DNA of 64,000 nucleotides, taken from contig NZ_CP022600.1 of NCBI RefSeq assembly GCF_002952215.1, forward strand, positions 1,984,001 through 2,048,000. Reading direction: 5' to 3'. A model generated the notes under the pieces. It made no database searches. It saw only the letters and a list, made by a program, of their open reading frames with translations, and had not been told where the DNA came from. Origin of the DNA: Porphyrobacter sp. HT-58-2. GTDB taxonomy: Bacteria > Pseudomonadota > Alphaproteobacteria > Sphingomonadales > Sphingomonadaceae. A program made the translations under genes and the position numbers. Below are positions 1 to 64,000 of this stretch, piece by piece (within the stretch, counting starts at the first letter, position 1; every line of letters begins with the position of its first letter).

Positions 1-260
1 TCAGGAACGCGTGCTTGAACTCGGGAAAGTGTCCGGTGAGCGATCCCTTGCGTATAAGCAACGGCACGGCGCCATCGCGTTTGCGAGAGGTGCACGAAAT
101 GGCAACAATATGTCATTGAGGCGCTTTTCGACCGCTGCGACATCTAAGTCTCTATGAGACATATTTATCAACTTGTGCCTGAGTCTGCATTTTGTTGAAT
201 TCTCGGAGCATCCTGGCTAGAGTAGGGCTGTCGACCACTTCAGCAGCCTTCGGGGTCCAC
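1..260. other. Unassigned left edge
   Basis: No supportable gene was seen here. The stretch holds the upstream region of the AbrB/PIN pair, with an AT-richer patch around 155-200 that could carry its promoter. No clear continuation of a truncated gene is readable at the left edge. Confidence 0.4.
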
Positions 261-506
261 ATGACAGTTCAAGTCAATATAACGCCAAACGGGCGAATGA
301 GCCTCCCGGCTGACATCCGTAAGCGGCTCGGGCTCGTCGGTGGCGGCGCGGTGTATCTGGATGAGACGCCTGATGGCCTTGTGCTGCGAACGGCCGCTCA
401 GGCTGTTGCGCGCGCGCAGGCCTTGGCGAAGCAATACACTGAAGGAAACCCGGATGCGTCGGTCGACGCTTTCCTCGCCAAGCGCCGCGAGGAAAGCGGA
501 GAGTGA
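261..506 (+). CDS. AbrB/MazE-family antitoxin
   Basis: An 81-residue protein whose N-terminal half (ITPNGRMSLPADIRKRLGL) is the swapped-hairpin AbrB/SpoVT DNA-binding motif. The C-terminal tail is charged and probably binds the toxin. The ATG at 261 is preferred because the domain begins immediately after it; the 23 residues encoded upstream look unrelated. Its stop overlaps the start of the PIN-domain gene (GTGA at 503-506), as expected for translational coupling in a type II toxin-antitoxin operon. By family knowledge it should neutralise the PIN toxin and repress its own promoter. The specific VapB subfamily is not assigned. Confidence 0.85.
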   Translation: MTVQVNITPNGRMSLPADIRKRLGLVGGGAVYLDETPDGLVLRTAAQAVARAQALAKQYTEGNPDASVDAFLAKRREESGE

Positions 507-892
507 GCGAGATCGTATTGGATGCCTCCGCACTCATCGCCATGCTGAAGGGGGAGAAGGGTGCAGACAAGGTCGCCGCGGCGATCGCAGACGCCCGGAT
601 ATGCACCATCAATTACGCCGAGGTGGTCACCCACTTCATCCATCTCGGCATGCCCGAGCGCGAGGTTGACGCCATGCTCGATCCTCTACCAATGACGATT
701 GTGCCGACCGACAAGGCCCTGGCGCAATTGGCGGGGCGGTTGCGGGCTGTCACTGCTGATCACGGGCTTTCGCTTGGCGATCGCTTCTGTCTTGCGCTGG
801 CGCAGCGTGACGGTCTGCCAGCGTGGACCAGCGATCAGAGGTGGAAGGCAGTCGGCGCTGCCGCCAAAGCCAAGGTCGTTGCTATTCGATGA
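503..892 (+). CDS. PIN-domain ribonuclease toxin (VapC-like)
   Basis: A 129-residue PIN domain. The acidic residues of the fold are visible: D in LDASALIAMLKGE near residue 7, E in NYAEVVTHF near residue 40, D in LSLGDRFCLALA near residue 92, and D in WTSDQRW near residue 110. PIN toxins are metal-dependent RNases, often cutting tRNA or rRNA. It starts with GTG at 503, overlapping the antitoxin stop, so the pair is translationally coupled. It is intact and of normal family length. The RNA target cannot be read from the sequence. Confidence 0.88.
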   Translation: MSEIVLDASALIAMLKGEKGADKVAAAIADARICTINYAEVVTHFIHLGMPEREVDAMLDPLPMTIVPTDKALAQLAGRLRAVTADHGLSLGDRFCLALAQRDGLPAWTSDQRWKAVGAAAKAKVVAIR

Positions 893-1026
893 TGTCCAGC
901 GGGAAGGGCAGGGCTGTTGTCACTTGACCGGTGATGAGCTGCCATACTCCTGTCTGGCTGCTTCGGCGGGGTTCGTCCCCAAAAGCGGAAATTCGCAAAC
1001 CGACCCCAATTCGGTCATTCGCCACA

Positions 1027-1113
1027 CCCCGTCCCGGGCTTGACCCGGGACCCAGCTTTTTCCGGCTCCGACGCGAGAAAGCAGCGGGGCTCCGGGTCAA
1101 GTCCGGGGCGGGG
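1027..1113. repeat. REP/BIME-like double palindrome
   Basis: Two inverted copies of a palindromic unit. The left unit has a perfect 8-bp stem, GTCCCGGG/CCCGGGAC, at 1031-1038 and 1044-1051 with loop CTTGA. The right unit, around 1088-1113, is its reverse complement with a few mismatches. The pair resembles the repetitive extragenic palindromes common in sphingomonad genomes. No gene overlaps it. Confidence 0.75.
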
Positions 1114-1158
1114 TGAAATGGCCAAAATCACCCACTTCCGGTCATTGCACAGCCCTAC

Positions 1159-1229
1159 CTCCGATCCCGAAAGCGGTATTGCGGCTTTGCCCTGATCCTG
1201 AAAAATTCCTGCCATTCTGAAAGCGACCC
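1159..1229 (-). repeat. Dispersed intergenic repeat, copy 1 (partial)
   Basis: Reading on the minus strand, it carries the family core GGAATTTTTCAGGATC followed by GGGCAAAGCCGCAAT and CGCTTTCGGGATCG. The same core recurs in other intergenic gaps of this window. This copy lacks the distal GGCCCGGCTCATGGCCGG part. Confidence 0.7.
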
Positions 1230-1318
1230 CGAAACCGACGAAACTAGCCACGGTTGATGCGCGCTCGGCGGGCGGGCGAAACTGGTGTCGGCCTTATCCG
1301 AATATCTTGGGAGAAGAT

Positions 1319-1332
1319 TGACACCGGTAGCA
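1319..1332 (+). promoter_or_regulatory. LacI-family operator, site 1
   Basis: TGACACCGGTAGCA, a near-palindrome centred on ACCGGT, lies about 75 bp upstream of the beta-helix gene. It is identical to the site between lacI and the hydratase and differs by one base from the site upstream of the TonB receptor. The symmetric ACCGGT core is typical of LacI/GalR operators, and the only LacI-type gene in the window is in this locus. Confidence 0.75.
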
Positions 1333-1406
1333 TAAAAGTGAAAACTTAGACCTCAAAATGAGGCACTGCCGCTGGACGGGGCCGATTGAGTAGAGGTTTG
1401 AGGGGT

Positions 1407-3137
1407 ATGGCGTTCCGGGATTGGACACGGTTAAGTCGATCGGGCCTGACCACCATCGGTGCCATTGCGATTCTCCTGGTCGCGTCTGCGCCCGGCGTTG
1501 CAACATCGTCCCGTTCGCCACGCCTGTTGGAGGCTGCCCGGAGCGGACAACCGGACTTTAGCTATGCCGGTTACGGCTTTGGACTGACACCCTTGCCAAC
1601 CGCGACGGGCACGATCATCGACGCAACCCAGCACGGGGTGGTTCCCGATGACGGGAAGGACGACGCCAAGGCGCTGCTGCGCGCGATTGCAGCTGCGGAT
1701 GCGGTTGAGGGCAAGGTCACGTTGCAATTGCCGTCCGGCCGTATCCAGATCGGCGAGGTCATTCCGCTGGAACGCAGCAATTTCACTTTGCGCGGAGCAG
1801 GTTCGGGAGCAGACGGCACGGAACTCTATTTTCCCCGGCCGCTGAATATCGTCGACGATCCGATGCGCCAGGATGAGCTGCGCGATTATCTCAGGCGCGA
1901 GAACAAGTATGAGGTGAACGCCGATCAGAACATCAACTTCTTGTTCAGCGAATATAGCTGGTCCGGTGCATTTCTGCTTGTCGGGCCGAAAAAGGACCGG
2001 TCGGTGTCCTATGATCCGGCAAAGGATCGCCGTATGCCGGTCCTGGCCGATCCGGTGTTGGGCAAGCAATTCGACCGGAAGATCAAAGTCAAAGACACCT
2101 CTAAGCTAAAGGTCGGGCAGGTGGTGCAGGTCCAATGGTATTCGGTCGATGGCCCGGACAGCGGGATCTTGCGTTCGATGTATGGCGATCTGTCTGACTG
2201 GAACGAGAGCGAAGCGGGGACCGCGGCCCCGCTCACGATCGGATCGCATCACTGGACTTTCGCCAACCGGCCAGTCGTGGCGCAGCCGACCCGGGTCACA
2301 GCGATCAAGGGCAATGATGTGACCATCGGCGACCCTCTGCTGCATGGCATCTCACCAACGCAGCCTGCGGTGATCGCTTCATGGCACCATCTTGAAGCGG
2401 TCGGAATCGAGGCGATGAGGCTGACCTTCCCCGACAATCCCTGGTTCGGCCATCATCTGGAGGCGGGCTATAACGGGATTTACCTCACCGGACTGTTCGA
2501 CGGCTGGGTACGTGATGTCGAAATCCGCAACGCCGACAGCGGCATCCTGACGGACAATGCAGGGTCGATAACCATCGACAAAGTGCGCACTACTGGTGAG
2601 CATAAGGCGCATTACACAGTCCATGTCGGTGCTGTGCATAATGTGCTGGTGCGCGATCTCGTGGTCGAAAACCCGTCGGTTCACCCGGTCAGTGTCAATA
2701 CGCGGTCGACCCGCTCCGTGTTCCTGCGCGCAAAGGTGCGCCGCGATGCAATCATCGATCAGCATTCGGGATCGAACCATCAGAACCTGTTCGATCAACT
2801 CACGATGCATGTGGTACCGCGCCGCACCGCCTCGGGATGGAGCTACCGCCTGTGGGAAGGCGGGGGTGCGCCATACTGGAAGCCGGGCCATGGGCTGTTT
2901 AACACCCATTGGAACCTGAAACTGGTGTTTCCCGACAGCGTGCCGGATGACGCGGTCGTTGGTATCACCAGTGGGCTGGAGGGCCCGGGCGCGCGTATTG
3001 TTGGCCTTCACGGCAATCGCTCGGTCATGCTGGATTATCGGCCTGCGCCTTATGCCGAAATGCTGAACGAGGCGGTTGTTTCTGCCCCATCGTTATACGA
3101 GCACCAACTCGCCATGAGGCGTGCGCGGATGCGATAA
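1407..3137 (+). CDS. Secreted pectate-lyase-like beta-helix protein
   Basis: 576 residues with an N-terminal signal peptide (hydrophobic LTTIGAIAILLVASAPGVA). It then has a region typical of the right-handed beta-helix pectate lyase superfamily: GVVPDDGKDDAKALLRAI followed by VTLQLPSGRIQIGEVIPL and FTLRGAGSGADGTELYF. Later segments have parallel-helix repeat character. Such proteins are polysaccharide lyases or hydrolases of acidic glycans. The downstream genes process unsaturated uronates, so a lyase or accessory role on a uronate polymer is inferred, but the substrate cannot be told. I chose the ATG at 1407 (preceded by TTGAGGGG) over upstream TTG codons because it places the signal peptide correctly. 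A LacI-type operator lies upstream. Confidence 0.72.
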   Translation: MAFRDWTRLSRSGLTTIGAIAILLVASAPGVATSSRSPRLLEAARSGQPDFSYAGYGFGLTPLPTATGTIIDATQHGVVPDDGKDDAKALLRAIAAADAVEGKVTLQLPSGRIQIGEVIPLERSNFTLRGAGSGADGTELYFPRPLNIVDDPMRQDELRDYLRRENKYEVNADQNINFLFSEYSWSGAFLLVGPKKDRSVSYDPAKDRRMPVLADPVLGKQFDRKIKVKDTSKLKVGQVVQVQWYSVDGPDSGILRSMYGDLSDWNESEAGTAAPLTIGSHHWTFANRPVVAQPTRVTAIKGNDVTIGDPLLHGISPTQPAVIASWHHLEAVGIEAMRLTFPDNPWFGHHLEAGYNGIYLTGLFDGWVRDVEIRNADSGILTDNAGSITIDKVRTTGEHKAHYTVHVGAVHNVLVRDLVVENPSVHPVSVNTRSTRSVFLRAKVRRDAIIDQHSGSNHQNLFDQLTMHVVPRRTASGWSYRLWEGGGAPYWKPGHGLFNTHWNLKLVFPDSVPDDAVVGITSGLEGPGARIVGLHGNRSVMLDYRPAPYAEMLNEAVVSAPSLYEHQLAMRRARMR

Positions 3138-3168
3138 GCAGTGACGCCTTGCGCAGCAGATCGCGCAG

Positions 3169-4215
3169 TTATGCGCCCGATAGCGGCGGCGCGATAGACG
3201 AGCGTTCGATCAGTTCGGATGGCAAGTGGACGGAATCGCCCGAGAAGCGCCGCTGCGGGAGAAAATCGCCCAACAGCTTTTCCGCCGCCAGCATGCCCAT
3301 ATCGCGGATCGGCCATCGGACCGTGGTCAGTGATGGCCATACATGTGTGGCGGTGGGCGAATCGTCGAAACCCACCAGCGAAAGGTCGCGCGGGATCTGG
3401 AGATTGCGTTCAAATGCGGCGTGCATGACGCCGGCAGCCATTTCGTCATTACTGGCAAAGATTGCCGTCGGGCGCGGATCAAGTCCCAGCAGCAGTCGCC
3501 CGGCCGAGCGTCCGGATTCAAAGCGATAATCGCCCTGCGCGCAATATTCTGGGGACACGGGTATGCCCGCCGCCGCCAGCGCCGCGTGAAAACCAAGCTC
3601 GCGTTCTGCCGCAGAACGAAATCCCTGCGGCCCGCGCACAAAACCGATCCGCCGGTGCCCCATCGCGATCAACAGCTGACAGGCCTCAGTCACGGCAATC
3701 CTGTCGGTGGAGGTGACGCTGTGACGATCATCATCAAGCGCTGCTGACCCGACGCGAACGAACCGCACACCCATTGATCGGAAAACGACCGCGATCTCGT
3801 CGCGTTCAGAGATGGGTGGCAGGACAATCACCCCAATAGGCCGCTGTTTCCGCAGGAACGCTTCAATGTCATCGAGCAGGGAAGGGGAGTTGCGGTCCAC
3901 CGGACGGACCATCAAGCCAAGTTCGCTGTCCCGGATAGCATCGAGGATGCCGCGCTCGAAAATCTGCACTGTCTGGGCGTTGGGGTTATCGTGCAGCAGG
4001 ACCACCGTAAAATTGCGGCCAAGCGCAAGCGCGCGGGCTTGCGGATTGGGGACATAGCCAAGTTCAACGATCGCCTGTTCTACCCGGTCTCGCGTCGCCA
4101 CTTTCAGTCCGGGCAAGCCATTGATGAACCGACTTACAGTTTTCTTGGAGACGCCAGCCAGTGACGCCACGTCGTTGATTGTCGGGTCGCGGTTACTGCG
4201 GTCTTGAGCGCTCAT
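3169..4215 (-). CDS. LacI-family transcriptional regulator
   Basis: 348 residues. The N-terminal HTH is classic: TINDVASLAGVSKKTVSRFI, then the hinge region YVPNPQARALALG. A periplasmic-binding-protein-like effector domain follows (VIVLPPISERD, AIFASNDEMAAGVMHAAF, SLVGFDDSP). The open frame extends to 4317, but the ATG at 4215 starts just before the HTH and leaves the operator at 4303-4316 in the divergent promoter region, so it is preferred. It probably represses the uronate locus and itself, with a pathway sugar acid as inducer; the inducer is inferred. It is divergent from the hydratase gene and convergent with the beta-helix gene. Confidence 0.92.
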   Translation of the reverse strand: MSAQDRSNRDPTINDVASLAGVSKKTVSRFINGLPGLKVATRDRVEQAIVELGYVPNPQARALALGRNFTVVLLHDNPNAQTVQIFERGILDAIRDSELGLMVRPVDRNSPSLLDDIEAFLRKQRPIGVIVLPPISERDEIAVVFRSMGVRFVRVGSAALDDDRHSVTSTDRIAVTEACQLLIAMGHRRIGFVRGPQGFRSAAERELGFHAALAAAGIPVSPEYCAQGDYRFESGRSAGRLLLGLDPRPTAIFASNDEMAAGVMHAAFERNLQIPRDLSLVGFDDSPTATHVWPSLTTVRWPIRDMGMLAAEKLLGDFLPQRRFSGDSVHLPSELIERSSIAPPLSGA

Positions 4216-4302
4216 GGTAGCCTTCGCTTGTTCCGGATGAACCCCCAAGGTCAAGCGAAATAGTCGCAGCGGTGCGATCAGCAGGAGCCTTTGCCCCACA
4301 AT

Positions 4303-4316
4303 TGACACCGGTAGCA
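4303..4316 (+). promoter_or_regulatory. LacI-family operator, site 2
   Basis: TGACACCGGTAGCA, identical to site 1, lies in the divergent intergenic region between lacI (start 4215) and the hydratase (start 4361). Its position suits simultaneous control of both genes. Confidence 0.78.
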
Positions 4317-4360
4317 AAAACCGTCATGTTGCCTGCCAGTGAGGGGAGTCAGGGCAGCCA

Positions 4361-5158
4361 ATGCACGACCACGGGATTATTGCGCGGTCATTTGTCGACG
4401 CGCGGGCGCGCGATGCCGTGCTGCGCGCCTATCCGGGGCCGCTGCCTGCATCCCTGTCGGAGGCCTATCAGATCCAGAATGAGGCAATCGCCTATGCCGG
4501 TCGGCGGATCGGCGGCTGGAAACTGGGAAGAATCCGCTGGCCGGAAGCTGGCCGGTATGGAGCAGAGCGGCTCGCCGGCCCGATCTTTGGCGACGCAATC
4601 TGCATCCCATCCGGTGCCCAACCGGTTCCGATGCGAGTGTTGAGCGGCTTTGCAGCTGTCGAGGCGGAAGTCATCCTGCGCCTTTCGGCATCGCCGCCAC
4701 CTGACCTTTCCCTCGAGGACGCCCCTCAATTCGTCGATGAAGTCCGGTTCGGCCTTGAGATTGCCAGCTCTCCCTTCGTAGGCATCAATCAGAACGGGCC
4801 AGCGGTGACCGTATCGGACTTCGGCAACAATTTCGGGCTGGTGGTAGGCCCGGCTATTCCCGATGCCAAAACACCGGGAGCACTTGATTGCCTTGCGGCT
4901 TTGGCGATTGACGGCGTCACGATTGGCACCGGGCTGGTTGCAGATATGCTGGATGGGCCGTTCGGATCACTTGCTTTCCTTGCGCGCCTTATGGGAGAGC
5001 GCGGGCTGCCGCTTGAGGCGGGCCAATGGATTTCGAGCGGCGCGATTACAGGTGTGCATCCCGTCAGGCATGGCCAGCATGTGCGCGCGACTTTCGGCGA
5101 TGACATCGCCATCGAATGCGTCACCATGCCGGCTCTCCTGCCCGAAGGTGCGCAATGA
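4361..5158 (+). CDS. 2-keto-4-pentenoate hydratase-like (MhpD/FAH fold) protein
   Basis: 265 residues resembling the 2-keto-4-pentenoate hydratase / 2-oxohepta-3-ene-dioate hydratase family: GGWKLGRIRWPEAGRYG near the N-terminus, the acidic segment FAAVEAEVILRLS, and the C-terminal VADMLDGPFGSLAFLARLM plus ISSGAITGVHPV segments. Family members hydrate or dehydrate 2-keto acids with a divalent metal. Its role in a uronate locus is not obvious; it may act on a 2-keto-3-deoxy acid. It is first in the operon downstream of operator site 2, and its stop overlaps the MFS gene start (ATGA at 5155-5158). Confidence 0.75.
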   Translation: MHDHGIIARSFVDARARDAVLRAYPGPLPASLSEAYQIQNEAIAYAGRRIGGWKLGRIRWPEAGRYGAERLAGPIFGDAICIPSGAQPVPMRVLSGFAAVEAEVILRLSASPPPDLSLEDAPQFVDEVRFGLEIASSPFVGINQNGPAVTVSDFGNNFGLVVGPAIPDAKTPGALDCLAALAIDGVTIGTGLVADMLDGPFGSLAFLARLMGERGLPLEAGQWISSGAITGVHPVRHGQHVRATFGDDIAIECVTMPALLPEGAQ

Positions 5159-6459
5159 CTGTCGCGGACTTAAGCCAGCCGATCGGCGCCGTGCAGGGCT
5201 TGCGGGCTGCGGCGGGCCGCTATCGCTGGATGATCGTGGCGCTGCTGTTTCTGGCGACAACCGTCAATTACATCGACCGTACCATGCTAGGCCTGCTCAA
5301 GCCCGAGCTTTCGCGCGAACTGGGCTGGAGCGAAGATGATTACGGCAACATCGTAACCGCCTTCCAGTTTGCCTATGCCTTCGGCTTTCTGTTCATGGGT
5401 TGGCTGATCGACAAGGTCGGCCCGCGCGTCGGCTATGCGATAGCTATCGGGGTATGGACCGTGGGCCATGCCGCGCACGGATTTGCCAGTTCGGTCATCG
5501 CCTTCATGTCGGCGCGCGTGGTGCTGGGAGTTGGCGAGGCCGGCCATTTCCCCTCAGTCGTCAGAGCGAGCAGCGAATGGTTTCCGCAGAAGGAGCGGGC
5601 CTACGCGATTGGATGGGTCAATTCGGCGACAACGATCGGCGTGATCCTGACTGCACCGACCCTGTGGTTGTGCATGGAAGTGTTGGGGTGGGGCTGGCGC
5701 GAAACCTTCATCTACACCGGCCTTTTCGGCGTGGCTCTGGCTGTCATCTGGTGGTGGGTCTATACCGCACCAAGACAAAGCAGCCGGGTTAGTCAGGCCG
5801 AACTTGCATGGATCGAACATGATCCGCCCGAAGGTATCCAGCAGATTGGCTGGGGTGCGCTCATCAGCAAGCGCGAGGCCTGGGCCTTCGCGGTCGGAAA
5901 GTTCCTGACCGACCCGGTCTGGTTCCTGATGCTGTTCTGGCTGCCAAGCTACTTCAGCTCGACCTACAATGTCGATCTCAAGATCGTGCTGCTGCCGATG
6001 ATCGCGATGTACCTGCTGTCAGATGTCGGCAGCATCGCTGGAGGATGGCTGTCCTCGCGACTGATCCAACGTGGCCATTCGGTCAATTTTTCCCGCAAGA
6101 TCACGATGATTTGCGCCGGTGCCTGCGTCATTCCGCTGCTTTTCGTATCTGGGCTTCAGAACATGTGGCTCGCGGTTTTTCTGATTGGCCTGGCATTGGC
6201 CGGGCATCAGGCCTTCTCGACAAATCTGCTGGCACTGCCGCCTGACATGTTTCCCAAGCGTGCGGTCGGCTCGGTCATCGGGCTTGGCGGCTTCATGGGC
6301 GGGATCGGCGGGATGATCATGGCCAAGTCAACCGGTCTGGTGCTCGATGCCACCGGGGGCGATTACTCCATCATCTTCGCGATTTGCACCACGGTCTACT
6401 TCATCGCCGTCATGGCAATCCACATTCTGTCACCTCAACTATCTCGCGCCACGGTTTAA
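5155..6459 (+). CDS. MFS transporter (hexuronate/anion:cation symporter type)
   Basis: 434 residues with about 12 hydrophobic segments. The early motif TVNYIDRTMLGLLKPEL and the loop FLFMGWLIDKVGPRVG are typical of the anion:cation symporter branch (ExuT, GudP, GarP). The ATG at 5155 overlaps the hydratase stop; the longer frame beginning at 5116 would overlap the hydratase further and is less likely. Inferred to carry uronate mono- or oligomers, or a derived keto acid, across the inner membrane. It complements the outer-membrane TonB receptor encoded next. Confidence 0.85.
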   Translation: MTVADLSQPIGAVQGLRAAAGRYRWMIVALLFLATTVNYIDRTMLGLLKPELSRELGWSEDDYGNIVTAFQFAYAFGFLFMGWLIDKVGPRVGYAIAIGVWTVGHAAHGFASSVIAFMSARVVLGVGEAGHFPSVVRASSEWFPQKERAYAIGWVNSATTIGVILTAPTLWLCMEVLGWGWRETFIYTGLFGVALAVIWWWVYTAPRQSSRVSQAELAWIEHDPPEGIQQIGWGALISKREAWAFAVGKFLTDPVWFLMLFWLPSYFSSTYNVDLKIVLLPMIAMYLLSDVGSIAGGWLSSRLIQRGHSVNFSRKITMICAGACVIPLLFVSGLQNMWLAVFLIGLALAGHQAFSTNLLALPPDMFPKRAVGSVIGLGGFMGGIGGMIMAKSTGLVLDATGGDYSIIFAICTTVYFIAVMAIHILSPQLSRATV

Positions 6460-6510
6460 CAAGAGCATAAGTCCGAATTCAGGAATTCGAAGAAGCATTA
6501 TACGCGGTGA

Positions 6511-6524
6511 TGACACCGGTATCA
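6511..6524 (+). promoter_or_regulatory. LacI-family operator, site 3
   Basis: TGACACCGGTATCA, the most symmetric of the three sites (one mismatched pair), ends 18 bp upstream of the TonB receptor start. Repressor bound here would block transcription initiation or the first steps of elongation of the receptor operon. Confidence 0.78.
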
Positions 6525-6542
6525 AAAAACAGGGAGAGTGAA

Positions 6543-9197
6543 ATGCGCAACACAATCGGTTTGATGACCTCGGTCGCCTGTCTGGCTGTCTTGCTGGCTG
6601 CACCGGCACACGCTCAGCAGGTGGAGGAATCTGGCTCCGGGGAGCAACCCGCCGTTGCCGACGATCAGGAAGAAGGCAGAGACATCATCGTTTCGGGCAT
6701 CCGGGATTCGCTGCGCAAGGCAGCTCAGGTCAAGCGCGATGCCGATCAGGTCATTGATGTCATTACCGCTGAGGATGTCGGCAAGCTCCCTGACGACAAC
6801 GTGGCCGAAGCATTGCAACGTGTGACGGGTGTGCAGATCACCCGTGTGTTCGGCGAAGGGCAGGCGGTCAATATCCGCGGCCTGCAACAGGTGCGCGTCG
6901 AAGTCGATGGGCGCACGTTGCTTGGCTTTTCGGGCCGGGTTTCGCCGCCGGAAAACGACAATCTCGGGCGTTCATCCGGTCTTGATTCCGTGCCGTCATC
7001 GCTGTTCGGTCGGCTCGAAGTCGCCAAGTCCTCGATCGCCAGCCAAGTTGAAGGTGGTCTTGGCGGGACAGTAAACCTCAAGACCCCGAAACCGTTCGAC
7101 TTCAAGAAGCCGACCATCCGGCTTAGCGCGCGCGGCACCTATTCGGACGAATCCGAGCAGTTCGAACCGGCCTTCCAGGGCCTGTGGACAACCACCTTTG
7201 GCGCGGACGACCAGTTCGGAATCCTGCTTTCGGGTGAATATCAGAAGCGCACCTCGCGCCTGCAATTGTTCGAACGCAACAATTTCCTGAACCGCCGCAA
7301 TGGCGATGCAACCGCGACCAACCGCCTCGCGCCATTGCAATTGCAATATGAAAACGTGCTGATCGATCGCACCCGCATCGGCGTGAGCGGGGCGTTCCAG
7401 TGGAAAGCGACCGACAATCTGACGCTGACCGCCGATGCGCTCTACTCGCGCGTTGCGAATGAGCGCTTCAATCAGGCGGTGACCTTCATTCTGCCGACCA
7501 ACAACAACCTCAATTTCCGCAATCCTGTGTTCCAGGAATTTGACGGTTTGCAGTACATCGTCGCGGCCGAGGCCACCGGGCGTGTCCGCGTGCAGAACCA
7601 GCGGCGCACCGACCCGACCGATAACCTGCTAGTCGGTTTCAACGCGGCCTATGGCAGCGATGACGGTATCACCATCGATGTCGATGCCTATTATTCGCGC
7701 GGCACTTTGCGGCAGGAAATCGAAGTCACTGTGCTCGATACGCCCAACAACATCATAGGCACCTTCGATTTTCGCAATGGCACCGTGCCTAGCCTAAGCC
7801 TTGCGCGCCCGGCCGGCACGCCGTTCAGCCTCACCGACCCCAGCGTCTACAATTTTCCCACCACGGGCAACCTGACACTGCGCGCCAACCAGCTTCCCGG
7901 AAATCTTGAAGAATATGCCGCCCGGGTCGATTTCGGTTTCGAGGTGAGTGACGGTTTCAAGATCACGGCCGGGGCGCGTTATGTCGATCTGCGGGCCGAC
8001 CAGACCTCGTTCCGGAGCCGCGGCCTTGCAACCCGTGATGAACTGACGCCGTTTCTCGTGCCGGGTGACCCCAATTTCCTCGACGGCATTCCGGGCAATT
8101 TCCCGCGTGAATTTGCGACATTCTTCCCCGATCGCGATTTCCTGCTTGACCGCGTGCTCTCGAGCGAACCGGGCGATGGTCCGATGGGCTTTGCGCGTAA
8201 CGCCCCGCGCGATTTCGATCTGAGGGAGCAGACCTACACCGGCTATATCATGGGTAATGCCGAATTTGATCTGCTCGGCATGCCGGCCAAGTTCAATGCC
8301 GGGGTGCGGGTGAGCCTCACCGATTTCGAGGCCAACACCTTGACGATGCTTCCGGGCAATATGCTGGTGCCGACGCGCGACACCAACAGCTTCACCAATG
8401 TGCTGCCCAGCGCAAACCTGGTCGTGAACGTGACCGACGACTTTCTGGTTCGTATCGCGGCTTCGCAGACGATGCAGCGTGCAGGCTTGGCTGATCTTGC
8501 GCCCAGCACCTTTATCAACCCCACCAACCTCACCTCGGGCGGGGGCAATGCCCAGCTGACCCCGCCGATTTCGACCAACTTCGACATCTCTTTCGAATAC
8601 TACACCGGCGGGTCGAACCTGATCTCGGCGGCGGTGTTCTACAAGGATGTCGAGGATGCTATCTCGGTTGGCACGATTCAGGAAGATATCATCTTCGAGG
8701 GCGCGCCGCTTACGGTGCAGACTTCGCGCCCGTTCAACATCGCCAGCGCCAAGGTGAAGGGCTTCGAGGCCGGGATCACGCAATTCCTCGACTTCCTGCC
8801 CTCTCCGCTGGACGGGCTGGGGGTGATTGCCAACTACACCTTTGCCGACAGCGAAGACAGCAACGGCTTCCCGCTCGTGGCGACATCACGTCACAGCTAC
8901 AACCTCGTCGCGCTCTACGAGAAGGGCCCGGTTTCGGCCCGCGTCGCCTATAACTGGCGTGATGATGCTGTGTTCGAATTCACGCAGGGGCGGCCCGACG
9001 TGATTGCGGCCAACGCGCAGCTCGACGCCCAGATCGGTATTGACCTGACAAAGAACGTGACGCTGCAATTGCTCGGACAGAACCTTCTGCCGCGCGAATC
9101 AGCGACGGTCGAGATCAGCAACTTCAACCCGATCGCGCTCAACAGCTACGCTCTGTCCGAAAGGCGCCTGTCGATCGGGGTTCGCGCGAAGTTCTAG
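6543..9197 (+). CDS. TonB-dependent receptor (sugar-uptake type)
   Basis: 884 residues. Signal peptide RNTIGLMTSVACLAVLLAAPAHA, then the sequence DIIVSGIRDSLRKAAQVKRD and a plug domain (VIDVITAEDVGKLPDDNVAEALQRVTGVQI, near residues 75-105) with NIRGLQQVRVEVDGR. A 22-strand barrel is expected to end in the terminal aromatic residue (VRAKF). The plug features match the large Caulobacter/sphingomonad receptor class associated with carbohydrate uptake. It begins at 6543, preceded by GGGAGAG, rather than at the ATG at 6507, because the signal peptide starts here. Presumed to import the oligouronate released by the secreted enzyme, energised by TonB-ExbBD encoded elsewhere. Confidence 0.93.
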   Translation: MRNTIGLMTSVACLAVLLAAPAHAQQVEESGSGEQPAVADDQEEGRDIIVSGIRDSLRKAAQVKRDADQVIDVITAEDVGKLPDDNVAEALQRVTGVQITRVFGEGQAVNIRGLQQVRVEVDGRTLLGFSGRVSPPENDNLGRSSGLDSVPSSLFGRLEVAKSSIASQVEGGLGGTVNLKTPKPFDFKKPTIRLSARGTYSDESEQFEPAFQGLWTTTFGADDQFGILLSGEYQKRTSRLQLFERNNFLNRRNGDATATNRLAPLQLQYENVLIDRTRIGVSGAFQWKATDNLTLTADALYSRVANERFNQAVTFILPTNNNLNFRNPVFQEFDGLQYIVAAEATGRVRVQNQRRTDPTDNLLVGFNAAYGSDDGITIDVDAYYSRGTLRQEIEVTVLDTPNNIIGTFDFRNGTVPSLSLARPAGTPFSLTDPSVYNFPTTGNLTLRANQLPGNLEEYAARVDFGFEVSDGFKITAGARYVDLRADQTSFRSRGLATRDELTPFLVPGDPNFLDGIPGNFPREFATFFPDRDFLLDRVLSSEPGDGPMGFARNAPRDFDLREQTYTGYIMGNAEFDLLGMPAKFNAGVRVSLTDFEANTLTMLPGNMLVPTRDTNSFTNVLPSANLVVNVTDDFLVRIAASQTMQRAGLADLAPSTFINPTNLTSGGGNAQLTPPISTNFDISFEYYTGGSNLISAAVFYKDVEDAISVGTIQEDIIFEGAPLTVQTSRPFNIASAKVKGFEAGITQFLDFLPSPLDGLGVIANYTFADSEDSNGFPLVATSRHSYNLVALYEKGPVSARVAYNWRDDAVFEFTQGRPDVIAANAQLDAQIGIDLTKNVTLQLLGQNLLPRESATVEISNFNPIALNSYALSERRLSIGVRAKF

Positions 9198-9211
9198 CAC
9201 TGCAGGAACCA

Positions 9212-9243
9212 GCGGGCCGATGGGATGATACCTGCCGGCCCGC
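9212..9243 (+). other. Intercistronic hairpin
   Basis: A perfect 8-bp stem, GCGGGCCG (9212-9219) with CGGCCCGC (9236-9243), lies between the receptor and the isomerase. It has no U-tract, so it may partially terminate or stabilise the receptor mRNA rather than end transcription. Confidence 0.4.
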
Positions 9244-9315
9244 CAACCTTGGGCTGGCGCACTGGCTCCAAAGACAGCAACATCCCCCACCTCGCTCCAG
9301 AAGAAAAGACCTCCC

Positions 9316-9948
9316 ATGAAAATCGCTCTGATTATCGAGAACAGCCAGGCAGCCAAAAACGCCGCCATTCACCAGGCACTCGCTTCCGTGGCCGAGCCGA
9401 TGGGGCATCAGGTGTTCAACTACGGAATGTACACGCCTGAGGATAAGGCATCCCTGACCTACCCCATGAATGGCTTGCTTGCAGGCATTCTGCTCAACTC
9501 GGGCGCGACGGATTTCGTGGTCACGGGTTGCGGCACGGGAATGGGTTCGATGCTGGCCTGCAACGCCATGCCAGGGGTGTTTTGTGGCCTGTTGATCGAC
9601 CCGACCGATGCCTTCCTGTTCAACCAGATCAATGCCGGTAACTGCATCTCCATGCCCTATGCCAAGGGCTTTGGCTGGGCGGCTGAGCTCAACCTTGCCG
9701 ACTGCTATCGCAAGCTGTTCGAGAACGAGCCCGGGCTGGGTTACCCCCGCGAACGCGCCACCTTCATGGCGGCCAATCGCGGCGTATTGGCTAACCTCAA
9801 GGATGTGACGTGCCACGATATGCTCACGGTGCTGCACAAGGTCGATCAGGATCTGCTGCGCGCCGCGATTGCGGGGGAGAGGTTCGCCGAGATCTTCTAT
9901 CCCAACTGTCAGGACGATGCGATCGCCGCCTATCTGAAGGCGCTGTAA
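9316..9948 (+). CDS. RpiB/LacAB-family isomerase, DhuI-like
   Basis: 210 residues, longer than ordinary RpiB (about 150). The family core is visible: FVVTGCGTGMGSMLACNAMPG followed by INAGNCISMP. In streptococci and some other bacteria, RpiB-superfamily DhuI isomerises 4-deoxy-L-threo-5-hexosulose uronate in place of KduI. The immediate neighbours are a KduD/DhuD-type dehydrogenase and KDG kinase, and no KduI is present, so this gene probably supplies that step; this is inference from context and length. Only 3 bp separate it from the next gene, so the two are cotranscribed. Confidence 0.8.
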   Translation: MKIALIIENSQAAKNAAIHQALASVAEPMGHQVFNYGMYTPEDKASLTYPMNGLLAGILLNSGATDFVVTGCGTGMGSMLACNAMPGVFCGLLIDPTDAFLFNQINAGNCISMPYAKGFGWAAELNLADCYRKLFENEPGLGYPRERATFMAANRGVLANLKDVTCHDMLTVLHKVDQDLLRAAIAGERFAEIFYPNCQDDAIAAYLKAL

Positions 9949-9951
9949 GTG

Positions 9952-10707
9952 ATGGCGATTTCCTTTGATCTGACGGGCAAGCGCGCGCTGGTGACCGGGG
10001 CCAATACCGGTATCGGGCAGGCGATTGCGGTTGCCCTGGCCGATGCGGGCGCGGATGTGGGGTTGGCCGGGAGAAGCGAACCTGCGCAAACGCTGGCGCT
10101 GATCGCGAAGACCGGACGCAAGGCGGTTGATCTGCGCGCTGACTTGTCGACCATCGCCCCGGTGCAAGGTTTGGTCGATGATGCCGTCGCGGCGCTGGGC
10201 GGGTTGGATATTCTGGTGAATAATGCCGGGATCATCCGCCGCAACGATCTGGCTGATTTCACCGAAGAAGATTGGGACGCGGTGGTCGACACCAACCTGA
10301 AGACCCTGTTCTTCCTCAGTCAGGCCGCCGCCCGCGTGATGATGGCGCAAGGCGCGGGCAAGATCATCAACATCGCCTCGCTGCTAAGCTTTCAGGGCGG
10401 CATTCGGGTGCCGAGCTACGCTGCGGCCAAATCGGGTGTGGCCGGGGTGACAAAGGCGCTGGCGAACGAACTCGCGCCTGCGGGCGTGCAGGTCAACGCC
10501 ATCGCGCCGGGCTATATCGCCACCAACAATACCGCCGCGCTGCAAGCGGATGAGGTGCGCAACCGCCAGATCATGGAACGTATCCCGACCGGGCGCTGGG
10601 GCAAGCCGGAAGATATCGCCGGGGCGGCAGTATTCCTCGCCTCGGGCGCGGCCGATTACGTTACCGGCCACGTGCTGGCGGTCGACGGCGGCTGGCTGGC
10701 GCGGTAG
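9952..10707 (+). CDS. KduD/DhuD-type short-chain dehydrogenase
   Basis: 251-residue SDR. The nucleotide motif VTGANTGIGQAIA is near residue 14, NNAG near residue 85, the catalytic Ser is in INIASLLSF and the YAAAKSG motif follows. C-terminal VTGHVLAVDGGWLAR is typical of 2-deoxy-D-gluconate 3-dehydrogenase / KduD. Expected reaction: NAD(P)H-dependent reduction of 3-deoxy-D-glycero-2,5-hexodiulosonate to 2-keto-3-deoxy-D-gluconate (KDG). GTG at 9949 is an alternative start one codon upstream. It lies between the isomerase and KDG kinase, an order that follows the pathway. Confidence 0.88.
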   Translation: MAISFDLTGKRALVTGANTGIGQAIAVALADAGADVGLAGRSEPAQTLALIAKTGRKAVDLRADLSTIAPVQGLVDDAVAALGGLDILVNNAGIIRRNDLADFTEEDWDAVVDTNLKTLFFLSQAAARVMMAQGAGKIINIASLLSFQGGIRVPSYAAAKSGVAGVTKALANELAPAGVQVNAIAPGYIATNNTAALQADEVRNRQIMERIPTGRWGKPEDIAGAAVFLASGAADYVTGHVLAVDGGWLAR

Positions 10708-10716
10708 CTTCAGCCC

Positions 10717-11721
10717 GTGACTGTCACCTGCTTTGGCGAAGTGCTGCTGCGCCTCTCGCCATCTGCCCGGCGCTTGCTTGTGCAGGCGGATGGGGTTGAT
10801 CTGGCGATCGGCGGGGCAGAGGCCAATGTCGCCTCGGCGCTGGCATCGCTGGGGCACCCTGTGCGCTTCGCGGGCGTGGTGAGCGACAATCCGCTGGGTG
10901 ACCGCGCGCTGGCGGCTTTGCGCGGCTGCGGGATCGACACTGGCCATGTTGCGCGCGCGCCGGGGCGGATGGGACTCTACTTCCTCGAAGCAGGCTCCGG
11001 CCCGCGCCCCTCGGCGATCACCTATGACCGGGCAGGCAGCGCCTTTGCCGAGGCCGCTCCCGAGAGCATCGACTTTGGAGGCGCGCTGGCGGGGGCACGG
11101 CTCTTCCATTGCGGCGGGATCACCCCGGCGCTTGGCCCCAAGGGTGTGGCTTTGGCGCGTGCGGCACAGGCGGCGGCGCGATCATTGGGTGTGCCGATCT
11201 GCTTTGATGGCAATTACCGCGCGCGATTGTGGGCAGCATGGGACAACGACCCCGCGGCGATCCTACGCGAACTGGTCGATGACGCGGCGATCCTCATCGG
11301 CAACCACCGCGATATCTCGCTGCTGCTAGGAAGCGACTTTTCCGGCGATGGCGAGGGCCGGCGGCGCGAGGCGGCTGAGGCAGCGTTCGCCGCTTTTCCT
11401 AACCTCCAGCTGATCGCTTCGACCGCGCGGCACCTTGTCACCAGCAACCATCACCGGATCAGCGCGCGGGTCGATGCCCGCACGGCCGACTACCAGACCG
11501 AGGAGATCGACGTTACCGGCATTGTCGACCGGATCGGCACCGGCGATGCCTTTGCTGCGGGCGTGCTCGATGGCTGGCTGAACGGAGGCGATCTTGCGAC
11601 GATGGCCCAGCTTGGGCTGGCACTCGCGGCGCTGAAGCACACCATCCCCGGCGACATGTGCCCGGTCACCCGCGCGATGCTCGATGGGTTCGGCGCAGGC
11701 GCTAGCGATGTCAGACGATAA
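10717..11721 (+). CDS. kdgK: 2-keto-3-deoxygluconate kinase (PfkB family)
   Basis: 334-residue ribokinase/PfkB fold. An N-terminal substrate loop, IGGAEANVASALASLG, sits near residue 30. The C-terminal PfkB signature DRIGTGDAFAAGVLDG holds the catalytic Asp. It starts with GTG nine bases after the dehydrogenase. KdgK phosphorylates KDG to KDPG; the KDPG aldolase to finish the route to pyruvate and glyceraldehyde-3-phosphate is not in this window and must be elsewhere. It is the last gene of the uronate operon. Confidence 0.88.
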   Translation: MTVTCFGEVLLRLSPSARRLLVQADGVDLAIGGAEANVASALASLGHPVRFAGVVSDNPLGDRALAALRGCGIDTGHVARAPGRMGLYFLEAGSGPRPSAITYDRAGSAFAEAAPESIDFGGALAGARLFHCGGITPALGPKGVALARAAQAAARSLGVPICFDGNYRARLWAAWDNDPAAILRELVDDAAILIGNHRDISLLLGSDFSGDGEGRRREAAEAAFAAFPNLQLIASTARHLVTSNHHRISARVDARTADYQTEEIDVTGIVDRIGTGDAFAAGVLDGWLNGGDLATMAQLGLALAALKHTIPGDMCPVTRAMLDGFGAGASDVRR

Positions 11722-12117
11722 GGCCACGAGCTGCGAAGCCTGAGTCCCGCAGGCTGCTAACGCTCTGCTCGGCGCGTTCCTTGGATTGCTCGGCGGTGGC
11801 TGTCCGGGGAGCTAATCAGGCGTTGAATGCCGGTTGCTGGCAGCTTTTGTCAGAACCGGACGTTCGCCCTATCGTTCGTGAACGACCTGATCTGGGTCGG
11901 GAGCCGTCACGGCGCCGATCGAGCCACTAAGGGCGGCTTTGCCCTGATTCTGAAAAATTCCTGCCATGCAGCAATCGACCCCGTTCCTGCCGTAACTCCG
12001 GCTTGCCGGTAGGCGCTAGGCAAGCGGCGTCATGCGCTGGATCTGTGCAAGCAGCAGTTAACCGATTTTTTGCGGTATGGCGGTTATTGCATCTCTGAAA
12101 ATTCAGGGGAAACCGCC
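11722..12117. other. Gene-free gap after kdgK
   Basis: No gene was recognised. A short stem, AGCCTG/CAGGCT, just after kdgK is too weak to call a terminator. The gap holds one copy of the dispersed intergenic repeat (about 11911-11981) and the leader of the lemA-like gene. Confidence 0.5.
11911..11981 (-). repeat. Dispersed intergenic repeat, copy 2 (partial)
   Basis: On the minus strand it reads GGGGTCGATTGCTGCATGG, then CAGGAATTTTTCAGAATC, then AGGGCAAAGCCGCCC. This is the same order of blocks as the other copies; the distal palindromic part is missing. Confidence 0.7.
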
Positions 12118-12771
12118 GTGCAAGAGCCGATCTCAAGTACCACGAACAGCTTCTCAGAAGACACGCGCCTTTATGATCGTTCGGTCGAGTCGACCAATTT
12201 CCTGCTCGACTTCTGGTGGCTCTGGCTGATTGCGGTAGTGGCCGCCGTCGCTGTGGCATCGCTGTTGCGCATCCGGCGCAATTTGGTCGCGCTTGAAGCG
12301 CGCTGTGCCTCGGCCTTCGGCGATGTCGATGCTCTGCTGGCCGAACGTCATGCGCTCATCCCCAATCTCGTCGCGGTGACCAAGGAACATATTGGGCATG
12401 AGATCAAAGTGCTCGACCGGCTGCTGGAAGCGCAACAGAACGCGCTCGAAACGTTCGGGCGCAATCGCATGAACGCTGAAACCGAGGTCGGCAATGCCAT
12501 CAACCAGCTTATCAATGTCGCCGGATCGATGCCGCAGCTGGCGAGTTCGAACCAGTTTCCGGAACTGCGGATCGAGCTGACCCGGATCGAGGAGCGGGTC
12601 ACGGCATCGCGCCGTTACTACAATTCGACCGTCGCCGAATATGACGCGGCGCGCGGCGGATTTGTCTCGTCCAGGCTTGCCGCGTTGTCCGGAATGCCGC
12701 AGCACGCCCGCTTCGATCTTGGTGAACAGCGGGCCGAGATCGCCGCCCCGCAACGCGTCGCCTTCGGCTGA
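12118..12771 (+). CDS. LemA-family membrane protein
   Basis: 217 residues: one N-terminal membrane anchor (FWWLWLIAVVAAVAVASLL, about residues 30-48) followed by the LemA helical domain, with the conserved segment RNLVALEARCASAFGDVDALLAERHALIPNLVAV and the later TRIEERVTASRRYYNSTVAEYD. I chose GTG at 12118, which has AGGGGA about 10 bases upstream, over an ATG at 12070. LemA proteins are envelope proteins of uncertain function, often encoded next to M48 proteases as here (8-bp gap). Confidence 0.85.
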   Translation: MQEPISSTTNSFSEDTRLYDRSVESTNFLLDFWWLWLIAVVAAVAVASLLRIRRNLVALEARCASAFGDVDALLAERHALIPNLVAVTKEHIGHEIKVLDRLLEAQQNALETFGRNRMNAETEVGNAINQLINVAGSMPQLASSNQFPELRIELTRIEERVTASRRYYNSTVAEYDAARGGFVSSRLAALSGMPQHARFDLGEQRAEIAAPQRVAFG

Positions 12772-12779
12772 GGCGGGCC

Positions 12780-14273
12780 ATGGCTGCGCGCGGCTTTGCC
12801 GCTCACGTTGCCCACAACTGGCAGCGCGGACTGATGTTTGTCGGGCTATACGCCCTCACCTTTGTCCCGATCTCGCTGCTCGTTCTGGGCCTTGTACCGC
12901 TGGTTCTGGGCAATGCGATGGGATCGGCCCTGATCGACCCGCTCGGCTTTGCGGCGACCTACCTGCCGCTGGCAATCGTGCTCACGCTGACCATCCTCGC
13001 CACCCGTTATTTCGGTTTCCGGCGCGAAGTGGCCGAGGCGCTGTCCATCCGCGAAGTCACAGCTGGGCAGGAACCGCGGCTTGTCCGGATCGGCGAAGAA
13101 CAGGCGATCATGCAAGGCCTCGCCCGCCCGCAATTCGGCGTGATCGAAACAACCGCCCGAAATGCCCTTTCGGTGGGCGCGACCCCGTCCCAACGGATGA
13201 TCGCGGTCACACGCGGGCTGATGGATGCCCTCGACGACGACGAGATAGCCGCGGTGATCGCGCACGAACTGGCGCATTTCCGCGCTGGCGATGCGGCCTT
13301 CCTGTCGCTCAATTACGCGCTATTCCAGACTGCGGCGTGGCTGCAGACCTACAATCCGCTCAAGATCGACAAGCAGGTGCATCACAAGGTGCAATGGCAT
13401 CTGGTGGTGATGATTGCCTTGCCGATCTTCCTTGTGGCGCTCGGTCTGGGCGGCATCATGACATCGCTCGCGTGGCGGCTGACCCGGATGGCCGACGCCA
13501 GCGTTCGCGCGACCCGCGATTTCGTTGCCGATGCCGAGGCGCTGCGCATCACCCATTTTCCCGAGGCGCTGCAATCGGCGATCACCAAGTGCGAGGGTTT
13601 GGGTTACTTCAAGGGTGCAGAACGTTTCGAGGCGCTGCTGTTTTCGGGAAATCCGGCCGCACAGGGCGGCACGCACCCTACCGCGCGCGAGCGCATCGAT
13701 GCGATGGCGGGTGTTGCAGCCGAGCTGTTCATGCCCGGCCGCACACGTCGGGACACGCGCACCGCGATGGCGCGGGCCTCGACCGCACCTCTGGCAGCTC
13801 AAGGCGGTTTCGGGCGTCGCGGGCTGCAACCGGGCATTGCCAGTGCCTCTGCGGCAGCAACCGTTCCCATTGGCGCTGGTGTCGTGACGAACGGCTTCAC
13901 GCTTGCTGATCGACGCCCGCAGGACGTGCCGCGCGAGCCGGGGCTGTGGCTGCTTGTTGCGCAGGTGTTCGATCGCAAAGGCGCCCGGGCATGGGAGCGC
14001 GAGATGTATGAACAGTTGCGTTGGCGCGCCGATGACAACCGCAACTTCCTTGGCGCCACACCGGAGATGACGATGTGGTTCGTCGGTGCCCTGGCGATAT
14101 CGGCTGCCTTATATGGCTCGATAAGCACCTCGCCTGCGGATTTCCTGCAGCGGATTTCGGGGCGCGCCTATTTCGAGATGTCAGACCGTGCTGTGTCAGG
14201 CGAGGCCTCCTGCGCCGGTAAGGTCAAGGGGTGCCGCCCCGATGGGACAATCGACATGACTTTTTCAAACTGA
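12780..14273 (+). CDS. M48-family membrane metalloprotease (HtpX-like)
   Basis: 497 residues. Two hydrophobic segments lie near residues 16-45 and 55-75. The zinc site is VIAHELAHFRAGD (about residue 160), with a third ligand Glu plausible in the later FVADAEALRI segment. Further membrane segments follow (WHLVVMIALPIFLVALGLGG). It is much longer than HtpX (about 290), with an extra C-terminal region of roughly 200 residues and another hydrophobic stretch (FVGALAISAALYGSI). The LemA-M48 pair suggests membrane protein quality control; the substrate is unknown. Confidence 0.85.
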   Translation: MAARGFAAHVAHNWQRGLMFVGLYALTFVPISLLVLGLVPLVLGNAMGSALIDPLGFAATYLPLAIVLTLTILATRYFGFRREVAEALSIREVTAGQEPRLVRIGEEQAIMQGLARPQFGVIETTARNALSVGATPSQRMIAVTRGLMDALDDDEIAAVIAHELAHFRAGDAAFLSLNYALFQTAAWLQTYNPLKIDKQVHHKVQWHLVVMIALPIFLVALGLGGIMTSLAWRLTRMADASVRATRDFVADAEALRITHFPEALQSAITKCEGLGYFKGAERFEALLFSGNPAAQGGTHPTARERIDAMAGVAAELFMPGRTRRDTRTAMARASTAPLAAQGGFGRRGLQPGIASASAAATVPIGAGVVTNGFTLADRRPQDVPREPGLWLLVAQVFDRKGARAWEREMYEQLRWRADDNRNFLGATPEMTMWFVGALAISAALYGSISTSPADFLQRISGRAYFEMSDRAVSGEASCAGKVKGCRPDGTIDMTFSN

Positions 14274-14339
14274 CCAGCTGACGGCCTATCAAGGGCACCC
14301 GCACGGTTCATCGCAGCGGCAAAGCTGCCATTCAACTTC

Positions 14340-14440
14340 CCACCCATTCCCGGCCATGAGCCGGGCCGCGGCTCGATCCAGAAAGCTGTATGGCGGCTTC
14401 GCCCCGCTTCCGAAAACTGCTGCCATTCGGCTAGCGACCC
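14340..14440 (-). repeat. Dispersed intergenic repeat, copy 3 (full length)
   Basis: On the minus strand it runs from GGGTCGCTAGCCGAATGGC through GGGGCGAAGCCGCCATAC and GGATCGAGCCGCGGCCCGG to CGGGAATGGGTGGG. It is a near full-length copy in the 400-bp gap between the M48 protease and higA. Confidence 0.75.
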
Positions 14441-14486
14441 GGAGTGGACGTCTGAGCTGCGGGCTTGATGTGGGGGCTTAGCCAGC

Positions 14487-14640
14487 TCAGAACCAGCGAT
14501 TGCCCGAGCGCCAGTGCCAGCGGATAGCGCTCCAGAGCCAGCTGTTGAAAAAATCAAAGATGCTGTCGCCGGGATCGAAATTCGTGCCTTGATAGGAAAT
14601 CACCGTGCCCGTGAGACCATCGCTATACCCGGATGGCCGA
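14487..14640 (-). pseudogene. Possible lipase-like gene fragment
   Basis: An untracked minus-strand frame reads PSGYSDGLTGTVISYQGTNF, then DPGDSIFDFFNSWL, and ends with a stop at 14487-14489. It resembles the N-terminal end of secreted lipases/serralysin-like lipases of sphingomonads. No start codon or remaining domain is present, so it is at best a decayed fragment. Confidence is low. Confidence 0.25.
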
Positions 14641-14674
14641 GAAGAAAGAACAGGAATCAAACATGTTTTTACCT

Positions 14675-15031
14675 TTAAGCGCGCCGAAGGATCGGGAGCA
14701 TGTTCTTAGATAGCACGCCTGATGCAAGCTGAGAGGGTTCGCGCACACGCTCAATGCTGATGGTCTCTGTTCCGCTTTTGGCTCGCGCAAGATCATAGGT
14801 AGACTGCATCCGCAGAATAGTGGCCGCAGAAATACCGAACGCCTTCTCGAAGCGGATAGCCATCTCCGGCGTCAGCGCAGCCCTGCCATTGAGCAGACGG
14901 CTTAAGGCTGGCCGGGTTACCTTGAGATGGTCTGCCGTGCTCGACACGTTCATGTTGTAAGGCTTCACGATCTCTTCGAGCAGCCAAGGGCCCGGGTGGA
15001 TCGCGAAGCTGTCATGGAGCTTGATCGCCAT
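14675..15031 (-). CDS. higA: HigA-family antitoxin (XRE HTH)
   Basis: 118 residues. The N-terminus HPGPWLLEEIVKPYNMNVS is the signature of the HigA addiction-module antidote. An XRE HTH follows (TADHLKVTRPALSRLLNGRA) and then LTPEMAIRFEKAFG. It lies downstream of the toxin gene, sharing one base (TGATG), the reversed toxin-first order typical of higBA. Expected to bind HigB and repress the operon. Confidence 0.93.
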   Translation of the reverse strand: MAIKLHDSFAIHPGPWLLEEIVKPYNMNVSSTADHLKVTRPALSRLLNGRAALTPEMAIRFEKAFGISAATILRMQSTYDLARAKSGTETISIERVREPSQLASGVLSKNMLPILRRA

Positions 15032-15312
15032 CAGTGATAGTCCTTCAGGTCGAGATCAGCGACGGTCAGTTCGTCGATCAGTGTGAATGTCAGCCGCCAG
15101 CTTCGGGTTACCGTCATTGTAAAATATCTCTCTCTGTCTCCGGTGAGGGGATGAAATCCGAAATTCGGTGGCACGGCCAATTCGTCCACACTCCCCGCCG
15201 ACACAATGAACGCCAGCATGCGGCGAAGCCGGTCTGCCTCCATCAGCCCTGCTGGCTTCCCGGTTTCGGCAAACCTGCGAAGCGCCTTATGGCGAATGGT
15301 TCCGATTTCCAT
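15031..15312 (-). CDS. higB: HigB-family RelE-like toxin
   Basis: 93 residues. It reads RHKALRRFAETGKPAG, NFGFHPLTGDRERYFTMTV, and ends SWRLTFTLIDELTVADLDLKDYH, matching the HigB/RelE-fold plasmid maintenance toxin family (ribosome-dependent mRNA interferase). Positions of Arg and His in the C-terminal half fit the family active site. It is the first gene of the higBA operon. The upstream sequence is a decayed gene, so the operon's own promoter must lie within or beside that remnant. Confidence 0.88.
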   Translation of the reverse strand: MEIGTIRHKALRRFAETGKPAGLMEADRLRRMLAFIVSAGSVDELAVPPNFGFHPLTGDRERYFTMTVTRSWRLTFTLIDELTVADLDLKDYH

Positions 15313-15643
15313 TGAGGTGTAATCCCATACTCAAAAGAAGTGTAACCCTTGGCGTTACGCTTGCAGGTGCGGATGTTGTAGCGCCTGATCCTGCGCCGTT
15401 CGCCACTGCCGAAGATGGCGGCGATCGGGCTCCCGAAAGCCGCAAGATATGCGCCATGGACGGGGCCGAAATCCGCGACATTCACATAGGACGGTGTGGT
15501 AGAACCGAGGTGAAAGCTATTCATCCCGTGGGCGAGCGCATTGCATTCGGTGATGTCGGCAAAGGCCTGATCGAAGCTGGTGTCTTCGCGGTGGAAGAAG
15601 AAATATTTTTCGAAATCCGCTTCGATCTCGGGATCGCGGTTTA
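15313..15643 (-). pseudogene. Hypothetical gene disrupted by IS630
   Basis: A minus-strand frame reads NRDPEIEADFEKYFFFHRED, then SFDQAFADITECNALAHGMN, then ADFGPVHGAYLAAFG and FGSGERRRIRRYNIRTC. It looks like the core of a small sphingomonad hypothetical protein with a glycine/alanine-rich segment. Its 5' end stops abruptly at the IS630 left boundary (TA at 15642-15643) and its 3' end runs out of frame into higB. No intact N-terminus is found on the far side of the element, so the gene is dead. Confidence 0.6.
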
Positions 15644-15735
15644 GAGCGGTTTTCGACCGTTTTGAATCGACGAGGGATTCCGCTTTGTCGTGAATTCTGA
15701 TTCACGATCTGTGCTGGTGAAGGAGGCCAGCATGG

Positions 15736-16122
15736 ATGGGTCAGCCTCTCTCTTTGGATTTGCGTGTCCGTCTGCTGGCAGCGGTTGATGGTGGGATGAG
15801 TTGCCGAGCTGCGGCAGCCCGTTTTGGCGTTGCACCTTCGACGGCGATCCGTTGGCACGCCCTGCGGCGTGATGCGGGTGACTTTGCTGCCAAGCCCCAG
15901 GGTGGCGATATGCGGTCGCATCGGGTTGAGGAGCGGGCGTCGGACATCCTGGCCGTTTGGGAAGCGCAAAAGGACATCACGCTTGCAGAGCTGCGGTCGG
16001 CGCTGGCTGAAATAGGCCTGGCCGTCTCCGTCGCCGGGCTTCACCGCTTCTTTGCGCGCCGGGGCATGACGCGCAAAAAAAGACTGGCCATGCTATCGAG
16101 CAGGACCGGCCCGACATCCTGA
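15736..16122 (+). CDS. IS630 transposase, N-terminal frame
   Basis: 128 residues carrying the helix-turn-helix DNA-binding region: LDLRVRLLAAVDGGMSCRAA, then FGVAPSTAIRWH and a second HTH-like LAEIGLAVSVAGLHRFFARR. The seven-A run at 16075-16081 near its end is a -1 slippery site; slippage joins it to the catalytic frame. Without slippage it ends at 16122. Confidence 0.88.
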   Translation: MGQPLSLDLRVRLLAAVDGGMSCRAAAARFGVAPSTAIRWHALRRDAGDFAAKPQGGDMRSHRVEERASDILAVWEAQKDITLAELRSALAEIGLAVSVAGLHRFFARRGMTRKKRLAMLSSRTGPTS

Positions 16123-16682
16123 GGCAGCGCCAGCGCTGGTTCGAGGGCCAGCTCGATCTCGATCCCGAGCGCCTCGTGTTCATCGACGAGACGTGGACCG
16201 CTACCAACATGACCCGCAGCCACGGCCGCTGCCCGAAGGGCGAGCGGCTGCGCATGGGCTTCCCGCACGGGCACCGCAAAACCACGACGCTGGTCGCCGG
16301 TCTGCGCATGACCGGCATGGTTGCGCCGATGGTGCTCGACGGCCCGATCAACGGTGACTGGTTCGAAGCCTATGTTGCGCAGGTCCTGGTGCCCGAGCTG
16401 CGTCCCGGCGACGTGGTCATCATGGACAACCTGTCGAGCCACAAACGGGCCGCGGTGAAGGAGAGGATCGAAGCGGTCGGCGCAACCCTGCGCTTCCTTC
16501 CGCCCTACAGCCCGGACTTCAACCCGATCGAGAAGGCCTTCTCCCGGCTCAAGGCCATGCTGCGGAAGGCGGGAGAGCGCACCGTTCGCGGCCTCTGGGA
16601 CCTGATCGGAAGGCTTGTCGACATCTTCCAGCCCGACGAGTGCGCCAATTACTTCAGCTCTTGCGGATATGATCCAGACTGA
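16080..16682 (+). CDS. IS630 transposase, catalytic frame
   Basis: The -1 frame opens at the poly-A tract and runs to 16682 with the full DDE catalytic core: Asp in LVFIDETWT, Asp in VVIMDNLSSHK and Glu in PDFNPIEKAFSRLK. It is expected as the C-terminal part of a frameshift fusion product. The first ATG in this frame is at 16206, with a GTG near 16176, but both start inside the catalytic domain, which supports the frameshift reading. Confidence 0.88.
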   Translation, partial: KTGHAIEQDRPDILRQRQRWFEGQLDLDPERLVFIDETWTATNMTRSHGRCPKGERLRMGFPHGHRKTTTLVAGLRMTGMVAPMVLDGPINGDWFEAYVAQVLVPELRPGDVVIMDNLSSHKRAAVKERIEAVGATLRFLPPYSPDFNPIEKAFSRLKAMLRKAGERTVRGLWDLIGRLVDIFQPDECANYFSSCGYDPD

Positions 16683-16940
16683 TCGAAAAACGCTCTAGCC
16701 CCGCTCATGGCTGATGACGGGCTGAATTGCGAAGAGCGGTTTCTGGAACTGATGATTGCAAGTCGCAGGATGAGGGCGAGGCAGTGAACGGCCTACCGGC
16801 CCTTCAATAGCCTGTCCAGCATCGCCGTGCAGCGTCCCGGTGCGGTGAAAACGTGTCTAAAAATGAGACTATAGAATTGAAATTTAGTCGATTTATCTGA
16901 GGTTCAGAAACGCCATCCTAATCGGCGTGGCAGCCGTAAC

Positions 16941-18188
16941 ATGGTTCAAGAGTGTCGAAACTTTCAGGGAAGCAGGTCGCTGCCGGATAGAATGACGCGT
17001 CATGAGCAGATATCACATACAGCATGGCGCACTGAGCTTGCGCCCGGGTTCCCGCAAGAACTCGACCAACTCGCGGGCAAAAATTCCTCGGGAGACACGT
17101 TTCTACGCGCTGCCTGGTATCGAGCTACCGCGGGTGCGCAAGCATGCACATCTCTGCTTCGCCATAATGGTGTAGCCGTGGCTGCCATCCCAACCTGTCA
17201 GGTCGGGCCTGCACTGGCTGGCGCGCGCAAGGTTCCCGGGAGCTACTGGCCCCACCGTGGCGTCGCGCTTTCGGCGGGTCTGGACCCGCGGCAGCTGGTG
17301 CCGCTGTTCAAGGGGCGCGGAGCCCGTGCTTTGGGCAGCGCCTGGCGACTTGGGCCTGTGCGTGGCGATGATCCGTCTGCTGCGCTGTTGGGCCAGGCTG
17401 CCAAGTTAGCCGGCTGGACCGTACTTGTGCGTCCTGCGGGATCGGTTTGGGTGATTGATCTCGCAGCCGCCGCGCAGGCGGGGTGGCCGCGCGCCTCAAC
17501 GGCCAAGCGCCTGCGTCGCTATAGCCGAAATCTTGCAGCTTTGGGGAAGGTTTCCTGGCGTCATGTACGCGGGGCGGACTGGAATGAGCGAGTGCTGGAG
17601 CAGCTCGGTCAAATCGAGGCAGAAAGCTGGATCGCCCGTGAAACCGACGGCGGTGATGCCAAGTTTCTTCACCCGCAGCAGCGTCGCCAGTGGTTGCAGG
17701 CGCTGGCCGATCCCATTCTTGCCGAGATGCTGTGCGCCACAATTCTCATTCTCGATGATCGTCCGATTGCCTTCTGCTTCGATCTCGACAATGGGCCGCG
17801 GCGATATGGCATTGCTGGCAGCTATGTCGAAAGCTACTCGGACTATCACGTCGGCACGATGGTGAACTATCGCGTAATGGCCGACGCCATTGCAGCCGGA
17901 CAAGCCTTTTTGGACTTGGGCGCAGGCGATAGCGGCTATAAGCGCGAAATGGGCGCGGCGAATGCCTATGAGCTACATGACCTGCTGTTTGTGCGAAACC
18001 CACTGATTGCCAAGGCTTTTAGCAGGGTTTGGGGAACGGAGCTTTCCGAACAGGGGCCTCGCGCACGGTCGGGAAGCGCTCATCATGCGAACCGCGCTTC
18101 GGTGTGGAGCCCACTTGTGAGGGTGGCGGGCGCCTTTGGGATCTCCGCAGCCCTCACAAACACGGTGATCGCCGTCCTCAATGGATGA
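16941..18188 (+). CDS. GNAT/FemAB-like acyltransferase (CelD/BcsL type)
   Basis: About 415 residues, or 398 if the ATG at 16992 is used. The C-terminal half is the Acetyltransf_6/FemAB-like domain: RLRRYSRNLAALGKVSWR, ILDDRPIAFCFDLDNG, YVESYSDYHVGTMVNYRVM and FLDLGAGDSGYKREMG. Such enzymes are encoded in exopolysaccharide or cell-surface loci and transfer acyl or aminoacyl groups. No glycan genes are adjacent, so the substrate is unknown. It lies between two insertion sequences, is intact and has neighbour-like codon use. Confidence 0.75.
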   Translation: MVQECRNFQGSRSLPDRMTRHEQISHTAWRTELAPGFPQELDQLAGKNSSGDTFLRAAWYRATAGAQACTSLLRHNGVAVAAIPTCQVGPALAGARKVPGSYWPHRGVALSAGLDPRQLVPLFKGRGARALGSAWRLGPVRGDDPSAALLGQAAKLAGWTVLVRPAGSVWVIDLAAAAQAGWPRASTAKRLRRYSRNLAALGKVSWRHVRGADWNERVLEQLGQIEAESWIARETDGGDAKFLHPQQRRQWLQALADPILAEMLCATILILDDRPIAFCFDLDNGPRRYGIAGSYVESYSDYHVGTMVNYRVMADAIAAGQAFLDLGAGDSGYKREMGAANAYELHDLLFVRNPLIAKAFSRVWGTELSEQGPRARSGSAHHANRASVWSPLVRVAGAFGISAALTNTVIAVLNG

Positions 18189-18453
18189 TGGGCACGAATG
18201 CCGACAACCCATCAGCCGAACGGAATCCTGGAAACACATGAAAACAAGGACAAGTTCCGATCCAGAGTATCGGGCCCTGTCAAAGAAAGTAGCTGAGGTT
18301 GCCGATCCGCTTTGGAGAGCAGCCCCATATGGTAAATGACGGGGGCAGGGCAGGCGGGCGCGTTAGAGCAGATCAAAAGATTATCTCAGAGGCATGTGCA
18401 CCTGGGGACCCGCGATACATGTGATTTTGGTTGAGTTAAAACTCATTACCAAG
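18189..18453. other. Gap between the acyltransferase and IS3
   Basis: Mostly unassigned. A 33-codon frame at 18238-18339 (+) reads MKTRTSSDPEYRALSKKVA and ends APYGK. It may be a tiny gene or debris, and no ribosome site stands out. Nothing here resembles the missing 5' end of the globin found on the other side of IS3. Confidence 0.35.
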
Positions 18454-18538
18454 TGTCCCCCGTCAGCACCAATGGCACAGATTTGAGGTTGTGATTTAAG
18501 GAGGGTTGGGGCTTCGTCGTAGTGACGAAGGAACGAAG

Positions 18539-18928
18539 ATGAAGACCCAACCCTCCTTGAAAAAATCCCCTCCCACAAAGGCCCCTGCTGAGAAGGTCGT
18601 GAAGGACATCCGGCGTGCAACCCGTCGCCATTTCTCGGCCGAAGACAAGATCCGCATCGTGCTCGACGGGCTACGTGGCGAGGACAGCATTGCCGAGCTG
18701 TGCCGCAAGGAAGGCATCGCTCAGAGCCTGTATTACACCTGGTCGAAGGAGTTCATGGAAGCGGGCAAGCGCCGCCTGGCCGGTGACACTGCCCGTGCCG
18801 CGACCACTGGCGAAGTGCAGGATCTGCGACGCGAAGCCCGCGCTTTGAAGGAATGCGTCGCCGATCTGACGCTCGAGAACCGGCTGCTGAAAAAAAGCAT
18901 GATTGCGGATGGGGAGGGCGACGAATGA
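18539..18928 (+). CDS. IS3 transposase OrfA
   Basis: 129 residues: HTH region FSAEDKIRIVLDGLRGEDS and IAELCRKEGIAQSLYYTWSK, then a C-terminal coiled coil (VQDLRREARALKECVADLTL) typical of IS3 OrfA. A seven-A slippery tract at 18890-18896 allows -1 frameshifting into OrfB. Its stop also overlaps the ATG of the orfB reading frame (ATGA at 18925-18928). Confidence 0.92.
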   Translation: MKTQPSLKKSPPTKAPAEKVVKDIRRATRRHFSAEDKIRIVLDGLRGEDSIAELCRKEGIAQSLYYTWSKEFMEAGKRRLAGDTARAATTGEVQDLRREARALKECVADLTLENRLLKKSMIADGEGDE

Positions 18929-19905
18929 GGTATCCCGCATCCGAGAAGCTCGAGATCATCAGGATCGTCGAGCAATCGCATCTGCCTGCCAAGCGCACGC
19001 TGGACCAGCTCGGCATCGCCCGCCGGACGTTCTACCGCTGGTATGACCGCTACCTTGAGGGCGGGCCGGAGGCGCTGGAAGACCGGCCATCGGCGCCGGG
19101 CCGGGTGTGGAACCGCATTGCACCCGAGGTGCAGGACCAGATCGTCGAGATGGCGCTGGAACAGTCCGAGCTGTCACCGCGCGAGCTGGCGGTGCGGTTT
19201 ACCGACGAGAAGCGCTACTTTGTGTCGGAATCCACGGTTTACCGTCTGCTGAAGGCCCACGACCTGATCACCAGCCCGGCCTATGTGGTGATCAAGGCCG
19301 CCGATCAGTTCCACACCAAGACCACCCGGCCGAACGAGATGTGGCAGACCGATTTTACCTACTTCAAGATCATAGGGTGGGGCTGGATGTATCTCTCCAC
19401 CGTGCTCGACGACTTCTCGCGCTACATCATCGCCTGGAAGCTTTGCACCAACATGCGGGCCGAAGACGTGACCGAGACGCTGGACCTCGCCCTGGCAGCT
19501 TCCGGCTGCGACAGCGCCACGGTGCTGCACAAACCCAGGCTGCTCAGCGACAATGGTCCCAGCTACATCGCGGGTGAACTGGCGGAATACATCGAGGCCA
19601 ACGAGATGAGCCACGTGCGCGGAGCACCGTGCCACCCTCAGACCCAGGGCAAGATCGAGCGCTGGCACCAGACCCTGAAAAACCGCATCCTCTTGGAAAA
19701 CTACTTCTTGCCCGGCGACCTCGAGGCCCAGATCGAGGCCTTCGTCGAGCACTACAACCACCAGCGTTACCACGAAAGCCTGGCCAACGTGACGCCCGCC
19801 GACGCCTACTTCGGTAGGGCTCCGGCGATCATCAAACAGCGTGAAAGGATCAAGCGACAGACCATCGAACATCGGCGCTTGCAGCACCGCAAGCTCGCCG
19901 CCTAA
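18925..19905 (+). CDS. IS3 transposase OrfB (rve integrase core)
   Basis: 326 residues from the ATG at 18925. An HTH-like front part (IARRTFYRWYDRYLEGG) precedes the DDE core: Asp in WQTDFTYFK, Asp in LLSDNGPSYI and Glu in GKIERWHQTLKNR. The frame is open upstream to about 18853, so an OrfAB fusion through the poly-A tract is possible. It appears intact, so the element could be active. Confidence 0.93.
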   Translation: MRYPASEKLEIIRIVEQSHLPAKRTLDQLGIARRTFYRWYDRYLEGGPEALEDRPSAPGRVWNRIAPEVQDQIVEMALEQSELSPRELAVRFTDEKRYFVSESTVYRLLKAHDLITSPAYVVIKAADQFHTKTTRPNEMWQTDFTYFKIIGWGWMYLSTVLDDFSRYIIAWKLCTNMRAEDVTETLDLALAASGCDSATVLHKPRLLSDNGPSYIAGELAEYIEANEMSHVRGAPCHPQTQGKIERWHQTLKNRILLENYFLPGDLEAQIEAFVEHYNHQRYHESLANVTPADAYFGRAPAIIKQRERIKRQTIEHRRLQHRKLAA

Positions 19906-19980
19906 CATCAACCCCCAGACGAGGCCCGCTCTCCGCTAATCTACGCCGCGAGTTGCGCCAAATGTTCTGACGACGGACAG

Positions 19981-20329
19981 GCTGGTCGAAGTATTCGGGG
20001 GGCGTGAGGGGATCCGCCGCATTGCTGAGCGCACGGTCGAGCTCAGCGAGGCCGATCCGCGCATCGCGGCGATCTTTGCCAGCCATGACATGGCGCGCCT
20101 TAAGCGCACGCTCGGCGAACAGTTCTGCTATTTGCTCGGCGCGGAATGCGATTACAGCGGGCGGGACATGCGCAGTTCCCACGCCGAAATGGGCGTGACC
20201 AAAGCCGATATGAACGCACTGGTCGAGAACCTGCAGGCCGCGATGCGCGAGGCCAACGTTCCCTTCGCCGCGCAGAACCGTCTGCTCGCGAAGCTCGCGC
20301 CGATGTCGCGCGAGGTGGTGACACGCTAA
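19981..20329 (+). pseudogene. 5'-truncated group I truncated hemoglobin
   Basis: The frame immediately right of IS3 reads LVEVFGGREGIRRIAERTVE, DPRIAAIFASHDMARLKRTL, GEQFCYLLGAECDYSGRDM, and ends LLAKLAPMSREVVTR, a group I truncated globin (2/2 haem fold, O2/NO-linked). The N-terminus and any start before GGREGI are missing and replaced by the IS3 end. An internal ATG at 20090 would give only 79 residues lacking the first helices. The reading frame is otherwise clean, suggesting recent loss. Confidence 0.8.
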
Positions 20330-20472
20330 GGCCGATTTTGCCCGCTCCGGGTCGCTTCCCGACCGGCAGGATTTCTTTGGCCGGTGCAAGCCGGCCCTAC
20401 CGCTCTCGTAATCGCGCATCAGCCCTGCATATGGCCGCAGTTGGGTGGATCGCGGATATCAAGCCGCCCCGC

Positions 20473-20571
20473 TTAAATGACGTTGAAGACTACCAAACAG
20501 CCTAGAAAGACAGCTACAAGCGCTGCGGCCAATCCGATGTTTTTCTTATCCACGCCGCATCCCCCCAGCAT
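20473..20571 (-). CDS. Putative single-TM small protein (32 aa)
   Basis: A minus-strand frame too short for standard calls: MLGGCGVDKKNIGLAAALVA followed by VFLGCLVVFNVI and a stop. An alternative GTG start at 20553 (VDKKNIG) is preceded by GGGGGGA with good spacing. It is a KK-flanked hydrophobic stretch of about 18 residues, an ideal single membrane span. Its function is unknown, with no recognisable relatives. It lies in an otherwise empty gap. Confidence 0.45.
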   Translation of the reverse strand: MLGGCGVDKKNIGLAAALVAVFLGCLVVFNVI

Positions 20572-20670
20572 GTCATTACTACGTCCGAGGGCACCACTTT
20601 AGACCACGTTCGCATGACCGCAATGGGTCGTTTGGAGAATTTCAGCTTTCGGCGGCCAGACCGCTGAATG

Positions 20671-20727
20671 TGCCGGGCAGCTTTCAGGATCGCGCTGCGA
20701 CCCGGCTCATGGCCGGTGGTGGGTGGG
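20671..20727 (+). repeat. Dispersed intergenic repeat, copy 4 (degenerate)
   Basis: It retains the distal block GGATCGCGCTGCGACCCGG, then CTCATGGCCGGTGGTGGGTGG. The proximal block is degraded. Confidence 0.5.
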
Positions 20728-20785
20728 GAGTGGACTGGCGGCTTTCCAGCGTCACGAAAGCGGACGCGAAGCTCATTTGCTCCCA

Positions 20786-22987
20786 CTAGGACGCAAGCGT
20801 CTCGAGATAGGCAAATCGATCCTTCAGCCGGGCCGTACGAGCCCTTTCCTGCAGGCGTCTGATCGTCGGTATTCCTACACCGTCAGGAATAGCTCTGAGC
20901 GTTCGCATGACAGCATCGGCGAGCTTGTCCTGGCCAAAGCCCTTTGGAGCGTAAGCGTAGTCATTGCGCTCGGGATCTAGCTCTGCCCCGAACACCTTGA
21001 GCGCGACTTTCTCCAGTCCCGGTCCCGCCCGTCCCGCCGACAGTCTGGCGAGCGAATGGATACAAGCACGCCAGGCTTCGAACTCATACTCGGTGAATGC
21101 AGGTTCCGTATCCTCGATGTAGGGGCCGCCCAGCAATTCGTAGTCGAACCCGTCCAGCCTTTCGAGCAGCGCCGAAGGAATTCCCCCCTGCGTGGCTTGA
21201 TCGATGTTCCATTCAAAAATGCTTTGGTTTTCGTCCTTGATGTACCGCATCCTGGTTCGATCACAGACCAGTTGCTCGAATGTCGCGAGGTCGGAATGCC
21301 TTTTGCAGAGGTCGATGCGGGCGATAAGCTTGCTTAGCGCCGCGAGCGTTGCGTCCTCGCAAGCCAGGAGCGTCTTGGCATCCGGCTCACCGCGTATTCC
21401 AAAGAGTGACGGGCAGTCACCCTCACCGGCGGGACCTGGGGCACGTCCTTCTGGACGATCCGCATTCGGGCTTCTGACGTCGGCCGCAACCGCGTCAGCG
21501 AGGGCATCCCGGTTGGACTCGATTAGCGAGCACAACGCGCGCAAGTCGTCGAACCACCCGTCGATGCGGGCGCCAGAGGACTGTGCCAGCGCTATCCTCT
21601 TGGCATAGCCGACCACGTCCAGATCATAGGCTTGTCCTCGCATGATTTGCCAGTCGCCATAGTTCTTCTCCATGGTGCCTGAAACACCCAGGCTCGGACG
21701 CGTTTCCAGCTCATGAAGCAGCTCACGACGTTTATCCGCGATCCAATCTTCCCACATTTCCGGCAGGTCATGGGTTTTGAACAACCGTGGAAAGGCCCGG
21801 CGAAGCACACGTGCTGCGACGCTTCGCCGTTTGCCCCGAAGAGCATCGATCAGGACATCCTTGGTGGATTGATCGGTTTCATAATCCGTCAACTTCACCA
21901 GGCGTTCGAGGTCTGCGCGGCCCACAGGCAGAGCCTGTGCAAGAGCATTGGCAAGACGATATTCAAACGTCGCGCGGTTTGAAGCGTAACGGCTGCAATA
22001 CTGTGCCATGTACTGCAGGATGGTGACGGCCTGTTCTGCCGTAAGTTCCATGGGCATGCGCAGCGGCGCGATCAGATCGTCAAGCCGGAGCTGAAAATCA
22101 CGCATTTGGACGGATTCGACAGCGTACAGCCATGGATCGCCGTTGTCCGATGCCAATATAACCCGGCATGCATCGGCAACAAGTTCTCCACGTTCACCGG
22201 GCGATGCCGCGGCGACCCGGCTCTGAAATTCGGATCGCGCTGATTGCGGCAAGCTCAGCATGCGCGGAACGGCTTGGGCGGCGATTTGCCGGTAACTGGC
22301 ACCAAGTCGAGAGTGGAGGCGGCGCGTGCGTTTCTCGATCAGATCGAGCATCTGTTGGCGCATCCGATAGAAATGCAATTGCATCAGGTCGTTGCCTAAG
22401 TGCGTCCACAGCCGCGCATGGCGCGCAATGAGCTCGGGCAGTTCGGATGAAGTCATCACGACATTTTCGAAGAAGCCTTCAAGAAACGTCTCCAGCGTAT
22501 CCCGAAGCTCGGAGGGAACGTCGTTTGGGAAGGAATTGAAAAAGACGGTTTCAAATGTCCGCATGTCATCCCGATGCAGTGCCTCCGGAATCTCGTTCAG
22601 TAGCGCACAACAATTTCGTGCATCGATCCGTGCATGGGGAAGAGCAATCGCAAAATGGTGAAAATATGCGTCGAGCCCATGCATACTGCTGCCTGACTGC
22701 CAGTCGCTCCAACCGAGCGTATTATTTGGCATGACATAGGCGTTGATACACAAGGCAAGGCCGATGCTCTCACCGTCCTCGTGTTCGAATTGCGCGATCA
22801 AAGGAACGTGCGCAGCAATGGCAGCAGGATTGGACCCTGCCACTTCTTCAAGCGCGCGAACGCTCCCCTCCCATCGCAACGCGGCCGCAATGAAAGCGTC
22901 ATAGGGCGCATGGCCCGTTTCATACGCGTCAGAAGAAAACCCACGCTCCACGAGATGCTTGAAAGCTATCGTTTGTCTGTCGTTCAT
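20786..22987 (-). CDS. Large hypothetical protein, 733 aa
   Basis: No family was recognised. The protein is soluble and mostly helical, with no signal peptide or membrane segment. Segments include LIEKRTRRLHSRLGASYRQI, MPMELTAEQAVTILQYMAQY, and a C-terminal helical pair (KLADAVMRTLRAIPDGVGIP, then TIRRLQERARTARLKDRFAY) reminiscent of helical HEAT-like repeats. The loop around residues 520-545 is Pro/Gly-rich. Codon use is somewhat less GC-biased than its neighbours and the gene sits alone between two repeat-containing gaps, compatible with acquisition. It has a long uninterrupted frame, so it is real. Confidence 0.7.
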   Translation of the reverse strand: MNDRQTIAFKHLVERGFSSDAYETGHAPYDAFIAAALRWEGSVRALEEVAGSNPAAIAAHVPLIAQFEHEDGESIGLALCINAYVMPNNTLGWSDWQSGSSMHGLDAYFHHFAIALPHARIDARNCCALLNEIPEALHRDDMRTFETVFFNSFPNDVPSELRDTLETFLEGFFENVVMTSSELPELIARHARLWTHLGNDLMQLHFYRMRQQMLDLIEKRTRRLHSRLGASYRQIAAQAVPRMLSLPQSARSEFQSRVAAASPGERGELVADACRVILASDNGDPWLYAVESVQMRDFQLRLDDLIAPLRMPMELTAEQAVTILQYMAQYCSRYASNRATFEYRLANALAQALPVGRADLERLVKLTDYETDQSTKDVLIDALRGKRRSVAARVLRRAFPRLFKTHDLPEMWEDWIADKRRELLHELETRPSLGVSGTMEKNYGDWQIMRGQAYDLDVVGYAKRIALAQSSGARIDGWFDDLRALCSLIESNRDALADAVAADVRSPNADRPEGRAPGPAGEGDCPSLFGIRGEPDAKTLLACEDATLAALSKLIARIDLCKRHSDLATFEQLVCDRTRMRYIKDENQSIFEWNIDQATQGGIPSALLERLDGFDYELLGGPYIEDTEPAFTEYEFEAWRACIHSLARLSAGRAGPGLEKVALKVFGAELDPERNDYAYAPKGFGQDKLADAVMRTLRAIPDGVGIPTIRRLQERARTARLKDRFAYLETLAS

Positions 22988-23358
22988 GGGTAGCGCCCGT
23001 TACCAAAATCAGCGGCGCCACATAGCATGCAAGCATTAAGGCATTGCGTATGTTGCACTTTGATGGCCCGTTTCCCGCAAAAGCTACGTCCGCTTTTCGC
23101 CACTCGGGGGCACCCTTGAACGACCGCTATGGGGTCGGTTGCTGAAGGGCGGCAATTTCTCAGAACCGGGACAAAGCCGCCATGCCGCTGTTGGGATCGA
23201 GCCGGGTCACTGCTAATGACCGGGATTGGGTGGATAGGCGAAGGCTGCGTTCATGCATCTCGGAGCACCCTTGCAAAGGGCAGTTCGTGGGACCGACAGG
23301 AGCTCCATCACTGCCGCCGCAGGTCGTCTGAGCTTGAGGACCCTGGCATGCGTATTCT
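22988..23358. other. Gene-free gap with repeat copy 5
   Basis: It contains the leader of the 733-residue gene and one dispersed repeat. No further gene was seen. Confidence 0.55.
23132..23234 (+). repeat. Dispersed intergenic repeat, copy 5 (full length)
   Basis: It reads GGGTCGGTTGCTGAAGGGC, then ACAAAGCCGCCATGCCGCT, GGGATCGAGCCGGGTCAC, and ends GGGATTGGGTGGA. It is 103 bp, the same length as the copies at 32055 and 41858. Confidence 0.8.
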
Positions 23359-23796
23359 TCAATTCAGATAGGCCAGCGTGACACGTACCTTTCCCGGAGC
23401 ACCGGCCAGTGGGCCGACAGTAACTTGAAATCCAGTGTCCTTGTTGGTGCGCCCTTCCATTCCAAGGATCTGGCTGGAGCCTTGCTGCTGTTCGACATGA
23501 ACGATCAGATCGTGCTCCGCCCCGCGCTCACGGTAGAACGCGAGCACCTCGTCAATCGTCGCTGCGGCGGTGAAGATGACAATCCCGTCATTGGGATCAA
23601 CACCCATCTTCTTTGTACTTGTCACCTCGGCTTGCGGGTAAAGCGGAGCAAATGGCGGCAAATTGCCGGAGGATGGGCCGAGCACGGCCTCGGCAGCGGT
23701 CCCGCTGGTCTCCGCATCAACGGCACTAGCATCGCAAGCAGTTACAGCCGAGGCGAAAGCGATAAGGCCGAGTAAGGATAGTGGCTTCATGGTCAT
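23359..23796 (-). CDS. Putative lipoprotein, paralogue of the next gene
   Basis: 145 residues with a lipoprotein signal: LLGLIAFASAVTAC, with a lipobox-like VTAC. The mature part contains NLPPFAPLYPQAEVTSTKK, DGIVIFTAAATIDEVLAFYR and RVTLAYLN. The layout (acidic linker, a PPFAPLYPQA-type motif, a middle section resembling EVVAFYR, and a beta-strand end) repeats in the adjacent 23845-24309 gene, so the two are tandem paralogues. The function is unknown. Confidence 0.72.
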   Translation of the reverse strand: MTMKPLSLLGLIAFASAVTACDASAVDAETSGTAAEAVLGPSSGNLPPFAPLYPQAEVTSTKKMGVDPNDGIVIFTAAATIDEVLAFYRERGAEHDLIVHVEQQQGSSQILGMEGRTNKDTGFQVTVGPLAGAPGKVRVTLAYLN

Positions 23797-23844
23797 GCGT
23801 CCTGCTTGGTGAATCTCTCGTGACGACGATGCTGGGCAATGGGA

Positions 23845-24309
23845 TCAACGTGGCTCACCAACATAGCCAACGCTGATGTGCACCTTGGACGGATCGGTCA
23901 TGGTCGGCATCACGTTGACCTGCAAGGTTACGGCGGGCCCGCTGGCCGGACGCCGCATCATTGCCAGCAACCGGCTTTCGCCCTGATCGATTTCCTGTTG
24001 CACCGTGAGACCTGCAGCCTCGCCCTTGGCCCGGTAAAAGGCAACCACTTCGGCCGATTTGGCGCTGGCGGTGTAGGTCACCACGCCCTGTTCCGGCTTG
24101 CTTGCGTTGAGTTGCTTGCCATCGACTGTGGCCCCGGGGAAGGGCGGTGCGAACTCGGGCAGGTTGGCGGGTAGGGACGTGCCCGAAGGTGCGCTCTGCC
24201 CTGAAGAAGCGTTCGCGCTGCCGGCGCCGTCTCCCGCAGCCTCGGCCCCGCCGCAAGCAGCGAGCAATAGCGCGAAGGCGGGCACGATTTGTCTTGTTGA
24301 ATTGGACAT
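23845..24309 (-). CDS. Putative lipoprotein, paralogue of the previous gene
   Basis: 154 residues. The signal ends in LLLAACGG (lipobox LAAC). The mature part has NLPEFAPPFPGATVDGKQLN, GVVTYTASAKSAEVVAFYRA and VHISVGYVGEPR, aligning with the paralogue downstream. The start at 24309 has a strong AGGAGA site eight bases ahead and is preferred over an upstream ATG at 24336. The function is unknown; it probably lies at the outer-membrane or periplasmic face. Confidence 0.75.
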   Translation of the reverse strand: MSNSTRQIVPAFALLLAACGGAEAAGDGAGSANASSGQSAPSGTSLPANLPEFAPPFPGATVDGKQLNASKPEQGVVTYTASAKSAEVVAFYRAKGEAAGLTVQQEIDQGESRLLAMMRRPASGPAVTLQVNVMPTMTDPSKVHISVGYVGEPR

Positions 24310-24332
24310 GGCAGTTCTCCTTGCTAACTGGT

Positions 24333-25808
24333 TCAACGACGAATTCGCCTTATCAAGCCGTCGGCTACCGGGCGCTCGGACAACGTGACTTCCCTGTCTG
24401 CGGCCGCGTTCGCCCAGCTGTTGCCGTTGGGATTGAGCACGCGTTCCCGCGGCGCACGGTCGCGCAGTTTGCGGACCGCTTCGTAGTAGGCCTCGTTGTT
24501 GTGAAAACCGAACTGCACCGCATTGCCGCGCACATCCATGTCATCGTGCTGCACGAGCACCCCGTCGTCCTTTCCGATCACAAGCAGGCGTCCGGCGTGG
24601 CGGTACAGTCCGCCGATGTAAGGCACCGCCGGGACGGGATCGTGATTGACGACGATCCTCAAGTTATCGGGAACCGCGCGCTCGAGCGCATTGGCGAATG
24701 CAACATTGCCGACCCGTGGCGCGCCAGAGGTGATGAGGGTGATGCTGGCAAAGTCAGCCTTGCGATTGGTGGCCAAATCATAGGCCATCAACTGCGCGAT
24801 CGCACCGCCAAGGCTATGGCCAGTCAGGAACAGGTGCACCCCCTTCTGACCGTTCAGGCCTGCCAGTACCTGTGTGCGCAGCGTCAGATAGCTGCGCTGG
24901 AAGCCTGCATGCACCTGAGCCTGGCCACGCAGCGCCGTGGGGATGAAGGACGGCTGGACTTGCTCAATGTCGCCATCCAGCATTATCGCTGCGGTGACAG
25001 TATCGCGAAAACTGTCCCCTTTGGTCCCTCGGAAGGCAACAACGATCGCATTGCCCTTCTTGGCCACGGCGGCGCGGAGGAGTGAGTCGCGCCGACCCCC
25101 GTCAGTGATGATGCCCTGCCCGAGCAGTTGCCAGCCCAGATCACGGTAGGCGTCTGCTGCGGCCGTCTCGCCGCTGATCCGGGCGGTGCCCCGCTGCGAC
25201 ACGGCGCGTACATGGCGCTGCATTTCAAATGCCGTGGCAAGCTTTGCCGGGGTCAGATCGGGGCGGAATTCGAGGCCATGACTGTTGTCAACCTTATTGG
25301 CGGGATTGCCAGAAGCACCGGACTGGGTTTGTGCGGGTCGGCTGAAGCCGGTGATCCACTGACGATACTTGGCCGGGGCTGCGTTGATGAAGCTGGAGCG
25401 ATTGCCGGGGAGACGAAAATTGACGATTGGCGGGGGCGTCGGAGCCGTGCGCAAGCCTGTCCACCGGCGGTCGTCGGCTCCGGAATTATGGACCGGTAAA
25501 GCCGCAGCTTCCCACTGCCAGGCACCGGCGAACCGCCGTCGGTCGGAGTGCATCTGCAATTCGGCATAGCCCACACCGCCGTCAGGGTTGCGAAAGATCG
25601 CCCGGACCCGCCCCGTCGACTGGTCGACCAGACCTTCGATGGTACCATCGCGATAATCGCCGAAGATATGATCGCCGTCCTGGATCAGCCGCAGCTGGCC
25701 GTAGGTCGTATCCCATGCCCCCTGCCAGTCCTGCGCGCGGGCCGGTGCCGCGCCAAGGGCAAAGAGCAGCGTGAGGCCGATCAGGAAGAACGAACGGAAG
25801 CGAGACAT
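24333..25808 (-). CDS. Secreted class 3 lipase with repeated N-terminal domain
   Basis: 491 residues. Signal peptide SFFLIGLTLLFALGAAPARAQ, then a domain of about 100 residues beginning WQGAWDTTYGQLRLIQDGDH and containing FGDYRDGTIEGLVDQSTGR, GYAELQM and WQWEAAALPV. That domain recurs at the start of the next two genes. The C-terminal half is a class 3 lipase: VVAFRGTKGDSFRDT, the nucleophile elbow FLTGHSLGGAIAQL and a downstream Asp/His region (IVVNHDPVPAVPYIGG). It is presumably secreted to act on acyl esters. It sits downstream of two paralogues, on the same strand. Confidence 0.82.
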   Translation of the reverse strand: MSRFRSFFLIGLTLLFALGAAPARAQDWQGAWDTTYGQLRLIQDGDHIFGDYRDGTIEGLVDQSTGRVRAIFRNPDGGVGYAELQMHSDRRRFAGAWQWEAAALPVHNSGADDRRWTGLRTAPTPPPIVNFRLPGNRSSFINAAPAKYRQWITGFSRPAQTQSGASGNPANKVDNSHGLEFRPDLTPAKLATAFEMQRHVRAVSQRGTARISGETAAADAYRDLGWQLLGQGIITDGGRRDSLLRAAVAKKGNAIVVAFRGTKGDSFRDTVTAAIMLDGDIEQVQPSFIPTALRGQAQVHAGFQRSYLTLRTQVLAGLNGQKGVHLFLTGHSLGGAIAQLMAYDLATNRKADFASITLITSGAPRVGNVAFANALERAVPDNLRIVVNHDPVPAVPYIGGLYRHAGRLLVIGKDDGVLVQHDDMDVRGNAVQFGFHNNEAYYEAVRKLRDRAPRERVLNPNGNSWANAAADREVTLSERPVADGLIRRIRR

Positions 25809-25978
25809 GGTGTCAATCCTTGGAATGTTTTCCAGTCAGAGAGGGCACTGGGCGCTTCGGAAAACGTCGCAAAATCGAGCTCTTTGACGGTTGCTCTCAT
25901 AATATCGGGTCGCAAGCTGAATGCATGGTCAGAACGAATTGGCCTGTAGAATTGCCGGCGAATATGTCTTTTGCAGTA

Positions 25979-27109
25979 TTAATTTGTAAATATCATAGTG
26001 CCTTTGATATCGATCCATTCGCTTTTACTGGCTTGTGACCATGTGTAGGTATGCCCGAATCCTTGCGCGACGAATGCAGATTTGATGTAGTTGGATGATG
26101 ATCCGTTTTCGAACGTTATCCGATAAGGCGTCCTTGGAGGCAATTGATCGAGATATATCTTCATGCTCTTAAAGCCGTAATCATTATCTCTGGATCGAAT
26201 AGAATTGCGTTCCGTCAAGTTTGATTGCCACTGAACGGATATTTTTGAGTCATTGTCATTCAAGCAATTTTCATCGAGTATAAATTTTCGACGAGTTTTG
26301 TTTCGATCAATGGCGGTAGTGCTAGCAGCGACACTGGCAATTCTCTCCGCCCGATCACGAGGGAGATCAAGCACGCGGTTTGGTGCGTTGCCGAAAACTG
26401 CGAGCGCGCGGGTCCCCTGAGCGGTTTCGCAATAGGCGTAGAGACCGAGCGTCCCGTACAAAAACGCGGCGCGCGTGGGGACAGCGGAGCCTTCAAACAA
26501 GTTTCCAGAGAACATCCACCCTGTCAGATCGACTTCAAGGAATCGTGGTCGAAAACTGGCCGGGTAGTCTTTCAACGCCGGAAACCGCTCGGCGAGTGGC
26601 TTTGCGGCAGTCTGCGCTGCTGCCGTGCTCGACGCGGCGGCGGTGTTGGCGCCGATCCATTGGCGATATTTAGGCGGAGCGCTCGCGATGAAGGCGGCGC
26701 GGGTGCGGCCGCTGGCGACGCGGGTGCGCGCCGGGGCGGTGCTCGAGGTGCGGCGTCCAGCCCAGCGGCGGTCAGGCGCGCTGTCTTCATAGGTCGGCAG
26801 CGCTTCGTTTTCCCAGCGAAAGGCCCCCGCAAACATCACGTTGTCGGGCTGGATCAGCAGTTCGGCATAGCCGGTCGACCCATTGGGATTGACGAACCGC
26901 GCCCGCAGCCGACGGGTGCGCGGATCGATGATCCCCTCGATCGTGCCCTCGCCATAGTCGCCATAAACATAATCGCCGGCCTGGATCAGGCGGAACTCGC
27001 CGAACCGGGTGTTCCAGGTGCCGCTCCACTGCTGAGCGGAAACCGGCGCGGCGCTGACGGCGGCGGCGATAATGATCGCGGCCGGTGCGAACACATGAAG
27101 CGCGCTCAT
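25979..27109 (-). CDS. Secreted protein, same N-terminal domain (paralogue 2)
   Basis: 376 residues. Signal peptide with ALHVFAPAAIIIAAAVSAAPVSAQ, then the shared domain WSGTWNTRFGEFRLIQAGDY with VYGDYGEGTIEGIIDPRTR and FVNPNGSTGYAELLI. The C-terminal half (ALKDYPASFRPRFLEVDL, AAFLYGTLGLYAYCETAQGT) also matches the third paralogue but not the lipase. Its function is unknown. It overlaps the upstream neighbour's stop by 4 bp (ATGA at 27106-27109). GC is lower at its 3' end. Confidence 0.72.
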   Translation of the reverse strand: MSALHVFAPAAIIIAAAVSAAPVSAQQWSGTWNTRFGEFRLIQAGDYVYGDYGEGTIEGIIDPRTRRLRARFVNPNGSTGYAELLIQPDNVMFAGAFRWENEALPTYEDSAPDRRWAGRRTSSTAPARTRVASGRTRAAFIASAPPKYRQWIGANTAAASSTAAAQTAAKPLAERFPALKDYPASFRPRFLEVDLTGWMFSGNLFEGSAVPTRAAFLYGTLGLYAYCETAQGTRALAVFGNAPNRVLDLPRDRAERIASVAASTTAIDRNKTRRKFILDENCLNDNDSKISVQWQSNLTERNSIRSRDNDYGFKSMKIYLDQLPPRTPYRITFENGSSSNYIKSAFVAQGFGHTYTWSQASKSEWIDIKGTMIFTN

Positions 27110-28329
27110 GGCAGGAACCTCACCCTTCCCGACAAAGTGATGCGCCGCATGACCCCGTCGTATTGGTATAGAAATACTCGCGTTTCACGCGGAGAATCGC
27201 GATAGGTTGTCAGAGTAGTGCTCTCGGTAGTGCTGTTCTGAACAAAAGCATTCGAATTTGAGTTCGGCATCTGGTCCAGATAAAACTTGAAGGCGCGATA
27301 ACTGAACTTGTGATCGCGCGCCGGGATCAACTCTGCTTCGTTAAGATTGGTCTGCACCTGAATGGCAAAGCGGGCGCCGGGGGTGTTCATGCATTGCTGG
27401 TCTAGCGCAAAGCGTCGGATGCCTTGGTTGGCATCAACAACTGGCCCGTTACTCTGGCCTCCAACTCGTGCGGGGCTGGATCGAGGTCTGTCGAAGACCC
27501 GATTTTTTGCGCCTGCCATCGGCGGAAGGGGACGGCTGCTGCTAGCCGTTTCGCAGTAGGCATAGATGCCATAAGTGCCGTAGATCTCGGCAGCCGTGCC
27601 CTGTCCCTCTGTAAACATGTTCGGCACGTTGATCATGAAGTCTATCTGACGCAGATCGATCTCGACACTGCGCGGCACGAAATCGGCGGGGTAATCCCTG
27701 AGCTTCGGAAACTTGCGTACCAGCGGGTTCACGGCGGCGGATGCGCTTGGCGTTGGTGTCGGAGTTGGCGCCGGGGTGGGCGTTACCCTCACGGTGCCGG
27801 TCGCGGTGTTGGATGAGCCTTGCTGGTTCGATGTCCGCTGGCTGCCGGTCACCGTTGTCACGCTTGAGAAGCCATTGATCCACCCGCGATACTTGGCGCT
27901 TGCCCCGCTAACGAAGGCAGAGCGGTTGGCAGGCAGACGGAAATTGCGGATCGGAGGCGCTGCGGCGGCCGTGCGGTTCCCGGTCCATTTGCGCGCCGCC
28001 ACACCTGCATCGAACCGCGGCAGCGCTTCGTTCTCCCAGCTGTAGGCCCCGGCGAAGGTGCCGTTGGCGCTCAGCTTCAACTCGGCATAGCCGCTGCGAC
28101 CATCGGCGTTGCGGAACACTGCGCGCAGCCGACCCGTCGAACGATCAATGATGCCTTCGATGGTGCCGTCACCATAATCACCATAAACATGGTCATCATC
28201 CTCGATCAGCCGGACCTGACCGAACGTGGTGCTCCAGGCCCCCTGCCACTGCTGGGCCGCAACGGGCGCGGCGCTGACGGCAAAGGCCACGCAGACGATG
28301 CTTGCAGCTGACTGGAAATTGCTAGGCAT
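27106..28329 (-). CDS. Secreted protein, same N-terminal domain (paralogue 3)
   Basis: 407 residues. Signal peptide SAASIVCVAFAVSAAPVAAQ, then the shared domain WQGAWSTTFGQVRLIEDDDH with VYGDYGDGTIEGIIDRSTGR. A Pro/Thr-rich linker (TPTPAPTPTPTPSASAAVN) precedes the C-terminal domain KLRDYPADFVPRSVEIDLRQ and EIYGTYGIYAYCETASS, shared with the second paralogue. Its function is unknown. Confidence 0.75.
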   Translation of the reverse strand: MPSNFQSAASIVCVAFAVSAAPVAAQQWQGAWSTTFGQVRLIEDDDHVYGDYGDGTIEGIIDRSTGRLRAVFRNADGRSGYAELKLSANGTFAGAYSWENEALPRFDAGVAARKWTGNRTAAAAPPIRNFRLPANRSAFVSGASAKYRGWINGFSSVTTVTGSQRTSNQQGSSNTATGTVRVTPTPAPTPTPTPSASAAVNPLVRKFPKLRDYPADFVPRSVEIDLRQIDFMINVPNMFTEGQGTAAEIYGTYGIYAYCETASSSRPLPPMAGAKNRVFDRPRSSPARVGGQSNGPVVDANQGIRRFALDQQCMNTPGARFAIQVQTNLNEAELIPARDHKFSYRAFKFYLDQMPNSNSNAFVQNSTTESTTLTTYRDSPRETRVFLYQYDGVMRRITLSGRVRFLP

Positions 28330-28361
28330 GGGATTTCCTCTTGTGATGCTGGCGTGGCACT

Positions 28362-28772
28362 TCAGCCCCGAGGCGAGCGGGATTGCGGAGCGTCGGACTG
28401 CGGTGGCTGCGTGCTGCCCGGGGCTGGCGCAGGCGAGGTCAAGGGTTGGCCCCTGCGCGCATCCGGGTTGTCGATCCGGCCGACCTGACGACGAATAAAG
28501 CCCTGTCGCTCGCCCGGCTTGGCCGGTTGCGGAAGCGGCTTGGCATTATCCGGTGCCTTGTCGGGGTTGTCGATCCGGCCAACCTGACGGCGAATGAAGC
28601 CGCGCTTGGCCGCCGGGTCCTCAGGCTGACCCAGATCGGTCGTGCCGCTAGTGGCAGTTGCCTCGGCAGGATCGACCGGCGGCTGTGCGCGTTCCTGAGC
28701 AATCACGGGCACCGCAAGGGCGAGCGCCGTCACGCCGCCCACGCAGCGGATCAGGTGGATCACGCGGATCAT
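28362..28772 (-). CDS. Small secreted protein with internal repeat
   Basis: 136 residues. A short signal peptide (GGVTALALAVPVIAQ) and two copies of GFIRRQVGRIDNPD separated by a Pro-rich spacer. No known family. The start is set at 28772 by overlap with the upstream gene stop (ATGA). It is cotranscribed with the 28769-29215 gene. Confidence 0.6.
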   Translation of the reverse strand: MIRVIHLIRCVGGVTALALAVPVIAQERAQPPVDPAEATATSGTTDLGQPEDPAAKRGFIRRQVGRIDNPDKAPDNAKPLPQPAKPGERQGFIRRQVGRIDNPDARRGQPLTSPAPAPGSTQPPQSDAPQSRSPRG

Positions 28773-29215
28773 CGGCGTGGCTCCTTCTTGCTGGGGGAAA
28801 CCGTATCCTGTGGCACAGGTTGAACCGCGTCTGCTGCCTCGACTGCAGGCGGCTGACCCGGCATCATCGCGGCTTCTTCCGCTTGCCACGCCTCGGTCGT
28901 CTGCATGGCGCCAGTATCGCCTGGCATGTCGGCCTGATCGTCGCCATCGCCGTCAGCGCTAAACAGGGCGCCAGCCGTTTCCACCGTGCGGTCAATTCCG
29001 TCAGCAGCCTGCTTGACCTGCGTTACCGAGCGTTCGAGGGTAGCGGCGTTGTTCTCGATCTCTGTTGTCTTCTGCTCGATGCGCTCCAGCGCGCGACCGA
29101 TCCGGCCCAGCAGTCCTTGCGCATTTGCTGGCGCCGAAAGCGCAAGAATGAGCGCGGCTAGCGTTGCGCTTATCAAGATTGCCGTTCGCCCGGATTTGAT
29201 GAAAATGGCGGACAT
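28769..29215 (-). CDS. Small secreted protein with acidic C-terminus
   Basis: 148 residues. Hydrophobic signal (TAILISATLAALILALSAPANAQ), then a likely coiled-coil helix (IGRALERIEQKTTEIENNAA, then TLERSVTQVKQAADGIDRT) and a disordered tail rich in Asp/Ala/Pro. The ATG at 29215 places the signal correctly; the frame extends upstream without use. It looks like a periplasmic helper protein; its function is unknown. Confidence 0.6.
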   Translation of the reverse strand: MSAIFIKSGRTAILISATLAALILALSAPANAQGLLGRIGRALERIEQKTTEIENNAATLERSVTQVKQAADGIDRTVETAGALFSADGDGDDQADMPGDTGAMQTTEAWQAEEAAMMPGQPPAVEAADAVQPVPQDTVSPSKKEPRR

Positions 29216-29561
29216 GTGCTTCCCCCTTGGTGGCAGAGTATCGCTCCAGGCAGTTCCAGAGCGTTTGCGTCTGACTTCACGTAGGGATGCGGAAAATCCG
29301 GCCAAAAAGTTTGCAGTCTTGCAGATTCATTCCATGCCTGCCGGCAAAGCGCATTGGCACGGGCCTGTTGTGTGCGATTGCTGAAAGGCCATGCACGGCG
29401 GCAGCGACGCACTTTCCGAAGGTTAGAGCGCGCGGAATAACTTGCCGACGAATGAGCTTGTCAGCGCCTTTCATCCCGGACTGATCAACATCGCGCGGAC
29501 ACGGCGACGGCGGGCGATGGGGCGCATGCCTCGCCCGTGCGAGGCCATTCGCGATTTCGCC

Positions 29562-31811
29562 CTAGTTCATGGCGATCTTCTTCAACATGGCGCTATATGC
29601 CGCGATGGCCTCAGGGTGGTTCTCGGCAGACCGCTCACTCCTAATGATGTCTTCGAGCATTTGGGCTGCCCGGCGTTTCTCGCCCTGTCCCGCCACAGCC
29701 ATAGCAAGTTGCGCGTTGATTTCGCGCAGCTGAAAGTGATCTGGACCCCACAGCCGCTCGCCCAGCCTTACCGCAGCGCCTGCTGCCGCTTCAGCCTCGG
29801 CGAACTGTTCAAGGGCAATCAGCGTTTGCGCACTCTCGAGGCCTATCGCTACCTCGAGATATTCGATACCGGGCTCATCGCCGAGAGCCGTGCGGGCCGC
29901 GCCCAAATGCTTCAGGGAGCCCTGCCAGTCCTCCTCCAGCTGGGCGATTTCGGAAAGCTGCAACCAGAATACCGCCTCCGATGCGCTCGCAGGTCGTTGC
30001 TCGGAATCGTAGAAATCGAGGGCTTGTCCGACCAGCATCTTGCTCTTCGTAAAGTCCCTGAGTTCAAGCGCACTGTCGGCCGCATAGGCAATAAGGGTCA
30101 GATTGCCCGCGATCTCCCCATAATTCTCGCGGTCGATGGTCTGCAGGTGATCGTCAGCAAGATCGAGGCACAGACGCGAGTCATCCTTTGATCGGGTGAT
30201 CTTTGCCCGAACGCATCTGTTCAATGCGCGGTCAAAGGTGCGCAACTCCGGATCCGACGAGAAAAAGCCATCAAGCCGATCCGACAAGGCGATTACCTCC
30301 GACGGTTCGACATAGCCGCTCGAAAGGTGCAGCAGGCTCAGGAGCGTGAAGGCAGAGGCATAGCTCAGTTCCGAGTTGAGCGCAGCAAGCTTCCGACCAA
30401 TACGGCTTGCAGCTTCGTCCTGCCCGGCATCCCCATAGACCTCGGCGAGAAAAACGTAGATCTCGAGGGCCTTTTGAGGATCGCTCGCCTCAACCTCCTC
30501 CGCCGACTGCTCGAGCGCATGCATGGAGCCAAAGATTTGCTGGCCTACTGACGAGTTCGGATCAACCGAGGCAATAAATCTATTGAAGCCAGCGTTGAAG
30601 GTCTCATAGAGTTCAATGCTGTCTGCACCCTTCAGTTTGGCAATCCGGTTCGCCTCCGCCTCCTCGCTGGCCCGCAGCGCAAACACGCTCACCCCGACAA
30701 GACCCGCGACAAGCGCCGCCGCGGCAAGTGCGCCCATCGCCGAGGCAAGCCTGTTCCGCGCGATCAGCTTCCCAAGCCGCGCCAAAGGTGCAACGGGGCG
30801 GGCGGAAACGACGAAGCCGTCCAGAAAACGCGTAAAATCCTCCCCCAGTGCATCGACCGAGGCATAGCGGTTGGCTGGGTCAAAGGCTGTGGCCCGGGCG
30901 ATGATTGCCGCAAGATCGGGATTGCCCAGCGCCTGTGCAGCAATCACCACCGATCCATCGGCCTGACGTTCAGGCAGTCGCCCGACCAGCAGCAGGTGCG
31001 CCAGCATACCAACCTGAAAAATGTCGGTCGCAACGCTCACAGCTTCGCCTTCGAGCTGTTCGGGCGCGGCTGTCACCAGGGTCAGCGCCCGCCCTTGCCG
31101 GTGCGTGTCTGCCATGGCCGCTTCCGGGATCAGTGCCGCTATCCCGAAGTCGATCAGCCGCAACTGGCCATCGCTGTTGACCAGCACATTGGCGCTCTTG
31201 ATATCGAGGTGCAGCACCAGCCGGGCATGGGCATGGGCGAGCGCATCGCAAAGGTCGACGAGCAGCCTTACCCGCGTCCTGGGATCACACCCACGACCAG
31301 CGCACCAGTCTGCGATCGGAGCGCCTTCGACGAATTCGACGACCATGAAAGGCCGGCCCGCCGTGTCTTCGCCGCCATCGATGATGCGGGCAATGTTGGG
31401 GTGATCGAGCCGGGCCAGCCGCTGCCGCTCGTCCCTGAAGCGGTCCATCACCATCGCAGCCGGGCTGGCGACCAGCTTCATGGCCGCAATCTGGTCATAG
31501 ACCCCGTCATCGCGCCGGACGAGCCAGACCTGCCCCATCCCGCCAGACCCGATGCGCTCAGCCAGCTTCCACGCCCCGACCCGCTCAGGCGGTGGCCCGC
31601 CCGGGCCTTCGCCGGGATCGGGATCGGCCTCGGGCGCACGGGTCGACATGAAGCCGGTCAGATCGCCGGTCACCGCAAGGTGCGCCGACAGCGCCATCGC
31701 TCCGGCAGGATCGGTATCGGCGAGAGAGGCCAGATCAGGCGAGGGATCACCCCGGCCGCTGCTGTCTTCCGCCGCGATTGCCCTGACAACAGCACCCCAG
31801 TCGACCTTCAT
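29562..31811 (-). CDS. Ser/Thr protein kinase with TM and TPR-like region
   Basis: 749 residues. Kinase domain at about residues 80-345: glycine loop IGSGGMGQVW, Lys in IAAMKLVAS, catalytic LHLDIKSANVLV (HLD in place of HRD, Asp kept), and LIDFGIA. A transmembrane helix follows (about 365-385, SAMGALAAAALVAGLVGVSV), then about 350 residues of helical repeats typical of TPR-type STPKs. Such kinases often sit next to ECF sigma genes; none is here. The gene overlaps a possible 39-residue upstream ORF (ATGA). The secreted proteins downstream on the same strand may share its regulation, which is inference. Confidence 0.88.
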   Translation of the reverse strand: MKVDWGAVVRAIAAEDSSGRGDPSPDLASLADTDPAGAMALSAHLAVTGDLTGFMSTRAPEADPDPGEGPGGPPPERVGAWKLAERIGSGGMGQVWLVRRDDGVYDQIAAMKLVASPAAMVMDRFRDERQRLARLDHPNIARIIDGGEDTAGRPFMVVEFVEGAPIADWCAGRGCDPRTRVRLLVDLCDALAHAHARLVLHLDIKSANVLVNSDGQLRLIDFGIAALIPEAAMADTHRQGRALTLVTAAPEQLEGEAVSVATDIFQVGMLAHLLLVGRLPERQADGSVVIAAQALGNPDLAAIIARATAFDPANRYASVDALGEDFTRFLDGFVVSARPVAPLARLGKLIARNRLASAMGALAAAALVAGLVGVSVFALRASEEAEANRIAKLKGADSIELYETFNAGFNRFIASVDPNSSVGQQIFGSMHALEQSAEEVEASDPQKALEIYVFLAEVYGDAGQDEAASRIGRKLAALNSELSYASAFTLLSLLHLSSGYVEPSEVIALSDRLDGFFSSDPELRTFDRALNRCVRAKITRSKDDSRLCLDLADDHLQTIDRENYGEIAGNLTLIAYAADSALELRDFTKSKMLVGQALDFYDSEQRPASASEAVFWLQLSEIAQLEEDWQGSLKHLGAARTALGDEPGIEYLEVAIGLESAQTLIALEQFAEAEAAAGAAVRLGERLWGPDHFQLREINAQLAMAVAGQGEKRRAAQMLEDIIRSERSAENHPEAIAAYSAMLKKIAMN

Positions 31812-31927
31812 GGCTCATACCCCCAAATGGCCATGTAAACCTGCACCACGCGCATGCCCAACGCAACGCCCAGAATCAGCAACTGATTGTTTTGACGAAA
31901 TTGAGCGCCAGCCGGTTTGAAGGGCAT
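31808..31927 (-). CDS. Possible small membrane ORF coupled to the kinase
   Basis: A 39-codon frame beginning MPFKPAGAQFRQNNQLLILG, continuing VALGMRVVQVYMAIW, with a hydrophobic stretch. Its TGA overlaps the kinase ATG (31808-31811). The ribosome site is weak and the frame is open further upstream, so it may be debris, but the overlap is suggestive. Confidence 0.3.
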   Translation of the reverse strand: MPFKPAGAQFRQNNQLLILGVALGMRVVQVYMAIWGYEP

Positions 31928-32252
31928 CCTGGGTTCCCAGGCATACCTGATAAAGAAGCGAGCAGTTTCGTCACGGTGGACGGAGTTGGAACATCTTCCG
32001 CTATCGTCACCAATCGGATCGGCCACTGCTGAGGGCACGTGAACGTCCACGTCTGGGTCGGTTGCTGATGGGCAGAAATTTTTCAGGACCGGGGCAAAGC
32101 CGCCACGCCGCTTTTGGTATCGCGCGCGGGCCCGGCTTATGGCCGGTCGTGGGTGGAATCCAGAATGTCCGCGATGGTCAGGTTTCGCTCCAGTCATGCT
32201 CATCTTGCGCGGGGACGGACGCTCGTGTGTGGGCGAGGTTGCCTGTCACGCT
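31928..32252. other. Gap between the kinase region and the MCP remnant
   Basis: It contains repeat copy 6. The rest shows no supportable gene. Confidence 0.5.
32055..32157 (+). repeat. Dispersed intergenic repeat, copy 6 (full length)
   Basis: It runs from GGGTCGGTTGCTGATGGGC through TTTTTCAGGACCGGGGC, AAAGCCGCCACGCCGCTTTT and GGGCCCGGCTTATGGCCGG to GTGGGTGGA. It is 103 bp and one of the best preserved copies. Confidence 0.82.
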
Positions 32253-33240
32253 TCAGGACTTGGGCGACGGCGCAGCTTGGCGCGGTGATGCCTTGGGGAC
32301 AGCAGGCTTGCGGTCACGAGGCCCGGGCGCTGGCGCGTCGTCAAGGGCTAGCTTGCCTCCGCCGCCCACCCGGAACTGTGCGACCAACTCACCGAGGCAC
32401 TGGGCTTCTTTGGACAGGCTGTGGGTTGCAGCGGTGGCCTGTTCGACCATTGCGGCGTTCTGTTGAGGCATGTGGTCGATTGTACCGACCGCGATATTGA
32501 CCTGTTCAAGATTGCTCGCCTGCGCCGCGGCGGTTTCTGCTATGTCACTGACCTGGGTGGTGACCGCGCCGATCTGCATAACGATTTCAGCGAGCAGCGT
32601 GCCGGTCTCGCCAACCAAGCTCACGCCCTCGCCGACATGCGCGGTGGACTTGTCGATCAACACCTTGATGTCACGTGCGGCCTCGGCGCTGCGCTGGGCG
32701 AGCGCGCGCACCTCGCTGGCGACCACCGCAAAGCCCTTGCCGGCATCTTCCGCGCGTGCAGCTTCGACGCCTGCGTTGAGGGCGAGAAGGTTGGTCTGGA
32801 AAGCGATCCCGTCGATCACGTCGATGATCTGGGTGATTTCGCGCGCGGATTGCTCGATCGCGCCCATCGTTGCGACCGCCTTGCCGACCACTTCACCGCC
32901 ATCGGTGGCGCGCTGGTGGGTATGAGCAATGGCGTGCTTGGCCCCGGGGGCGTTCTCGGCGGCCTAGCGGGTGAGACCGACCGTGGTGCCTACCGAAGCG
33001 GCGGTTTCTTCAAGGCTGGCCGCCTGCTGTTCGTTGCGCAGGGCGGGGTCTTCGCTGGCAGCGCGGATTTCTTCAGATGACGTCCGCACGCCGCTTGCCG
33101 TGGCGCGCACGGCGCCGATCATCCCTTCGAGCCGCGCCACCGAGGTGTTAAAGGCCTCGGCCAGCCGCTCACGCTCGCGGGCGGCCAAATGAGCGAGCTG
33201 CGACGCATCCGCGGACGGCCATTTCTCCGGCGGCCCCTGA
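32253..33240 (-). pseudogene. Methyl-accepting chemotaxis protein remnant with amber stop
   Basis: The frame carries a cytoplasmic MCP signalling domain (IDVIDGIAFQTNLLALNAGV, EAARAEDAGKGFAVVASEVR, ALAQRSAEAARDIKVLI). It is interrupted by an in-frame TAG at 32964-32966, after ETAASVGTTVGLTR, where family members have Gln (CAG to TAG). The region upstream (SEEIRAASEDPALRNEQQAA) matches the MCP pattern in the same frame, but the sensor, membrane and HAMP parts are missing. The stop and missing 5' half make it a pseudogene unless amber is read through. Confidence 0.82.
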
Positions 33241-33809
33241 GCAGGGGGATATGAACGCGACCAAGATCGTCGGCGTGCACTTCGGATCGTCATTTGCACC
33301 AATACCCAGTGCACGTGCGTTCGGCCGCATGCGTTCGGCTATCGCTTCAGCGTCGGTGGGTGCGAGACCGCGGACCTGCGAGCAAACCGGGAAAAGAATT
33401 TCGCTATCGGCTGGTGCATGCGCGGTGGCCGTACAATTTGCTTGGTGAATTCGCGCAACTCTCGCCGACGTTCGCTCTCACTCAAAGCTGGGCAACTTGA
33501 ATGGCCCTCATGCGATCCTGGTTATGGCTCTCTGGGGCGCGGGAACCACGTCGAGCTCCAACAATCAGTTCTTTCGGGGCGTCAAGCGCGGCGCATTCGG
33601 CGGCGCCATCAACGCCCGCTACGGTGTCGACTTCGGGTTCAGCTTTTACATCCAAAACTCCGATCAGCGCGCATCATGTCAATGTGATCTCGACCGCGAC
33701 GCACGAGGCACCTTGCTGCGGGGCGATCAATCACGCTTTTGCGCTGTGCGCCAGTCTCGGACTTTGCTTTTGTCCCGGTCGTGCGAGTTTCCTGATCGCA
33801 GGCCGATGC
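33241..33809. other. Debris region with a coding-like fragment
   Basis: Apart from the fragment at 33449-33676, no gene is supported. The 3' end approaches the stop of the minus-strand secreted gene at 33810. Confidence 0.4.
33449..33676 (+). pseudogene. Coding-like fragment of unknown family
   Basis: A plus frame with protein-like sequence: HSKLGNLNGPHAILVMALWG, then SSNNQFFRGVKRGAFGGAIN, then ARYGVDFGFSFYIQNSDQ. It has no good start and is followed by an incoherent frame, so it is probably a gene remnant. No family was recognised. Confidence 0.3.
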
Positions 33810-35144
33810 CTATCGCAGCGGCTTACCGCTGATCGTCACCAAGTCAGCATCCTTGAGCGTGATCCCGACGCGCTGGGTTTCCGCGGCCGCCTTGGCGCCA
33901 TCGGGCGTCAGGTCGAAATCGAACCGCGTGCCGGGCTTGAGCTGCGCCAGCGCCGCCTTGTCGAAGGTGAAGGTGGTGCTGATCGCGGGGGTTGCCGCGC
34001 CGGTCACCGGCTTCAGGCCGGTCGCGGGCGAGAGCGTCGCCTGCACCGGCTTCAACGGCGCGGCCAGCTTGCTGAAGATGCGCGGTGTGACGCGGTAGCC
34101 GGGGCAGGAGCCTGCGCCGCTATTACTCATCGAGAGCCTTAACCCGCCCGGAACCGCTGTCACAGCGAACACCGGATCGCACGCGGGAGCGGCCGTTGCC
34201 GGAGCGGCGGCGATAGTGACCGGCACCGTCTGCGTGCGACCGGCAAAGCTGACGGTGACCGTGCCATTCGACGCTTGCGGCTGCACAGCGGCGACCAGTG
34301 CGGCCTCGGCCCGGAGCGGCGTGAACCTTGTGTCCCACCCGCCTGAAACTTCCGTTGGCCGGGCAGGGTTGGGAGACAGCCAGCGCCCGAGCGATTGCGA
34401 CGACATGGCGAACGTTACCGGCATAGCCGCGGTGCCGGGCAAAAGCGCGACCGGATGATCCGCCCGGAAATTCGCTGTCGTCCCGGCGGCAACCGGCGCG
34501 GTTGGCGCGATGACGCTGAAGGCCGGAAGCGGCGCGACATTGACCGTCAGCGGCAAGCCGCCCGCATAATCCAGTGCCAGCACCAGTTTGAGCCCGTGGC
34601 TGGCGACCCTGCCCGATGAGGTTGCGCGGATTGGAATGCGGAAACTGGCCGTATCGGTTCCGCTGCCCGAAAACCTGATGGCGCCCGCAAGGTGCGGCAT
34701 GGTCTGCGGGCGACCGGCGATTAGCTCGAACCCGTCGAGGATGTCGGCAAGCCGGTTGGATACCGCCAGATCGCCTGCACTTCCGCGGTCGGAGGCGACT
34801 GTCAGCAGCAGCGGCAGCGCGCAGTCGCGGGGAAGTGCGCTGTCGAACTGGACATCGATCCTCAGCCACCCGCGGGTTGCATCGCCGCCCGTCACCTCGG
34901 CCGCGCGGGTCTCGCGCAGGCCGCCCACCGGCGTCGGATCGGTGCCCGGCGCAACCGCATAGCGCAGGATGCGCGGCACCGGCCTCGTGTCGGATGTGTT
35001 GGCCGCCGTGAGCGTTCCCGTCACGCAGGAAAAGCGTGGTCCGGTTTGCGCCTGCACCGCAGCGGGATCGACCGCCCCCACGGCCAGGCCCGCCAGCAGC
35101 GTGGCAGCGAAAGCTTCGGGAAGGCGGTTTGCGGAAATGGTCAT
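33810..35144 (-). CDS. Secreted hypothetical protein, divergent to the secretin operon
   Basis: 444 residues from the ATG at 35144, with signal sequence PEAFAATLLAGLAVGAVDPA before the mature AQTGPRFSCVTGTL. The mature protein is beta-rich with several Ig-like stretches: ILRYAVAPGTDPTPVGG, GTTANFRADHPVALLPG, and a C-terminal segment PACDPVFAVTAVPGGLRLSM. It is divergent from the 35312 gene with a 167-bp shared promoter region, which suggests shared control. Its function is unknown; a surface or exported role is inferred from the signal and the neighbouring secretin. Confidence 0.7.
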   Translation of the reverse strand: MTISANRLPEAFAATLLAGLAVGAVDPAAVQAQTGPRFSCVTGTLTAANTSDTRPVPRILRYAVAPGTDPTPVGGLRETRAAEVTGGDATRGWLRIDVQFDSALPRDCALPLLLTVASDRGSAGDLAVSNRLADILDGFELIAGRPQTMPHLAGAIRFSGSGTDTASFRIPIRATSSGRVASHGLKLVLALDYAGGLPLTVNVAPLPAFSVIAPTAPVAAGTTANFRADHPVALLPGTAAMPVTFAMSSQSLGRWLSPNPARPTEVSGGWDTRFTPLRAEAALVAAVQPQASNGTVTVSFAGRTQTVPVTIAAAPATAAPACDPVFAVTAVPGGLRLSMSNSGAGSCPGYRVTPRIFSKLAAPLKPVQATLSPATGLKPVTGAATPAISTTFTFDKAALAQLKPGTRFDFDLTPDGAKAAAETQRVGITLKDADLVTISGKPLR

Positions 35145-35311
35145 GGCAGGCTCCTGTGCGGCGTCACGCCGGCCCTGTGATTGTAACGCCACGGTCGCCG
35201 GCATAGCTATCGCCCAGACAGACTAGCCCGCCGTCTAGCCCGTCCGGGCGATGGCGTTCGGCGCCGGGACCGGCACACTGGCGGGGACACACCAGACGTG
35301 AGGAACCGACC

Positions 35312-36727
35312 ATGACCAAGCTTCCCGCATCCCTGCGCGCCGGCAGTGCTCTGGCCATCGCGACCGCCGCGCTCGCCATGCCCGCCCCCGCGCTGGCGGG
35401 CTGGGACCGGATCGAAAAGGTCGGTTCGGGCAATGTCGTCGACCAGTGCGGCGCGCTGGCGCTGCGGGCCTCCGACAACCGGGCGCTTGTCGTGCCGACC
35501 GGATCGACCATCGAGATCGAGGTCCTGGGCCACGGCATTGACCTCGTGAAGAACGAGGAAATCGAGTTCAATGGCGGCGGCCACACCATTATCAGGCGCC
35601 ACGGCGGGGCACAGAACGTAACGCGCAAATGCGGGCCGATCGGCTCGGTCAAGCTGCGGCTCACGGTCAACCGCGCCAATCCCGAGGTCGGCGCTCCGGC
35701 CGAGCGCAACTACACCTTGCGGATCGGCGGCGACCGCATCCGCGTCACTGCGGTCCTGCCCGGCACGTTCCAGAATTTCGGCTGGGACCGCCAGAGCTTC
35801 TCCGGCGGGAGTGGTGGCGGGGCTGGCGGCGGCGGCGCGGTGGGGGCGACCGGACCGGTGGTGGTGGGGAGCGGCCAGAGCTGTGCGGGTTCGCAGAGCT
35901 GTGGCGGGGGCGGCACCACCGGGGTCGTCGTCCCGCCGCAGGGGCCGGCCGGCAGCAGCTCGAGGAGCGAGTTCAGCACCAATCTCAGGGGCTGCATCGC
36001 CGGGCGGGGCGGGGACGTCCGGATGGTCGGCAACCGGCTGGTGATCACACTGCCCGATGATCGCAATGCGGTGCGCGACTGCATCACCAACGCGACCTTT
36101 GCCCGGGTCGCGCAAGTCTATGACCGGCTTGATATTACCTCAACCACGGCCCCGCAGATCCCGGCGATCCGCTACTCTGTGCGCGGCGGCGAGGGGGCAC
36201 GCGCAAGGCCCGCCAGCGATCCGGCCGCGGCGCGGTTCTCGCTCGACAGCGACTTTGCGATGCGGATGGTGGGCGTGCAGGATTACCAGCTGGTGGCGAC
36301 CAACTTTGCCTCGCGACAGCTGACGCTCGATGTGCGGGTGCAGTCGACGGTGCCCTATGGCGTGACCCGGATCGCGCCCGCCGCCTTGCGGCTGGCACCG
36401 CCGACATCGATCCGGCCCGCCGGCGGCCTCAGCCGTAATTCGTCCGCCATGCCGCCCCGCCCAACGGTCGCGTTCGACATTGATCTGGCCCCCTCCGATG
36501 TCACCTCCCGCCCGCTCGAATGGAGCGTCGCCGGGGCCGGCGGGGCGTGTTTCACCGCAGCATCGGGCATCCTCAATCCGCCCGCGGGCGCGCAGCGTGT
36601 CTCGCTGATTCTCGAACGGGTCTCTGCAACCGCCTGCGCCGGACAGAACGTGGCGGTTTCGGTTGCGCCTCAAGGCCGGGGCAACATCGGACTCTATGCG
36701 GAATCGACCGCGATAACGCTCAACTGA
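35312..36727 (+). CDS. Secreted protein, first gene of the secretin operon
   Basis: 471 residues. Signal peptide GSALAIATAALAMPAPALAG. The N-terminal part (VVPTGSTIEIEVLGHGIDLV, IEFNGGGHTIIRRHGG) is beta-rich. A Gly/Ser-rich linker (SGGSGGGAGGGGAVGATG) separates it from a middle segment (RGCIAGRGGDVRMVGNRLVI) and a C-terminal domain of strands. The RBS GAGG precedes the ATG at 35312. Its function is unknown; the export signal and location suggest it works with the secretin. Confidence 0.72.
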   Translation: MTKLPASLRAGSALAIATAALAMPAPALAGWDRIEKVGSGNVVDQCGALALRASDNRALVVPTGSTIEIEVLGHGIDLVKNEEIEFNGGGHTIIRRHGGAQNVTRKCGPIGSVKLRLTVNRANPEVGAPAERNYTLRIGGDRIRVTAVLPGTFQNFGWDRQSFSGGSGGGAGGGGAVGATGPVVVGSGQSCAGSQSCGGGGTTGVVVPPQGPAGSSSRSEFSTNLRGCIAGRGGDVRMVGNRLVITLPDDRNAVRDCITNATFARVAQVYDRLDITSTTAPQIPAIRYSVRGGEGARARPASDPAAARFSLDSDFAMRMVGVQDYQLVATNFASRQLTLDVRVQSTVPYGVTRIAPAALRLAPPTSIRPAGGLSRNSSAMPPRPTVAFDIDLAPSDVTSRPLEWSVAGAGGACFTAASGILNPPAGAQRVSLILERVSATACAGQNVAVSVAPQGRGNIGLYAESTAITLN

Positions 36728-36766
36728 TCCGCCCATCCTTGCCCTGATAGACCTAGAGGCATTGTC

Positions 36767-37231
36767 GTGATCCCAGCCCGTCATCTGCCGCGCCATGCCG
36801 CCCTGCTGACCGCACTCTGCGCCCTGTGGCTCGTGCTTGGCGAGAGCGGGCCGCAGGCCACGGCAGCAGCCCAGACCGATGCCGCCAGCGAGGCCCGGGC
36901 GCTACAGGCCCGGGTCGATCAGCTGACGACAAGACTCGCCGCGCTCGAAACGCTGGTGTCCCGGCAGGGGCGGACCATGACCTTCGGGGGAACCACTGCC
37001 GAAACCGAGCTGGTCCTGCGCGCACGGCCCGACACGCAAAATCTGGCGCGGATCGGCAAGGCTGACGCGGTGCTCCAGTTCGATCGTATCACGCTGATGG
37101 GCAAGGAAATCACCATCGATGCCCGACGCGCGATCCGGCTGGACGCCCCGGCGATCACCCTCAGGGGCCACGTCGAAGCCAAGGACATCGTCGACGTGCC
37201 GCTCAAGGGCATCAAGGCGAGGGACAACTGA
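36767..37231 (+). CDS. Secreted/coiled protein in the secretin operon
   Basis: 154 residues starting with GTG at 36767. An N-terminal hydrophobic stretch (HAALLTALCALWLVLGESG) acts as a signal or anchor, followed by a coiled-coil heptad region (EARALQARVDQLTTRLAALE). Then come short beta repeats (AVLQFDRITLMGKEITIDAR, RAIRLDAPAITLRGHVEAKD) resembling a narrow parallel beta-helix. It may form an elongated exported structure. Superficial similarity to VgrG spikes is noted, but no VgrG domains are present. Confidence 0.65.
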   Translation: MIPARHLPRHAALLTALCALWLVLGESGPQATAAAQTDAASEARALQARVDQLTTRLAALETLVSRQGRTMTFGGTTAETELVLRARPDTQNLARIGKADAVLQFDRITLMGKEITIDARRAIRLDAPAITLRGHVEAKDIVDVPLKGIKARDN

Positions 37232-37233
37232 CC

Positions 37234-37533
37234 ATGCCCCGCCATGCTGCCTGCGTGATGCTGGCCAGTGTCCTGATGGCCGCGCCGCCGCCGCTGGCCG
37301 CTGCGCCGGAGAAGGCCGCGCCCGGTCATGCCCCGGTTTGCCGGGTGGCCAGCCATGACCGGCTGGTGGTGCGGAGCGGGCGGGATATCTGCGCGCCGAC
37401 CCTCAATCGCAGCGGCAAGCCCGCAGCGGCAGGCTTCATGCCGACCGAATGCCCGCGATCCAGCGAAACCTACACCATCGACGCAGCCGGCCCGGCAGAC
37501 CGTTGCCACATTCCGGCCCGTAAGGAGAAATGA
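37234..37533 (+). CDS. Small secreted protein in the secretin operon
   Basis: 99 residues. Signal peptide HAACVMLASVLMAAPPPLAA; the mature part has four Cys (PVCRV, DICAP, TECPR, DRCHI), so two disulphides are plausible. The ATG at 37234 follows the previous stop by 2 bp. The start of the secretin gene lies beside its stop. It is possibly a pilotin-like or substrate protein for the secretin, which is speculation. Confidence 0.62.
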   Translation: MPRHAACVMLASVLMAAPPPLAAAPEKAAPGHAPVCRVASHDRLVVRSGRDICAPTLNRSGKPAAAGFMPTECPRSSETYTIDAAGPADRCHIPARKEK

Positions 37534-37535
37534 CC

Positions 37536-39212
37536 ATGTCCTTGCCGCTCCGCCCCGCCCTCGCGGCGGCCTTGATGCTATCGCTCGCCATGCCGCAAGC
37601 CGCCGAGGCTGGCCGCCAGCGCAAGTCCGAGGCGCCGGGCGATCTGTCGCTGGTCGCCGCCGATACCCTGCTGGAACGCGGCGTTGCGGCCCTGCGCGCC
37701 AATGATCCGGCGGCGGCGGCGCAATCGCTGTCGGAACTCGCCTCGCGCCAGCCGCGCAACGGCACAGTGCAGGCGCTGCTCGGCCTGTCCTACCAGCTCG
37801 CCGCCGACCGCGACCCGCAGGCGCTTGATCTGGCGCTGGCAGGATATGACATAGCCATGCGGAGCGAGCCGGGGCTGTACTGGCCTGCGGCGATGGCTGG
37901 CCGCGCGGCCTTCGATCAGGGCAAGTATGACGAGGCGCTGTCTTTCTTCTCGCGCGCGGCGTTGCTGCGCCCGCGTGACGGTCCAACCCTGTCGGCGGTC
38001 GCGGCGGCGGCCTACATGAGCGGCGACACTGCCCTCGCAAGCCTCGCCGCAGGCCGCGCGGCGGCGCTCGATCCCGGAGCGAATGGCGAGAACCTGCGGC
38101 TGGCGGCGCTGGCGGCGGCGGCCAATGGCGAAGGCGATACCGCCCGCGCCCACCTCGCCGCGCTGACCGATGCCTTCCCCGCCGTGGCCAGCGACACCGC
38201 CCCGCGCGTCGAGGAACTGCTCCAGACCGCCCCTCTCGATACCTATACCGCCACCGGAGACGAGCTGCCGGCAACCGAGCTGGCGCCTGACCAGATCTCG
38301 CTCGATGTCGCCATCATCCTGTCGCAGAACACCCGGCGCGAACGCAGCGGGTTCAACCTGCTTGACGGGCTGAGCCTGCAATATGGCGCGGGCCGCAACA
38401 CCACCCGCACGATCTCGACCGACAACGGCATCCGCACCGGCAATAATTACCAGCGGGTGCTGACCGGCTCGATCACGGTTCCGCAGATCAACTACAACCT
38501 CAACCTGTTCAACCGTGGCGGGCAATTCTACTCGGTCGTCGCCCGCCCGCAGCTGACCGCCTATCGCGGCGAGCAGAGCGAGTTCTTCATCGGGCGCACG
38601 CTGAAGGTCGCGATTGGCGGGGTCAATGCGGCCATTCTCGAACAGATCGATGTCGGGGTAGATCTCAAGGTCACGCCGGTCGAGATCACCCCGACCGGCA
38701 CGCGGGTGCGGATCGAGGCCGGGCGCAGCTTCCTCACCTCCGATCCGGCGGGCACTTTTGCCGAGGCGCTCACCACCTTCCGCCAGCGCGTGGTCGCCAC
38801 CGCCGAAATCGGCTTCGGCGAGACGTTGCTGCTGTCGGGTCTCAACGAAGCGGTTGAGGACCGGACCTATTCCAAGACGCCGGGGCTGGGCGATATTCCG
38901 CTGATCGGCAACGCCTTCAACGAGCGCAACACCTTGCAGCGGCGCGATTCGGTGATGGTGCTGGTCACCCCGGCGCGGCCGATGGTCGCCCCGGGTCGTG
39001 CCTGGGCGCGCGGCGATGCGGCGGCCAGTCTTGCGCGGCTGTGGACCGAGGTTATCGATCCCGTCAGCAACGCCGATGCCACAACAGCGGCGCTCGGGCG
39101 GGTGCGGTTCTTCACCCGGATGCAGCGCGGGGATGTGTCCACCACCTTCCCGGCGGCCAAGCCCGCGGCGCAGCAGATGATCGACGATCTGGTCGTCCCG
39201 GGCAGAATCTAG
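37536..39212 (+). CDS. TPR-secretin (GspD/PilQ-type outer-membrane channel)
   Basis: 558 residues, starting at 37536 (AAGGAG eight bases upstream) rather than the overlapping ATG at 37530. After a signal peptide (PALAAALMLSLAMPQAAEA), the N-terminal half (about residues 40-210) is TPR-like (LLERGVAALRANDPAAAAQS, NGTVQALLGLSYQLAADRD, KYDEALSFFSRAALLRPRD). The C-terminal half is a secretin core (ISLDVAIILSQNTRRERSG, ILEQIDVGVDLKVTPV) ending in the signature GLGDIPLIGNAFNERNTLQR before DSVMVLVTP. The usual N0/N1/KH modules are absent and no ATPase, pilin or inner-membrane partner is adjacent. It is an orphan secretin, of unknown cargo. Confidence 0.85.
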   Translation: MSLPLRPALAAALMLSLAMPQAAEAGRQRKSEAPGDLSLVAADTLLERGVAALRANDPAAAAQSLSELASRQPRNGTVQALLGLSYQLAADRDPQALDLALAGYDIAMRSEPGLYWPAAMAGRAAFDQGKYDEALSFFSRAALLRPRDGPTLSAVAAAAYMSGDTALASLAAGRAAALDPGANGENLRLAALAAAANGEGDTARAHLAALTDAFPAVASDTAPRVEELLQTAPLDTYTATGDELPATELAPDQISLDVAIILSQNTRRERSGFNLLDGLSLQYGAGRNTTRTISTDNGIRTGNNYQRVLTGSITVPQINYNLNLFNRGGQFYSVVARPQLTAYRGEQSEFFIGRTLKVAIGGVNAAILEQIDVGVDLKVTPVEITPTGTRVRIEAGRSFLTSDPAGTFAEALTTFRQRVVATAEIGFGETLLLSGLNEAVEDRTYSKTPGLGDIPLIGNAFNERNTLQRRDSVMVLVTPARPMVAPGRAWARGDAAASLARLWTEVIDPVSNADATTAALGRVRFFTRMQRGDVSTTFPAAKPAAQQMIDDLVVPGRI

Positions 39213-40963
39213 TCTTTCGCCGCCGTGCGGGCCTGCGCCAGCGCTGCCAGCGCCGCCAGCACGGCCTGCTCCGGCAGCGGCTTGAGTAGCAGCGGACATC
39301 CGCTGGCGGCGACCTGCTTTTCGGTCGCCAGCGTTGCATCGCCGCTCATCACCAGCACTTGGGCTGCGGGGGCATGGCGGCGCACCAGCGCGACGACCTC
39401 GGCCCCGCTATCCTCGTGGTCAAGGTGCCAGTCGGTAATCACCGCCGCCGGACGCAGGCCCGTTTCCAGCGCGGCGGCGACCTCGCGCGAATTGGCGAAG
39501 CTGGCAACCTCGGCGCCGTGCTGGCGCAACAGCTGCGTCATCGCCTGCCGGGTATCGGCGCGGTCCTCGACCAGCAGCACGGCGAGCCCCGCCAGCGAGA
39601 GGCCTGTGGCGGTCTGCGATCCACGCGCCACCTCGGCTCCTCCAAGTTCCGCCGCCGGCAGATCGAGCACGAAGGCACTGCCCCCCGTCCAACGCGGTTC
39701 GAACGTCAGCCCGCCGTCCATCAGGTGCGCCATCTCGCGCGCAATCGCCAGCCCCAGCCCCGACCCATGCCCAAGCCGCCGCGAGCCCGCGCCCTGGGTA
39801 TAGGGTAGAAACAGCGCCTCGGCCTCGTCCGCCGCGATGCCCACGCCGTCATCGGCGACCATTATTGCGAGACGCTCCCCCCGCCGCCGCACCAGCACCC
39901 GCACCCGGGTGCCGCGCGAATGGAGCAGGGCATTGGTGACGAGATTGCGTAGGATGCGGGTCAGCAGCGCGGGATCGGCGCGCACCGCCGCCGTGCTGCG
40001 CGCGGCGCGCAGATCGATTCCTGCCCGCCGCGCCGCAGGAGCCAGTTCGAGCGCCAGCGCGTCAAGCAGACCGGCCAGCGCGACCGGCTGGCAATCGGCG
40101 AGCAGCGTGCCGCTTTCCAGCCTCAGATGTTCGGCCATGCCTTCGAGCATCACCATCGCCTCGGCCAGCCCGCGCTCCACCCCGTCGGCGGCGCGCGCAC
40201 GGCGCTGTTCGTCGCTGGTGCGCTGCAACTGGCTGAAGAACAGCACAGCCGCCTGCAGGGGCTGCCGCAGATCATGCGAGGCCGCCGCGATAAAGCGCGT
40301 GCGGACATCGCGCTCGGCCTCGGTCTCGGCCAGCGCTCGGGCGAGATCCTGCGAAATCGCCTCGGCGCGCAGGCCCTGCGTCACCGCCGAGCGGATCGCC
40401 TGCTTCAGCACGAACGCCGTCCCGATCATCAACCCGCCGAACGCCAGCAGGAAGATCGCCAGCGAAGTCGCATAGACTGTCTCGGAGTTGAAGAAGAACA
40501 GCGCCGCCGATCCGAACACCGCGATGACGCCGAAGATGATCGTGCCGATCGATTCTGCCGTGGCAATCACCTGTCCGCTGATCGCAGCCGAATAGAAGAT
40601 CACCATCAGCAATTGCAGCGGCTCGGAGGCATAGGGCAGCAGCACCCACACGCTCGAAGCAACCGCCAGATCGAACAGCACCGCCACCACCTTGCCCAGC
40701 GGCGACCAGAACCGCGCAATCTCGGCGGCATCGGGTTTGCGGCGATAGAAGGCCAGCGGCACCACGATCATGATCGCGGTTACCAGTGCGGTCGATCCGG
40801 TCCAGAGCCACAGGTCGCGTGGCGGCATGAGCGGCGCGAACAGCGAATGGACATAGGCCAGCGTCCCGCCCACCAGCAGCGCAAGCAAGCCGGCAATGCC
40901 GAATTCGATGCGGGATTCGGTCGCCCGCACTTCCTCGTGGATCAGGTCGCGCTGGCCGCTCAA
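39209..40963 (-). CDS. Hybrid sensor histidine kinase with receiver domain
   Basis: 584 residues. Six or so hydrophobic segments in the first 190 residues form a membrane sensor. Then HisKA with RFIAAASHDLRQPLQAAVLF (phospho-His), an HATPase with NLVTNALLHSRGTRV and VADDGVGIA, and GHGSGLGLAIAREMAHL. A C-terminal receiver has the phospho-Asp in AAVITDWHLDHEDSG and Lys in LLLKPLPE. Its stop overlaps the secretin stop on the other strand (shared CTAG at 39209-39212). Together with the regulator upstream it probably controls the secretin operon, by proximity. Confidence 0.88.
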   Translation of the reverse strand: MSGQRDLIHEEVRATESRIEFGIAGLLALLVGGTLAYVHSLFAPLMPPRDLWLWTGSTALVTAIMIVVPLAFYRRKPDAAEIARFWSPLGKVVAVLFDLAVASSVWVLLPYASEPLQLLMVIFYSAAISGQVIATAESIGTIIFGVIAVFGSAALFFFNSETVYATSLAIFLLAFGGLMIGTAFVLKQAIRSAVTQGLRAEAISQDLARALAETEAERDVRTRFIAAASHDLRQPLQAAVLFFSQLQRTSDEQRRARAADGVERGLAEAMVMLEGMAEHLRLESGTLLADCQPVALAGLLDALALELAPAARRAGIDLRAARSTAAVRADPALLTRILRNLVTNALLHSRGTRVRVLVRRRGERLAIMVADDGVGIAADEAEALFLPYTQGAGSRRLGHGSGLGLAIAREMAHLMDGGLTFEPRWTGGSAFVLDLPAAELGGAEVARGSQTATGLSLAGLAVLLVEDRADTRQAMTQLLRQHGAEVASFANSREVAAALETGLRPAAVITDWHLDHEDSGAEVVALVRRHAPAAQVLVMSGDATLATEKQVAASGCPLLLKPLPEQAVLAALAALAQARTAAKD

Positions 40964-41604
40964 ATCACGCCCTGACGCCGTGCGATATCGACAGCCTGGG
41001 TGCGATTGCTGGCGCCGAGGAGTTGAAGGACCTGCGCCACATGCGCCTTCACCGTGTAGGGCGAGATGCCGAGGGCGCGCGCGATCTGCTTGTTCTCCGC
41101 TCCGCCTGCGAGCATCCGCAGGACCTCGATCTGCCGTTCGGTCAAGTCGCGCGCGGGCCCCGGGTAGAGGCTTTCGCGCGGACGGAGTTCGCCCGCAGGC
41201 CCCGCCAGCGCCATCATGCGGACCGGGTCGGGCAGGTAGCGCCCGCCCGCCAGCACCAGTCGCAGCGCAGCTTCGATCACTTCCGGGTTGGAAGATTTTG
41301 GAATGAAGCCGCGCACATCCAGCTCCAGCGCAAGCCGCAGATGCGCCGCATCCTCGCTGCCGGAGAACACCACGATAAGCGTGTCCGGCAAGGCCGCGCG
41401 CGCGGCGCGCAGGTTGGCGAAGGGATCCTCGTCAGGAATGTGCAGATCGAGCAGCATCAAGTCGAACGGCCCCGCCTCGCGCGCCAGTTCGAGCGCCCGG
41501 GCGCAACAATCCGTAATCTCGACCGTCGCCCGGAACATCGTCTCGATCGTCATCCCCATCGCTGCCGCGACGATCGGATGATCATCACAAATAATTACCC
41601 GCAT
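40960..41604 (-). CDS. LuxR-family response regulator
   Basis: 214 residues. Receiver domain: VIICDDHPIVAAAMG, phospho-Asp in FDLMLLDLHIPDEDP, Lys in RGFIPKSS. C-terminal LuxR HTH: LTERQIEVLRMLAGGAENKQ, then IARALGISPYTVKAHV. The start at 41604 skips a Cys-rich upstream extension. It overlaps the kinase gene by 4 bp, so they form a NarL/FixJ-type two-component pair. Confidence 0.9.
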   Translation of the reverse strand: MRVIICDDHPIVAAAMGMTIETMFRATVEITDCCARALELAREAGPFDLMLLDLHIPDEDPFANLRAARAALPDTLIVVFSGSEDAAHLRLALELDVRGFIPKSSNPEVIEAALRLVLAGGRYLPDPVRMMALAGPAGELRPRESLYPGPARDLTERQIEVLRMLAGGAENKQIARALGISPYTVKAHVAQVLQLLGASNRTQAVDIARRQGVI

Positions 41605-42110
41605 ACAGCAGCAGACCGCCCCCAAACCCCTGTCTCACAGGGTATTTGCTGCACGCAGGAAAGGCAACTCGCGGATTTACGAAGACCTGTGCGATCATTG
41701 CTTCTGCAAACATCCGGCCTCGGGCGTGCGCCCAGCCCAGGTCGCGCGTCTGCATGCATGTGCGGGCGGGTTTCAATAAACCCCGGACCGCACGATCAAT
41801 TGGTATCAGCATCCTTACAATTCGTACTTCGCTGTCACCGTGCTGATGACCGCTTGGGGGTCGATTCCGGAGCGGCAGCAGTTTTTCGGAAGAGGGGCGA
41901 AGCCGCCATACAGCTTTCGGGATCGAGCCGCGGCCCGGCTCATAGCCGGGAATGGGTGGAAAGGTGAACGGCGGGTTTGCTGTCGAGCTTCGTCATCCTC
42001 GGCGCGCTGACCGGTGCGGCCTTGCTGTGGCATGGCAGAGGGCATCTGCGCGTTTATCCAATTGAAACTGCTGATTGGTACTGCTCAATCCTCAGCTTGC
42101 GAGGGTTGCC
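41605..42110. other. Gap with repeat copy 7
   Basis: It contains the upstream region of the response regulator and one full dispersed repeat. A frame at about 41977-42131 reads LLSSFVILGALTGAALLWHG, a membrane-helix-like stretch running into the next gene; it has no clear start and may be a remnant. Confidence 0.4.
41858..41960 (+). repeat. Dispersed intergenic repeat, copy 7 (full length)
   Basis: It begins GGGTCGATTCCGGAGCGGC, carries AGGGGCGAAGCCGCCATAC, GGGATCGAGCCGCGGCCCGG and ends CATAGCCGGGAATGGGTGGA. Exactly 103 bp. Confidence 0.82.
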
Positions 42111-42533
42111 ATGTTTCTTGACGTGAACGACGAGTTTTGCGGGATCGCCTCCGACTTTGCGCGGATTGATTTCGTCCGCCCGACCATCACGGTCCGCGAT
42201 CTGATCCACCAACGCGTTCGGTTGGAGCTCGCGCGGATCGAAGCACAGCGCAAGATCGGCTCCTACACTGTCACGCGCACCGCCGAGGAGGAGCAACGCA
42301 ATGCCGGCTGCCGCCGTTCATCGCTGGCGGAAGCGATGTTGGGCGATGAGTGCGCAGCTCCCGACGCCGCATATGGTCAGCGCCAGCGGCGTGTCGCCGA
42401 ACAGGCCTTCGAACAAGGGCGCTTCTACGTGCTGCTCGACAATCGGCAGGCTGAAGATCTCGATCAGGTGATTGATCTCACCTCGGTCAGGCAGGCGACC
42501 TTCCTGCTGCTTACGCCGCTGCGGGGAGGCTGA
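42111..42533 (+). CDS. Small protein partner of the DUF4132 gene
   Basis: 140 residues from the ATG at 42111 (GCGAGGG upstream). Sequence: FLDVNDEFCGIASDFARIDF, VRPTITVRDLIHQRVRLELA, AEQAFEQGRFYVLLDNRQAE and DLDQVIDLTSVRQATFLLLT. No recognised family. It is separated from the DUF4132 gene by 3 bp, so the two are cotranscribed and likely act together. Confidence 0.65.
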   Translation: MFLDVNDEFCGIASDFARIDFVRPTITVRDLIHQRVRLELARIEAQRKIGSYTVTRTAEEEQRNAGCRRSSLAEAMLGDECAAPDAAYGQRQRRVAEQAFEQGRFYVLLDNRQAEDLDQVIDLTSVRQATFLLLTPLRGG

Positions 42534-42536
42534 GCA

Positions 42537-45500
42537 ATGCTGTTCAATCGCATTATGCGCGCTTTCATCAGTGCGGCCGAACAGGCGCCGCAAGTGCAGG
42601 AAATCCTGTCGGAAGTCGCGGCAATGACAGAAGCACGCCGCGATCGGTTGCGCCGTGCCGGTGCAGCCGAGGCCGCAGCGCCCGTAGCGGAAGGCCATCC
42701 GCCCTCCTCCCGAGGGGGCAAGGCAACTGTCCCCGCCTTCAGCCCGGGCGCATGGGATGCCACGGAACCGATGGACGCCCGCGCCAAACGCCTGCTGCCG
42801 AGCGTGCTCGGCTTGGAGAACAAGGCGATGCGGCAATATCTGCTCAACCGCGCAAAGGATGGTTCCGCATGGGACGCCGCGCGTGGCGAGCGCGATCAGG
42901 CCGCGCTCGACCATGCGCTGGCGAGCGGCGATCCGATCGACATAGCGCTGGATCTCTACGCCCGTCTGCCAGCACGCCGCGGCCTGCCCAATCCCGAAGG
43001 CGAATTGCGGCGGCTGAATGCGGCCTTCGACGGGGCGCATCATGCGGCGTGGAAGAAGGTCGGCTACGAGCCCGCCTTCAGCGATGCGCAGATGCGCAAG
43101 GCGCTCACCGCGATGGGGGCGCTGATCGCGAGCGGCGTGAACGATTACATGTCGCCGTTCGATTACCACTACCGCACCATCGTCAAGGCAGCGGCCGCCG
43201 ATGGCTGGCCCAAGTGGAAGCCTGCCTTGATCGCGGCCCTGTCCGCCGGGTTCGGAGGCGACACGGTGCGCTTCAGCGATGTGGTGAAGCTGACCGAAAA
43301 GCTGATCGAGGAAACCCCGCTCGACGCAGCGGACATCCCCGAACTGGTGGCGGCGGCCGAGGAAGGCGCGCGGCTCGATGCAATCCGGGCGGCCATCGCA
43401 GCGGAGCTCCACCCCGCCGCCGCCGATGCGCTGTTCGCGCTGCTCGATGGCGGAACGGCGATGCTCCACTCCAAGACCGCCGAGACCGAAGCCCTGCGCG
43501 CGCTTTCGCCGCAGGAGCGCGGCACGATCTTCGTCCAGCTACTTGACGTGCTGACCGACCCCGCAAGGTTCGGCTTTACCCATTGGGGGCAGCTCCAAAG
43601 GGAGAAAGGCGTTTATCGCTTCGGCGTTGTCTATCAGGAGATACCGTTCCAGCTGGGCGGGCTGTTCCTTGGGCTTACCCGCCGTGCCATCGACCTGCCC
43701 CATGCAGATGCCACGCTGGCGCGGATGTTCGACCTGCTGCCCAAGCTGGGAACGCTGCGCGACCGCAAGTTCCTCGGCCTGTTTCTCGATACTGCCAAAC
43801 AGCACCCGACAGGCCAGACTGCCGCCGCCTTGCTCGCCTTTATCCGCGATCCGGGCGAGCATCATCCGTTCAGGGAATTCCGGGTCGAGATCGAGGATGC
43901 GATACGCTTCCTGCCCAACGGCAAACAGACGGCGGGGGCCGCTGCGGCGAGCCCGCTTGCAGGCCTGCCGCCGCTGCCGCTGCCTGAACTCGATTTCGAC
44001 GCCTACAGTTGCTCCTACGGGCTGCGCGAGCATTTCGAGAACCTGTTCGACGCCCGGCTTTACGATGAGGCGCACCGCGATCTGATCGGACGTTTGGCCA
44101 CACTGCAAGCCGCGCTTCAGCACCATCACGACAGCGGCGGCGACCGTTCCCCTGCGACACTGGCGAAAGTGGTTGGTGCCAACGGCTTTCCCGGCGTGCG
44201 GTTCAACGACTGGTTCCTGGCCGACACCGCCCGGCTGGGCGCGCAGCTGGAACAACGCCTGAAGGTTTATGCTCCCTTCGTTACCGCCTATCCCGAACAG
44301 GCGCGGCAACTCAGCACACTCACGTCGACCATCCGGGGGGAGAGCAAGCCGAGCAAGGCGTGGCTGAAGGAAGGCCATGCCGCGCTGGAGGGCGTGCCGC
44401 CCGAACTGATCGCGCAGATGCTCGACCGGTTGATGGAGCGCCCGATCGACACGATTGTCGACATGCGCGGGGATGCGGCCCTGCGCACGCTGGTGCTGTT
44501 GGCGAGCGGACTTGACCCTGCGATGTTCGGCCCGCGGCTGGCGACGTTCGCGCTCCGGCATTGCTACATCAAGGAACGCGGCCACCACGGGACCGCCGGC
44601 TTCCGTGACGAGCGGATGGGCAATGCCTGCATTATCGCCCTGAGCGAAATGCCCGCAGGCGCAGGCATCCGCTATATGGCGCGGGTCCAGAACCGCGTGA
44701 ACTATCCGAAGATCAAGGGCTTTATCGACAAGCGCTTCGACGCTGCCGCCAAGGCCGCCAAGATAACCCGCGGCGAGCTGGACGAGCTGATCGTGCCGGT
44801 TCACGGGCTGGACGCCGAAGGAACGCTGACCCGACCGATCGGAGACGGGAAGGGCATCGTGCGGCTGAACGGCAGCAAGGTCGAGGTGACGTGGATTGCC
44901 GCAAGTGGCCAGGCCGTGAAGTCGGCCTCTGCCGGGATGAAGGCCGATGCCGCCGCGCTCAAGGCATTCCGCGCACAGGTGACCGAGATCAAGGCCGACA
45001 TCACCGTGCAGACCGCGAGGTTGCAGCGGCTCTATCTCGAAAACCGCGAATGGCCGCTCGACCAGTGGCGGCGCCGCTATGCCGAACACCCGCTGCTGGG
45101 CGCGTTGGCGCAGCGGCTGGTGTGGTGGGTTGGCGTAGGCGAAGGCGAAGGCGACAAGGTCGCGGTGATACCCGAGGCGCGCGGCACGGTGCTTCGCGGA
45201 CTCGACGACAAGCCCATCACCCCCAACCCCGCCGCTCGCGTTCGCCTGTGGCACCCGATCGAAGCCTCGCTCCCCGAGATCGAGGCATGGCGCGACCGGC
45301 TGGAGCAAGCGGGACTCCAGCAGCCCTTCCCGCAGGTCTGGCGCGAGGTCTATCTGCTCACCGATGCCGAGCGAACGACGCGGACCTACACCAACCGTTG
45401 GTCGGGCCATATCCTACGCCAGCACCAGGCGATGGAACTGGCGCGGGCGAACGGCTGGAGCGCGACCCACCAGACCGGGTTCGACAGTTCGCGCAGTACG

Positions 45501-46184
45501 CCCTGGCAGCTCCCCATCCCGGCTCACGGACTCGTCGCCTCCTACTGGCTCGAAGGCTTGCCCGGTGCCGACTTCTCACCGGGCGGGGCGTTTACCTACA
45601 TCACCACCGACCGGATGCTGTTCCACCGCGCTCGCGGCGGCAACGGGCGCGACGCGAACCGTGCCTACGAAGGCGAATCCATCGCGCTCGAGACGCTGCC
45701 GCCGATTGTGTTCTCCGAGGTGATGCGCTGCGGCGACCTGTTTACCGCAATCGCCTCGATCGGGAACGATCCCGAATGGATCGACCGCGGCGCCGATGCC
45801 GAGGTGACGAACGATTGGCGTCGCCGGACCTATGTCTACTGGCACGACGCGAACAGCGCCCCGCTCGAACAATCAGGACAGAGCCGCAGGGCGATCCTTG
45901 CAAGGATCATCCCACGCCTAAGAATTGCCGACCGCCTGTCGCTCGACGACCGGTTCCTCCACGTGCGCGGCAAGCTCAATGCCTATTCGATCCACCTCGG
46001 CGCGGGCGGAGCGTTCTGCGGGTCGCGGCATCTGTGCATTGTGCCGTCGGGTGAGGGGCCGACAGGCAAGATCTGGCTACCTTTCGAAGGCGACCGCATC
46101 CTTTCGCTGATCCTGTCGAAGGCCGTGTTGTTGGCTGCCGACGACAAGATCACCGATCCGGTCATCCTGGCGCAAATTCGCTGA
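42537..46184 (+). CDS. DUF4132-family large protein (MolR/YehI-like)
   Basis: 1,215 residues, soluble, without signal peptide. The C-terminal third carries the DUF4132 pattern: PLDQWRRRYAEHPLLGALAQ, RVRLWHPIEASLPEIEAWRD, LEQAGLQQPFPQVWREVYLL and YTNRWSGHILRQHQAMELAR. The middle contains RAVDFALPHADAT-like helical repeats and YMARVQNRVNYPKIKGFIDK. Relatives include E. coli MolR/YehI, whose biochemical role is unsettled. No WGR domain was seen here. Cotranscribed with the small gene at 42111. Confidence 0.82.
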   Translation: MLFNRIMRAFISAAEQAPQVQEILSEVAAMTEARRDRLRRAGAAEAAAPVAEGHPPSSRGGKATVPAFSPGAWDATEPMDARAKRLLPSVLGLENKAMRQYLLNRAKDGSAWDAARGERDQAALDHALASGDPIDIALDLYARLPARRGLPNPEGELRRLNAAFDGAHHAAWKKVGYEPAFSDAQMRKALTAMGALIASGVNDYMSPFDYHYRTIVKAAAADGWPKWKPALIAALSAGFGGDTVRFSDVVKLTEKLIEETPLDAADIPELVAAAEEGARLDAIRAAIAAELHPAAADALFALLDGGTAMLHSKTAETEALRALSPQERGTIFVQLLDVLTDPARFGFTHWGQLQREKGVYRFGVVYQEIPFQLGGLFLGLTRRAIDLPHADATLARMFDLLPKLGTLRDRKFLGLFLDTAKQHPTGQTAAALLAFIRDPGEHHPFREFRVEIEDAIRFLPNGKQTAGAAAASPLAGLPPLPLPELDFDAYSCSYGLREHFENLFDARLYDEAHRDLIGRLATLQAALQHHHDSGGDRSPATLAKVVGANGFPGVRFNDWFLADTARLGAQLEQRLKVYAPFVTAYPEQARQLSTLTSTIRGESKPSKAWLKEGHAALEGVPPELIAQMLDRLMERPIDTIVDMRGDAALRTLVLLASGLDPAMFGPRLATFALRHCYIKERGHHGTAGFRDERMGNACIIALSEMPAGAGIRYMARVQNRVNYPKIKGFIDKRFDAAAKAAKITRGELDELIVPVHGLDAEGTLTRPIGDGKGIVRLNGSKVEVTWIAASGQAVKSASAGMKADAAALKAFRAQVTEIKADITVQTARLQRLYLENREWPLDQWRRRYAEHPLLGALAQRLVWWVGVGEGEGDKVAVIPEARGTVLRGLDDKPITPNPAARVRLWHPIEASLPEIEAWRDRLEQAGLQQPFPQVWREVYLLTDAERTTRTYTNRWSGHILRQHQAMELARANGWSATHQTGFDSSRSTPWQLPIPAHGLVASYWLEGLPGADFSPGGAFTYITTDRMLFHRARGGNGRDANRAYEGESIALETLPPIVFSEVMRCGDLFTAIASIGNDPEWIDRGADAEVTNDWRRRTYVYWHDANSAPLEQSGQSRRAILARIIPRLRIADRLSLDDRFLHVRGKLNAYSIHLGAGGAFCGSRHLCIVPSGEGPTGKIWLPFEGDRILSLILSKAVLLAADDKITDPVILAQIR

Positions 46185-46214
46185 TCTGCCCGTGCTCTGC
46201 TTTAGGCGGAAATG

Positions 46215-46292
46215 GGGTCGTTTGCCGAAGGGTAGGAATTTTTCAGGATCGGGGCAAAGCCGACATGCCGCTTCCCTGCTTTCGCATCGACC
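46215..46292 (+). repeat. Dispersed intergenic repeat, copy 8 (truncated)
   Basis: GGGTCGTTTGCCGAAGGG, then AATTTTTCAGGATCGGGGC and AAAGCCGACATGCCGCTT; it loses the distal palindromic block. It lies between convergent genes. Confidence 0.72.
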
Positions 46293-46325
46293 CTACTCGA
46301 GGTCGCGTCCCTTTCCGCGCGTCGC

Positions 46326-47003
46326 TTAGCTGCGATCTTCGATCAAAGAGACAACCTCATGGAGCGAAGCTGCGATGTGGCAGCAAAGTGCCCTAGTATC
46401 TGCGTCAGGTGCAAAGAGGTCCGGGATCATGATCGTCTCCATCCCGGCATCATGCGCCGATCGGATCCCGTTCAGCGAGTCTTCCAGCGCCCAGCAAGAA
46501 GCAGGTTCGACCTGAAGGTATGCCGCACTGGTCAGGAAGGGCTCTGGGTCCGGTTTCCCGTTTATGCAGTCCTCCTTGGTCACGATGGTATGAAACCGAT
46601 GGTGCAAGGCGAAATCGGTGAGATGGCGCAGGGCGACATCACGGTGTGATCCGGTTGCGACCGCCCGTGGAATGTCGCGGGCTTCGAGCGCATCGAGCAG
46701 TTCGGTCACGCCCGGCTTCAGCGACAACTCACGCGCTGCCATTGCATTGTAATGCTCGGTCCATGCCCCGATGAATGCATCAATGTCGACATTGCCCGGC
46801 AGGACTCGCGCAAGCAGGACACGCGTGCTGCTCCACGAAAGGCCTATCGTCTGATCGACGATCGGCTGCGTTATCGCGGTCATGCCCCGTTCGTGGGCCA
46901 ATCCCAGCAGGGCCTTCTGATAAAAGGCTTCGGTGTCGAAGATCAGGCCATCCATGTCGAAGATGACAGCCTGGGGAAGGCGGGGAGAAAGGGCTCGTCC
47001 CAC
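46326..47003 (-). CDS. HAD-family phosphatase (beta-phosphoglucomutase-like)
   Basis: 225 residues. HAD motif I VIFDMDGLIFDTEAFY, motif II region RAVATGSHRD, motif III/IV KEDCINGKPDPEPFL and ALEDSLNGIRSAHDAGMETI. The cap inserted after motif I is typical of subclass I (GS1/PGMB-like). The GTG at 47003, overlapping the peptidase end by a short spacer, is preferred to a longer frame that would overlap the peptidase by more than 100 bp. Substrate: a sugar phosphate or similar small molecule. Confidence 0.88.
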   Translation of the reverse strand: MGRALSPRLPQAVIFDMDGLIFDTEAFYQKALLGLAHERGMTAITQPIVDQTIGLSWSSTRVLLARVLPGNVDIDAFIGAWTEHYNAMAARELSLKPGVTELLDALEARDIPRAVATGSHRDVALRHLTDFALHHRFHTIVTKEDCINGKPDPEPFLTSAAYLQVEPASCWALEDSLNGIRSAHDAGMETIMIPDLFAPDADTRALCCHIAASLHEVVSLIEDRS

Positions 47004-47005
47004 GA

Positions 47006-49579
47006 CTACTTGGAGCGCCCCGCATCTTTCAGGTGGAGGTCGAACCAGTCGATAAGCTCGCGCGTGATGTCGCGGATGTTGGCTGGCGAATTGGCGAGCG
47101 CGTGGTTCTCGCCCCAATAGCGCAGCAGCCTTGCCGGGCGGCCCTTTCGGCGCAGCAGCGAATACAGCGCCTCTGGCTGTGACAGCGGCGCGCGCGTGTC
47201 GAGCTCCCCATGGATCAGCAGCAGCGGTGTGTGGATCCGGTCGGCGAAAGTGAGGGGCGAGTTGCGGTGATAAAGCGCGGGATCGGTGGCAGGGTCGATC
47301 CTGAAACTGAGCCCGCTTTCATAGATCGGGCCGTTGGCGGCCATGTCCTGCTCTATGCCAGGCCAGCCCCGCGCCGCCGGGTCGAACGCGCCGTAATTGG
47401 TGGCGATGTCGGTTGCCCCCGCAATCGCAGCCCCTGCCCTGAAGCGGTCGGTCTGCGCCACCAGCGCGCTGACGGTGTAACCGCCGAAGCTCTGGCCGAA
47501 CACGCCTACGCGGTCGTTATCGGTGATGCCGAGCTCCACCAGCTTGTCGATGGCCGGAAGGACGCCGCCGGGGAACGCGGCAAGCGGCTCGCCCGGTGCC
47601 TCGCCGCGCGGGATCGGCATGGCGGGAATGGCGACGACATAACCGCGGCTCGCATAGAGCTGAAGATTGTAGAGACCCGGCATGTGCGGATCGAGGAAGT
47701 AGTCGTCCATCCCGGATGGGCTGTAGCCGCCATAGACCCACATCAGCGTCGGATATCGTCGCGCGGGATCGTAATCGGCAGGAAACAGCACCGCCATCTT
47801 CAGCGCGGTGCCATCGGCGTGGCGATAATCGATCATGCGCCGCTCGCCCCATGCGATATCGGCAAGGTGCTGGTTGTGCCGCATCAGGGCACGGGGCAAG
47901 GCGGGATTGTCCCACGGGGTGAAATTCACGGCGCTGCCTTCAAACCCATTCTCGGCCCAGACGATCCCGCTGCAATCATGATCGAGCAGTCTGGCGGATG
48001 GCGGGAGCGTAATGCTGGCCGGGCGCGGGCCATCGCTGTTCCAGAGGCTGTAGGTTGCGTTCCCGTCTTTCCGCTCAGTGACGAGCCGTGCCGCGCTGCT
48101 GCAACTCGTTGCGCTGGAACCCTGCCATGGCACGAACCGGCGTGCGGCGGGGTCGAAGCGGACAGGACGGGCCTTGCTCCGCCCGATGATCTGGCCCTTG
48201 GCCGAGGTTCGCAGACCCGCAAGCCCTTCGACGCTACCTTTGACTTCCTCCATCCGGCCAGTGCGCACATCGATGAGCCGCCAACCGCTGACTGCCTTGG
48301 CATCCCGCGCCAGAATCCGTGTCCGGTCGGCCCAGAGCGCATAGGATGTCTCGCGCCAATGCGCTGGCACGGCGTCATCGAAGGTCAGACCGGGGGCTGG
48401 GGCGGTCAGCGCTAGGTCGCTCGCGGCAAGGGTCCAGAGGCTCGCCAATGTCGCCTCCGCCGCAGCCCGCGCGCGCAGGGAAACATATTCTGACCCCGGT
48501 GACCATCCAATGATGTCGAGCGGATATTGCGCGCCGCTCGGCGTCTCGACGCGCTGCAAACCAGGCCGTTCGCCAAGGCCGAGCATGAACAGGGCATTCT
48601 CCACTGCCCATGCCATGACATTGGGCATATCTGCTGACCGCCGGTGCGGAGCGATGGCCCGAACCGGCGCGAGGATCGCCGCGCGGCGCGCATCGGGCGA
48701 CAGGGCGATGGTCAGCGCGCCGAACATCGGGAACGCCGGCACCTCGCCAAGCTTCGTCGTCGAGCCATCAGCCAGATTGAAGATCACCAGTTCGGCCGCG
48801 TAGCGCCCCTCGGCCAGCTCCGCCGCCGCCGTGCTGCTGTCAGAGCGCGATACCGTCGCCACCTCGCCTGCACGCATCTGCGCGCCTGCCTGTGATGTCT
48901 CGCGGTGGAATTTGGCGAAGCGGTCAACCATCGCCGAGCGCTGTCTGGGCGGCATCAGCACCGCCAGCAGGCGATCCGGGCCGAGCCACAGGAAGGGGGC
49001 GTTCTCGTCATTCTCGCGGCACGTATTCGGGAGGCTCGCGCCTGCAGCGCGCAAGTCGAGTTCGTTGAGCGGCGAGCCGTAGCGCACCTGTGTCATCAAG
49101 GCGCGATCACTGACGCGTCTCGGCACCTCGGTTCCGCGCTCCCACACGTAGAGGCGGACATTGTCACCGCCGCGCGGTTCGCCTTGTTCGGGTGCGGTCG
49201 ACAGCATCGCCAGTCGCCGCCCGTCGGGGCTCCAGTAGGGGCACCAGAAACCTGCTGCGGTCCCTTTGCCATCGGTCAGCTGGCGCAGCTGCGATCCGTC
49301 GCGCTTCACCAGCCAGATATCGGTGCGCGAGGAATCGATCTCATAGGAATTGCGCCCATAGACCTCGCCCGGGGCAGCGGGGCGGGGCAGCGCGATTGCG
49401 ATGTCTTCAGCGTCCGGGGCAATGTCGGCGCGGTCGACGGTGGCTGTTGCAAGGACATCGTCAATGGTCAGTGGGCGCGCCGAAACCGCGGGGGCGGCCA
49501 GCAATGCTGCAAGGGAAGCGAGCCCCAGGCAGGACTGGGTTATGGCTCGCTGACTATACCGCAATCGCCTTCTCCTCAT
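47006..49579 (-). CDS. S9-family secreted prolyl-oligopeptidase-like peptidase
   Basis: 857 residues. Signal peptide LGLASLAALLAAPAVSARPL, then a beta-propeller-like region and a C-terminal alpha/beta hydrolase. The catalytic triad is visible: Ser in RVGVFGQSFGGYTVSALV, Asp in IHGELDTRAPL, His in WGENHALANSP. It likely cleaves oligopeptides in the periplasm. It sits between the retropepsin-like remnant and the HAD gene, all on the minus strand. Confidence 0.9.
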   Translation of the reverse strand: MRRRRLRYSQRAITQSCLGLASLAALLAAPAVSARPLTIDDVLATATVDRADIAPDAEDIAIALPRPAAPGEVYGRNSYEIDSSRTDIWLVKRDGSQLRQLTDGKGTAAGFWCPYWSPDGRRLAMLSTAPEQGEPRGGDNVRLYVWERGTEVPRRVSDRALMTQVRYGSPLNELDLRAAGASLPNTCRENDENAPFLWLGPDRLLAVLMPPRQRSAMVDRFAKFHRETSQAGAQMRAGEVATVSRSDSSTAAAELAEGRYAAELVIFNLADGSTTKLGEVPAFPMFGALTIALSPDARRAAILAPVRAIAPHRRSADMPNVMAWAVENALFMLGLGERPGLQRVETPSGAQYPLDIIGWSPGSEYVSLRARAAAEATLASLWTLAASDLALTAPAPGLTFDDAVPAHWRETSYALWADRTRILARDAKAVSGWRLIDVRTGRMEEVKGSVEGLAGLRTSAKGQIIGRSKARPVRFDPAARRFVPWQGSSATSCSSAARLVTERKDGNATYSLWNSDGPRPASITLPPSARLLDHDCSGIVWAENGFEGSAVNFTPWDNPALPRALMRHNQHLADIAWGERRMIDYRHADGTALKMAVLFPADYDPARRYPTLMWVYGGYSPSGMDDYFLDPHMPGLYNLQLYASRGYVVAIPAMPIPRGEAPGEPLAAFPGGVLPAIDKLVELGITDNDRVGVFGQSFGGYTVSALVAQTDRFRAGAAIAGATDIATNYGAFDPAARGWPGIEQDMAANGPIYESGLSFRIDPATDPALYHRNSPLTFADRIHTPLLLIHGELDTRAPLSQPEALYSLLRRKGRPARLLRYWGENHALANSPANIRDITRELIDWFDLHLKDAGRSK

Positions 49580-49616
49580 TTCCTATGAGGGGTTTAACTG
49601 TGCCGGGAACCAAGGG

Positions 49617-50555
49617 CTACGGATTTGGCAAGAGTCGCTGATCAGGGCACATGAGGGTGACAGTTCCAGCTCCGAAATCGTAGGTGATCGAAGCGCAGTG
49701 CCCGATCGTGTCCATGCCGATATAGAGCCGCTGGCTGGGGACCTTGCCCTTGCTTTCGCCGGAGACAATGATCTCGCTCGGATCCTCCTCGGGCGCGGGA
49801 CCCTCGGCAATCCCTCGTGAATTGCCCATGTCCGACACGCGCACGGCAAGGTTGCGGATTTCCAGCTCCGCCAGCATCAGTGGACGCTCGAGATTGAGCG
49901 AGCGGATCGGGCGAGCCACGCCGTAAAGGATCGGCGCCTCCCGCGCTTCGCTATCGAACCGTCCGCCATTCGCATCGGCGATCCACTTGCCGCCCGTCGC
50001 TGTAACCAGACTTTCCGCCCGGTCGAAACTGAAAGCCGCGTAGATCGGCCGACCGCCGACATCGATCCGCACACCTGTCTGGCTGCGCCCCATTTCAGTG
50101 TCGAGCGGCAGGGTGATCGGCCGGTCACCGGGCTGGGCTTCTCGCATGATGAATGTGGTGCTGGCGAAGGGGAATGTCTCAGGGCCAGCGATGCCATCCG
50201 CACCCTATGTCAATTGCCGGTCGCTGAAGGCGGTGCGTCGCTTGAATGATGCCGTGCCGGCGCGATACCGTACATTGTCGGTGCGGAACCCGATTGTCTC
50301 CGGGCCAATCACATAGATGAAGCCGATCATGCTGGGTTTTAGCCCGATCCGCTGCGAAGCATCGGCATTGAGGGTCGGGACGGAAACAGCATCAGGCGCG
50401 AGGCGCAAGCGCACGGGCTGCTCGTTGATAGTCATCTCGACGGTCTCACCCAGGCGGACCTCAAGATTGCTTTGGGCCGTATCCGCAGGCTTTGCCGCTG
50501 CTGGGGCCGCGGCCATGAGGGCCGCAACTACGAGTATCGACCAACGTCGCTGCAT
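49617..50555 (-). pseudogene. Retropepsin-like secreted protein interrupted by amber codon
   Basis: Two frame-consistent halves share one reading frame. The first, from the ATG at 50555, has a signal peptide (SILVVAALMAAAPAAAKPAD) and SQRIGLKPSMIGFIYVIGP and ends at FKRRTAFSDRQLT with TAG at 50205-50207. Reading resumes directly as GADGIAGPETFPF, PLDTEMGRSQTGVRIDVGGR, and ends YDFGAGTVTLMCPDQRL. The pattern matches sphingomonad retropepsin-like secreted proteins, where a Glu or similar is expected at the stop. No canonical DTGA catalytic motif is evident. Either a pseudogene or a read-through gene. Confidence 0.65.
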
Positions 50556-50717
50556 AAGGCTAACCCCCGATAAAGCGGGCGGAAATAGCAGGTATTGCTC
50601 TGAATGACGGGTGAATGGCTGATTCTGCCAGTCGGACATTCCATTATGATCCACATCGGGGTTGTGTGGAGTTGCAGCTTCCAGCGGCTCCGGAAAACGG
50701 TCCGCCCGCACAGGTGC

Positions 50718-50892
50718 CTATTGCGCGGCCGGACCGGCCAGTGCCAGCCATTCGTCTTGCGTGGGTGGTTGCTCTGTAAGGGTAGGAACCCCCTCAGGCA
50801 GCATGACCCATTCTTGCTTGCTGCTGAACCACAGGTGAGCCGCCGGTACGATGATCGTGTCCCACGGCGTGGTGTAGCTTATCTGGGCTACC
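50718..50892 (-). pseudogene. 3' fragment of a hypothetical gene cut by IS256
   Basis: Minus frame: AQISYTTPWDTIIVPAAHLW, then FSSKQEWVMLPEGVPTLTEQ and PPTQDEWLALAGPAAQ before the stop. Its 5' part is replaced by the IS256 end at about 50893. Only the last 60 or so codons remain, so it is non-functional; the original product is unknown. Confidence 0.5.
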
Positions 50893-52173
50893 GCCGATTT
50901 CGGCATCGGTTTGAGCCGGTCATGCGCCAGGCACAGCTGACAGCATGACGATGGGATTGTCGCTGACTGGCGCCATGGTTTCAAGTGTCATGTAGCGTGC
51001 CCGCTGGACAGCCCATTCGTCGGATTGTTCCATGAGGATCGCGCCGATCAGGCGGTTGATCGCGCCCTCGTTGGGGAAGATCCCGACGACTTCGGTGCGG
51101 CGTTTGATTTCGCCGTTTAAACGTTCGATGGGATTCGTGCTGTGTAACTTGGCCCGATGCTCCTTTGGGAACGTCATGTAGGCCAGCACGTCAGGCTCGG
51201 CATCGTCCATCAAAGCGGCGAGCTTTGGCAGTTTTGGGCGCATCTGGTCGGCAACGGAGCGCCATTGCTGACTGGCCGCCTCGGGCGTTTCCTGTGCGAA
51301 GGCGGTGCCGATGAACGCGGACACGACGCGCCGACCGCTCTTTCCGGCATGGGCCAGCGCATTGCGCATGAAGTGGACACGGCAGCGTTGCCATGTAGCA
51401 CACAGCAGCTTGGAGACAGCCGCCTTGATGCCTTCGTGCGCATCGGAGATTACCAGCTTCACCCCGCGCAGCCCTCGGCGCGTCAGTTTGCGCAGGAACG
51501 CAGTCCAGAAGGGTTCGGCCTCCGACGGCCCGATATCCATGCCCAGCACCTCGCGGCGTCCATCGCTGTTGACGCCGACCGCGATGATAACCGCAACCGA
51601 TACGATCCGGCCATTCTGACGGACTTTGACATAGGTGGCGTCGATCCAAAGGTAGGGCCAGTCGCCCTCGATCGGGCGATCAAGGAAGGCGTTCACCTTC
51701 TCGTCGAGCTCTTCGCACAGGCGGCTGACCTGGCTCTTCGAAATGCCATCCATGCCCAGCGCCTTGACCAGATCATCGACCGAGCGGGTCGAGATACCGT
51801 GCACATAGGCTTCCTGGATCACCGCCGTCAGCGCCCGTTCGGCCATCCGGCGTGGCTCGAGGAAGCCGGGGAAGTAACTGCCTTTGCGAAGCTTGGGGAT
51901 GCGCAGCTCTACCGTGCCAGCGCGCGTCTGCCAGTCGCGTTCGCGATAGCCGTTGCGCTGGACAAGCCGATCAGCGGACTTCTCACCGTGGCCAGCGCCT
52001 GTCAGCCCGCCAACCTCCATCTCCATCAACCGCCCGGCGGCAAACGAGATCATGTCGCGCAAAATATCCGCGTCGGGGGCCTTCTCGACCAGCGCGCGCA
52101 AGTGCATCAAGGAATCGGTCATCGTGGTTCTCCAGGTTCGAGCTTCGCAACCCAAACCTATCCGAAAACTGCG
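50893..52173 (-). mobile_element. IS256-family insertion sequence
   Basis: Ends with matching inverted sequences: GATTTCGGCATCGGTTTGAG at the left and GTTTTCGGATAGGTTTGGG (reverse complement) at the right, giving an approximate 1.28-kb element around a single long transposase gene on the minus strand. Boundaries are approximate. No obvious 8-9 bp target duplication was seen. Confidence 0.8.
50920..52122 (-). CDS. IS256-family transposase (Mutator-like)
   Basis: 400 residues from the ATG at 52122. Domain pattern: [63 protein letters not shown] residues are plausible in [33 protein letters not shown] and [20 protein letters not shown]. It is intact. The short upstream extension ([11 protein letters not shown]) is ignored. 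Confidence 0.93.
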
Positions 52174-52183
52174 GTGACCACCC

Positions 52184-52241
52184 GCGCTGCTGGCTGGCTG
52201 CTACAGCGCTATATCGAAAGCGCGCAGCCAGCCAGCAGCGC
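52184..52241. other. Strong 18-bp perfect hairpin
   Basis: GCGCTGCTGGCTGGCTGC at 52184-52201 and its exact reverse complement at 52224-52241, loop 22 bases. It lies just past the IS256 end and before the GFA gene 3' end; no T-tract follows. It could be a terminator for the GFA operon or a palindromic repeat. Confidence 0.6.
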
Positions 52242-52254
52242 TAACCCTCAGAAC

Positions 52255-52608
52255 CTACACCACGGCCGGGGACACGACCGGTACGATCTCGGCGCTTCGA
52301 TCAAGTGTGCCGCAGCGCAGTGATGCGAAGCCTGGGCGCTTGTCATTCTCGGCGAAGATGCGCACCTTGCATTTGGCACAGCCCCAAATGGTTGAGACAG
52401 CCCCGCTGGGCTGTTCGTATGAGCCGCTGTCCAGTTCACCCTCGATCTCGAGGTCCTGCCTTGCGAACAACATGTGCTCGTTGAATGCGGCGCCGGTGCG
52501 CGTCTGGCAGTCTGTGCAATGGCAGGCATAGGGGCGAAACCGGAACCCCTCGCGCAGGCTGTAGCGGACCGCGACGCACAGACATCCACCTGTAAGGTCG
52601 CCCTTCAT
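52255..52608 (-). CDS. GFA-family zinc-binding protein
   Basis: 117 residues from the ATG at 52608. GGCLCVAVRYSLREG with the paired CHCTDCQ motif, then GCAKCKVRIF, the Cys ligands of the GFA (glutathione-dependent formaldehyde-activating-like) fold. The enzymatic role in GFA homologues is not always established. Last gene of the minus-strand block reading from the MFS gene. Confidence 0.85.
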   Translation of the reverse strand: MKGDLTGGCLCVAVRYSLREGFRFRPYACHCTDCQTRTGAAFNEHMLFARQDLEIEGELDSGSYEQPSGAVSTIWGCAKCKVRIFAENDKRPGFASLRCGTLDRSAEIVPVVSPAVV

Positions 52609-52618
52609 CGCCTTGTCC

Positions 52619-53371
52619 TTATGACCTTGTCTGACCCCTGATGGCGAACGCGCGCTCAATCTCCGTGTCCGCACCAGATCGATAACACGCTCCATGCGCA
52701 AGGATAATGCTTGAAGGCTGCCAGGCCAGCATCCGTCGCACCCCTTCGAATAGAGCCGCGCGGTGGCGCAGGGCGGCGATCCTGATCTCGATCGAAGGCT
52801 TGCCGTTCGGCCCAGTGGCTCCGCCCATTCGCATCACCGCCCGGACCAGCGGGTTGCGGATCCGTCCGGCCTCGAAGTTCTGTATGAGGTCGGTGACGAT
52901 GAGCGTGCGCGAGGCGCGATGCAGAAACACGGCTTCGGTAAAGCTGCCGAGCGCGATCACGTGGCAGTCGATGGCCTCGCACCAGGACTGGGGCAGGTGC
53001 TCGTCCAGAACCGCGAATGCGATGCCGGGGACCTTCGTCCCCAGTCCCGCGACCCCGAAGACCGCAGCTTGCGGAAAGGCGTGCGTCCAGTCGGCCAGAT
53101 GGGTGTAGTGGAACGCATTGGGGGCAATGATCGCGGCGACCGGCCCCAGCGCCTTGACCGCAGTGACCAGATCCGGCGTGCAGGCGACCGGGGAATGCAC
53201 CCACAAGTCGCCGCTTGGCAGGCGGATAATCGTCATGCGGGTCGGGCAGGGGATGGTCAGGCCCCAGAGGGAATAGGCGACCTCCGGCCCGTCGACCGTC
53301 CAGATGTCCTCGGCCCATGTCTTCGGGATCAGTTGCGGTTCGTAAGGCAGATAGCCCGGTGCACCGGTCAT
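52619..53371 (-). CDS. DUF4336-family protein
   Basis: 250 residues. The metallo-hydrolase-like pattern of DUF4336: RMTIIRLPSGDLWVHSPVAC, IIAPNAFHYTHLADWTHAFP and VIALGSFTEAVFLHRASRTL, then LIVTDLIQNFEAG. It may be a beta-lactamase-fold domain with a depleted metal site. Overlaps the next gene by 4 bp (ATGA at 53368-53371). Confidence 0.82.
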   Translation of the reverse strand: MTGAPGYLPYEPQLIPKTWAEDIWTVDGPEVAYSLWGLTIPCPTRMTIIRLPSGDLWVHSPVACTPDLVTAVKALGPVAAIIAPNAFHYTHLADWTHAFPQAAVFGVAGLGTKVPGIAFAVLDEHLPQSWCEAIDCHVIALGSFTEAVFLHRASRTLIVTDLIQNFEAGRIRNPLVRAVMRMGGATGPNGKPSIEIRIAALRHRAALFEGVRRMLAWQPSSIILAHGACYRSGADTEIERAFAIRGQTRS

Positions 53372-53736
53372 GCGCCCGGTTCCTCAGCACCCCACAGGAA
53401 GCCGATTGATCCCAGCACAAAGCCGAGGAACGCTGCTTGCAAGAGCAGGGCGACCGCAAAGCCCTCGATACCGAGCACGAAGAAGGCGTAACCGTTGGCA
53501 GCGACGTCACATACCATGATGATTGCTGCAAGCACCAACCCCGCGCGGCGCTTGCCCGACAGCAGCAACCCGGCGGCGATGGGGTCCAGCACCACCAGCG
53601 ACGACCAGAACGCCTCCAGCACAATCGGCGCGCCCTGGTAAGGCCTTAGGCCCAACACCCAGAAATCCAGCGCATGGCTGATGGTGCCAATAGCGAAGCA
53701 GACGACATAAACGCCAAGGGCGATCCGCTGCGCCAT
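53368..53736 (-). CDS. Small four-TM membrane protein
   Basis: 122 residues with four hydrophobic stretches (LGVYVVCFAIGTISHALDFW, LEAFWSSLVVLDPIAAGLLL, AGLVLAAIIMVCDVAANGYA, FAVALLLQAAFLGFVLGSIG). No known family. It sits between the MFS gene and DUF4336 with minimal spacing, so it is probably cotranscribed. Confidence 0.7.
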   Translation of the reverse strand: MAQRIALGVYVVCFAIGTISHALDFWVLGLRPYQGAPIVLEAFWSSLVVLDPIAAGLLLSGKRRAGLVLAAIIMVCDVAANGYAFFVLGIEGFAVALLLQAAFLGFVLGSIGFLWGAEEPGA

Positions 53737-53739
53737 CGT

Positions 53740-54978
53740 TCACTCCGGCAGCGCCGCCGGGCGCGCCGGCATGCCGGATGCCCCCATCGTGCGCCACAGC
53801 AGCCCGATCGCCAGCACCAGCAGCGCTAGCGAGACGAGGTAGGGCGCGCCGGGGAAAAACAGTCCTGTGTCGTCGGCGAAGTGGCCGAAGATCTGGGTCA
53901 TCATCACCGGGCCGATGATCGAAGTGAGGCTCACCGTGCTGGCAATTGCCCCCTGCAATTCGCCCTGCGCGTCTTCGCTCACCCGCACCGTCATTAGGCT
54001 TTGCATCGCGGGAAAGGTCATGCCGGTCAGCGCGCCGACGATAATCGCGGCGATCACCATCGGGGTGCCGGTGGCAAAGGCCAGCAGCAGGTAGGACGGG
54101 ATGCCCAGCAGCAGGCTGTAACGCGCCGTATTGGCCGCGCTGAAGCGGGCGATGCTCTTGCCCGTCAGCACCGCCTGCGCCGTGCCGATCAGCACGCCGT
54201 AGAACGAGACGGTGAGGCCGCTGACCGTCGGGCTCCAGCCAAATTCCAGCTCGCCCCAAAAAGCCCAGATCGACATCTGCGCCTGCGCAGCCAACTGCAT
54301 GAAGAAGGCAACGGCGAGGCATGACAGCACGAAGGGCGTGCGCGCCATCTGGATCAGCGAGCCCAAGGGATTGGCGCGCTTGGGGTCGAAAGCCCGGCGG
54401 CGCTCCGGCGGCAGCGTCTCGCGCAGGAACACCAGCCCTCCGATCACGCCAAGCACCGCAAGGCTCGCCGCGATGATGAAGGGTGCGCGGGTGCCTATCT
54501 CACCCGCCATCCCGCCCAGCGCCGGGCCAAGCACAAAGCCTGCTGCACCCGCTCCGCCGAGCATCCCGAAGGCCGCACCGCGTTTCTCCGCAGGGATGCA
54601 ATCGGCGATGCAGGAATTGGCTGCCGCCCAGCTTGCGCCCATCACCCCTGACATCATCCGCCCCGCCACCAGCCATGCCAGCGTCGGTGCCCAGGCCATC
54701 ACCGCATAGTCGAGCGCCAGCAGCAGCAGCGTGATCAGGAGCACGGGCCGCCGCCCGAACCGGTCGCTCAGACCCCCGATGAAGGGCGCACACAGGAACT
54801 GCATCCCGGCATAGGCAAAGGTCAGCAGTCCGCCGATCTCGGCAGAGCGATCAAGGCTGGTCTGCGCGATCTCCCCGATCAGACGCGGCATGACGGGCAG
54901 GATCAGCCCGATGCCCAGCATGTCAACAAACACGATGAACGCGACCGCCGCCAGAATATGCGAGCTTTTCCCCCTCAT
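53740..54978 (-). CDS. MFS efflux transporter (Tet/DHA1-like)
   Basis: 412 residues, 12 predicted TM helices. VDMLGIGLILPVMPRLIGE near residue 20 and loop GGLSDRFGRRPVLLITLLLL; the later motif GRMMSGVMGASWAAANSC is the DHA1/TetA-type antiporter pattern. The substrate is not determined; resistance should not be assumed. Confidence 0.85.
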   Translation of the reverse strand: MRGKSSHILAAVAFIVFVDMLGIGLILPVMPRLIGEIAQTSLDRSAEIGGLLTFAYAGMQFLCAPFIGGLSDRFGRRPVLLITLLLLALDYAVMAWAPTLAWLVAGRMMSGVMGASWAAANSCIADCIPAEKRGAAFGMLGGAGAAGFVLGPALGGMAGEIGTRAPFIIAASLAVLGVIGGLVFLRETLPPERRRAFDPKRANPLGSLIQMARTPFVLSCLAVAFFMQLAAQAQMSIWAFWGELEFGWSPTVSGLTVSFYGVLIGTAQAVLTGKSIARFSAANTARYSLLLGIPSYLLLAFATGTPMVIAAIIVGALTGMTFPAMQSLMTVRVSEDAQGELQGAIASTVSLTSIIGPVMMTQIFGHFADDTGLFFPGAPYLVSLALLVLAIGLLWRTMGASGMPARPAALPE

Positions 54979-55044
54979 ATTCAGAACATTGCACCGGCCC
55001 GGGCGAATGTCACGCGAGGACTGGTGCCCGCGACTTAGTCTGAG

Positions 55045-55653
55045 TCACCGCTTGCAGGTCAGGCCATCGATGATTGCACCAAAGCTAGCCTGATATTCCT
55101 GCGCTGCCGCCCCAAAATCCGCATGGGTGGCACAATCTAATGCGGCGGCCTGGATTGCGGCGAGGACGATGTTCGAGAGTGGCCCCACGGGCTGCCGCCT
55201 CATAAGACCGTCCTCCATAGCCAATGACAGGCCAGCGGAAACCAACCCACCGAAGTGTGCCGCGTCGATTTCCCGCCATCGCTCAAACCCCAAGATGCTT
55301 GGCGCATCCTGCAAGGTGATGCGGGTGATCGCAGGCTCGGCGCAAAGCTGGAAATAGGTGCGCGTGGCAACCTTCAGGGCCGAAATCCTGTCTGCCCCCT
55401 GCGGGATGCTCGAAGCGACTGTCAGAGCCAGTTGACCGGAAACCTGCTCGAAGACCTGCGTGAACAAGTCCTCCTTGCTCGCGAAGTGATGATAGACCGC
55501 GCCTTTGGCGACGTTCGCATCCTTGGCGACGGCGTCCATCGAAGTGCCGGCGAATCCCAGCTTGCCAAACCTCTCACGGGCCGCAGCAATGATCTTGGCC
55601 CTGGTGATCGCGCGACGCTCTTCCTGACGCACCCCATGCCTCCCGATTGACAT
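55045..55653 (-). CDS. TetR-family transcriptional regulator
   Basis: 202 residues from the ATG at 55653. N-terminal HTH: ITRAKIIAAARERFGKLGFA, GTSMDAVAKDANVAKGAVYH, HFASKEDLFTQVFEQV. A C-terminal ligand domain follows. The longer frame starting at 55683 would cover the operator. It likely represses itself and the divergent 55719 gene; the nearby MFS gene could also belong to its regulon. Confidence 0.92.
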   Translation of the reverse strand: MSIGRHGVRQEERRAITRAKIIAAARERFGKLGFAGTSMDAVAKDANVAKGAVYHHFASKEDLFTQVFEQVSGQLALTVASSIPQGADRISALKVATRTYFQLCAEPAITRITLQDAPSILGFERWREIDAAHFGGLVSAGLSLAMEDGLMRRQPVGPLSNIVLAAIQAAALDCATHADFGAAAQEYQASFGAIIDGLTCKR

Positions 55654-55654
55654 A

Positions 55655-55690
55655 CTGACTGTCGGTCGGTATTTACCGACCAACAGTCAG
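55655..55690. promoter_or_regulatory. TetR operator palindrome, 36 bp
   Basis: CTGACTGTCGGTCGGTA, 2-bp spacer TT, then TACCGACCAACAGTCAG: 17-bp inverted arms with one mismatch. It begins 1 bp upstream of the tetR start and 29 bp before the start of the divergent gene, so bound regulator can block both promoters. Confidence 0.88.
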
Positions 55691-55718
55691 GATAGGTCTT
55701 CACCCGAGGCGCAGCAAG

Positions 55719-56132
55719 ATGGACGACACACAGATTCTGCTGGGTAAGGCAGGCCTCATCCTCTTTACGCTGGGGCTTTGCATCGGCGCACTTGTTCCCC
55801 GGTTTCACAACCCGCGCATGGGCTTGTCGGCACACACTACCGCGGTTCAGAGCGGAACCGCGCTTATCGCATTTGGCTTGTTCTGGCCCTCGATCGCTAT
55901 TCCGGATCGGGTGCAGGGACCTCTGGCAATGACGCTGACCGCTTCGCTCGCGGTGCTGGTGCTGAGCCTTGTTTTAGCCGCAAGCTTCGGCGCGAGCGAA
56001 GCGCTGCCCATTGCAGGGAAAGGGTTCTCCAGCAGCAAGGCAAAGGAATGGACCGTCTCCGTTTTATCAATCGGCAGTTCAGTCTGTATGCTCCTCGTAT
56101 GCCTTGCGATCTGCTTCTATTCGTTGGTGTAA
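55719..56132 (+). CDS. 4-TM protein, hydroxylaminobenzene mutase-like
   Basis: 137 residues, four hydrophobic stretches. Starts DDTQILLGKAGLILFTLGLC and has VPRFHNPRMGLSAHTTAVQS, followed by LIAFGLFWPSIAIPD. The NPRMGLSAH motif and layout resemble HabA/HabB hydroxylaminobenzene mutases, but no activity can be asserted. Expressed divergently from tetR behind the shared operator. Confidence 0.65.
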   Translation: MDDTQILLGKAGLILFTLGLCIGALVPRFHNPRMGLSAHTTAVQSGTALIAFGLFWPSIAIPDRVQGPLAMTLTASLAVLVLSLVLAASFGASEALPIAGKGFSSSKAKEWTVSVLSIGSSVCMLLVCLAICFYSLV

Positions 56133-56275
56133 CGCGGCGGTGTGAAGATGCTGTGAGGCAATGCTCCGGGCGCATTCCCGTAATCATTGGTCTCGTTGCT
56201 GCGGTTGCTGCTTGACCCTTCGTAGATCCCCCTAATGCCCGTTCAACCCGTCGGAACCGCGCCGAGGCTAAGGCA

Positions 56276-57283
56276 ATGGGCATGGTTGATGCCCGATTTA
56301 CCCTGTCTGCCTTGTGCCCCGTCCGCCTCGCTGTTGGTGGGATGGCCGCTGCATTGCTCGTCTCAATTCAACCCGCTGCGGCGAATCCGGCGCCTGCAGG
56401 CTCGGTTATCGAGAGCACAGCCGAGGCCTCCTACGACGAAGGCGGAACGACCCGCACGGTTACGTCCAATACGGTCGAAGTGCAGGTCGATGAACTCCTC
56501 GGGGTTGCAGCCGCTTCGCTTGATGCCGGACCTGTTACGGTGCGCAGCGGTTCCCAGGTGCTTAGTTTTCTTGTCAGCAACGAGGGCAATGGGCCCGAAG
56601 AGCTCGCTCTGGAGGTGGTGACTGCTGTTCCCGGGAACAGCTTTGATGCAACGCTCGATACCGTCGCGATCGATAGCAACAGTAACGGGGTCTATGATCC
56701 GGGCGTCGATACGGTGTTGTCCGCCCCAAGCATTACCTCCGCTATTCCGGCCGGGGGTTCCCAGCATGTGTTCGTGATCGTCCTCGTGCCGGGCGGCATC
56801 GGTGATGGCTCGCAAAGTTCGGTTAATCTGATTGCACGAACAGCCACCGGTACAGGCACCCCCGGCACCACCTTTGCCGGGTCAGGCGAGAACGGCGTAG
56901 ATGCAGTAGTGGGCGCGGGCGGCGGACAAGCGACGGCCACCGGGCAGATGATCGGTAGTGCCAGCACAGTGACGCTGGTCAAATGGGCCACGGTGACCGA
57001 TCCCTTCGGCGGATCAAACCCGCTTCCGGGTGCCACCATTACCTATGGGATCGAGCTCGTCGTGACAGGCTCTGCGGCCATCGACGGACTGACCATCACC
57101 GACTCAATTCCTACCGGCACACAATATGTTGCCAACTCCCTGACGCTCGAAAGCACGCCATTGACCGATGCGGCTGACGATGATGCGGGCCAGGCGTCGT
57201 CCGCGGGCATATCGGTCACCTTGGACCCTGTCTCAGGTGGGGCTTCAAGAACCGTCACCTTCGACGTTCTTATCGAGGAATAG
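56276..57283 (+). CDS. Secreted DUF11-type repeat protein A
   Basis: 335 residues. Signal peptide AVGGMAAALLVSIQPAAANP; mature part beginning AGSVIESTAEASYDEGGTTR, with Ig-like DUF11 segments (VRSGSQVLSFLVSNEGNGPE, TYGIELVVTGSAAIDGLTIT, DSIPTGTQYVANSLTLE). The ATG at 56276 is used; 56282 is a possible alternative. First gene of a four-gene cluster. The role is likely structural at the surface. Confidence 0.78.
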   Translation: MGMVDARFTLSALCPVRLAVGGMAAALLVSIQPAAANPAPAGSVIESTAEASYDEGGTTRTVTSNTVEVQVDELLGVAAASLDAGPVTVRSGSQVLSFLVSNEGNGPEELALEVVTAVPGNSFDATLDTVAIDSNSNGVYDPGVDTVLSAPSITSAIPAGGSQHVFVIVLVPGGIGDGSQSSVNLIARTATGTGTPGTTFAGSGENGVDAVVGAGGGQATATGQMIGSASTVTLVKWATVTDPFGGSNPLPGATITYGIELVVTGSAAIDGLTITDSIPTGTQYVANSLTLESTPLTDAADDDAGQASSAGISVTLDPVSGGASRTVTFDVLIEE

Positions 57284-57293
57284 GAGCAACGCG

Positions 57294-57770
57294 ATGCGAT
57301 TTCCCAGCACGTTCGGCATTGCCGCTGCGACGGCGGTGCTCGCCTTCACTGCGCCTGCGCGAGCCGAAACCCCGCTCGAACTGGTCGGCTATGTCAAGCT
57401 CGAAAAGGTAACGACCACGGCTGCTGGCGAGCGGCAGGTAGAATGGGTCGAGCCGGAGCTTGTAGTGCCCGGTGACCGGCTGATCTTCGGCACCCGGTTT
57501 GCCAACCGGGGCGAGGTCCCGATCGAGCGCTTCGTGGTGTCGAACCCTGTCCCCGCGAGCGTCAGCGTCACAGCCGAACTCGATCCAGCAGTGCTAGTGT
57601 CGGTTGATGGTGGCGCGAATTGGGGCAAGCTTGCCGAACTCGAAATCGGTGCGCCCGACGGCACCCGCCGCGCTGCCACACCGGGAGATGTCACCAATGT
57701 CCGCTGGATCCTTCCCGCCATTGCCCCGGGCGAGAGCGGTACGCTCGAGTTTCCCGTGACGGTCCGCTGA
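57294..57770 (+). CDS. Small secreted DUF11-type protein B
   Basis: 158 residues. Starts at 57294 with an AGGAG site, signal peptide IAAATAVLAFTAPARAETPL, and a single beta domain: VEPELVVPGDRLIFGTRFAN, RGEVPIERFVVSNPVPASVS and LPAIAPGESGTLEFPVTVR. It may be an assembly or cap subunit; its function is unknown. Confidence 0.75.
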   Translation: MRFPSTFGIAAATAVLAFTAPARAETPLELVGYVKLEKVTTTAAGERQVEWVEPELVVPGDRLIFGTRFANRGEVPIERFVVSNPVPASVSVTAELDPAVLVSVDGGANWGKLAELEIGAPDGTRRAATPGDVTNVRWILPAIAPGESGTLEFPVTVR

Positions 57771-57809
57771 CGAAGCGCGTCAGCCGCACTTGTGATGGAG
57801 CAAAATCAG

Positions 57810-58841
57810 ATGATGTACCCTGCGAAAATTGCTGCACTGGCATCCGGCACCGCATTGATTGCGCTGCAAACCGCACCGGCCTTTGCCGAAGGCACGAGAT
57901 CAGGCACGATTATCACCAACACGGCCACGGTCGATTTTCGCGTCGGCGACGTGCAGCAGACCCGGCAAACCGCAAGCGACAGCTTCACGGTCGACCGGAA
58001 GGTGAACTTGACCGTCACGCTGGTCGATGGGCCGACGACCACGGTCGTGCCCGGGCAGACCGGCGCGGTGATCACCTTCGACGTTTCCAACCTGTCGAAT
58101 GAGACCATCGATGCTGTTCTTGCCGTCACGCAGGCGAGCAGCGGCGATGCCTTCGATGCGACCGATGTGCAGATCTTTGTTGATGACGGCGACGGGTCGT
58201 TCAATCCGGCTAATGACAGCCAGACCACGCTGATCGACGAAATCGGCGAAGACGCCACGGTGCGGGTGTTCGTGGTGAGCGATATTCCGCTTGGCCAAGC
58301 CAACAACGATCTCGCCAACCTCACCCTGTCCGCCACTGCCCACGCGGGCGGCGCGGAAGGCTCGCAGGGCGCGCTGCTGACGGCGACATCGGGCACCAAC
58401 ACCGCCGGTATCGACACTGTTCTCGCCGATGGAGCAGGACCCGACGATAGCGCAAATGATGGCATTTTTACCGCACGGGGCGGCTACCGCGTATCGGCCG
58501 CAACCCTGACCGTGACCAAGACAAACCGCTTGCTTGAGGATCCCGTCAACGGCACCACCGATCCAAAGGCGATTCCCGGCGCCGAGGTCGAGTATTGCGT
58601 CGCCGTGAGCAACGCGGCAGGCAGCGCTACAGCGACCAATGTCATCGTCACCGATGTCGTACCAGATGACCTTGCCATCATTACTGGCAGTGTCCGAATC
58701 AACGGCGGACTCGATGGGTCGAACAATTGCATCGGCGGCGATCCGGGGGGCAACGTGACCGGTCAAACCGTGACGGCCCAGCTCAGCGATCTTGCGGGTG
58801 GCGAAACCCGCACAGCTTCGTTCCGCGTCACTATCAACTGA
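57810..58841 (+). CDS. Secreted DUF11-type repeat protein C
   Basis: 343 residues from the ATG at 57810 (GGAG eight bases upstream), signal AALASGTALIALQTAPAFAE. Mature protein begins GTIITNTATVDFRVGDVQQT; a C-terminal DUF11 domain has PGAEVEYCVAVSNAAGSATA, TNVIVTDVVPDDLAIITGSV and LSDLAGGETRTASFRVTIN. Its N-terminal layout parallels protein A. Between B and the large outer-membrane protein. Confidence 0.78.
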   Translation: MMYPAKIAALASGTALIALQTAPAFAEGTRSGTIITNTATVDFRVGDVQQTRQTASDSFTVDRKVNLTVTLVDGPTTTVVPGQTGAVITFDVSNLSNETIDAVLAVTQASSGDAFDATDVQIFVDDGDGSFNPANDSQTTLIDEIGEDATVRVFVVSDIPLGQANNDLANLTLSATAHAGGAEGSQGALLTATSGTNTAGIDTVLADGAGPDDSANDGIFTARGGYRVSAATLTVTKTNRLLEDPVNGTTDPKAIPGAEVEYCVAVSNAAGSATATNVIVTDVVPDDLAIITGSVRINGGLDGSNNCIGGDPGGNVTGQTVTAQLSDLAGGETRTASFRVTIN

Positions 58842-58852
58842 GCAGCGGCTGT

Positions 58853-61800
58853 GTGGGCCGCGTGGCACAGGCTATCCCCGTTTCTCGGCAGCATAACGGC
58901 TGGCTGCGGCTGTGGTTTGGCCTGCTTGGTCTGAGCGCGGCGACGCTTGCCTGCGCGACATCTGTCGCGGCCAGGGCCCAGACCATCGAGAACATCGCCT
59001 TTGCCCGCTGGAATGAAGCGGGGACGGCACAGGAGGTAGCATCCAACCGCGTGGTCGTGACCCGCGCTCCGGCCCCGCCGCAGATCGCGACCTTTCGCAA
59101 CGCGCCAGGCGGTTCCGCCGGCCTGACCGTCATTCCATCGCGCTGCAGGTCAGGCACGCCTGATGCCCCGCAGACGCTCACGATTGCGCCGACCAGCGAG
59201 TATCGTCCCGGCGAAACCATAATCTTCACTCTCGCCGCTCCGCTGGCCAACCGTGATCCGAGCGCGATCGACAGCCTTGCCGTAACAGTCAAGAACAGCA
59301 CTGGTAGGAAACTTGACCTGACGGTCTTCGAAACCGGGCCGGATACCGGCCTGTTCGCCGGCAGCATCTCGACCCGCCGAGCCAGCGCGGAGCCGCATGC
59401 CGAGGATTGCGCCTTGACGGTCGCTTCGGGTGACAGAGTGATACTGGCGACTGCGGACGGGATGCCTGGCGGCGTGTCGGTCACGCGCGACACGCTGATC
59501 CTTGCTGACCCCTTCGGCTTGGTGTTCGACAGCGAGACCGCCGCCCCCGTATCGGGCGCGCGGGTGACCTTACGCGAGGCGGATACAGGCGCGCTGGCAC
59601 AGGTGTTTGCCGAGGACGGCATAACGCGATGGCCATCATCCGTCATCAGCGGCGAAACAATCACAGATGCGGCGGGCAGGAGCTATCCCATGCTGCCTGG
59701 CCGCTACTGGTTCCCGCTCGCCCCACTGGGCCGGTATCGCCTGGAAATCGAACCACCTTCCGGCTTTACTTCTCCCTCTGCAGCGCCACTCGCCCAGCTT
59801 GCCCTGTTGTCTCACCCCGATGGTGGGGCTTTCGCCCTGTCAGAGGCGTCGTTCGGAGGCGCATTCGCACTTGCCAACACGATCCCGGTCGAAGTCGATA
59901 TTCCGGTGGATCGCGATACCACAGCTCCCGATCTTGCGTTCACAGTCTCGCGGCCCAGTGCCCAGCCAGGCGACCCGCTGGTCTACACCTTGACCGTCGG
60001 CAATTCACAAGCACAGGAGCGTCGGAACCTTACGCTTACCATCGATCTGCCACGAGGCCTGCGTCTAAGGCCGGAGACAGTGCGGATCGACGGGGTTCCA
60101 GCGCCGCCTGACCATCTCGAGCTGTCGGCAGACGGACGCAGCCTTGCCGCCAAGCTGAACTTTCTGCCGGGATCTGGCACTGTGCGGCTTTCTTATGGCG
60201 CCGTCGTAAGAGCCAACGCTTCACAGGGCCAGCTTGTGACCCGCGCTGGCATCCGAGACACGCTGGACCGCACCGCCAGCGCCCAGGTCGCCGTGATGGT
60301 CGAACGCGATAATATTGCAGGCCGCATGACCATCATTGGCCGCGTGATGCTGGGCGATTGCGGCGATGCGCGTGACAGCGCCGCCGGGCTCGGCGGGATC
60401 AGGGTGATGATGGAGGACGGCAGCTTTGCCGTCACCGATGCCGAGGGCCGCTATCGCTTTGAGGGCGTGGTACCAGGCACCCATGTGGTACAGGTCGCCC
60501 GCGGCACGCTGCCCAAGGGCGCGCGGCTTGTCGATTGTGCGCGCTCCACCCGCAGCGCCGGCGATGCCGGATCGCGCTTCGTCACCGGGCAGGGCGGATC
60601 GCTGGCCCGGGTAGATTTTCATGTCGCCGTGCCATTCGACGAGGCTACACCCAAGATTGCACTGACAGAAAATGTGACCCCGAGTGATGCTCTGCCGCTC
60701 GGCTCCCTGCGGGCGCTCGCTGGCAATTCTCCCGCCCCCGAAGCAGCCGAGACCAATTGGCTGGCACTTGGAGATGGCCCGGATGGCTGGCTCAGCCCGG
60801 CTGAAGATGCCAACCCGCGCGTCCCCGCGGTCAAGGTCGCCTTCCGCCATCGCGCCGGGCAAACTATTCGGCTCTATGTCGATGGCAAACCCGTTGAAGC
60901 GGCTGCATTTGACGGCACCCTGAAGGCCGCAAGCGGTGGCTATGCTGTCAGCCAGTGGCGCGGTATCCCGCTGCTGAACGAGCGCACCGTGCTTGCCGCT
61001 GAGATCGTCAATTCACTGGGCGGCGTGAACGCGCGGCTGGAGCGGGAGGTGTTCTTCACCTCGCAGCCTGCGCGCGCCGAACTGGTCGCCGATCAATCGC
61101 TACTGGTGGCTGACGGCGTTACTCGCCCCGTCGTGGTTGTGCGCATCACCGACCGCAATGGCCGCCCGGTGCGTGAAGGCCTGTCCGGCAGCTTTACTCT
61201 CAATGCCCCCTTCGAAAGCGCCACCGCAATCGAGCAACAACAGTTGCGCCAGTTGAGCGGTATCGGCGATGCGACGGCGCGCTGGCAGATCGAGGGCGAT
61301 CAAGGCCTTGCCCGGATCGAGCTCGCCCCGACCATGGTCAGCGGTCAGCTGCGCATGAGCTTCGATTTCGCCAACGAAAACATCCGCCGTCGGCAGGAGA
61401 TCGAGGCACTGGTGATTCCTGGCGATGTCGAATGGACCATCGTGGGCCTGGGCGAGGTCGGTATCGGCGCGCGCGCCATCGCTGACAACATGGAGCGCAG
61501 CGACAATTTCGACAGCGATCTGGGCAGGAATGCGCGCATCGCGCTCTATGCCAAGGGGCGAGTGCTGGGCAAATATCTGCTCACACTCGCCTATGACAGC
61601 GCCAAGCAGCGCGAGGACCAGCCCCTGCTCGGTGCAATCGATCCAGCGGCCTATTACACCGTGTTCGGCGACAATTCGCAGCGCCGCTTCGACGCCGCCA
61701 CACGCGAAAATCTCTATCTGCGGATTGAGACTTCGACCTTCTTTGCTCTTTACGGCGATTTCCAGACCGGGTTCGACCAGACGATCCTTGGCCGCTATCA

Positions 61801-63985
61801 GCGTACTGCTACCGGGGTGCGCGCTGCGGCTCAGATCGGCAATGTGCGGGGCGAAGCCTTCGGCGCACGGATCGGCAGCACCTTCCGGCGTGACGAGTTT
61901 CAGGGTAATGGCCTGGCCGGGCCCTACACGCTCGGCACCCGCGACCTCCTGATCAATTCCGAACGCGTCACCATCGAAGTGCGCGACCGGTTCCGGTCCG
62001 AGGTCGTGGTCTCATCGCGCAGTCTGACGCGGTTCATCGACTACACCATTGACACCCTTTCAGGCACGATCACCTTCAGCGAGCCAATCCTGTCGCGCGA
62101 TGCCGATCTCAACCCGCAGATAATCATCATCGAATACGAAACAGGCGCAGTCGGTGGCGGCGCGATCAATGGCGGAGTGCGGGCCGAATGGACCGGCAAC
62201 GATGGCGCGGTGCGGTTGGGCGCAACTGCGATTACCGACGAGACCGATGGTCTGCGTACCAATGTCGCAGTCGCCGATACCCGGCTGCGGCTCAGCACGG
62301 CAACCGAGCTGCGCGCTGAAATCGGCATCAGCGAGCGCGATGGGGATACCGCCAATGGCTTTCTGGTCGAAGTGCAGCACCAGAAAGGCAAGCTCGATGC
62401 GGTCGCCTATGCCCGCCAGATCGAGGCGGGCTATGGCACCGGCCAGCAGAGCATCGCCGAGGCTGGGCGGCGCAAGCTGGGGGTGGATAGCCGCTATCAG
62501 ATCAGCGACCAGCTGTCGGTCACGGCCAGTCTGCTCAAGGATGAAAGCCTCGTTGATGAGGCCCAGCGGCGCGGGGGGCAGGTGGAGCTGGCGTGGCGCA
62601 CGCCCGGCACTGATGCGCGAATGGGACTGGCGCACTTCGATGACCGGCTGGCAAACGGGGAGAGCCGCACATCGACATTGCTCCAGGCCGCCGCGAGTCA
62701 GCGTCTGTTCGACAACCAGCTGGAGATCAGCGGCGATTCGAGCATCGCATTGAGCCGCGGGGATGGCTCGGTTGACCTGCCGCCGCGTCACCGGCTTGGT
62801 CTGCGCTATAGTCTGGCGCGCGACGTGCGGCTGACCGGCACCTATGAAATCGCTGACAGCGCCACTTTCAAAGCGCGTACCTTGCGCGCCGGTGTAGAAC
62901 TGACCCCGTGGGAAGGTGGGCGCGTCGCATCCTCACTCGGTCAAAACAGCGCAGGCGATACCAAGGGCGCTACCTTTGCCGGGTTTGGCCTTGCACAGAC
63001 GCTGAACGTGACACCATCGCTGAGCATCAACGCGACGCTCGATGGCAACCGGATTCTTGGCGATACGCCCACAACCGAAGCCGTTATCAACCCCGGCCAG
63101 CCCCCCGCCAATGGGGGCCCCCTGGGTGTGGATCGCACCTTGTTTGAAGATTTTACCGCCGTCACCGTCAGCGGGAACTGGCGCAGCGGGCGCTGGGCAG
63201 CGAACGGCCGCGCGGAGTATCGCGATGGGCAGTTTGCAGACCGTTACGGCGCCACGCTTGGCGTGCTGCGCCAGATCGGCGAAGGACGTGCGGTCGGCAG
63301 CAACCTTGTTTGGACCCGCAGCACCGCACCGGGCGGCGCTTCGACTGAAATCATGGACGCCGCTCTCACCATCGCCCATCGGCCCGATGGATCGGATTTC
63401 GCCCTGCTGGGACGGGTCGAATATCGCAGCGATTCCGTGACTGGTGCGGTCGCCGGGCAGACCGGACCGGTGGGCCGCACCGCGCTTACCGTCACCGGCG
63501 ATGCGCTTTCGCGGCGCCTTATGGGGAGCATCTCGGCCAACTGGTCACCGCGCACGCAAGGCGGCGCGGCCCAGCTCAGCGAAATTGGGCTGTTTCTGGG
63601 CACGCGCTATGGCTTCGACCACGTCGAGGACTTCGCGCTTGAGGGCCTGACGGCGCTCGCGGGGCTCGATCTGCGAGTGGGGCTGAGCCAGTCGCTTGAT
63701 ATCGGTGGCAGCGCAAGCATCCGCGCCAACGTGACCGACGGCAGCTATAGTTATTCGGTCGGCCCGCAAGCGAGCTTCGTGGTGGCTAAAGGCACGCTAC
63801 TGAGCCTGGGTTACAACATCTCCGGCTTCCGCGACCCTGATTTCAGCCTGAATCGCCCGCTCGATCAGGGGCTGTTCGCCGTGCTCCGGTTCAAGTTTGA
63901 TGCGGATATCCTTGGAGGACGCGAAACCGGACCGCATTTACCGAGGTCTAGCAGAAATCCCTTAGAGCCGAGTTTACCACGATGA
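58853..63985 (+). CDS. Giant DUF11/SdrB-like/Ig outer-membrane protein
   Basis: 1,710 residues from GTG at 58853, after a stop of protein C 12 bases earlier. Signal peptide FGLLGLSAATLACATSVAAR. Modules: N-terminal beta region with AQTIENIAFARWNEAGTAQE; a DUF11-type segment near 365-430 (DPLVYTLTVGNSQAQERRNL); an SdrD/CNA-B-like module near 490-550 (GRMTIIGRVMLGDC, GRYRFEGVVPGTHVVQV); an Ig/Big_1-like module near 740-790 (ADGVTRPVVVVRITDRNGRP); and from about 855 on a long beta-strand region that looks like a barrel (YALYGDFQTGF-type strand pairs, ending VLRFKFDADI). The complete frame ends at 63985. It is likely an outer-membrane anchor for proteins A-C; function unproven. Confidence 0.78.
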   Translation: MGRVAQAIPVSRQHNGWLRLWFGLLGLSAATLACATSVAARAQTIENIAFARWNEAGTAQEVASNRVVVTRAPAPPQIATFRNAPGGSAGLTVIPSRCRSGTPDAPQTLTIAPTSEYRPGETIIFTLAAPLANRDPSAIDSLAVTVKNSTGRKLDLTVFETGPDTGLFAGSISTRRASAEPHAEDCALTVASGDRVILATADGMPGGVSVTRDTLILADPFGLVFDSETAAPVSGARVTLREADTGALAQVFAEDGITRWPSSVISGETITDAAGRSYPMLPGRYWFPLAPLGRYRLEIEPPSGFTSPSAAPLAQLALLSHPDGGAFALSEASFGGAFALANTIPVEVDIPVDRDTTAPDLAFTVSRPSAQPGDPLVYTLTVGNSQAQERRNLTLTIDLPRGLRLRPETVRIDGVPAPPDHLELSADGRSLAAKLNFLPGSGTVRLSYGAVVRANASQGQLVTRAGIRDTLDRTASAQVAVMVERDNIAGRMTIIGRVMLGDCGDARDSAAGLGGIRVMMEDGSFAVTDAEGRYRFEGVVPGTHVVQVARGTLPKGARLVDCARSTRSAGDAGSRFVTGQGGSLARVDFHVAVPFDEATPKIALTENVTPSDALPLGSLRALAGNSPAPEAAETNWLALGDGPDGWLSPAEDANPRVPAVKVAFRHRAGQTIRLYVDGKPVEAAAFDGTLKAASGGYAVSQWRGIPLLNERTVLAAEIVNSLGGVNARLEREVFFTSQPARAELVADQSLLVADGVTRPVVVVRITDRNGRPVREGLSGSFTLNAPFESATAIEQQQLRQLSGIGDATARWQIEGDQGLARIELAPTMVSGQLRMSFDFANENIRRRQEIEALVIPGDVEWTIVGLGEVGIGARAIADNMERSDNFDSDLGRNARIALYAKGRVLGKYLLTLAYDSAKQREDQPLLGAIDPAAYYTVFGDNSQRRFDAATRENLYLRIETSTFFALYGDFQTGFDQTILGRYQRTATGVRAAAQIGNVRGEAFGARIGSTFRRDEFQGNGLAGPYTLGTRDLLINSERVTIEVRDRFRSEVVVSSRSLTRFIDYTIDTLSGTITFSEPILSRDADLNPQIIIIEYETGAVGGGAINGGVRAEWTGNDGAVRLGATAITDETDGLRTNVAVADTRLRLSTATELRAEIGISERDGDTANGFLVEVQHQKGKLDAVAYARQIEAGYGTGQQSIAEAGRRKLGVDSRYQISDQLSVTASLLKDESLVDEAQRRGGQVELAWRTPGTDARMGLAHFDDRLANGESRTSTLLQAAASQRLFDNQLEISGDSSIALSRGDGSVDLPPRHRLGLRYSLARDVRLTGTYEIADSATFKARTLRAGVELTPWEGGRVASSLGQNSAGDTKGATFAGFGLAQTLNVTPSLSINATLDGNRILGDTPTTEAVINPGQPPANGGPLGVDRTLFEDFTAVTVSGNWRSGRWAANGRAEYRDGQFADRYGATLGVLRQIGEGRAVGSNLVWTRSTAPGGASTEIMDAALTIAHRPDGSDFALLGRVEYRSDSVTGAVAGQTGPVGRTALTVTGDALSRRLMGSISANWSPRTQGGAAQLSEIGLFLGTRYGFDHVEDFALEGLTALAGLDLRVGLSQSLDIGGSASIRANVTDGSYSYSVGPQASFVVAKGTLLSLGYNISGFRDPDFSLNRPLDQGLFAVLRFKFDADILGGRETGPHLPRSSRNPLEPSLPR

Positions 63986-64000
63986 TGCAGGCACTGTCGC

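Follow-up and report, generated by a model that had tools for sequence, protein, structure and literature searches.

The gene at positions 37530..39212 (plus strand) of the analysed window, a stretch of 64,000 nucleotides from Porphyrobacter sp. HT-58-2, encodes a member of the secretin superfamily that carries a TPR solenoid in the same chain (hereinafter TPR-secretin). Secretins are the outer doors of large machines and, to our knowledge, all those described to date operate together with a partner or motor in the inner membrane. The clade to which this protein belongs is unusual in that a helper-like domain is on board, docking domains are lacking and exported proteins, with no motor, are encoded alongside. 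The reading that we prefer, at slightly less than an even chance, is that the secretin forms a self-contained channel, encoded together with the exported proteins that it serves, with self-piloting, Sec-delivered cargo and two-component control. If this is true, a secretin can act on its own as a small unit for export or display, and the protein provides a one-chain model for pilotin help in secretin assembly. Searches of the open-access literature found no description of a TPR-fused secretin and, by entry name, no paper on the nearest solved secretin.

Organization of the locus and of the TPR-secretin

All seven genes were found where the original prediction had placed them. A divergent exported protein is encoded on the minus strand at 33810..35204, with a start that may lie near 35141; the tRNA-SeC called by ARAGORN inside this gene (33977-34053) was taken as false. 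On the other side of the intergenic region 35205..35311, four close-packed plus-strand genes encode an exported 471-aa protein with tandem Ig/FnIII-like domains, as judged from its model and fold matches (35312..36727), an exported 154-aa protein with a probable coiled coil and a beta-rich C-terminus (36767..37231), an exported 99-aa protein with four conserved Cys (37234..37533), as had been predicted for this operon, and the TPR-secretin. The genes are separated by 39 and 2 bases and then overlap by 4 bases; if the secretin starts at 37536 instead, as it may, this overlap becomes a 2-base gap. The secretin gene overlaps convergently, by 4 bases, with the minus-strand gene for a sensor kinase with six hydrophobic segments, HisKA, HATPase and receiver domains (39209..40963), next to which a response regulator is encoded on the same strand (40960..41625, start probably at 41604); the kinase is indeed of the hybrid kind and the regulator of the LuxR/NarL type. 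Scans for sigma-70 promoters and terminators yielded no more matches than expected by chance.

The combination of a secretin core with an N-terminal TPR region is borne out by profile matches and by an AlphaFold2 model. PF00263 matches residues 335-481 (E 5.8e-21; 75.2 bits against a curated cut-off of 27.5), and TPR_2 matches with E 7.7e-7. In the model, residues 44-238 form 11 long helices and one short helix, corresponding to five to six TPRs that lead directly into the barrel strands (255-482); a signal peptide is present at the N-terminus, and a conserved, family-specific C-terminal tail (about 486-560) follows the barrel. None of the secretin N-domain Pfam models matched at E<=1, with HMMER filters dropping most matches above about 0.1, and the AlphaFold2 model contains no folded domain (N0/N1/N3) between the TPR region and the barrel, in agreement with the predicted absence of N0/N1 modules. 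The SctC profile scored 47.6 bits, far under its 238-bit cut-off. On the strength of sequence comparison and the predicted structure, the family, the domain layout and the genomic linkage of the TPR-secretin can be regarded as established.

A periplasmic TPR region combined with an outer-membrane pore is also the general layout of PgaA, BcsC and AlgK/AlgE, which would point to a polysaccharide exporter, although the PgaA profile matches with E of only 0.09. This possibility appears quite improbable given the secretin-type barrel and the fact that no glycosyltransferase or synthase family was detected among the 10 proteins scanned in the 29.5-46.2 kb interval.

Separation from pilus and type II secretion systems

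In the phylogenetic tree, 46 TPR-secretins split from 31 other secretins of relatives, including the CpaC of the same genome, with support of 100/100; the tree was built without GspD, PilQ, SctC and pIV, and a copy of the window secretin (L002) was removed beforehand. The claim that an ATPase and an inner-membrane platform are absent nearby also holds: the PF00437 matches of this genome are CpaF and a VirB11-like gene, both named by their neighbours, those of PF00482 lie within a Tad locus, and all of them are away from the TPR-secretin.

The best matches of the barrel by fold and sequence are GspD and the T2SS-like secretin of Acidithiobacillus caldus (9wfd, E 2.4e-16, by fold; 8jvb, E 2.5e-11, by sequence). 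The TPR-secretin differs from T2SS, however, in the lack of N0-N3 domains, and the PF00437 and PF00482 genes of the genome belong to Tad and VirB-type loci; given that neither a GspE-type ATPase nor a GspF platform accompanies the secretin, membership in T2SS was rejected. RcpA/CpaC of the Tad/Flp system, together with TadD, resembles the TPR-secretin in barrel size (PDB 8odn, Foldseek TMt 0.50), in the involvement of a TPR helper and in the tail after the barrel. In the TPR-secretin, by contrast, TPR and barrel form one chain, the VirB9-like N-domain is lacking, the locus contains no motor or platform gene and the secretin belongs to a separate clade. The locus itself is not a Tad (type IVc) pilus locus, since CpaF and TadB/TadC are missing from it and the secretin groups apart from CpaC.

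The TPR-secretin could still serve as an alternative outer-membrane channel for the Tad (Flp) machine of the cell, using its ATPase and platform: a Tad locus (1427992-1434867) and a CpaF outside it are present elsewhere in the genome, and the TPR-secretin of Novosphingobium arvoryzae lies about 5 kb from the end of a Tad locus that appears complete. We consider this improbable because a CpaC is encoded in each of the two Tad loci, the modelled TPR-secretin has no N-domain for docking, all 31 secretins of relatives fall outside its clade, and, at E<=1e-40, no TPR-secretin was detected in 112 of the 114 genomes of the genus. Moreover, homologues of the TPR-secretin mostly do not lie within conventional T2SS, T4P or Tad loci: Tad-type genes are found close by in only one of 42 loci, and the adjoining Tad locus again has its own CpaC. 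When nine Tad/T4SS proteins were compared with the window, no relative was found except for CpaC, which matches the TPR-secretin itself.

PilF/PilW, the type IV pilus pilotin, is a separate lipoprotein, whereas the TPR region is covalently fused in the TPR-secretin and the window protein lacks a lipobox (a regular expression detects one in 26 of 120 homologues among the matches listed). The likeness to PilF/PilW is to be read with the equal scores obtained by many unrelated TPR proteins.

Exported partners and conservation of the neighborhood

By eye, a signal peptide is recognizable in each of the four flanking proteins, and none of them has a Pfam match above the cut-off, as expected from the original prediction of exported proteins of unrecognized family. 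The divergent 33810 product has a homologue in one other locus (L035, E 3e-74) and, by sequence profile comparison, shows a remote relationship to an exported protein encoded at three TPR-secretin loci of Asticcacaulis (L049/L052/L056; hhalign prob 91, E 1e-6, 179 columns). Comparison of the 33810 product with the 35312 product yielded no sign of a common family (hhalign prob 0.4). The N-terminal 'GHGID...CGxIGS' domain of the 35312 product recurs in TPR-secretin loci. Homologues of the 36767 product were found in L035, L044, L048 and L055 at 15-29% identity; of the predicted coiled-coil/beta-helix fold, the coiled coil is probable and the beta-helix weak (PF18715, E 0.015, below its cut-off). 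Neither the secretin and the four exported proteins nor the hybrid kinase and the DUF4132 protein encoded in the flank matched a PADLOC family, and a role in defence was rejected.

In the model of the 35312 product, 253 of the 471 residues have pLDDT>=90, and the fold matches include cadherins, an RTX adhesin, RbmA and S-layer proteins; the Ig-like alignment, when searched against solved structures, gave 0 matches at E<=5. These matches, the lack of an ATPase or platform gene near the TPR-secretin and the rapid divergence of the exported partners, which resembles that of exposed proteins, would fit an anchor or display ring in the outer membrane that transports nothing through its gate but keeps Ig-like proteins at the surface, where they would form a scaffold or adhesive coat. 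However, Ig-like folds occur widely and are thus little guide to function, and the barrel core, by model and fold matches, retains the secretin strands and fits transport secretins, so that a pure display ring seems rather unlikely.

The expectation that the gene is conserved together with its neighbors turned out to be partly correct. Several neighbor genes are kept across orders; the four-Cys gene is present in 13 of the 30 named loci, the kinase in the identical 13 and the regulator in 12 of these, and the Ig-like exported domain in 13 of 30. Sequence comparison thus supports co-conservation of the kinase/regulator pair with the TPR-secretin in part of the loci. The coiled-coil gene (4/30) and, by sequence search, the divergent gene (1/30) are rare and therefore not core parts. 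Given that distant TPR-secretins have quite different exported neighbors, as called by a simple codon-bias script that can err, and that the kinase and the four-Cys gene are missing from 17 of 30 loci at the thresholds applied, the cargo does not appear to be fixed. A Cys-hairpin regular expression matched 45 times in 118,268 residues encoded <=4 kb from secretins and 10 times in 110,779 residues farther out; the pattern was derived from examples and many of the near matches represent one family, and this result was given no weight.

Proposed mechanism, regulation and distribution

The originally predicted channel or export system stands insofar as an orphan TPR-secretin, exported partners and a two-component pair are linked; export through the channel and self-piloting we infer. 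Under the preferred reading of a self-contained channel, a dozen or so TPR-secretin copies would assemble into a gated pore, as other secretins do. The TPR region would do the work of separate TPR lipoproteins (PilF/PilW, TadD) in targeting to, and assembly in, the outer membrane, perhaps by holding on to the C-terminal tail of its own or a neighboring chain, and may also replace N0/N1 as a docking ring in the periplasm. A precedent is a TPR pilotin that binds the secretin tail and is required for assembly (PMC10499894/PMC11340318). The 35312, 33810, 36767 and 37234 products would enter the periplasm via Sec; the Ig-like (35312) and divergent (33810) proteins would then traverse the channel, or be held and displayed by it, and the coiled-coil (36767) and four-Cys (37234) proteins could be parts of a gate or adaptor.

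With no ATPase, release might be driven by binding or assembly outside the cell, in a curli-like manner. Curli export involves a motor-free CsgG pore, the small periplasmic helpers CsgE/F and an adjacent LuxR-type regulator, CsgD. The likeness in these three features is by analogy only: CsgG is not a secretin, and no CsgG, CsgE or CsgF family was found in the 10 window proteins scanned.

The kinase/regulator pair may switch the divergent operons via an imperfect 38-bp palindrome between them (35212-35249, read by eye), a candidate operator. The palindrome-bearing block of 35205-35311 also occurs upstream in L034, L035 and L044, and its consensus is matched with <=1 mismatch at 5 places in the 30 named loci, L083 and the window, among which L037 alone did not contribute to the consensus. 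The direct repeat alone gave 2 matches, not beyond chance, with as many in 9 of 100 shuffles.

More broadly, TPR-secretins might constitute a secretion system that is widespread in Pseudomonadota but undescribed, with secretin and pilotin in one chain, no ATPase or platform, and a channel repeatedly re-coupled to different cargo and regulators; we regard this as doubtful. In such a system, the cargo sets could conceivably comprise Ig-like tandem proteins, tectonin propellers and Cys-rich proteins; as a similarly tentative suggestion, the dedicated regulators might be either the kinase/regulator pair or an HTH-TPR protein (a cluster of 9 loci after removal of the likely spurious L058 member).

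The distribution of TPR-secretins is patchy, covering Sphingomonadales, Caulobacterales, Burkholderiales and others, and one copy is carried by an Asticcacaulis plasmid. Such a pattern could indicate a phage or plasmid remnant or cargo, for example a filamentous-phage export secretin, but this explanation is very improbable: none of 14 viral-contig stretches matched by pattern is a relative by tblastn, the single phage record matched aligns with 26% of the query, in the core only, no full-length TPR-secretin turned up in a complete phage genome, and the exported neighbors show no clear phage family (PHROGs, 7 exported proteins, best E 0.011). A phage origin was accordingly rejected. The DUF4132 flank gene is present in only one of the 41 genus genomes sampled, so an empty-site test at this flank is uninformative. 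Within the genus, the secretin and the Ig-like protein co-occur in the same 2 of 114 genomes.

Organization and control region of the seven-gene unit

The genome that contains the window (G000) is a single contig of 3.28 Mb, in which the window occupies G000:C1:1984001-2048000. The TPR-secretin belongs to a unit of seven genes, namely a divergent gene on the minus strand (33810-35204), an operon-like run of four genes on the plus strand (35312-36727, Ig-like; 36767-37231, coiled-coil; 37234-37533, four-Cys; and 37530-39212, TPR-secretin) and, convergent to this run on the minus strand, a hybrid kinase (39209-40963) followed by a LuxR-type regulator (40960-41625). At the convergent junction, the secretin gene runs four bases into the kinase gene, and the four-Cys and secretin genes either overlap by four bases or are separated by two, depending on the choice of start. 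The products of the divergent gene and of the first three genes of the run are predicted to be exported on the basis of signal peptides judged by eye.

An imperfect palindrome lies between the divergent genes (35212-35249). The consensus built from the window and three relatives' loci (L034, L035 and L044), allowing at most one mismatch, matched five places across the 30 named loci, locus L083 and the window, namely the four source loci and L037, always upstream of the operon start in a locus with the kinase pair. Because the other nine kinase-bearing loci contain no match at this threshold, the palindrome is only a candidate control element.

Distribution of the family and linkage of its neighbors

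Judging by sequence comparison, the TPR-secretin is a member of a family rather than a lone gene. Protein search (7996 candidates scored) yielded 166 homologues at E<=0.001; the best 120 of these, with 47-97% identity, come mostly from sphingomonads where the source organism is named. In the scan of the species-genome collection, 30 of the 64 matched stretches encode a relative, and the hosts include Erythrobacter, Novosphingobium, Sphingopyxis, Sphingomonas, Caulobacter, Asticcacaulis (one copy on a plasmid), Aquisalinus, Aestuariibacter and Burkholderiales-type MAGs. The gene is sparsely distributed: 2 of 114 genomes of the genus (E<=1e-40), 5 of 347 of the family (E<=1e-35; four candidates scored) and 11 of 398 sampled evenly across the phylum (E<=1e-35), the last count being possibly low given three candidates scored per genome.

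The family is distinct from the other secretins compared. Close members score 340-426 bits against the core profile, remote members 101-169 and other secretins at most 65; the latter align only from position 55 or later, a late start also seen in three remote members (49-50). The split between 46 TPR-secretins (32 close, 14 remote) and 31 other secretins of relatives received support of 100/100 in a tree that excludes GspD, PilQ and SctC and carries its own warning of long branches among remote members.

The four-Cys gene and the kinase (E<=1e-100) occur in the same 13 of the 30 named loci; 12 of these also carry the regulator (E<=1e-30), the exception being L042, a contig of 3.7 kb. An Ig-like N-terminal domain is likewise encoded in 13 of 30, although in L056 two frames share it. 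Four loci have the coiled-coil gene and one has the divergent gene; comparison of profiles shows the divergent protein to have further relatives in three Asticcacaulis loci. Across the 114 genomes of the genus, the Ig-like protein is confined to the two that encode the TPR-secretin; in the family sample, it was found only in the window's genome and G826, with three remote TPR-secretins lacking it. The existence of the family, its architecture and its linkage can be considered practically certain. In Erythrobacter tepidarius (L034:9603-10004), the coiled-coil gene is absent and the start of its product is apparently fused to the four-Cys domain.

In nine loci (seven Asticcacaulis, two Sphingomonas), the kinase is replaced by a helix-turn-helix/TPR protein, so named although in the one member scanned the TPRs are clear and the helix-turn-helix falls below the cut-off. 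The two proteins never co-occur in the 30 named loci, and eight loci have neither. In the two Sphingomonas loci, the replacing gene lies downstream of the secretin, at a distance of about 4-5 kb. In Asticcacaulis (L046, L047, L048, L049, L052, L053 and L056), it and a gene for a 200-aa exported-looking protein immediately precede the secretin gene and take the place of the kinase and four-Cys genes. Other loci (L040:8710-9672 and L060-L063) encode, close to the TPR-secretin, an exported protein with an HDxCC motif resembling that of phospholipases A2; the one tested had no Pfam match. Beside the remote TPR-secretin of L103, four closely similar small exported proteins are encoded in tandem (11580-15591).

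Relationship to Tad and a possible mechanism

Elsewhere in G000, searches with PF00263, PF00437 and PF00482 revealed a Tad locus that encodes its own CpaC, a CpaF at another site and, in a T4SS-like locus, a VirB11-like gene, the names being assigned from neighbor genes. Some 173 kb separate the CpaF-type ATPase gene (G000:C1:1607639-1609210) from the Tad locus. Nine Tad and T4SS proteins of this genome were compared with 42 loci, namely the window, the 30 named loci and 11 others. CpaC matched the secretins themselves; the only other matches of these nine proteins were obtained in L035 of Novosphingobium arvoryzae. There, the TPR-secretin lies about 5 kb from the end of a Tad locus that seems complete and encodes a CpaC of its own. 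This neighbor speaks against strict orphan status in that one species but is not a sign that the TPR-secretin is a Tad part.

According to a study of the Tad system, TadD is a lipoprotein with five TPRs and eleven helices, the C-terminal tail of RcpA sits in its groove, and RcpA assembly requires it (PMC10499894). The TPR solenoid of the TPR-secretin is similar in length to that of TadD but is fused to the secretin. This fusion, together with a lipobox at the start of 26 of the best 120 homologues (regular expression) and the C-terminal tail conserved across the family, leads us to infer that the protein is a one-chain pilotin-secretin. From linkage alone, the channel might export or display the co-encoded proteins. 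The complete scenario, a self-piloted channel that exports or displays its co-encoded partners, is a tentative proposal to which we assign slightly less than an even chance. In the open-access literature, we found no description of a bacterial secretin of this kind, whether orphan or fused to TPRs.

Other features of the window

At lower coordinates than the unit are three paralogous genes in tandem, each for an exported-looking protein (24333-28329; 491, 376 and 407 aa), and a Ser/Thr kinase with TPRs (29562-31811), whose kinase domain also matches PD-T4-6 defense kinases; kinases of this cluster are encoded in L050, L059 and L063 as well. Two adjoining ORFs (32253-33314), the larger with an MCP signaling domain and the smaller, by eye, another piece of such a protein, may represent a single chemotaxis gene that is broken or frameshifted. 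On the other side, a 1215-aa DUF4132 protein (42537-46184) was detected in 1 of 41 sampled genomes of the genus (E<=1e-100); this flank looks accessory too. Transposase-like genes, recognized by eye, flank the region on both sides (15736-20419 and 50920-52155).
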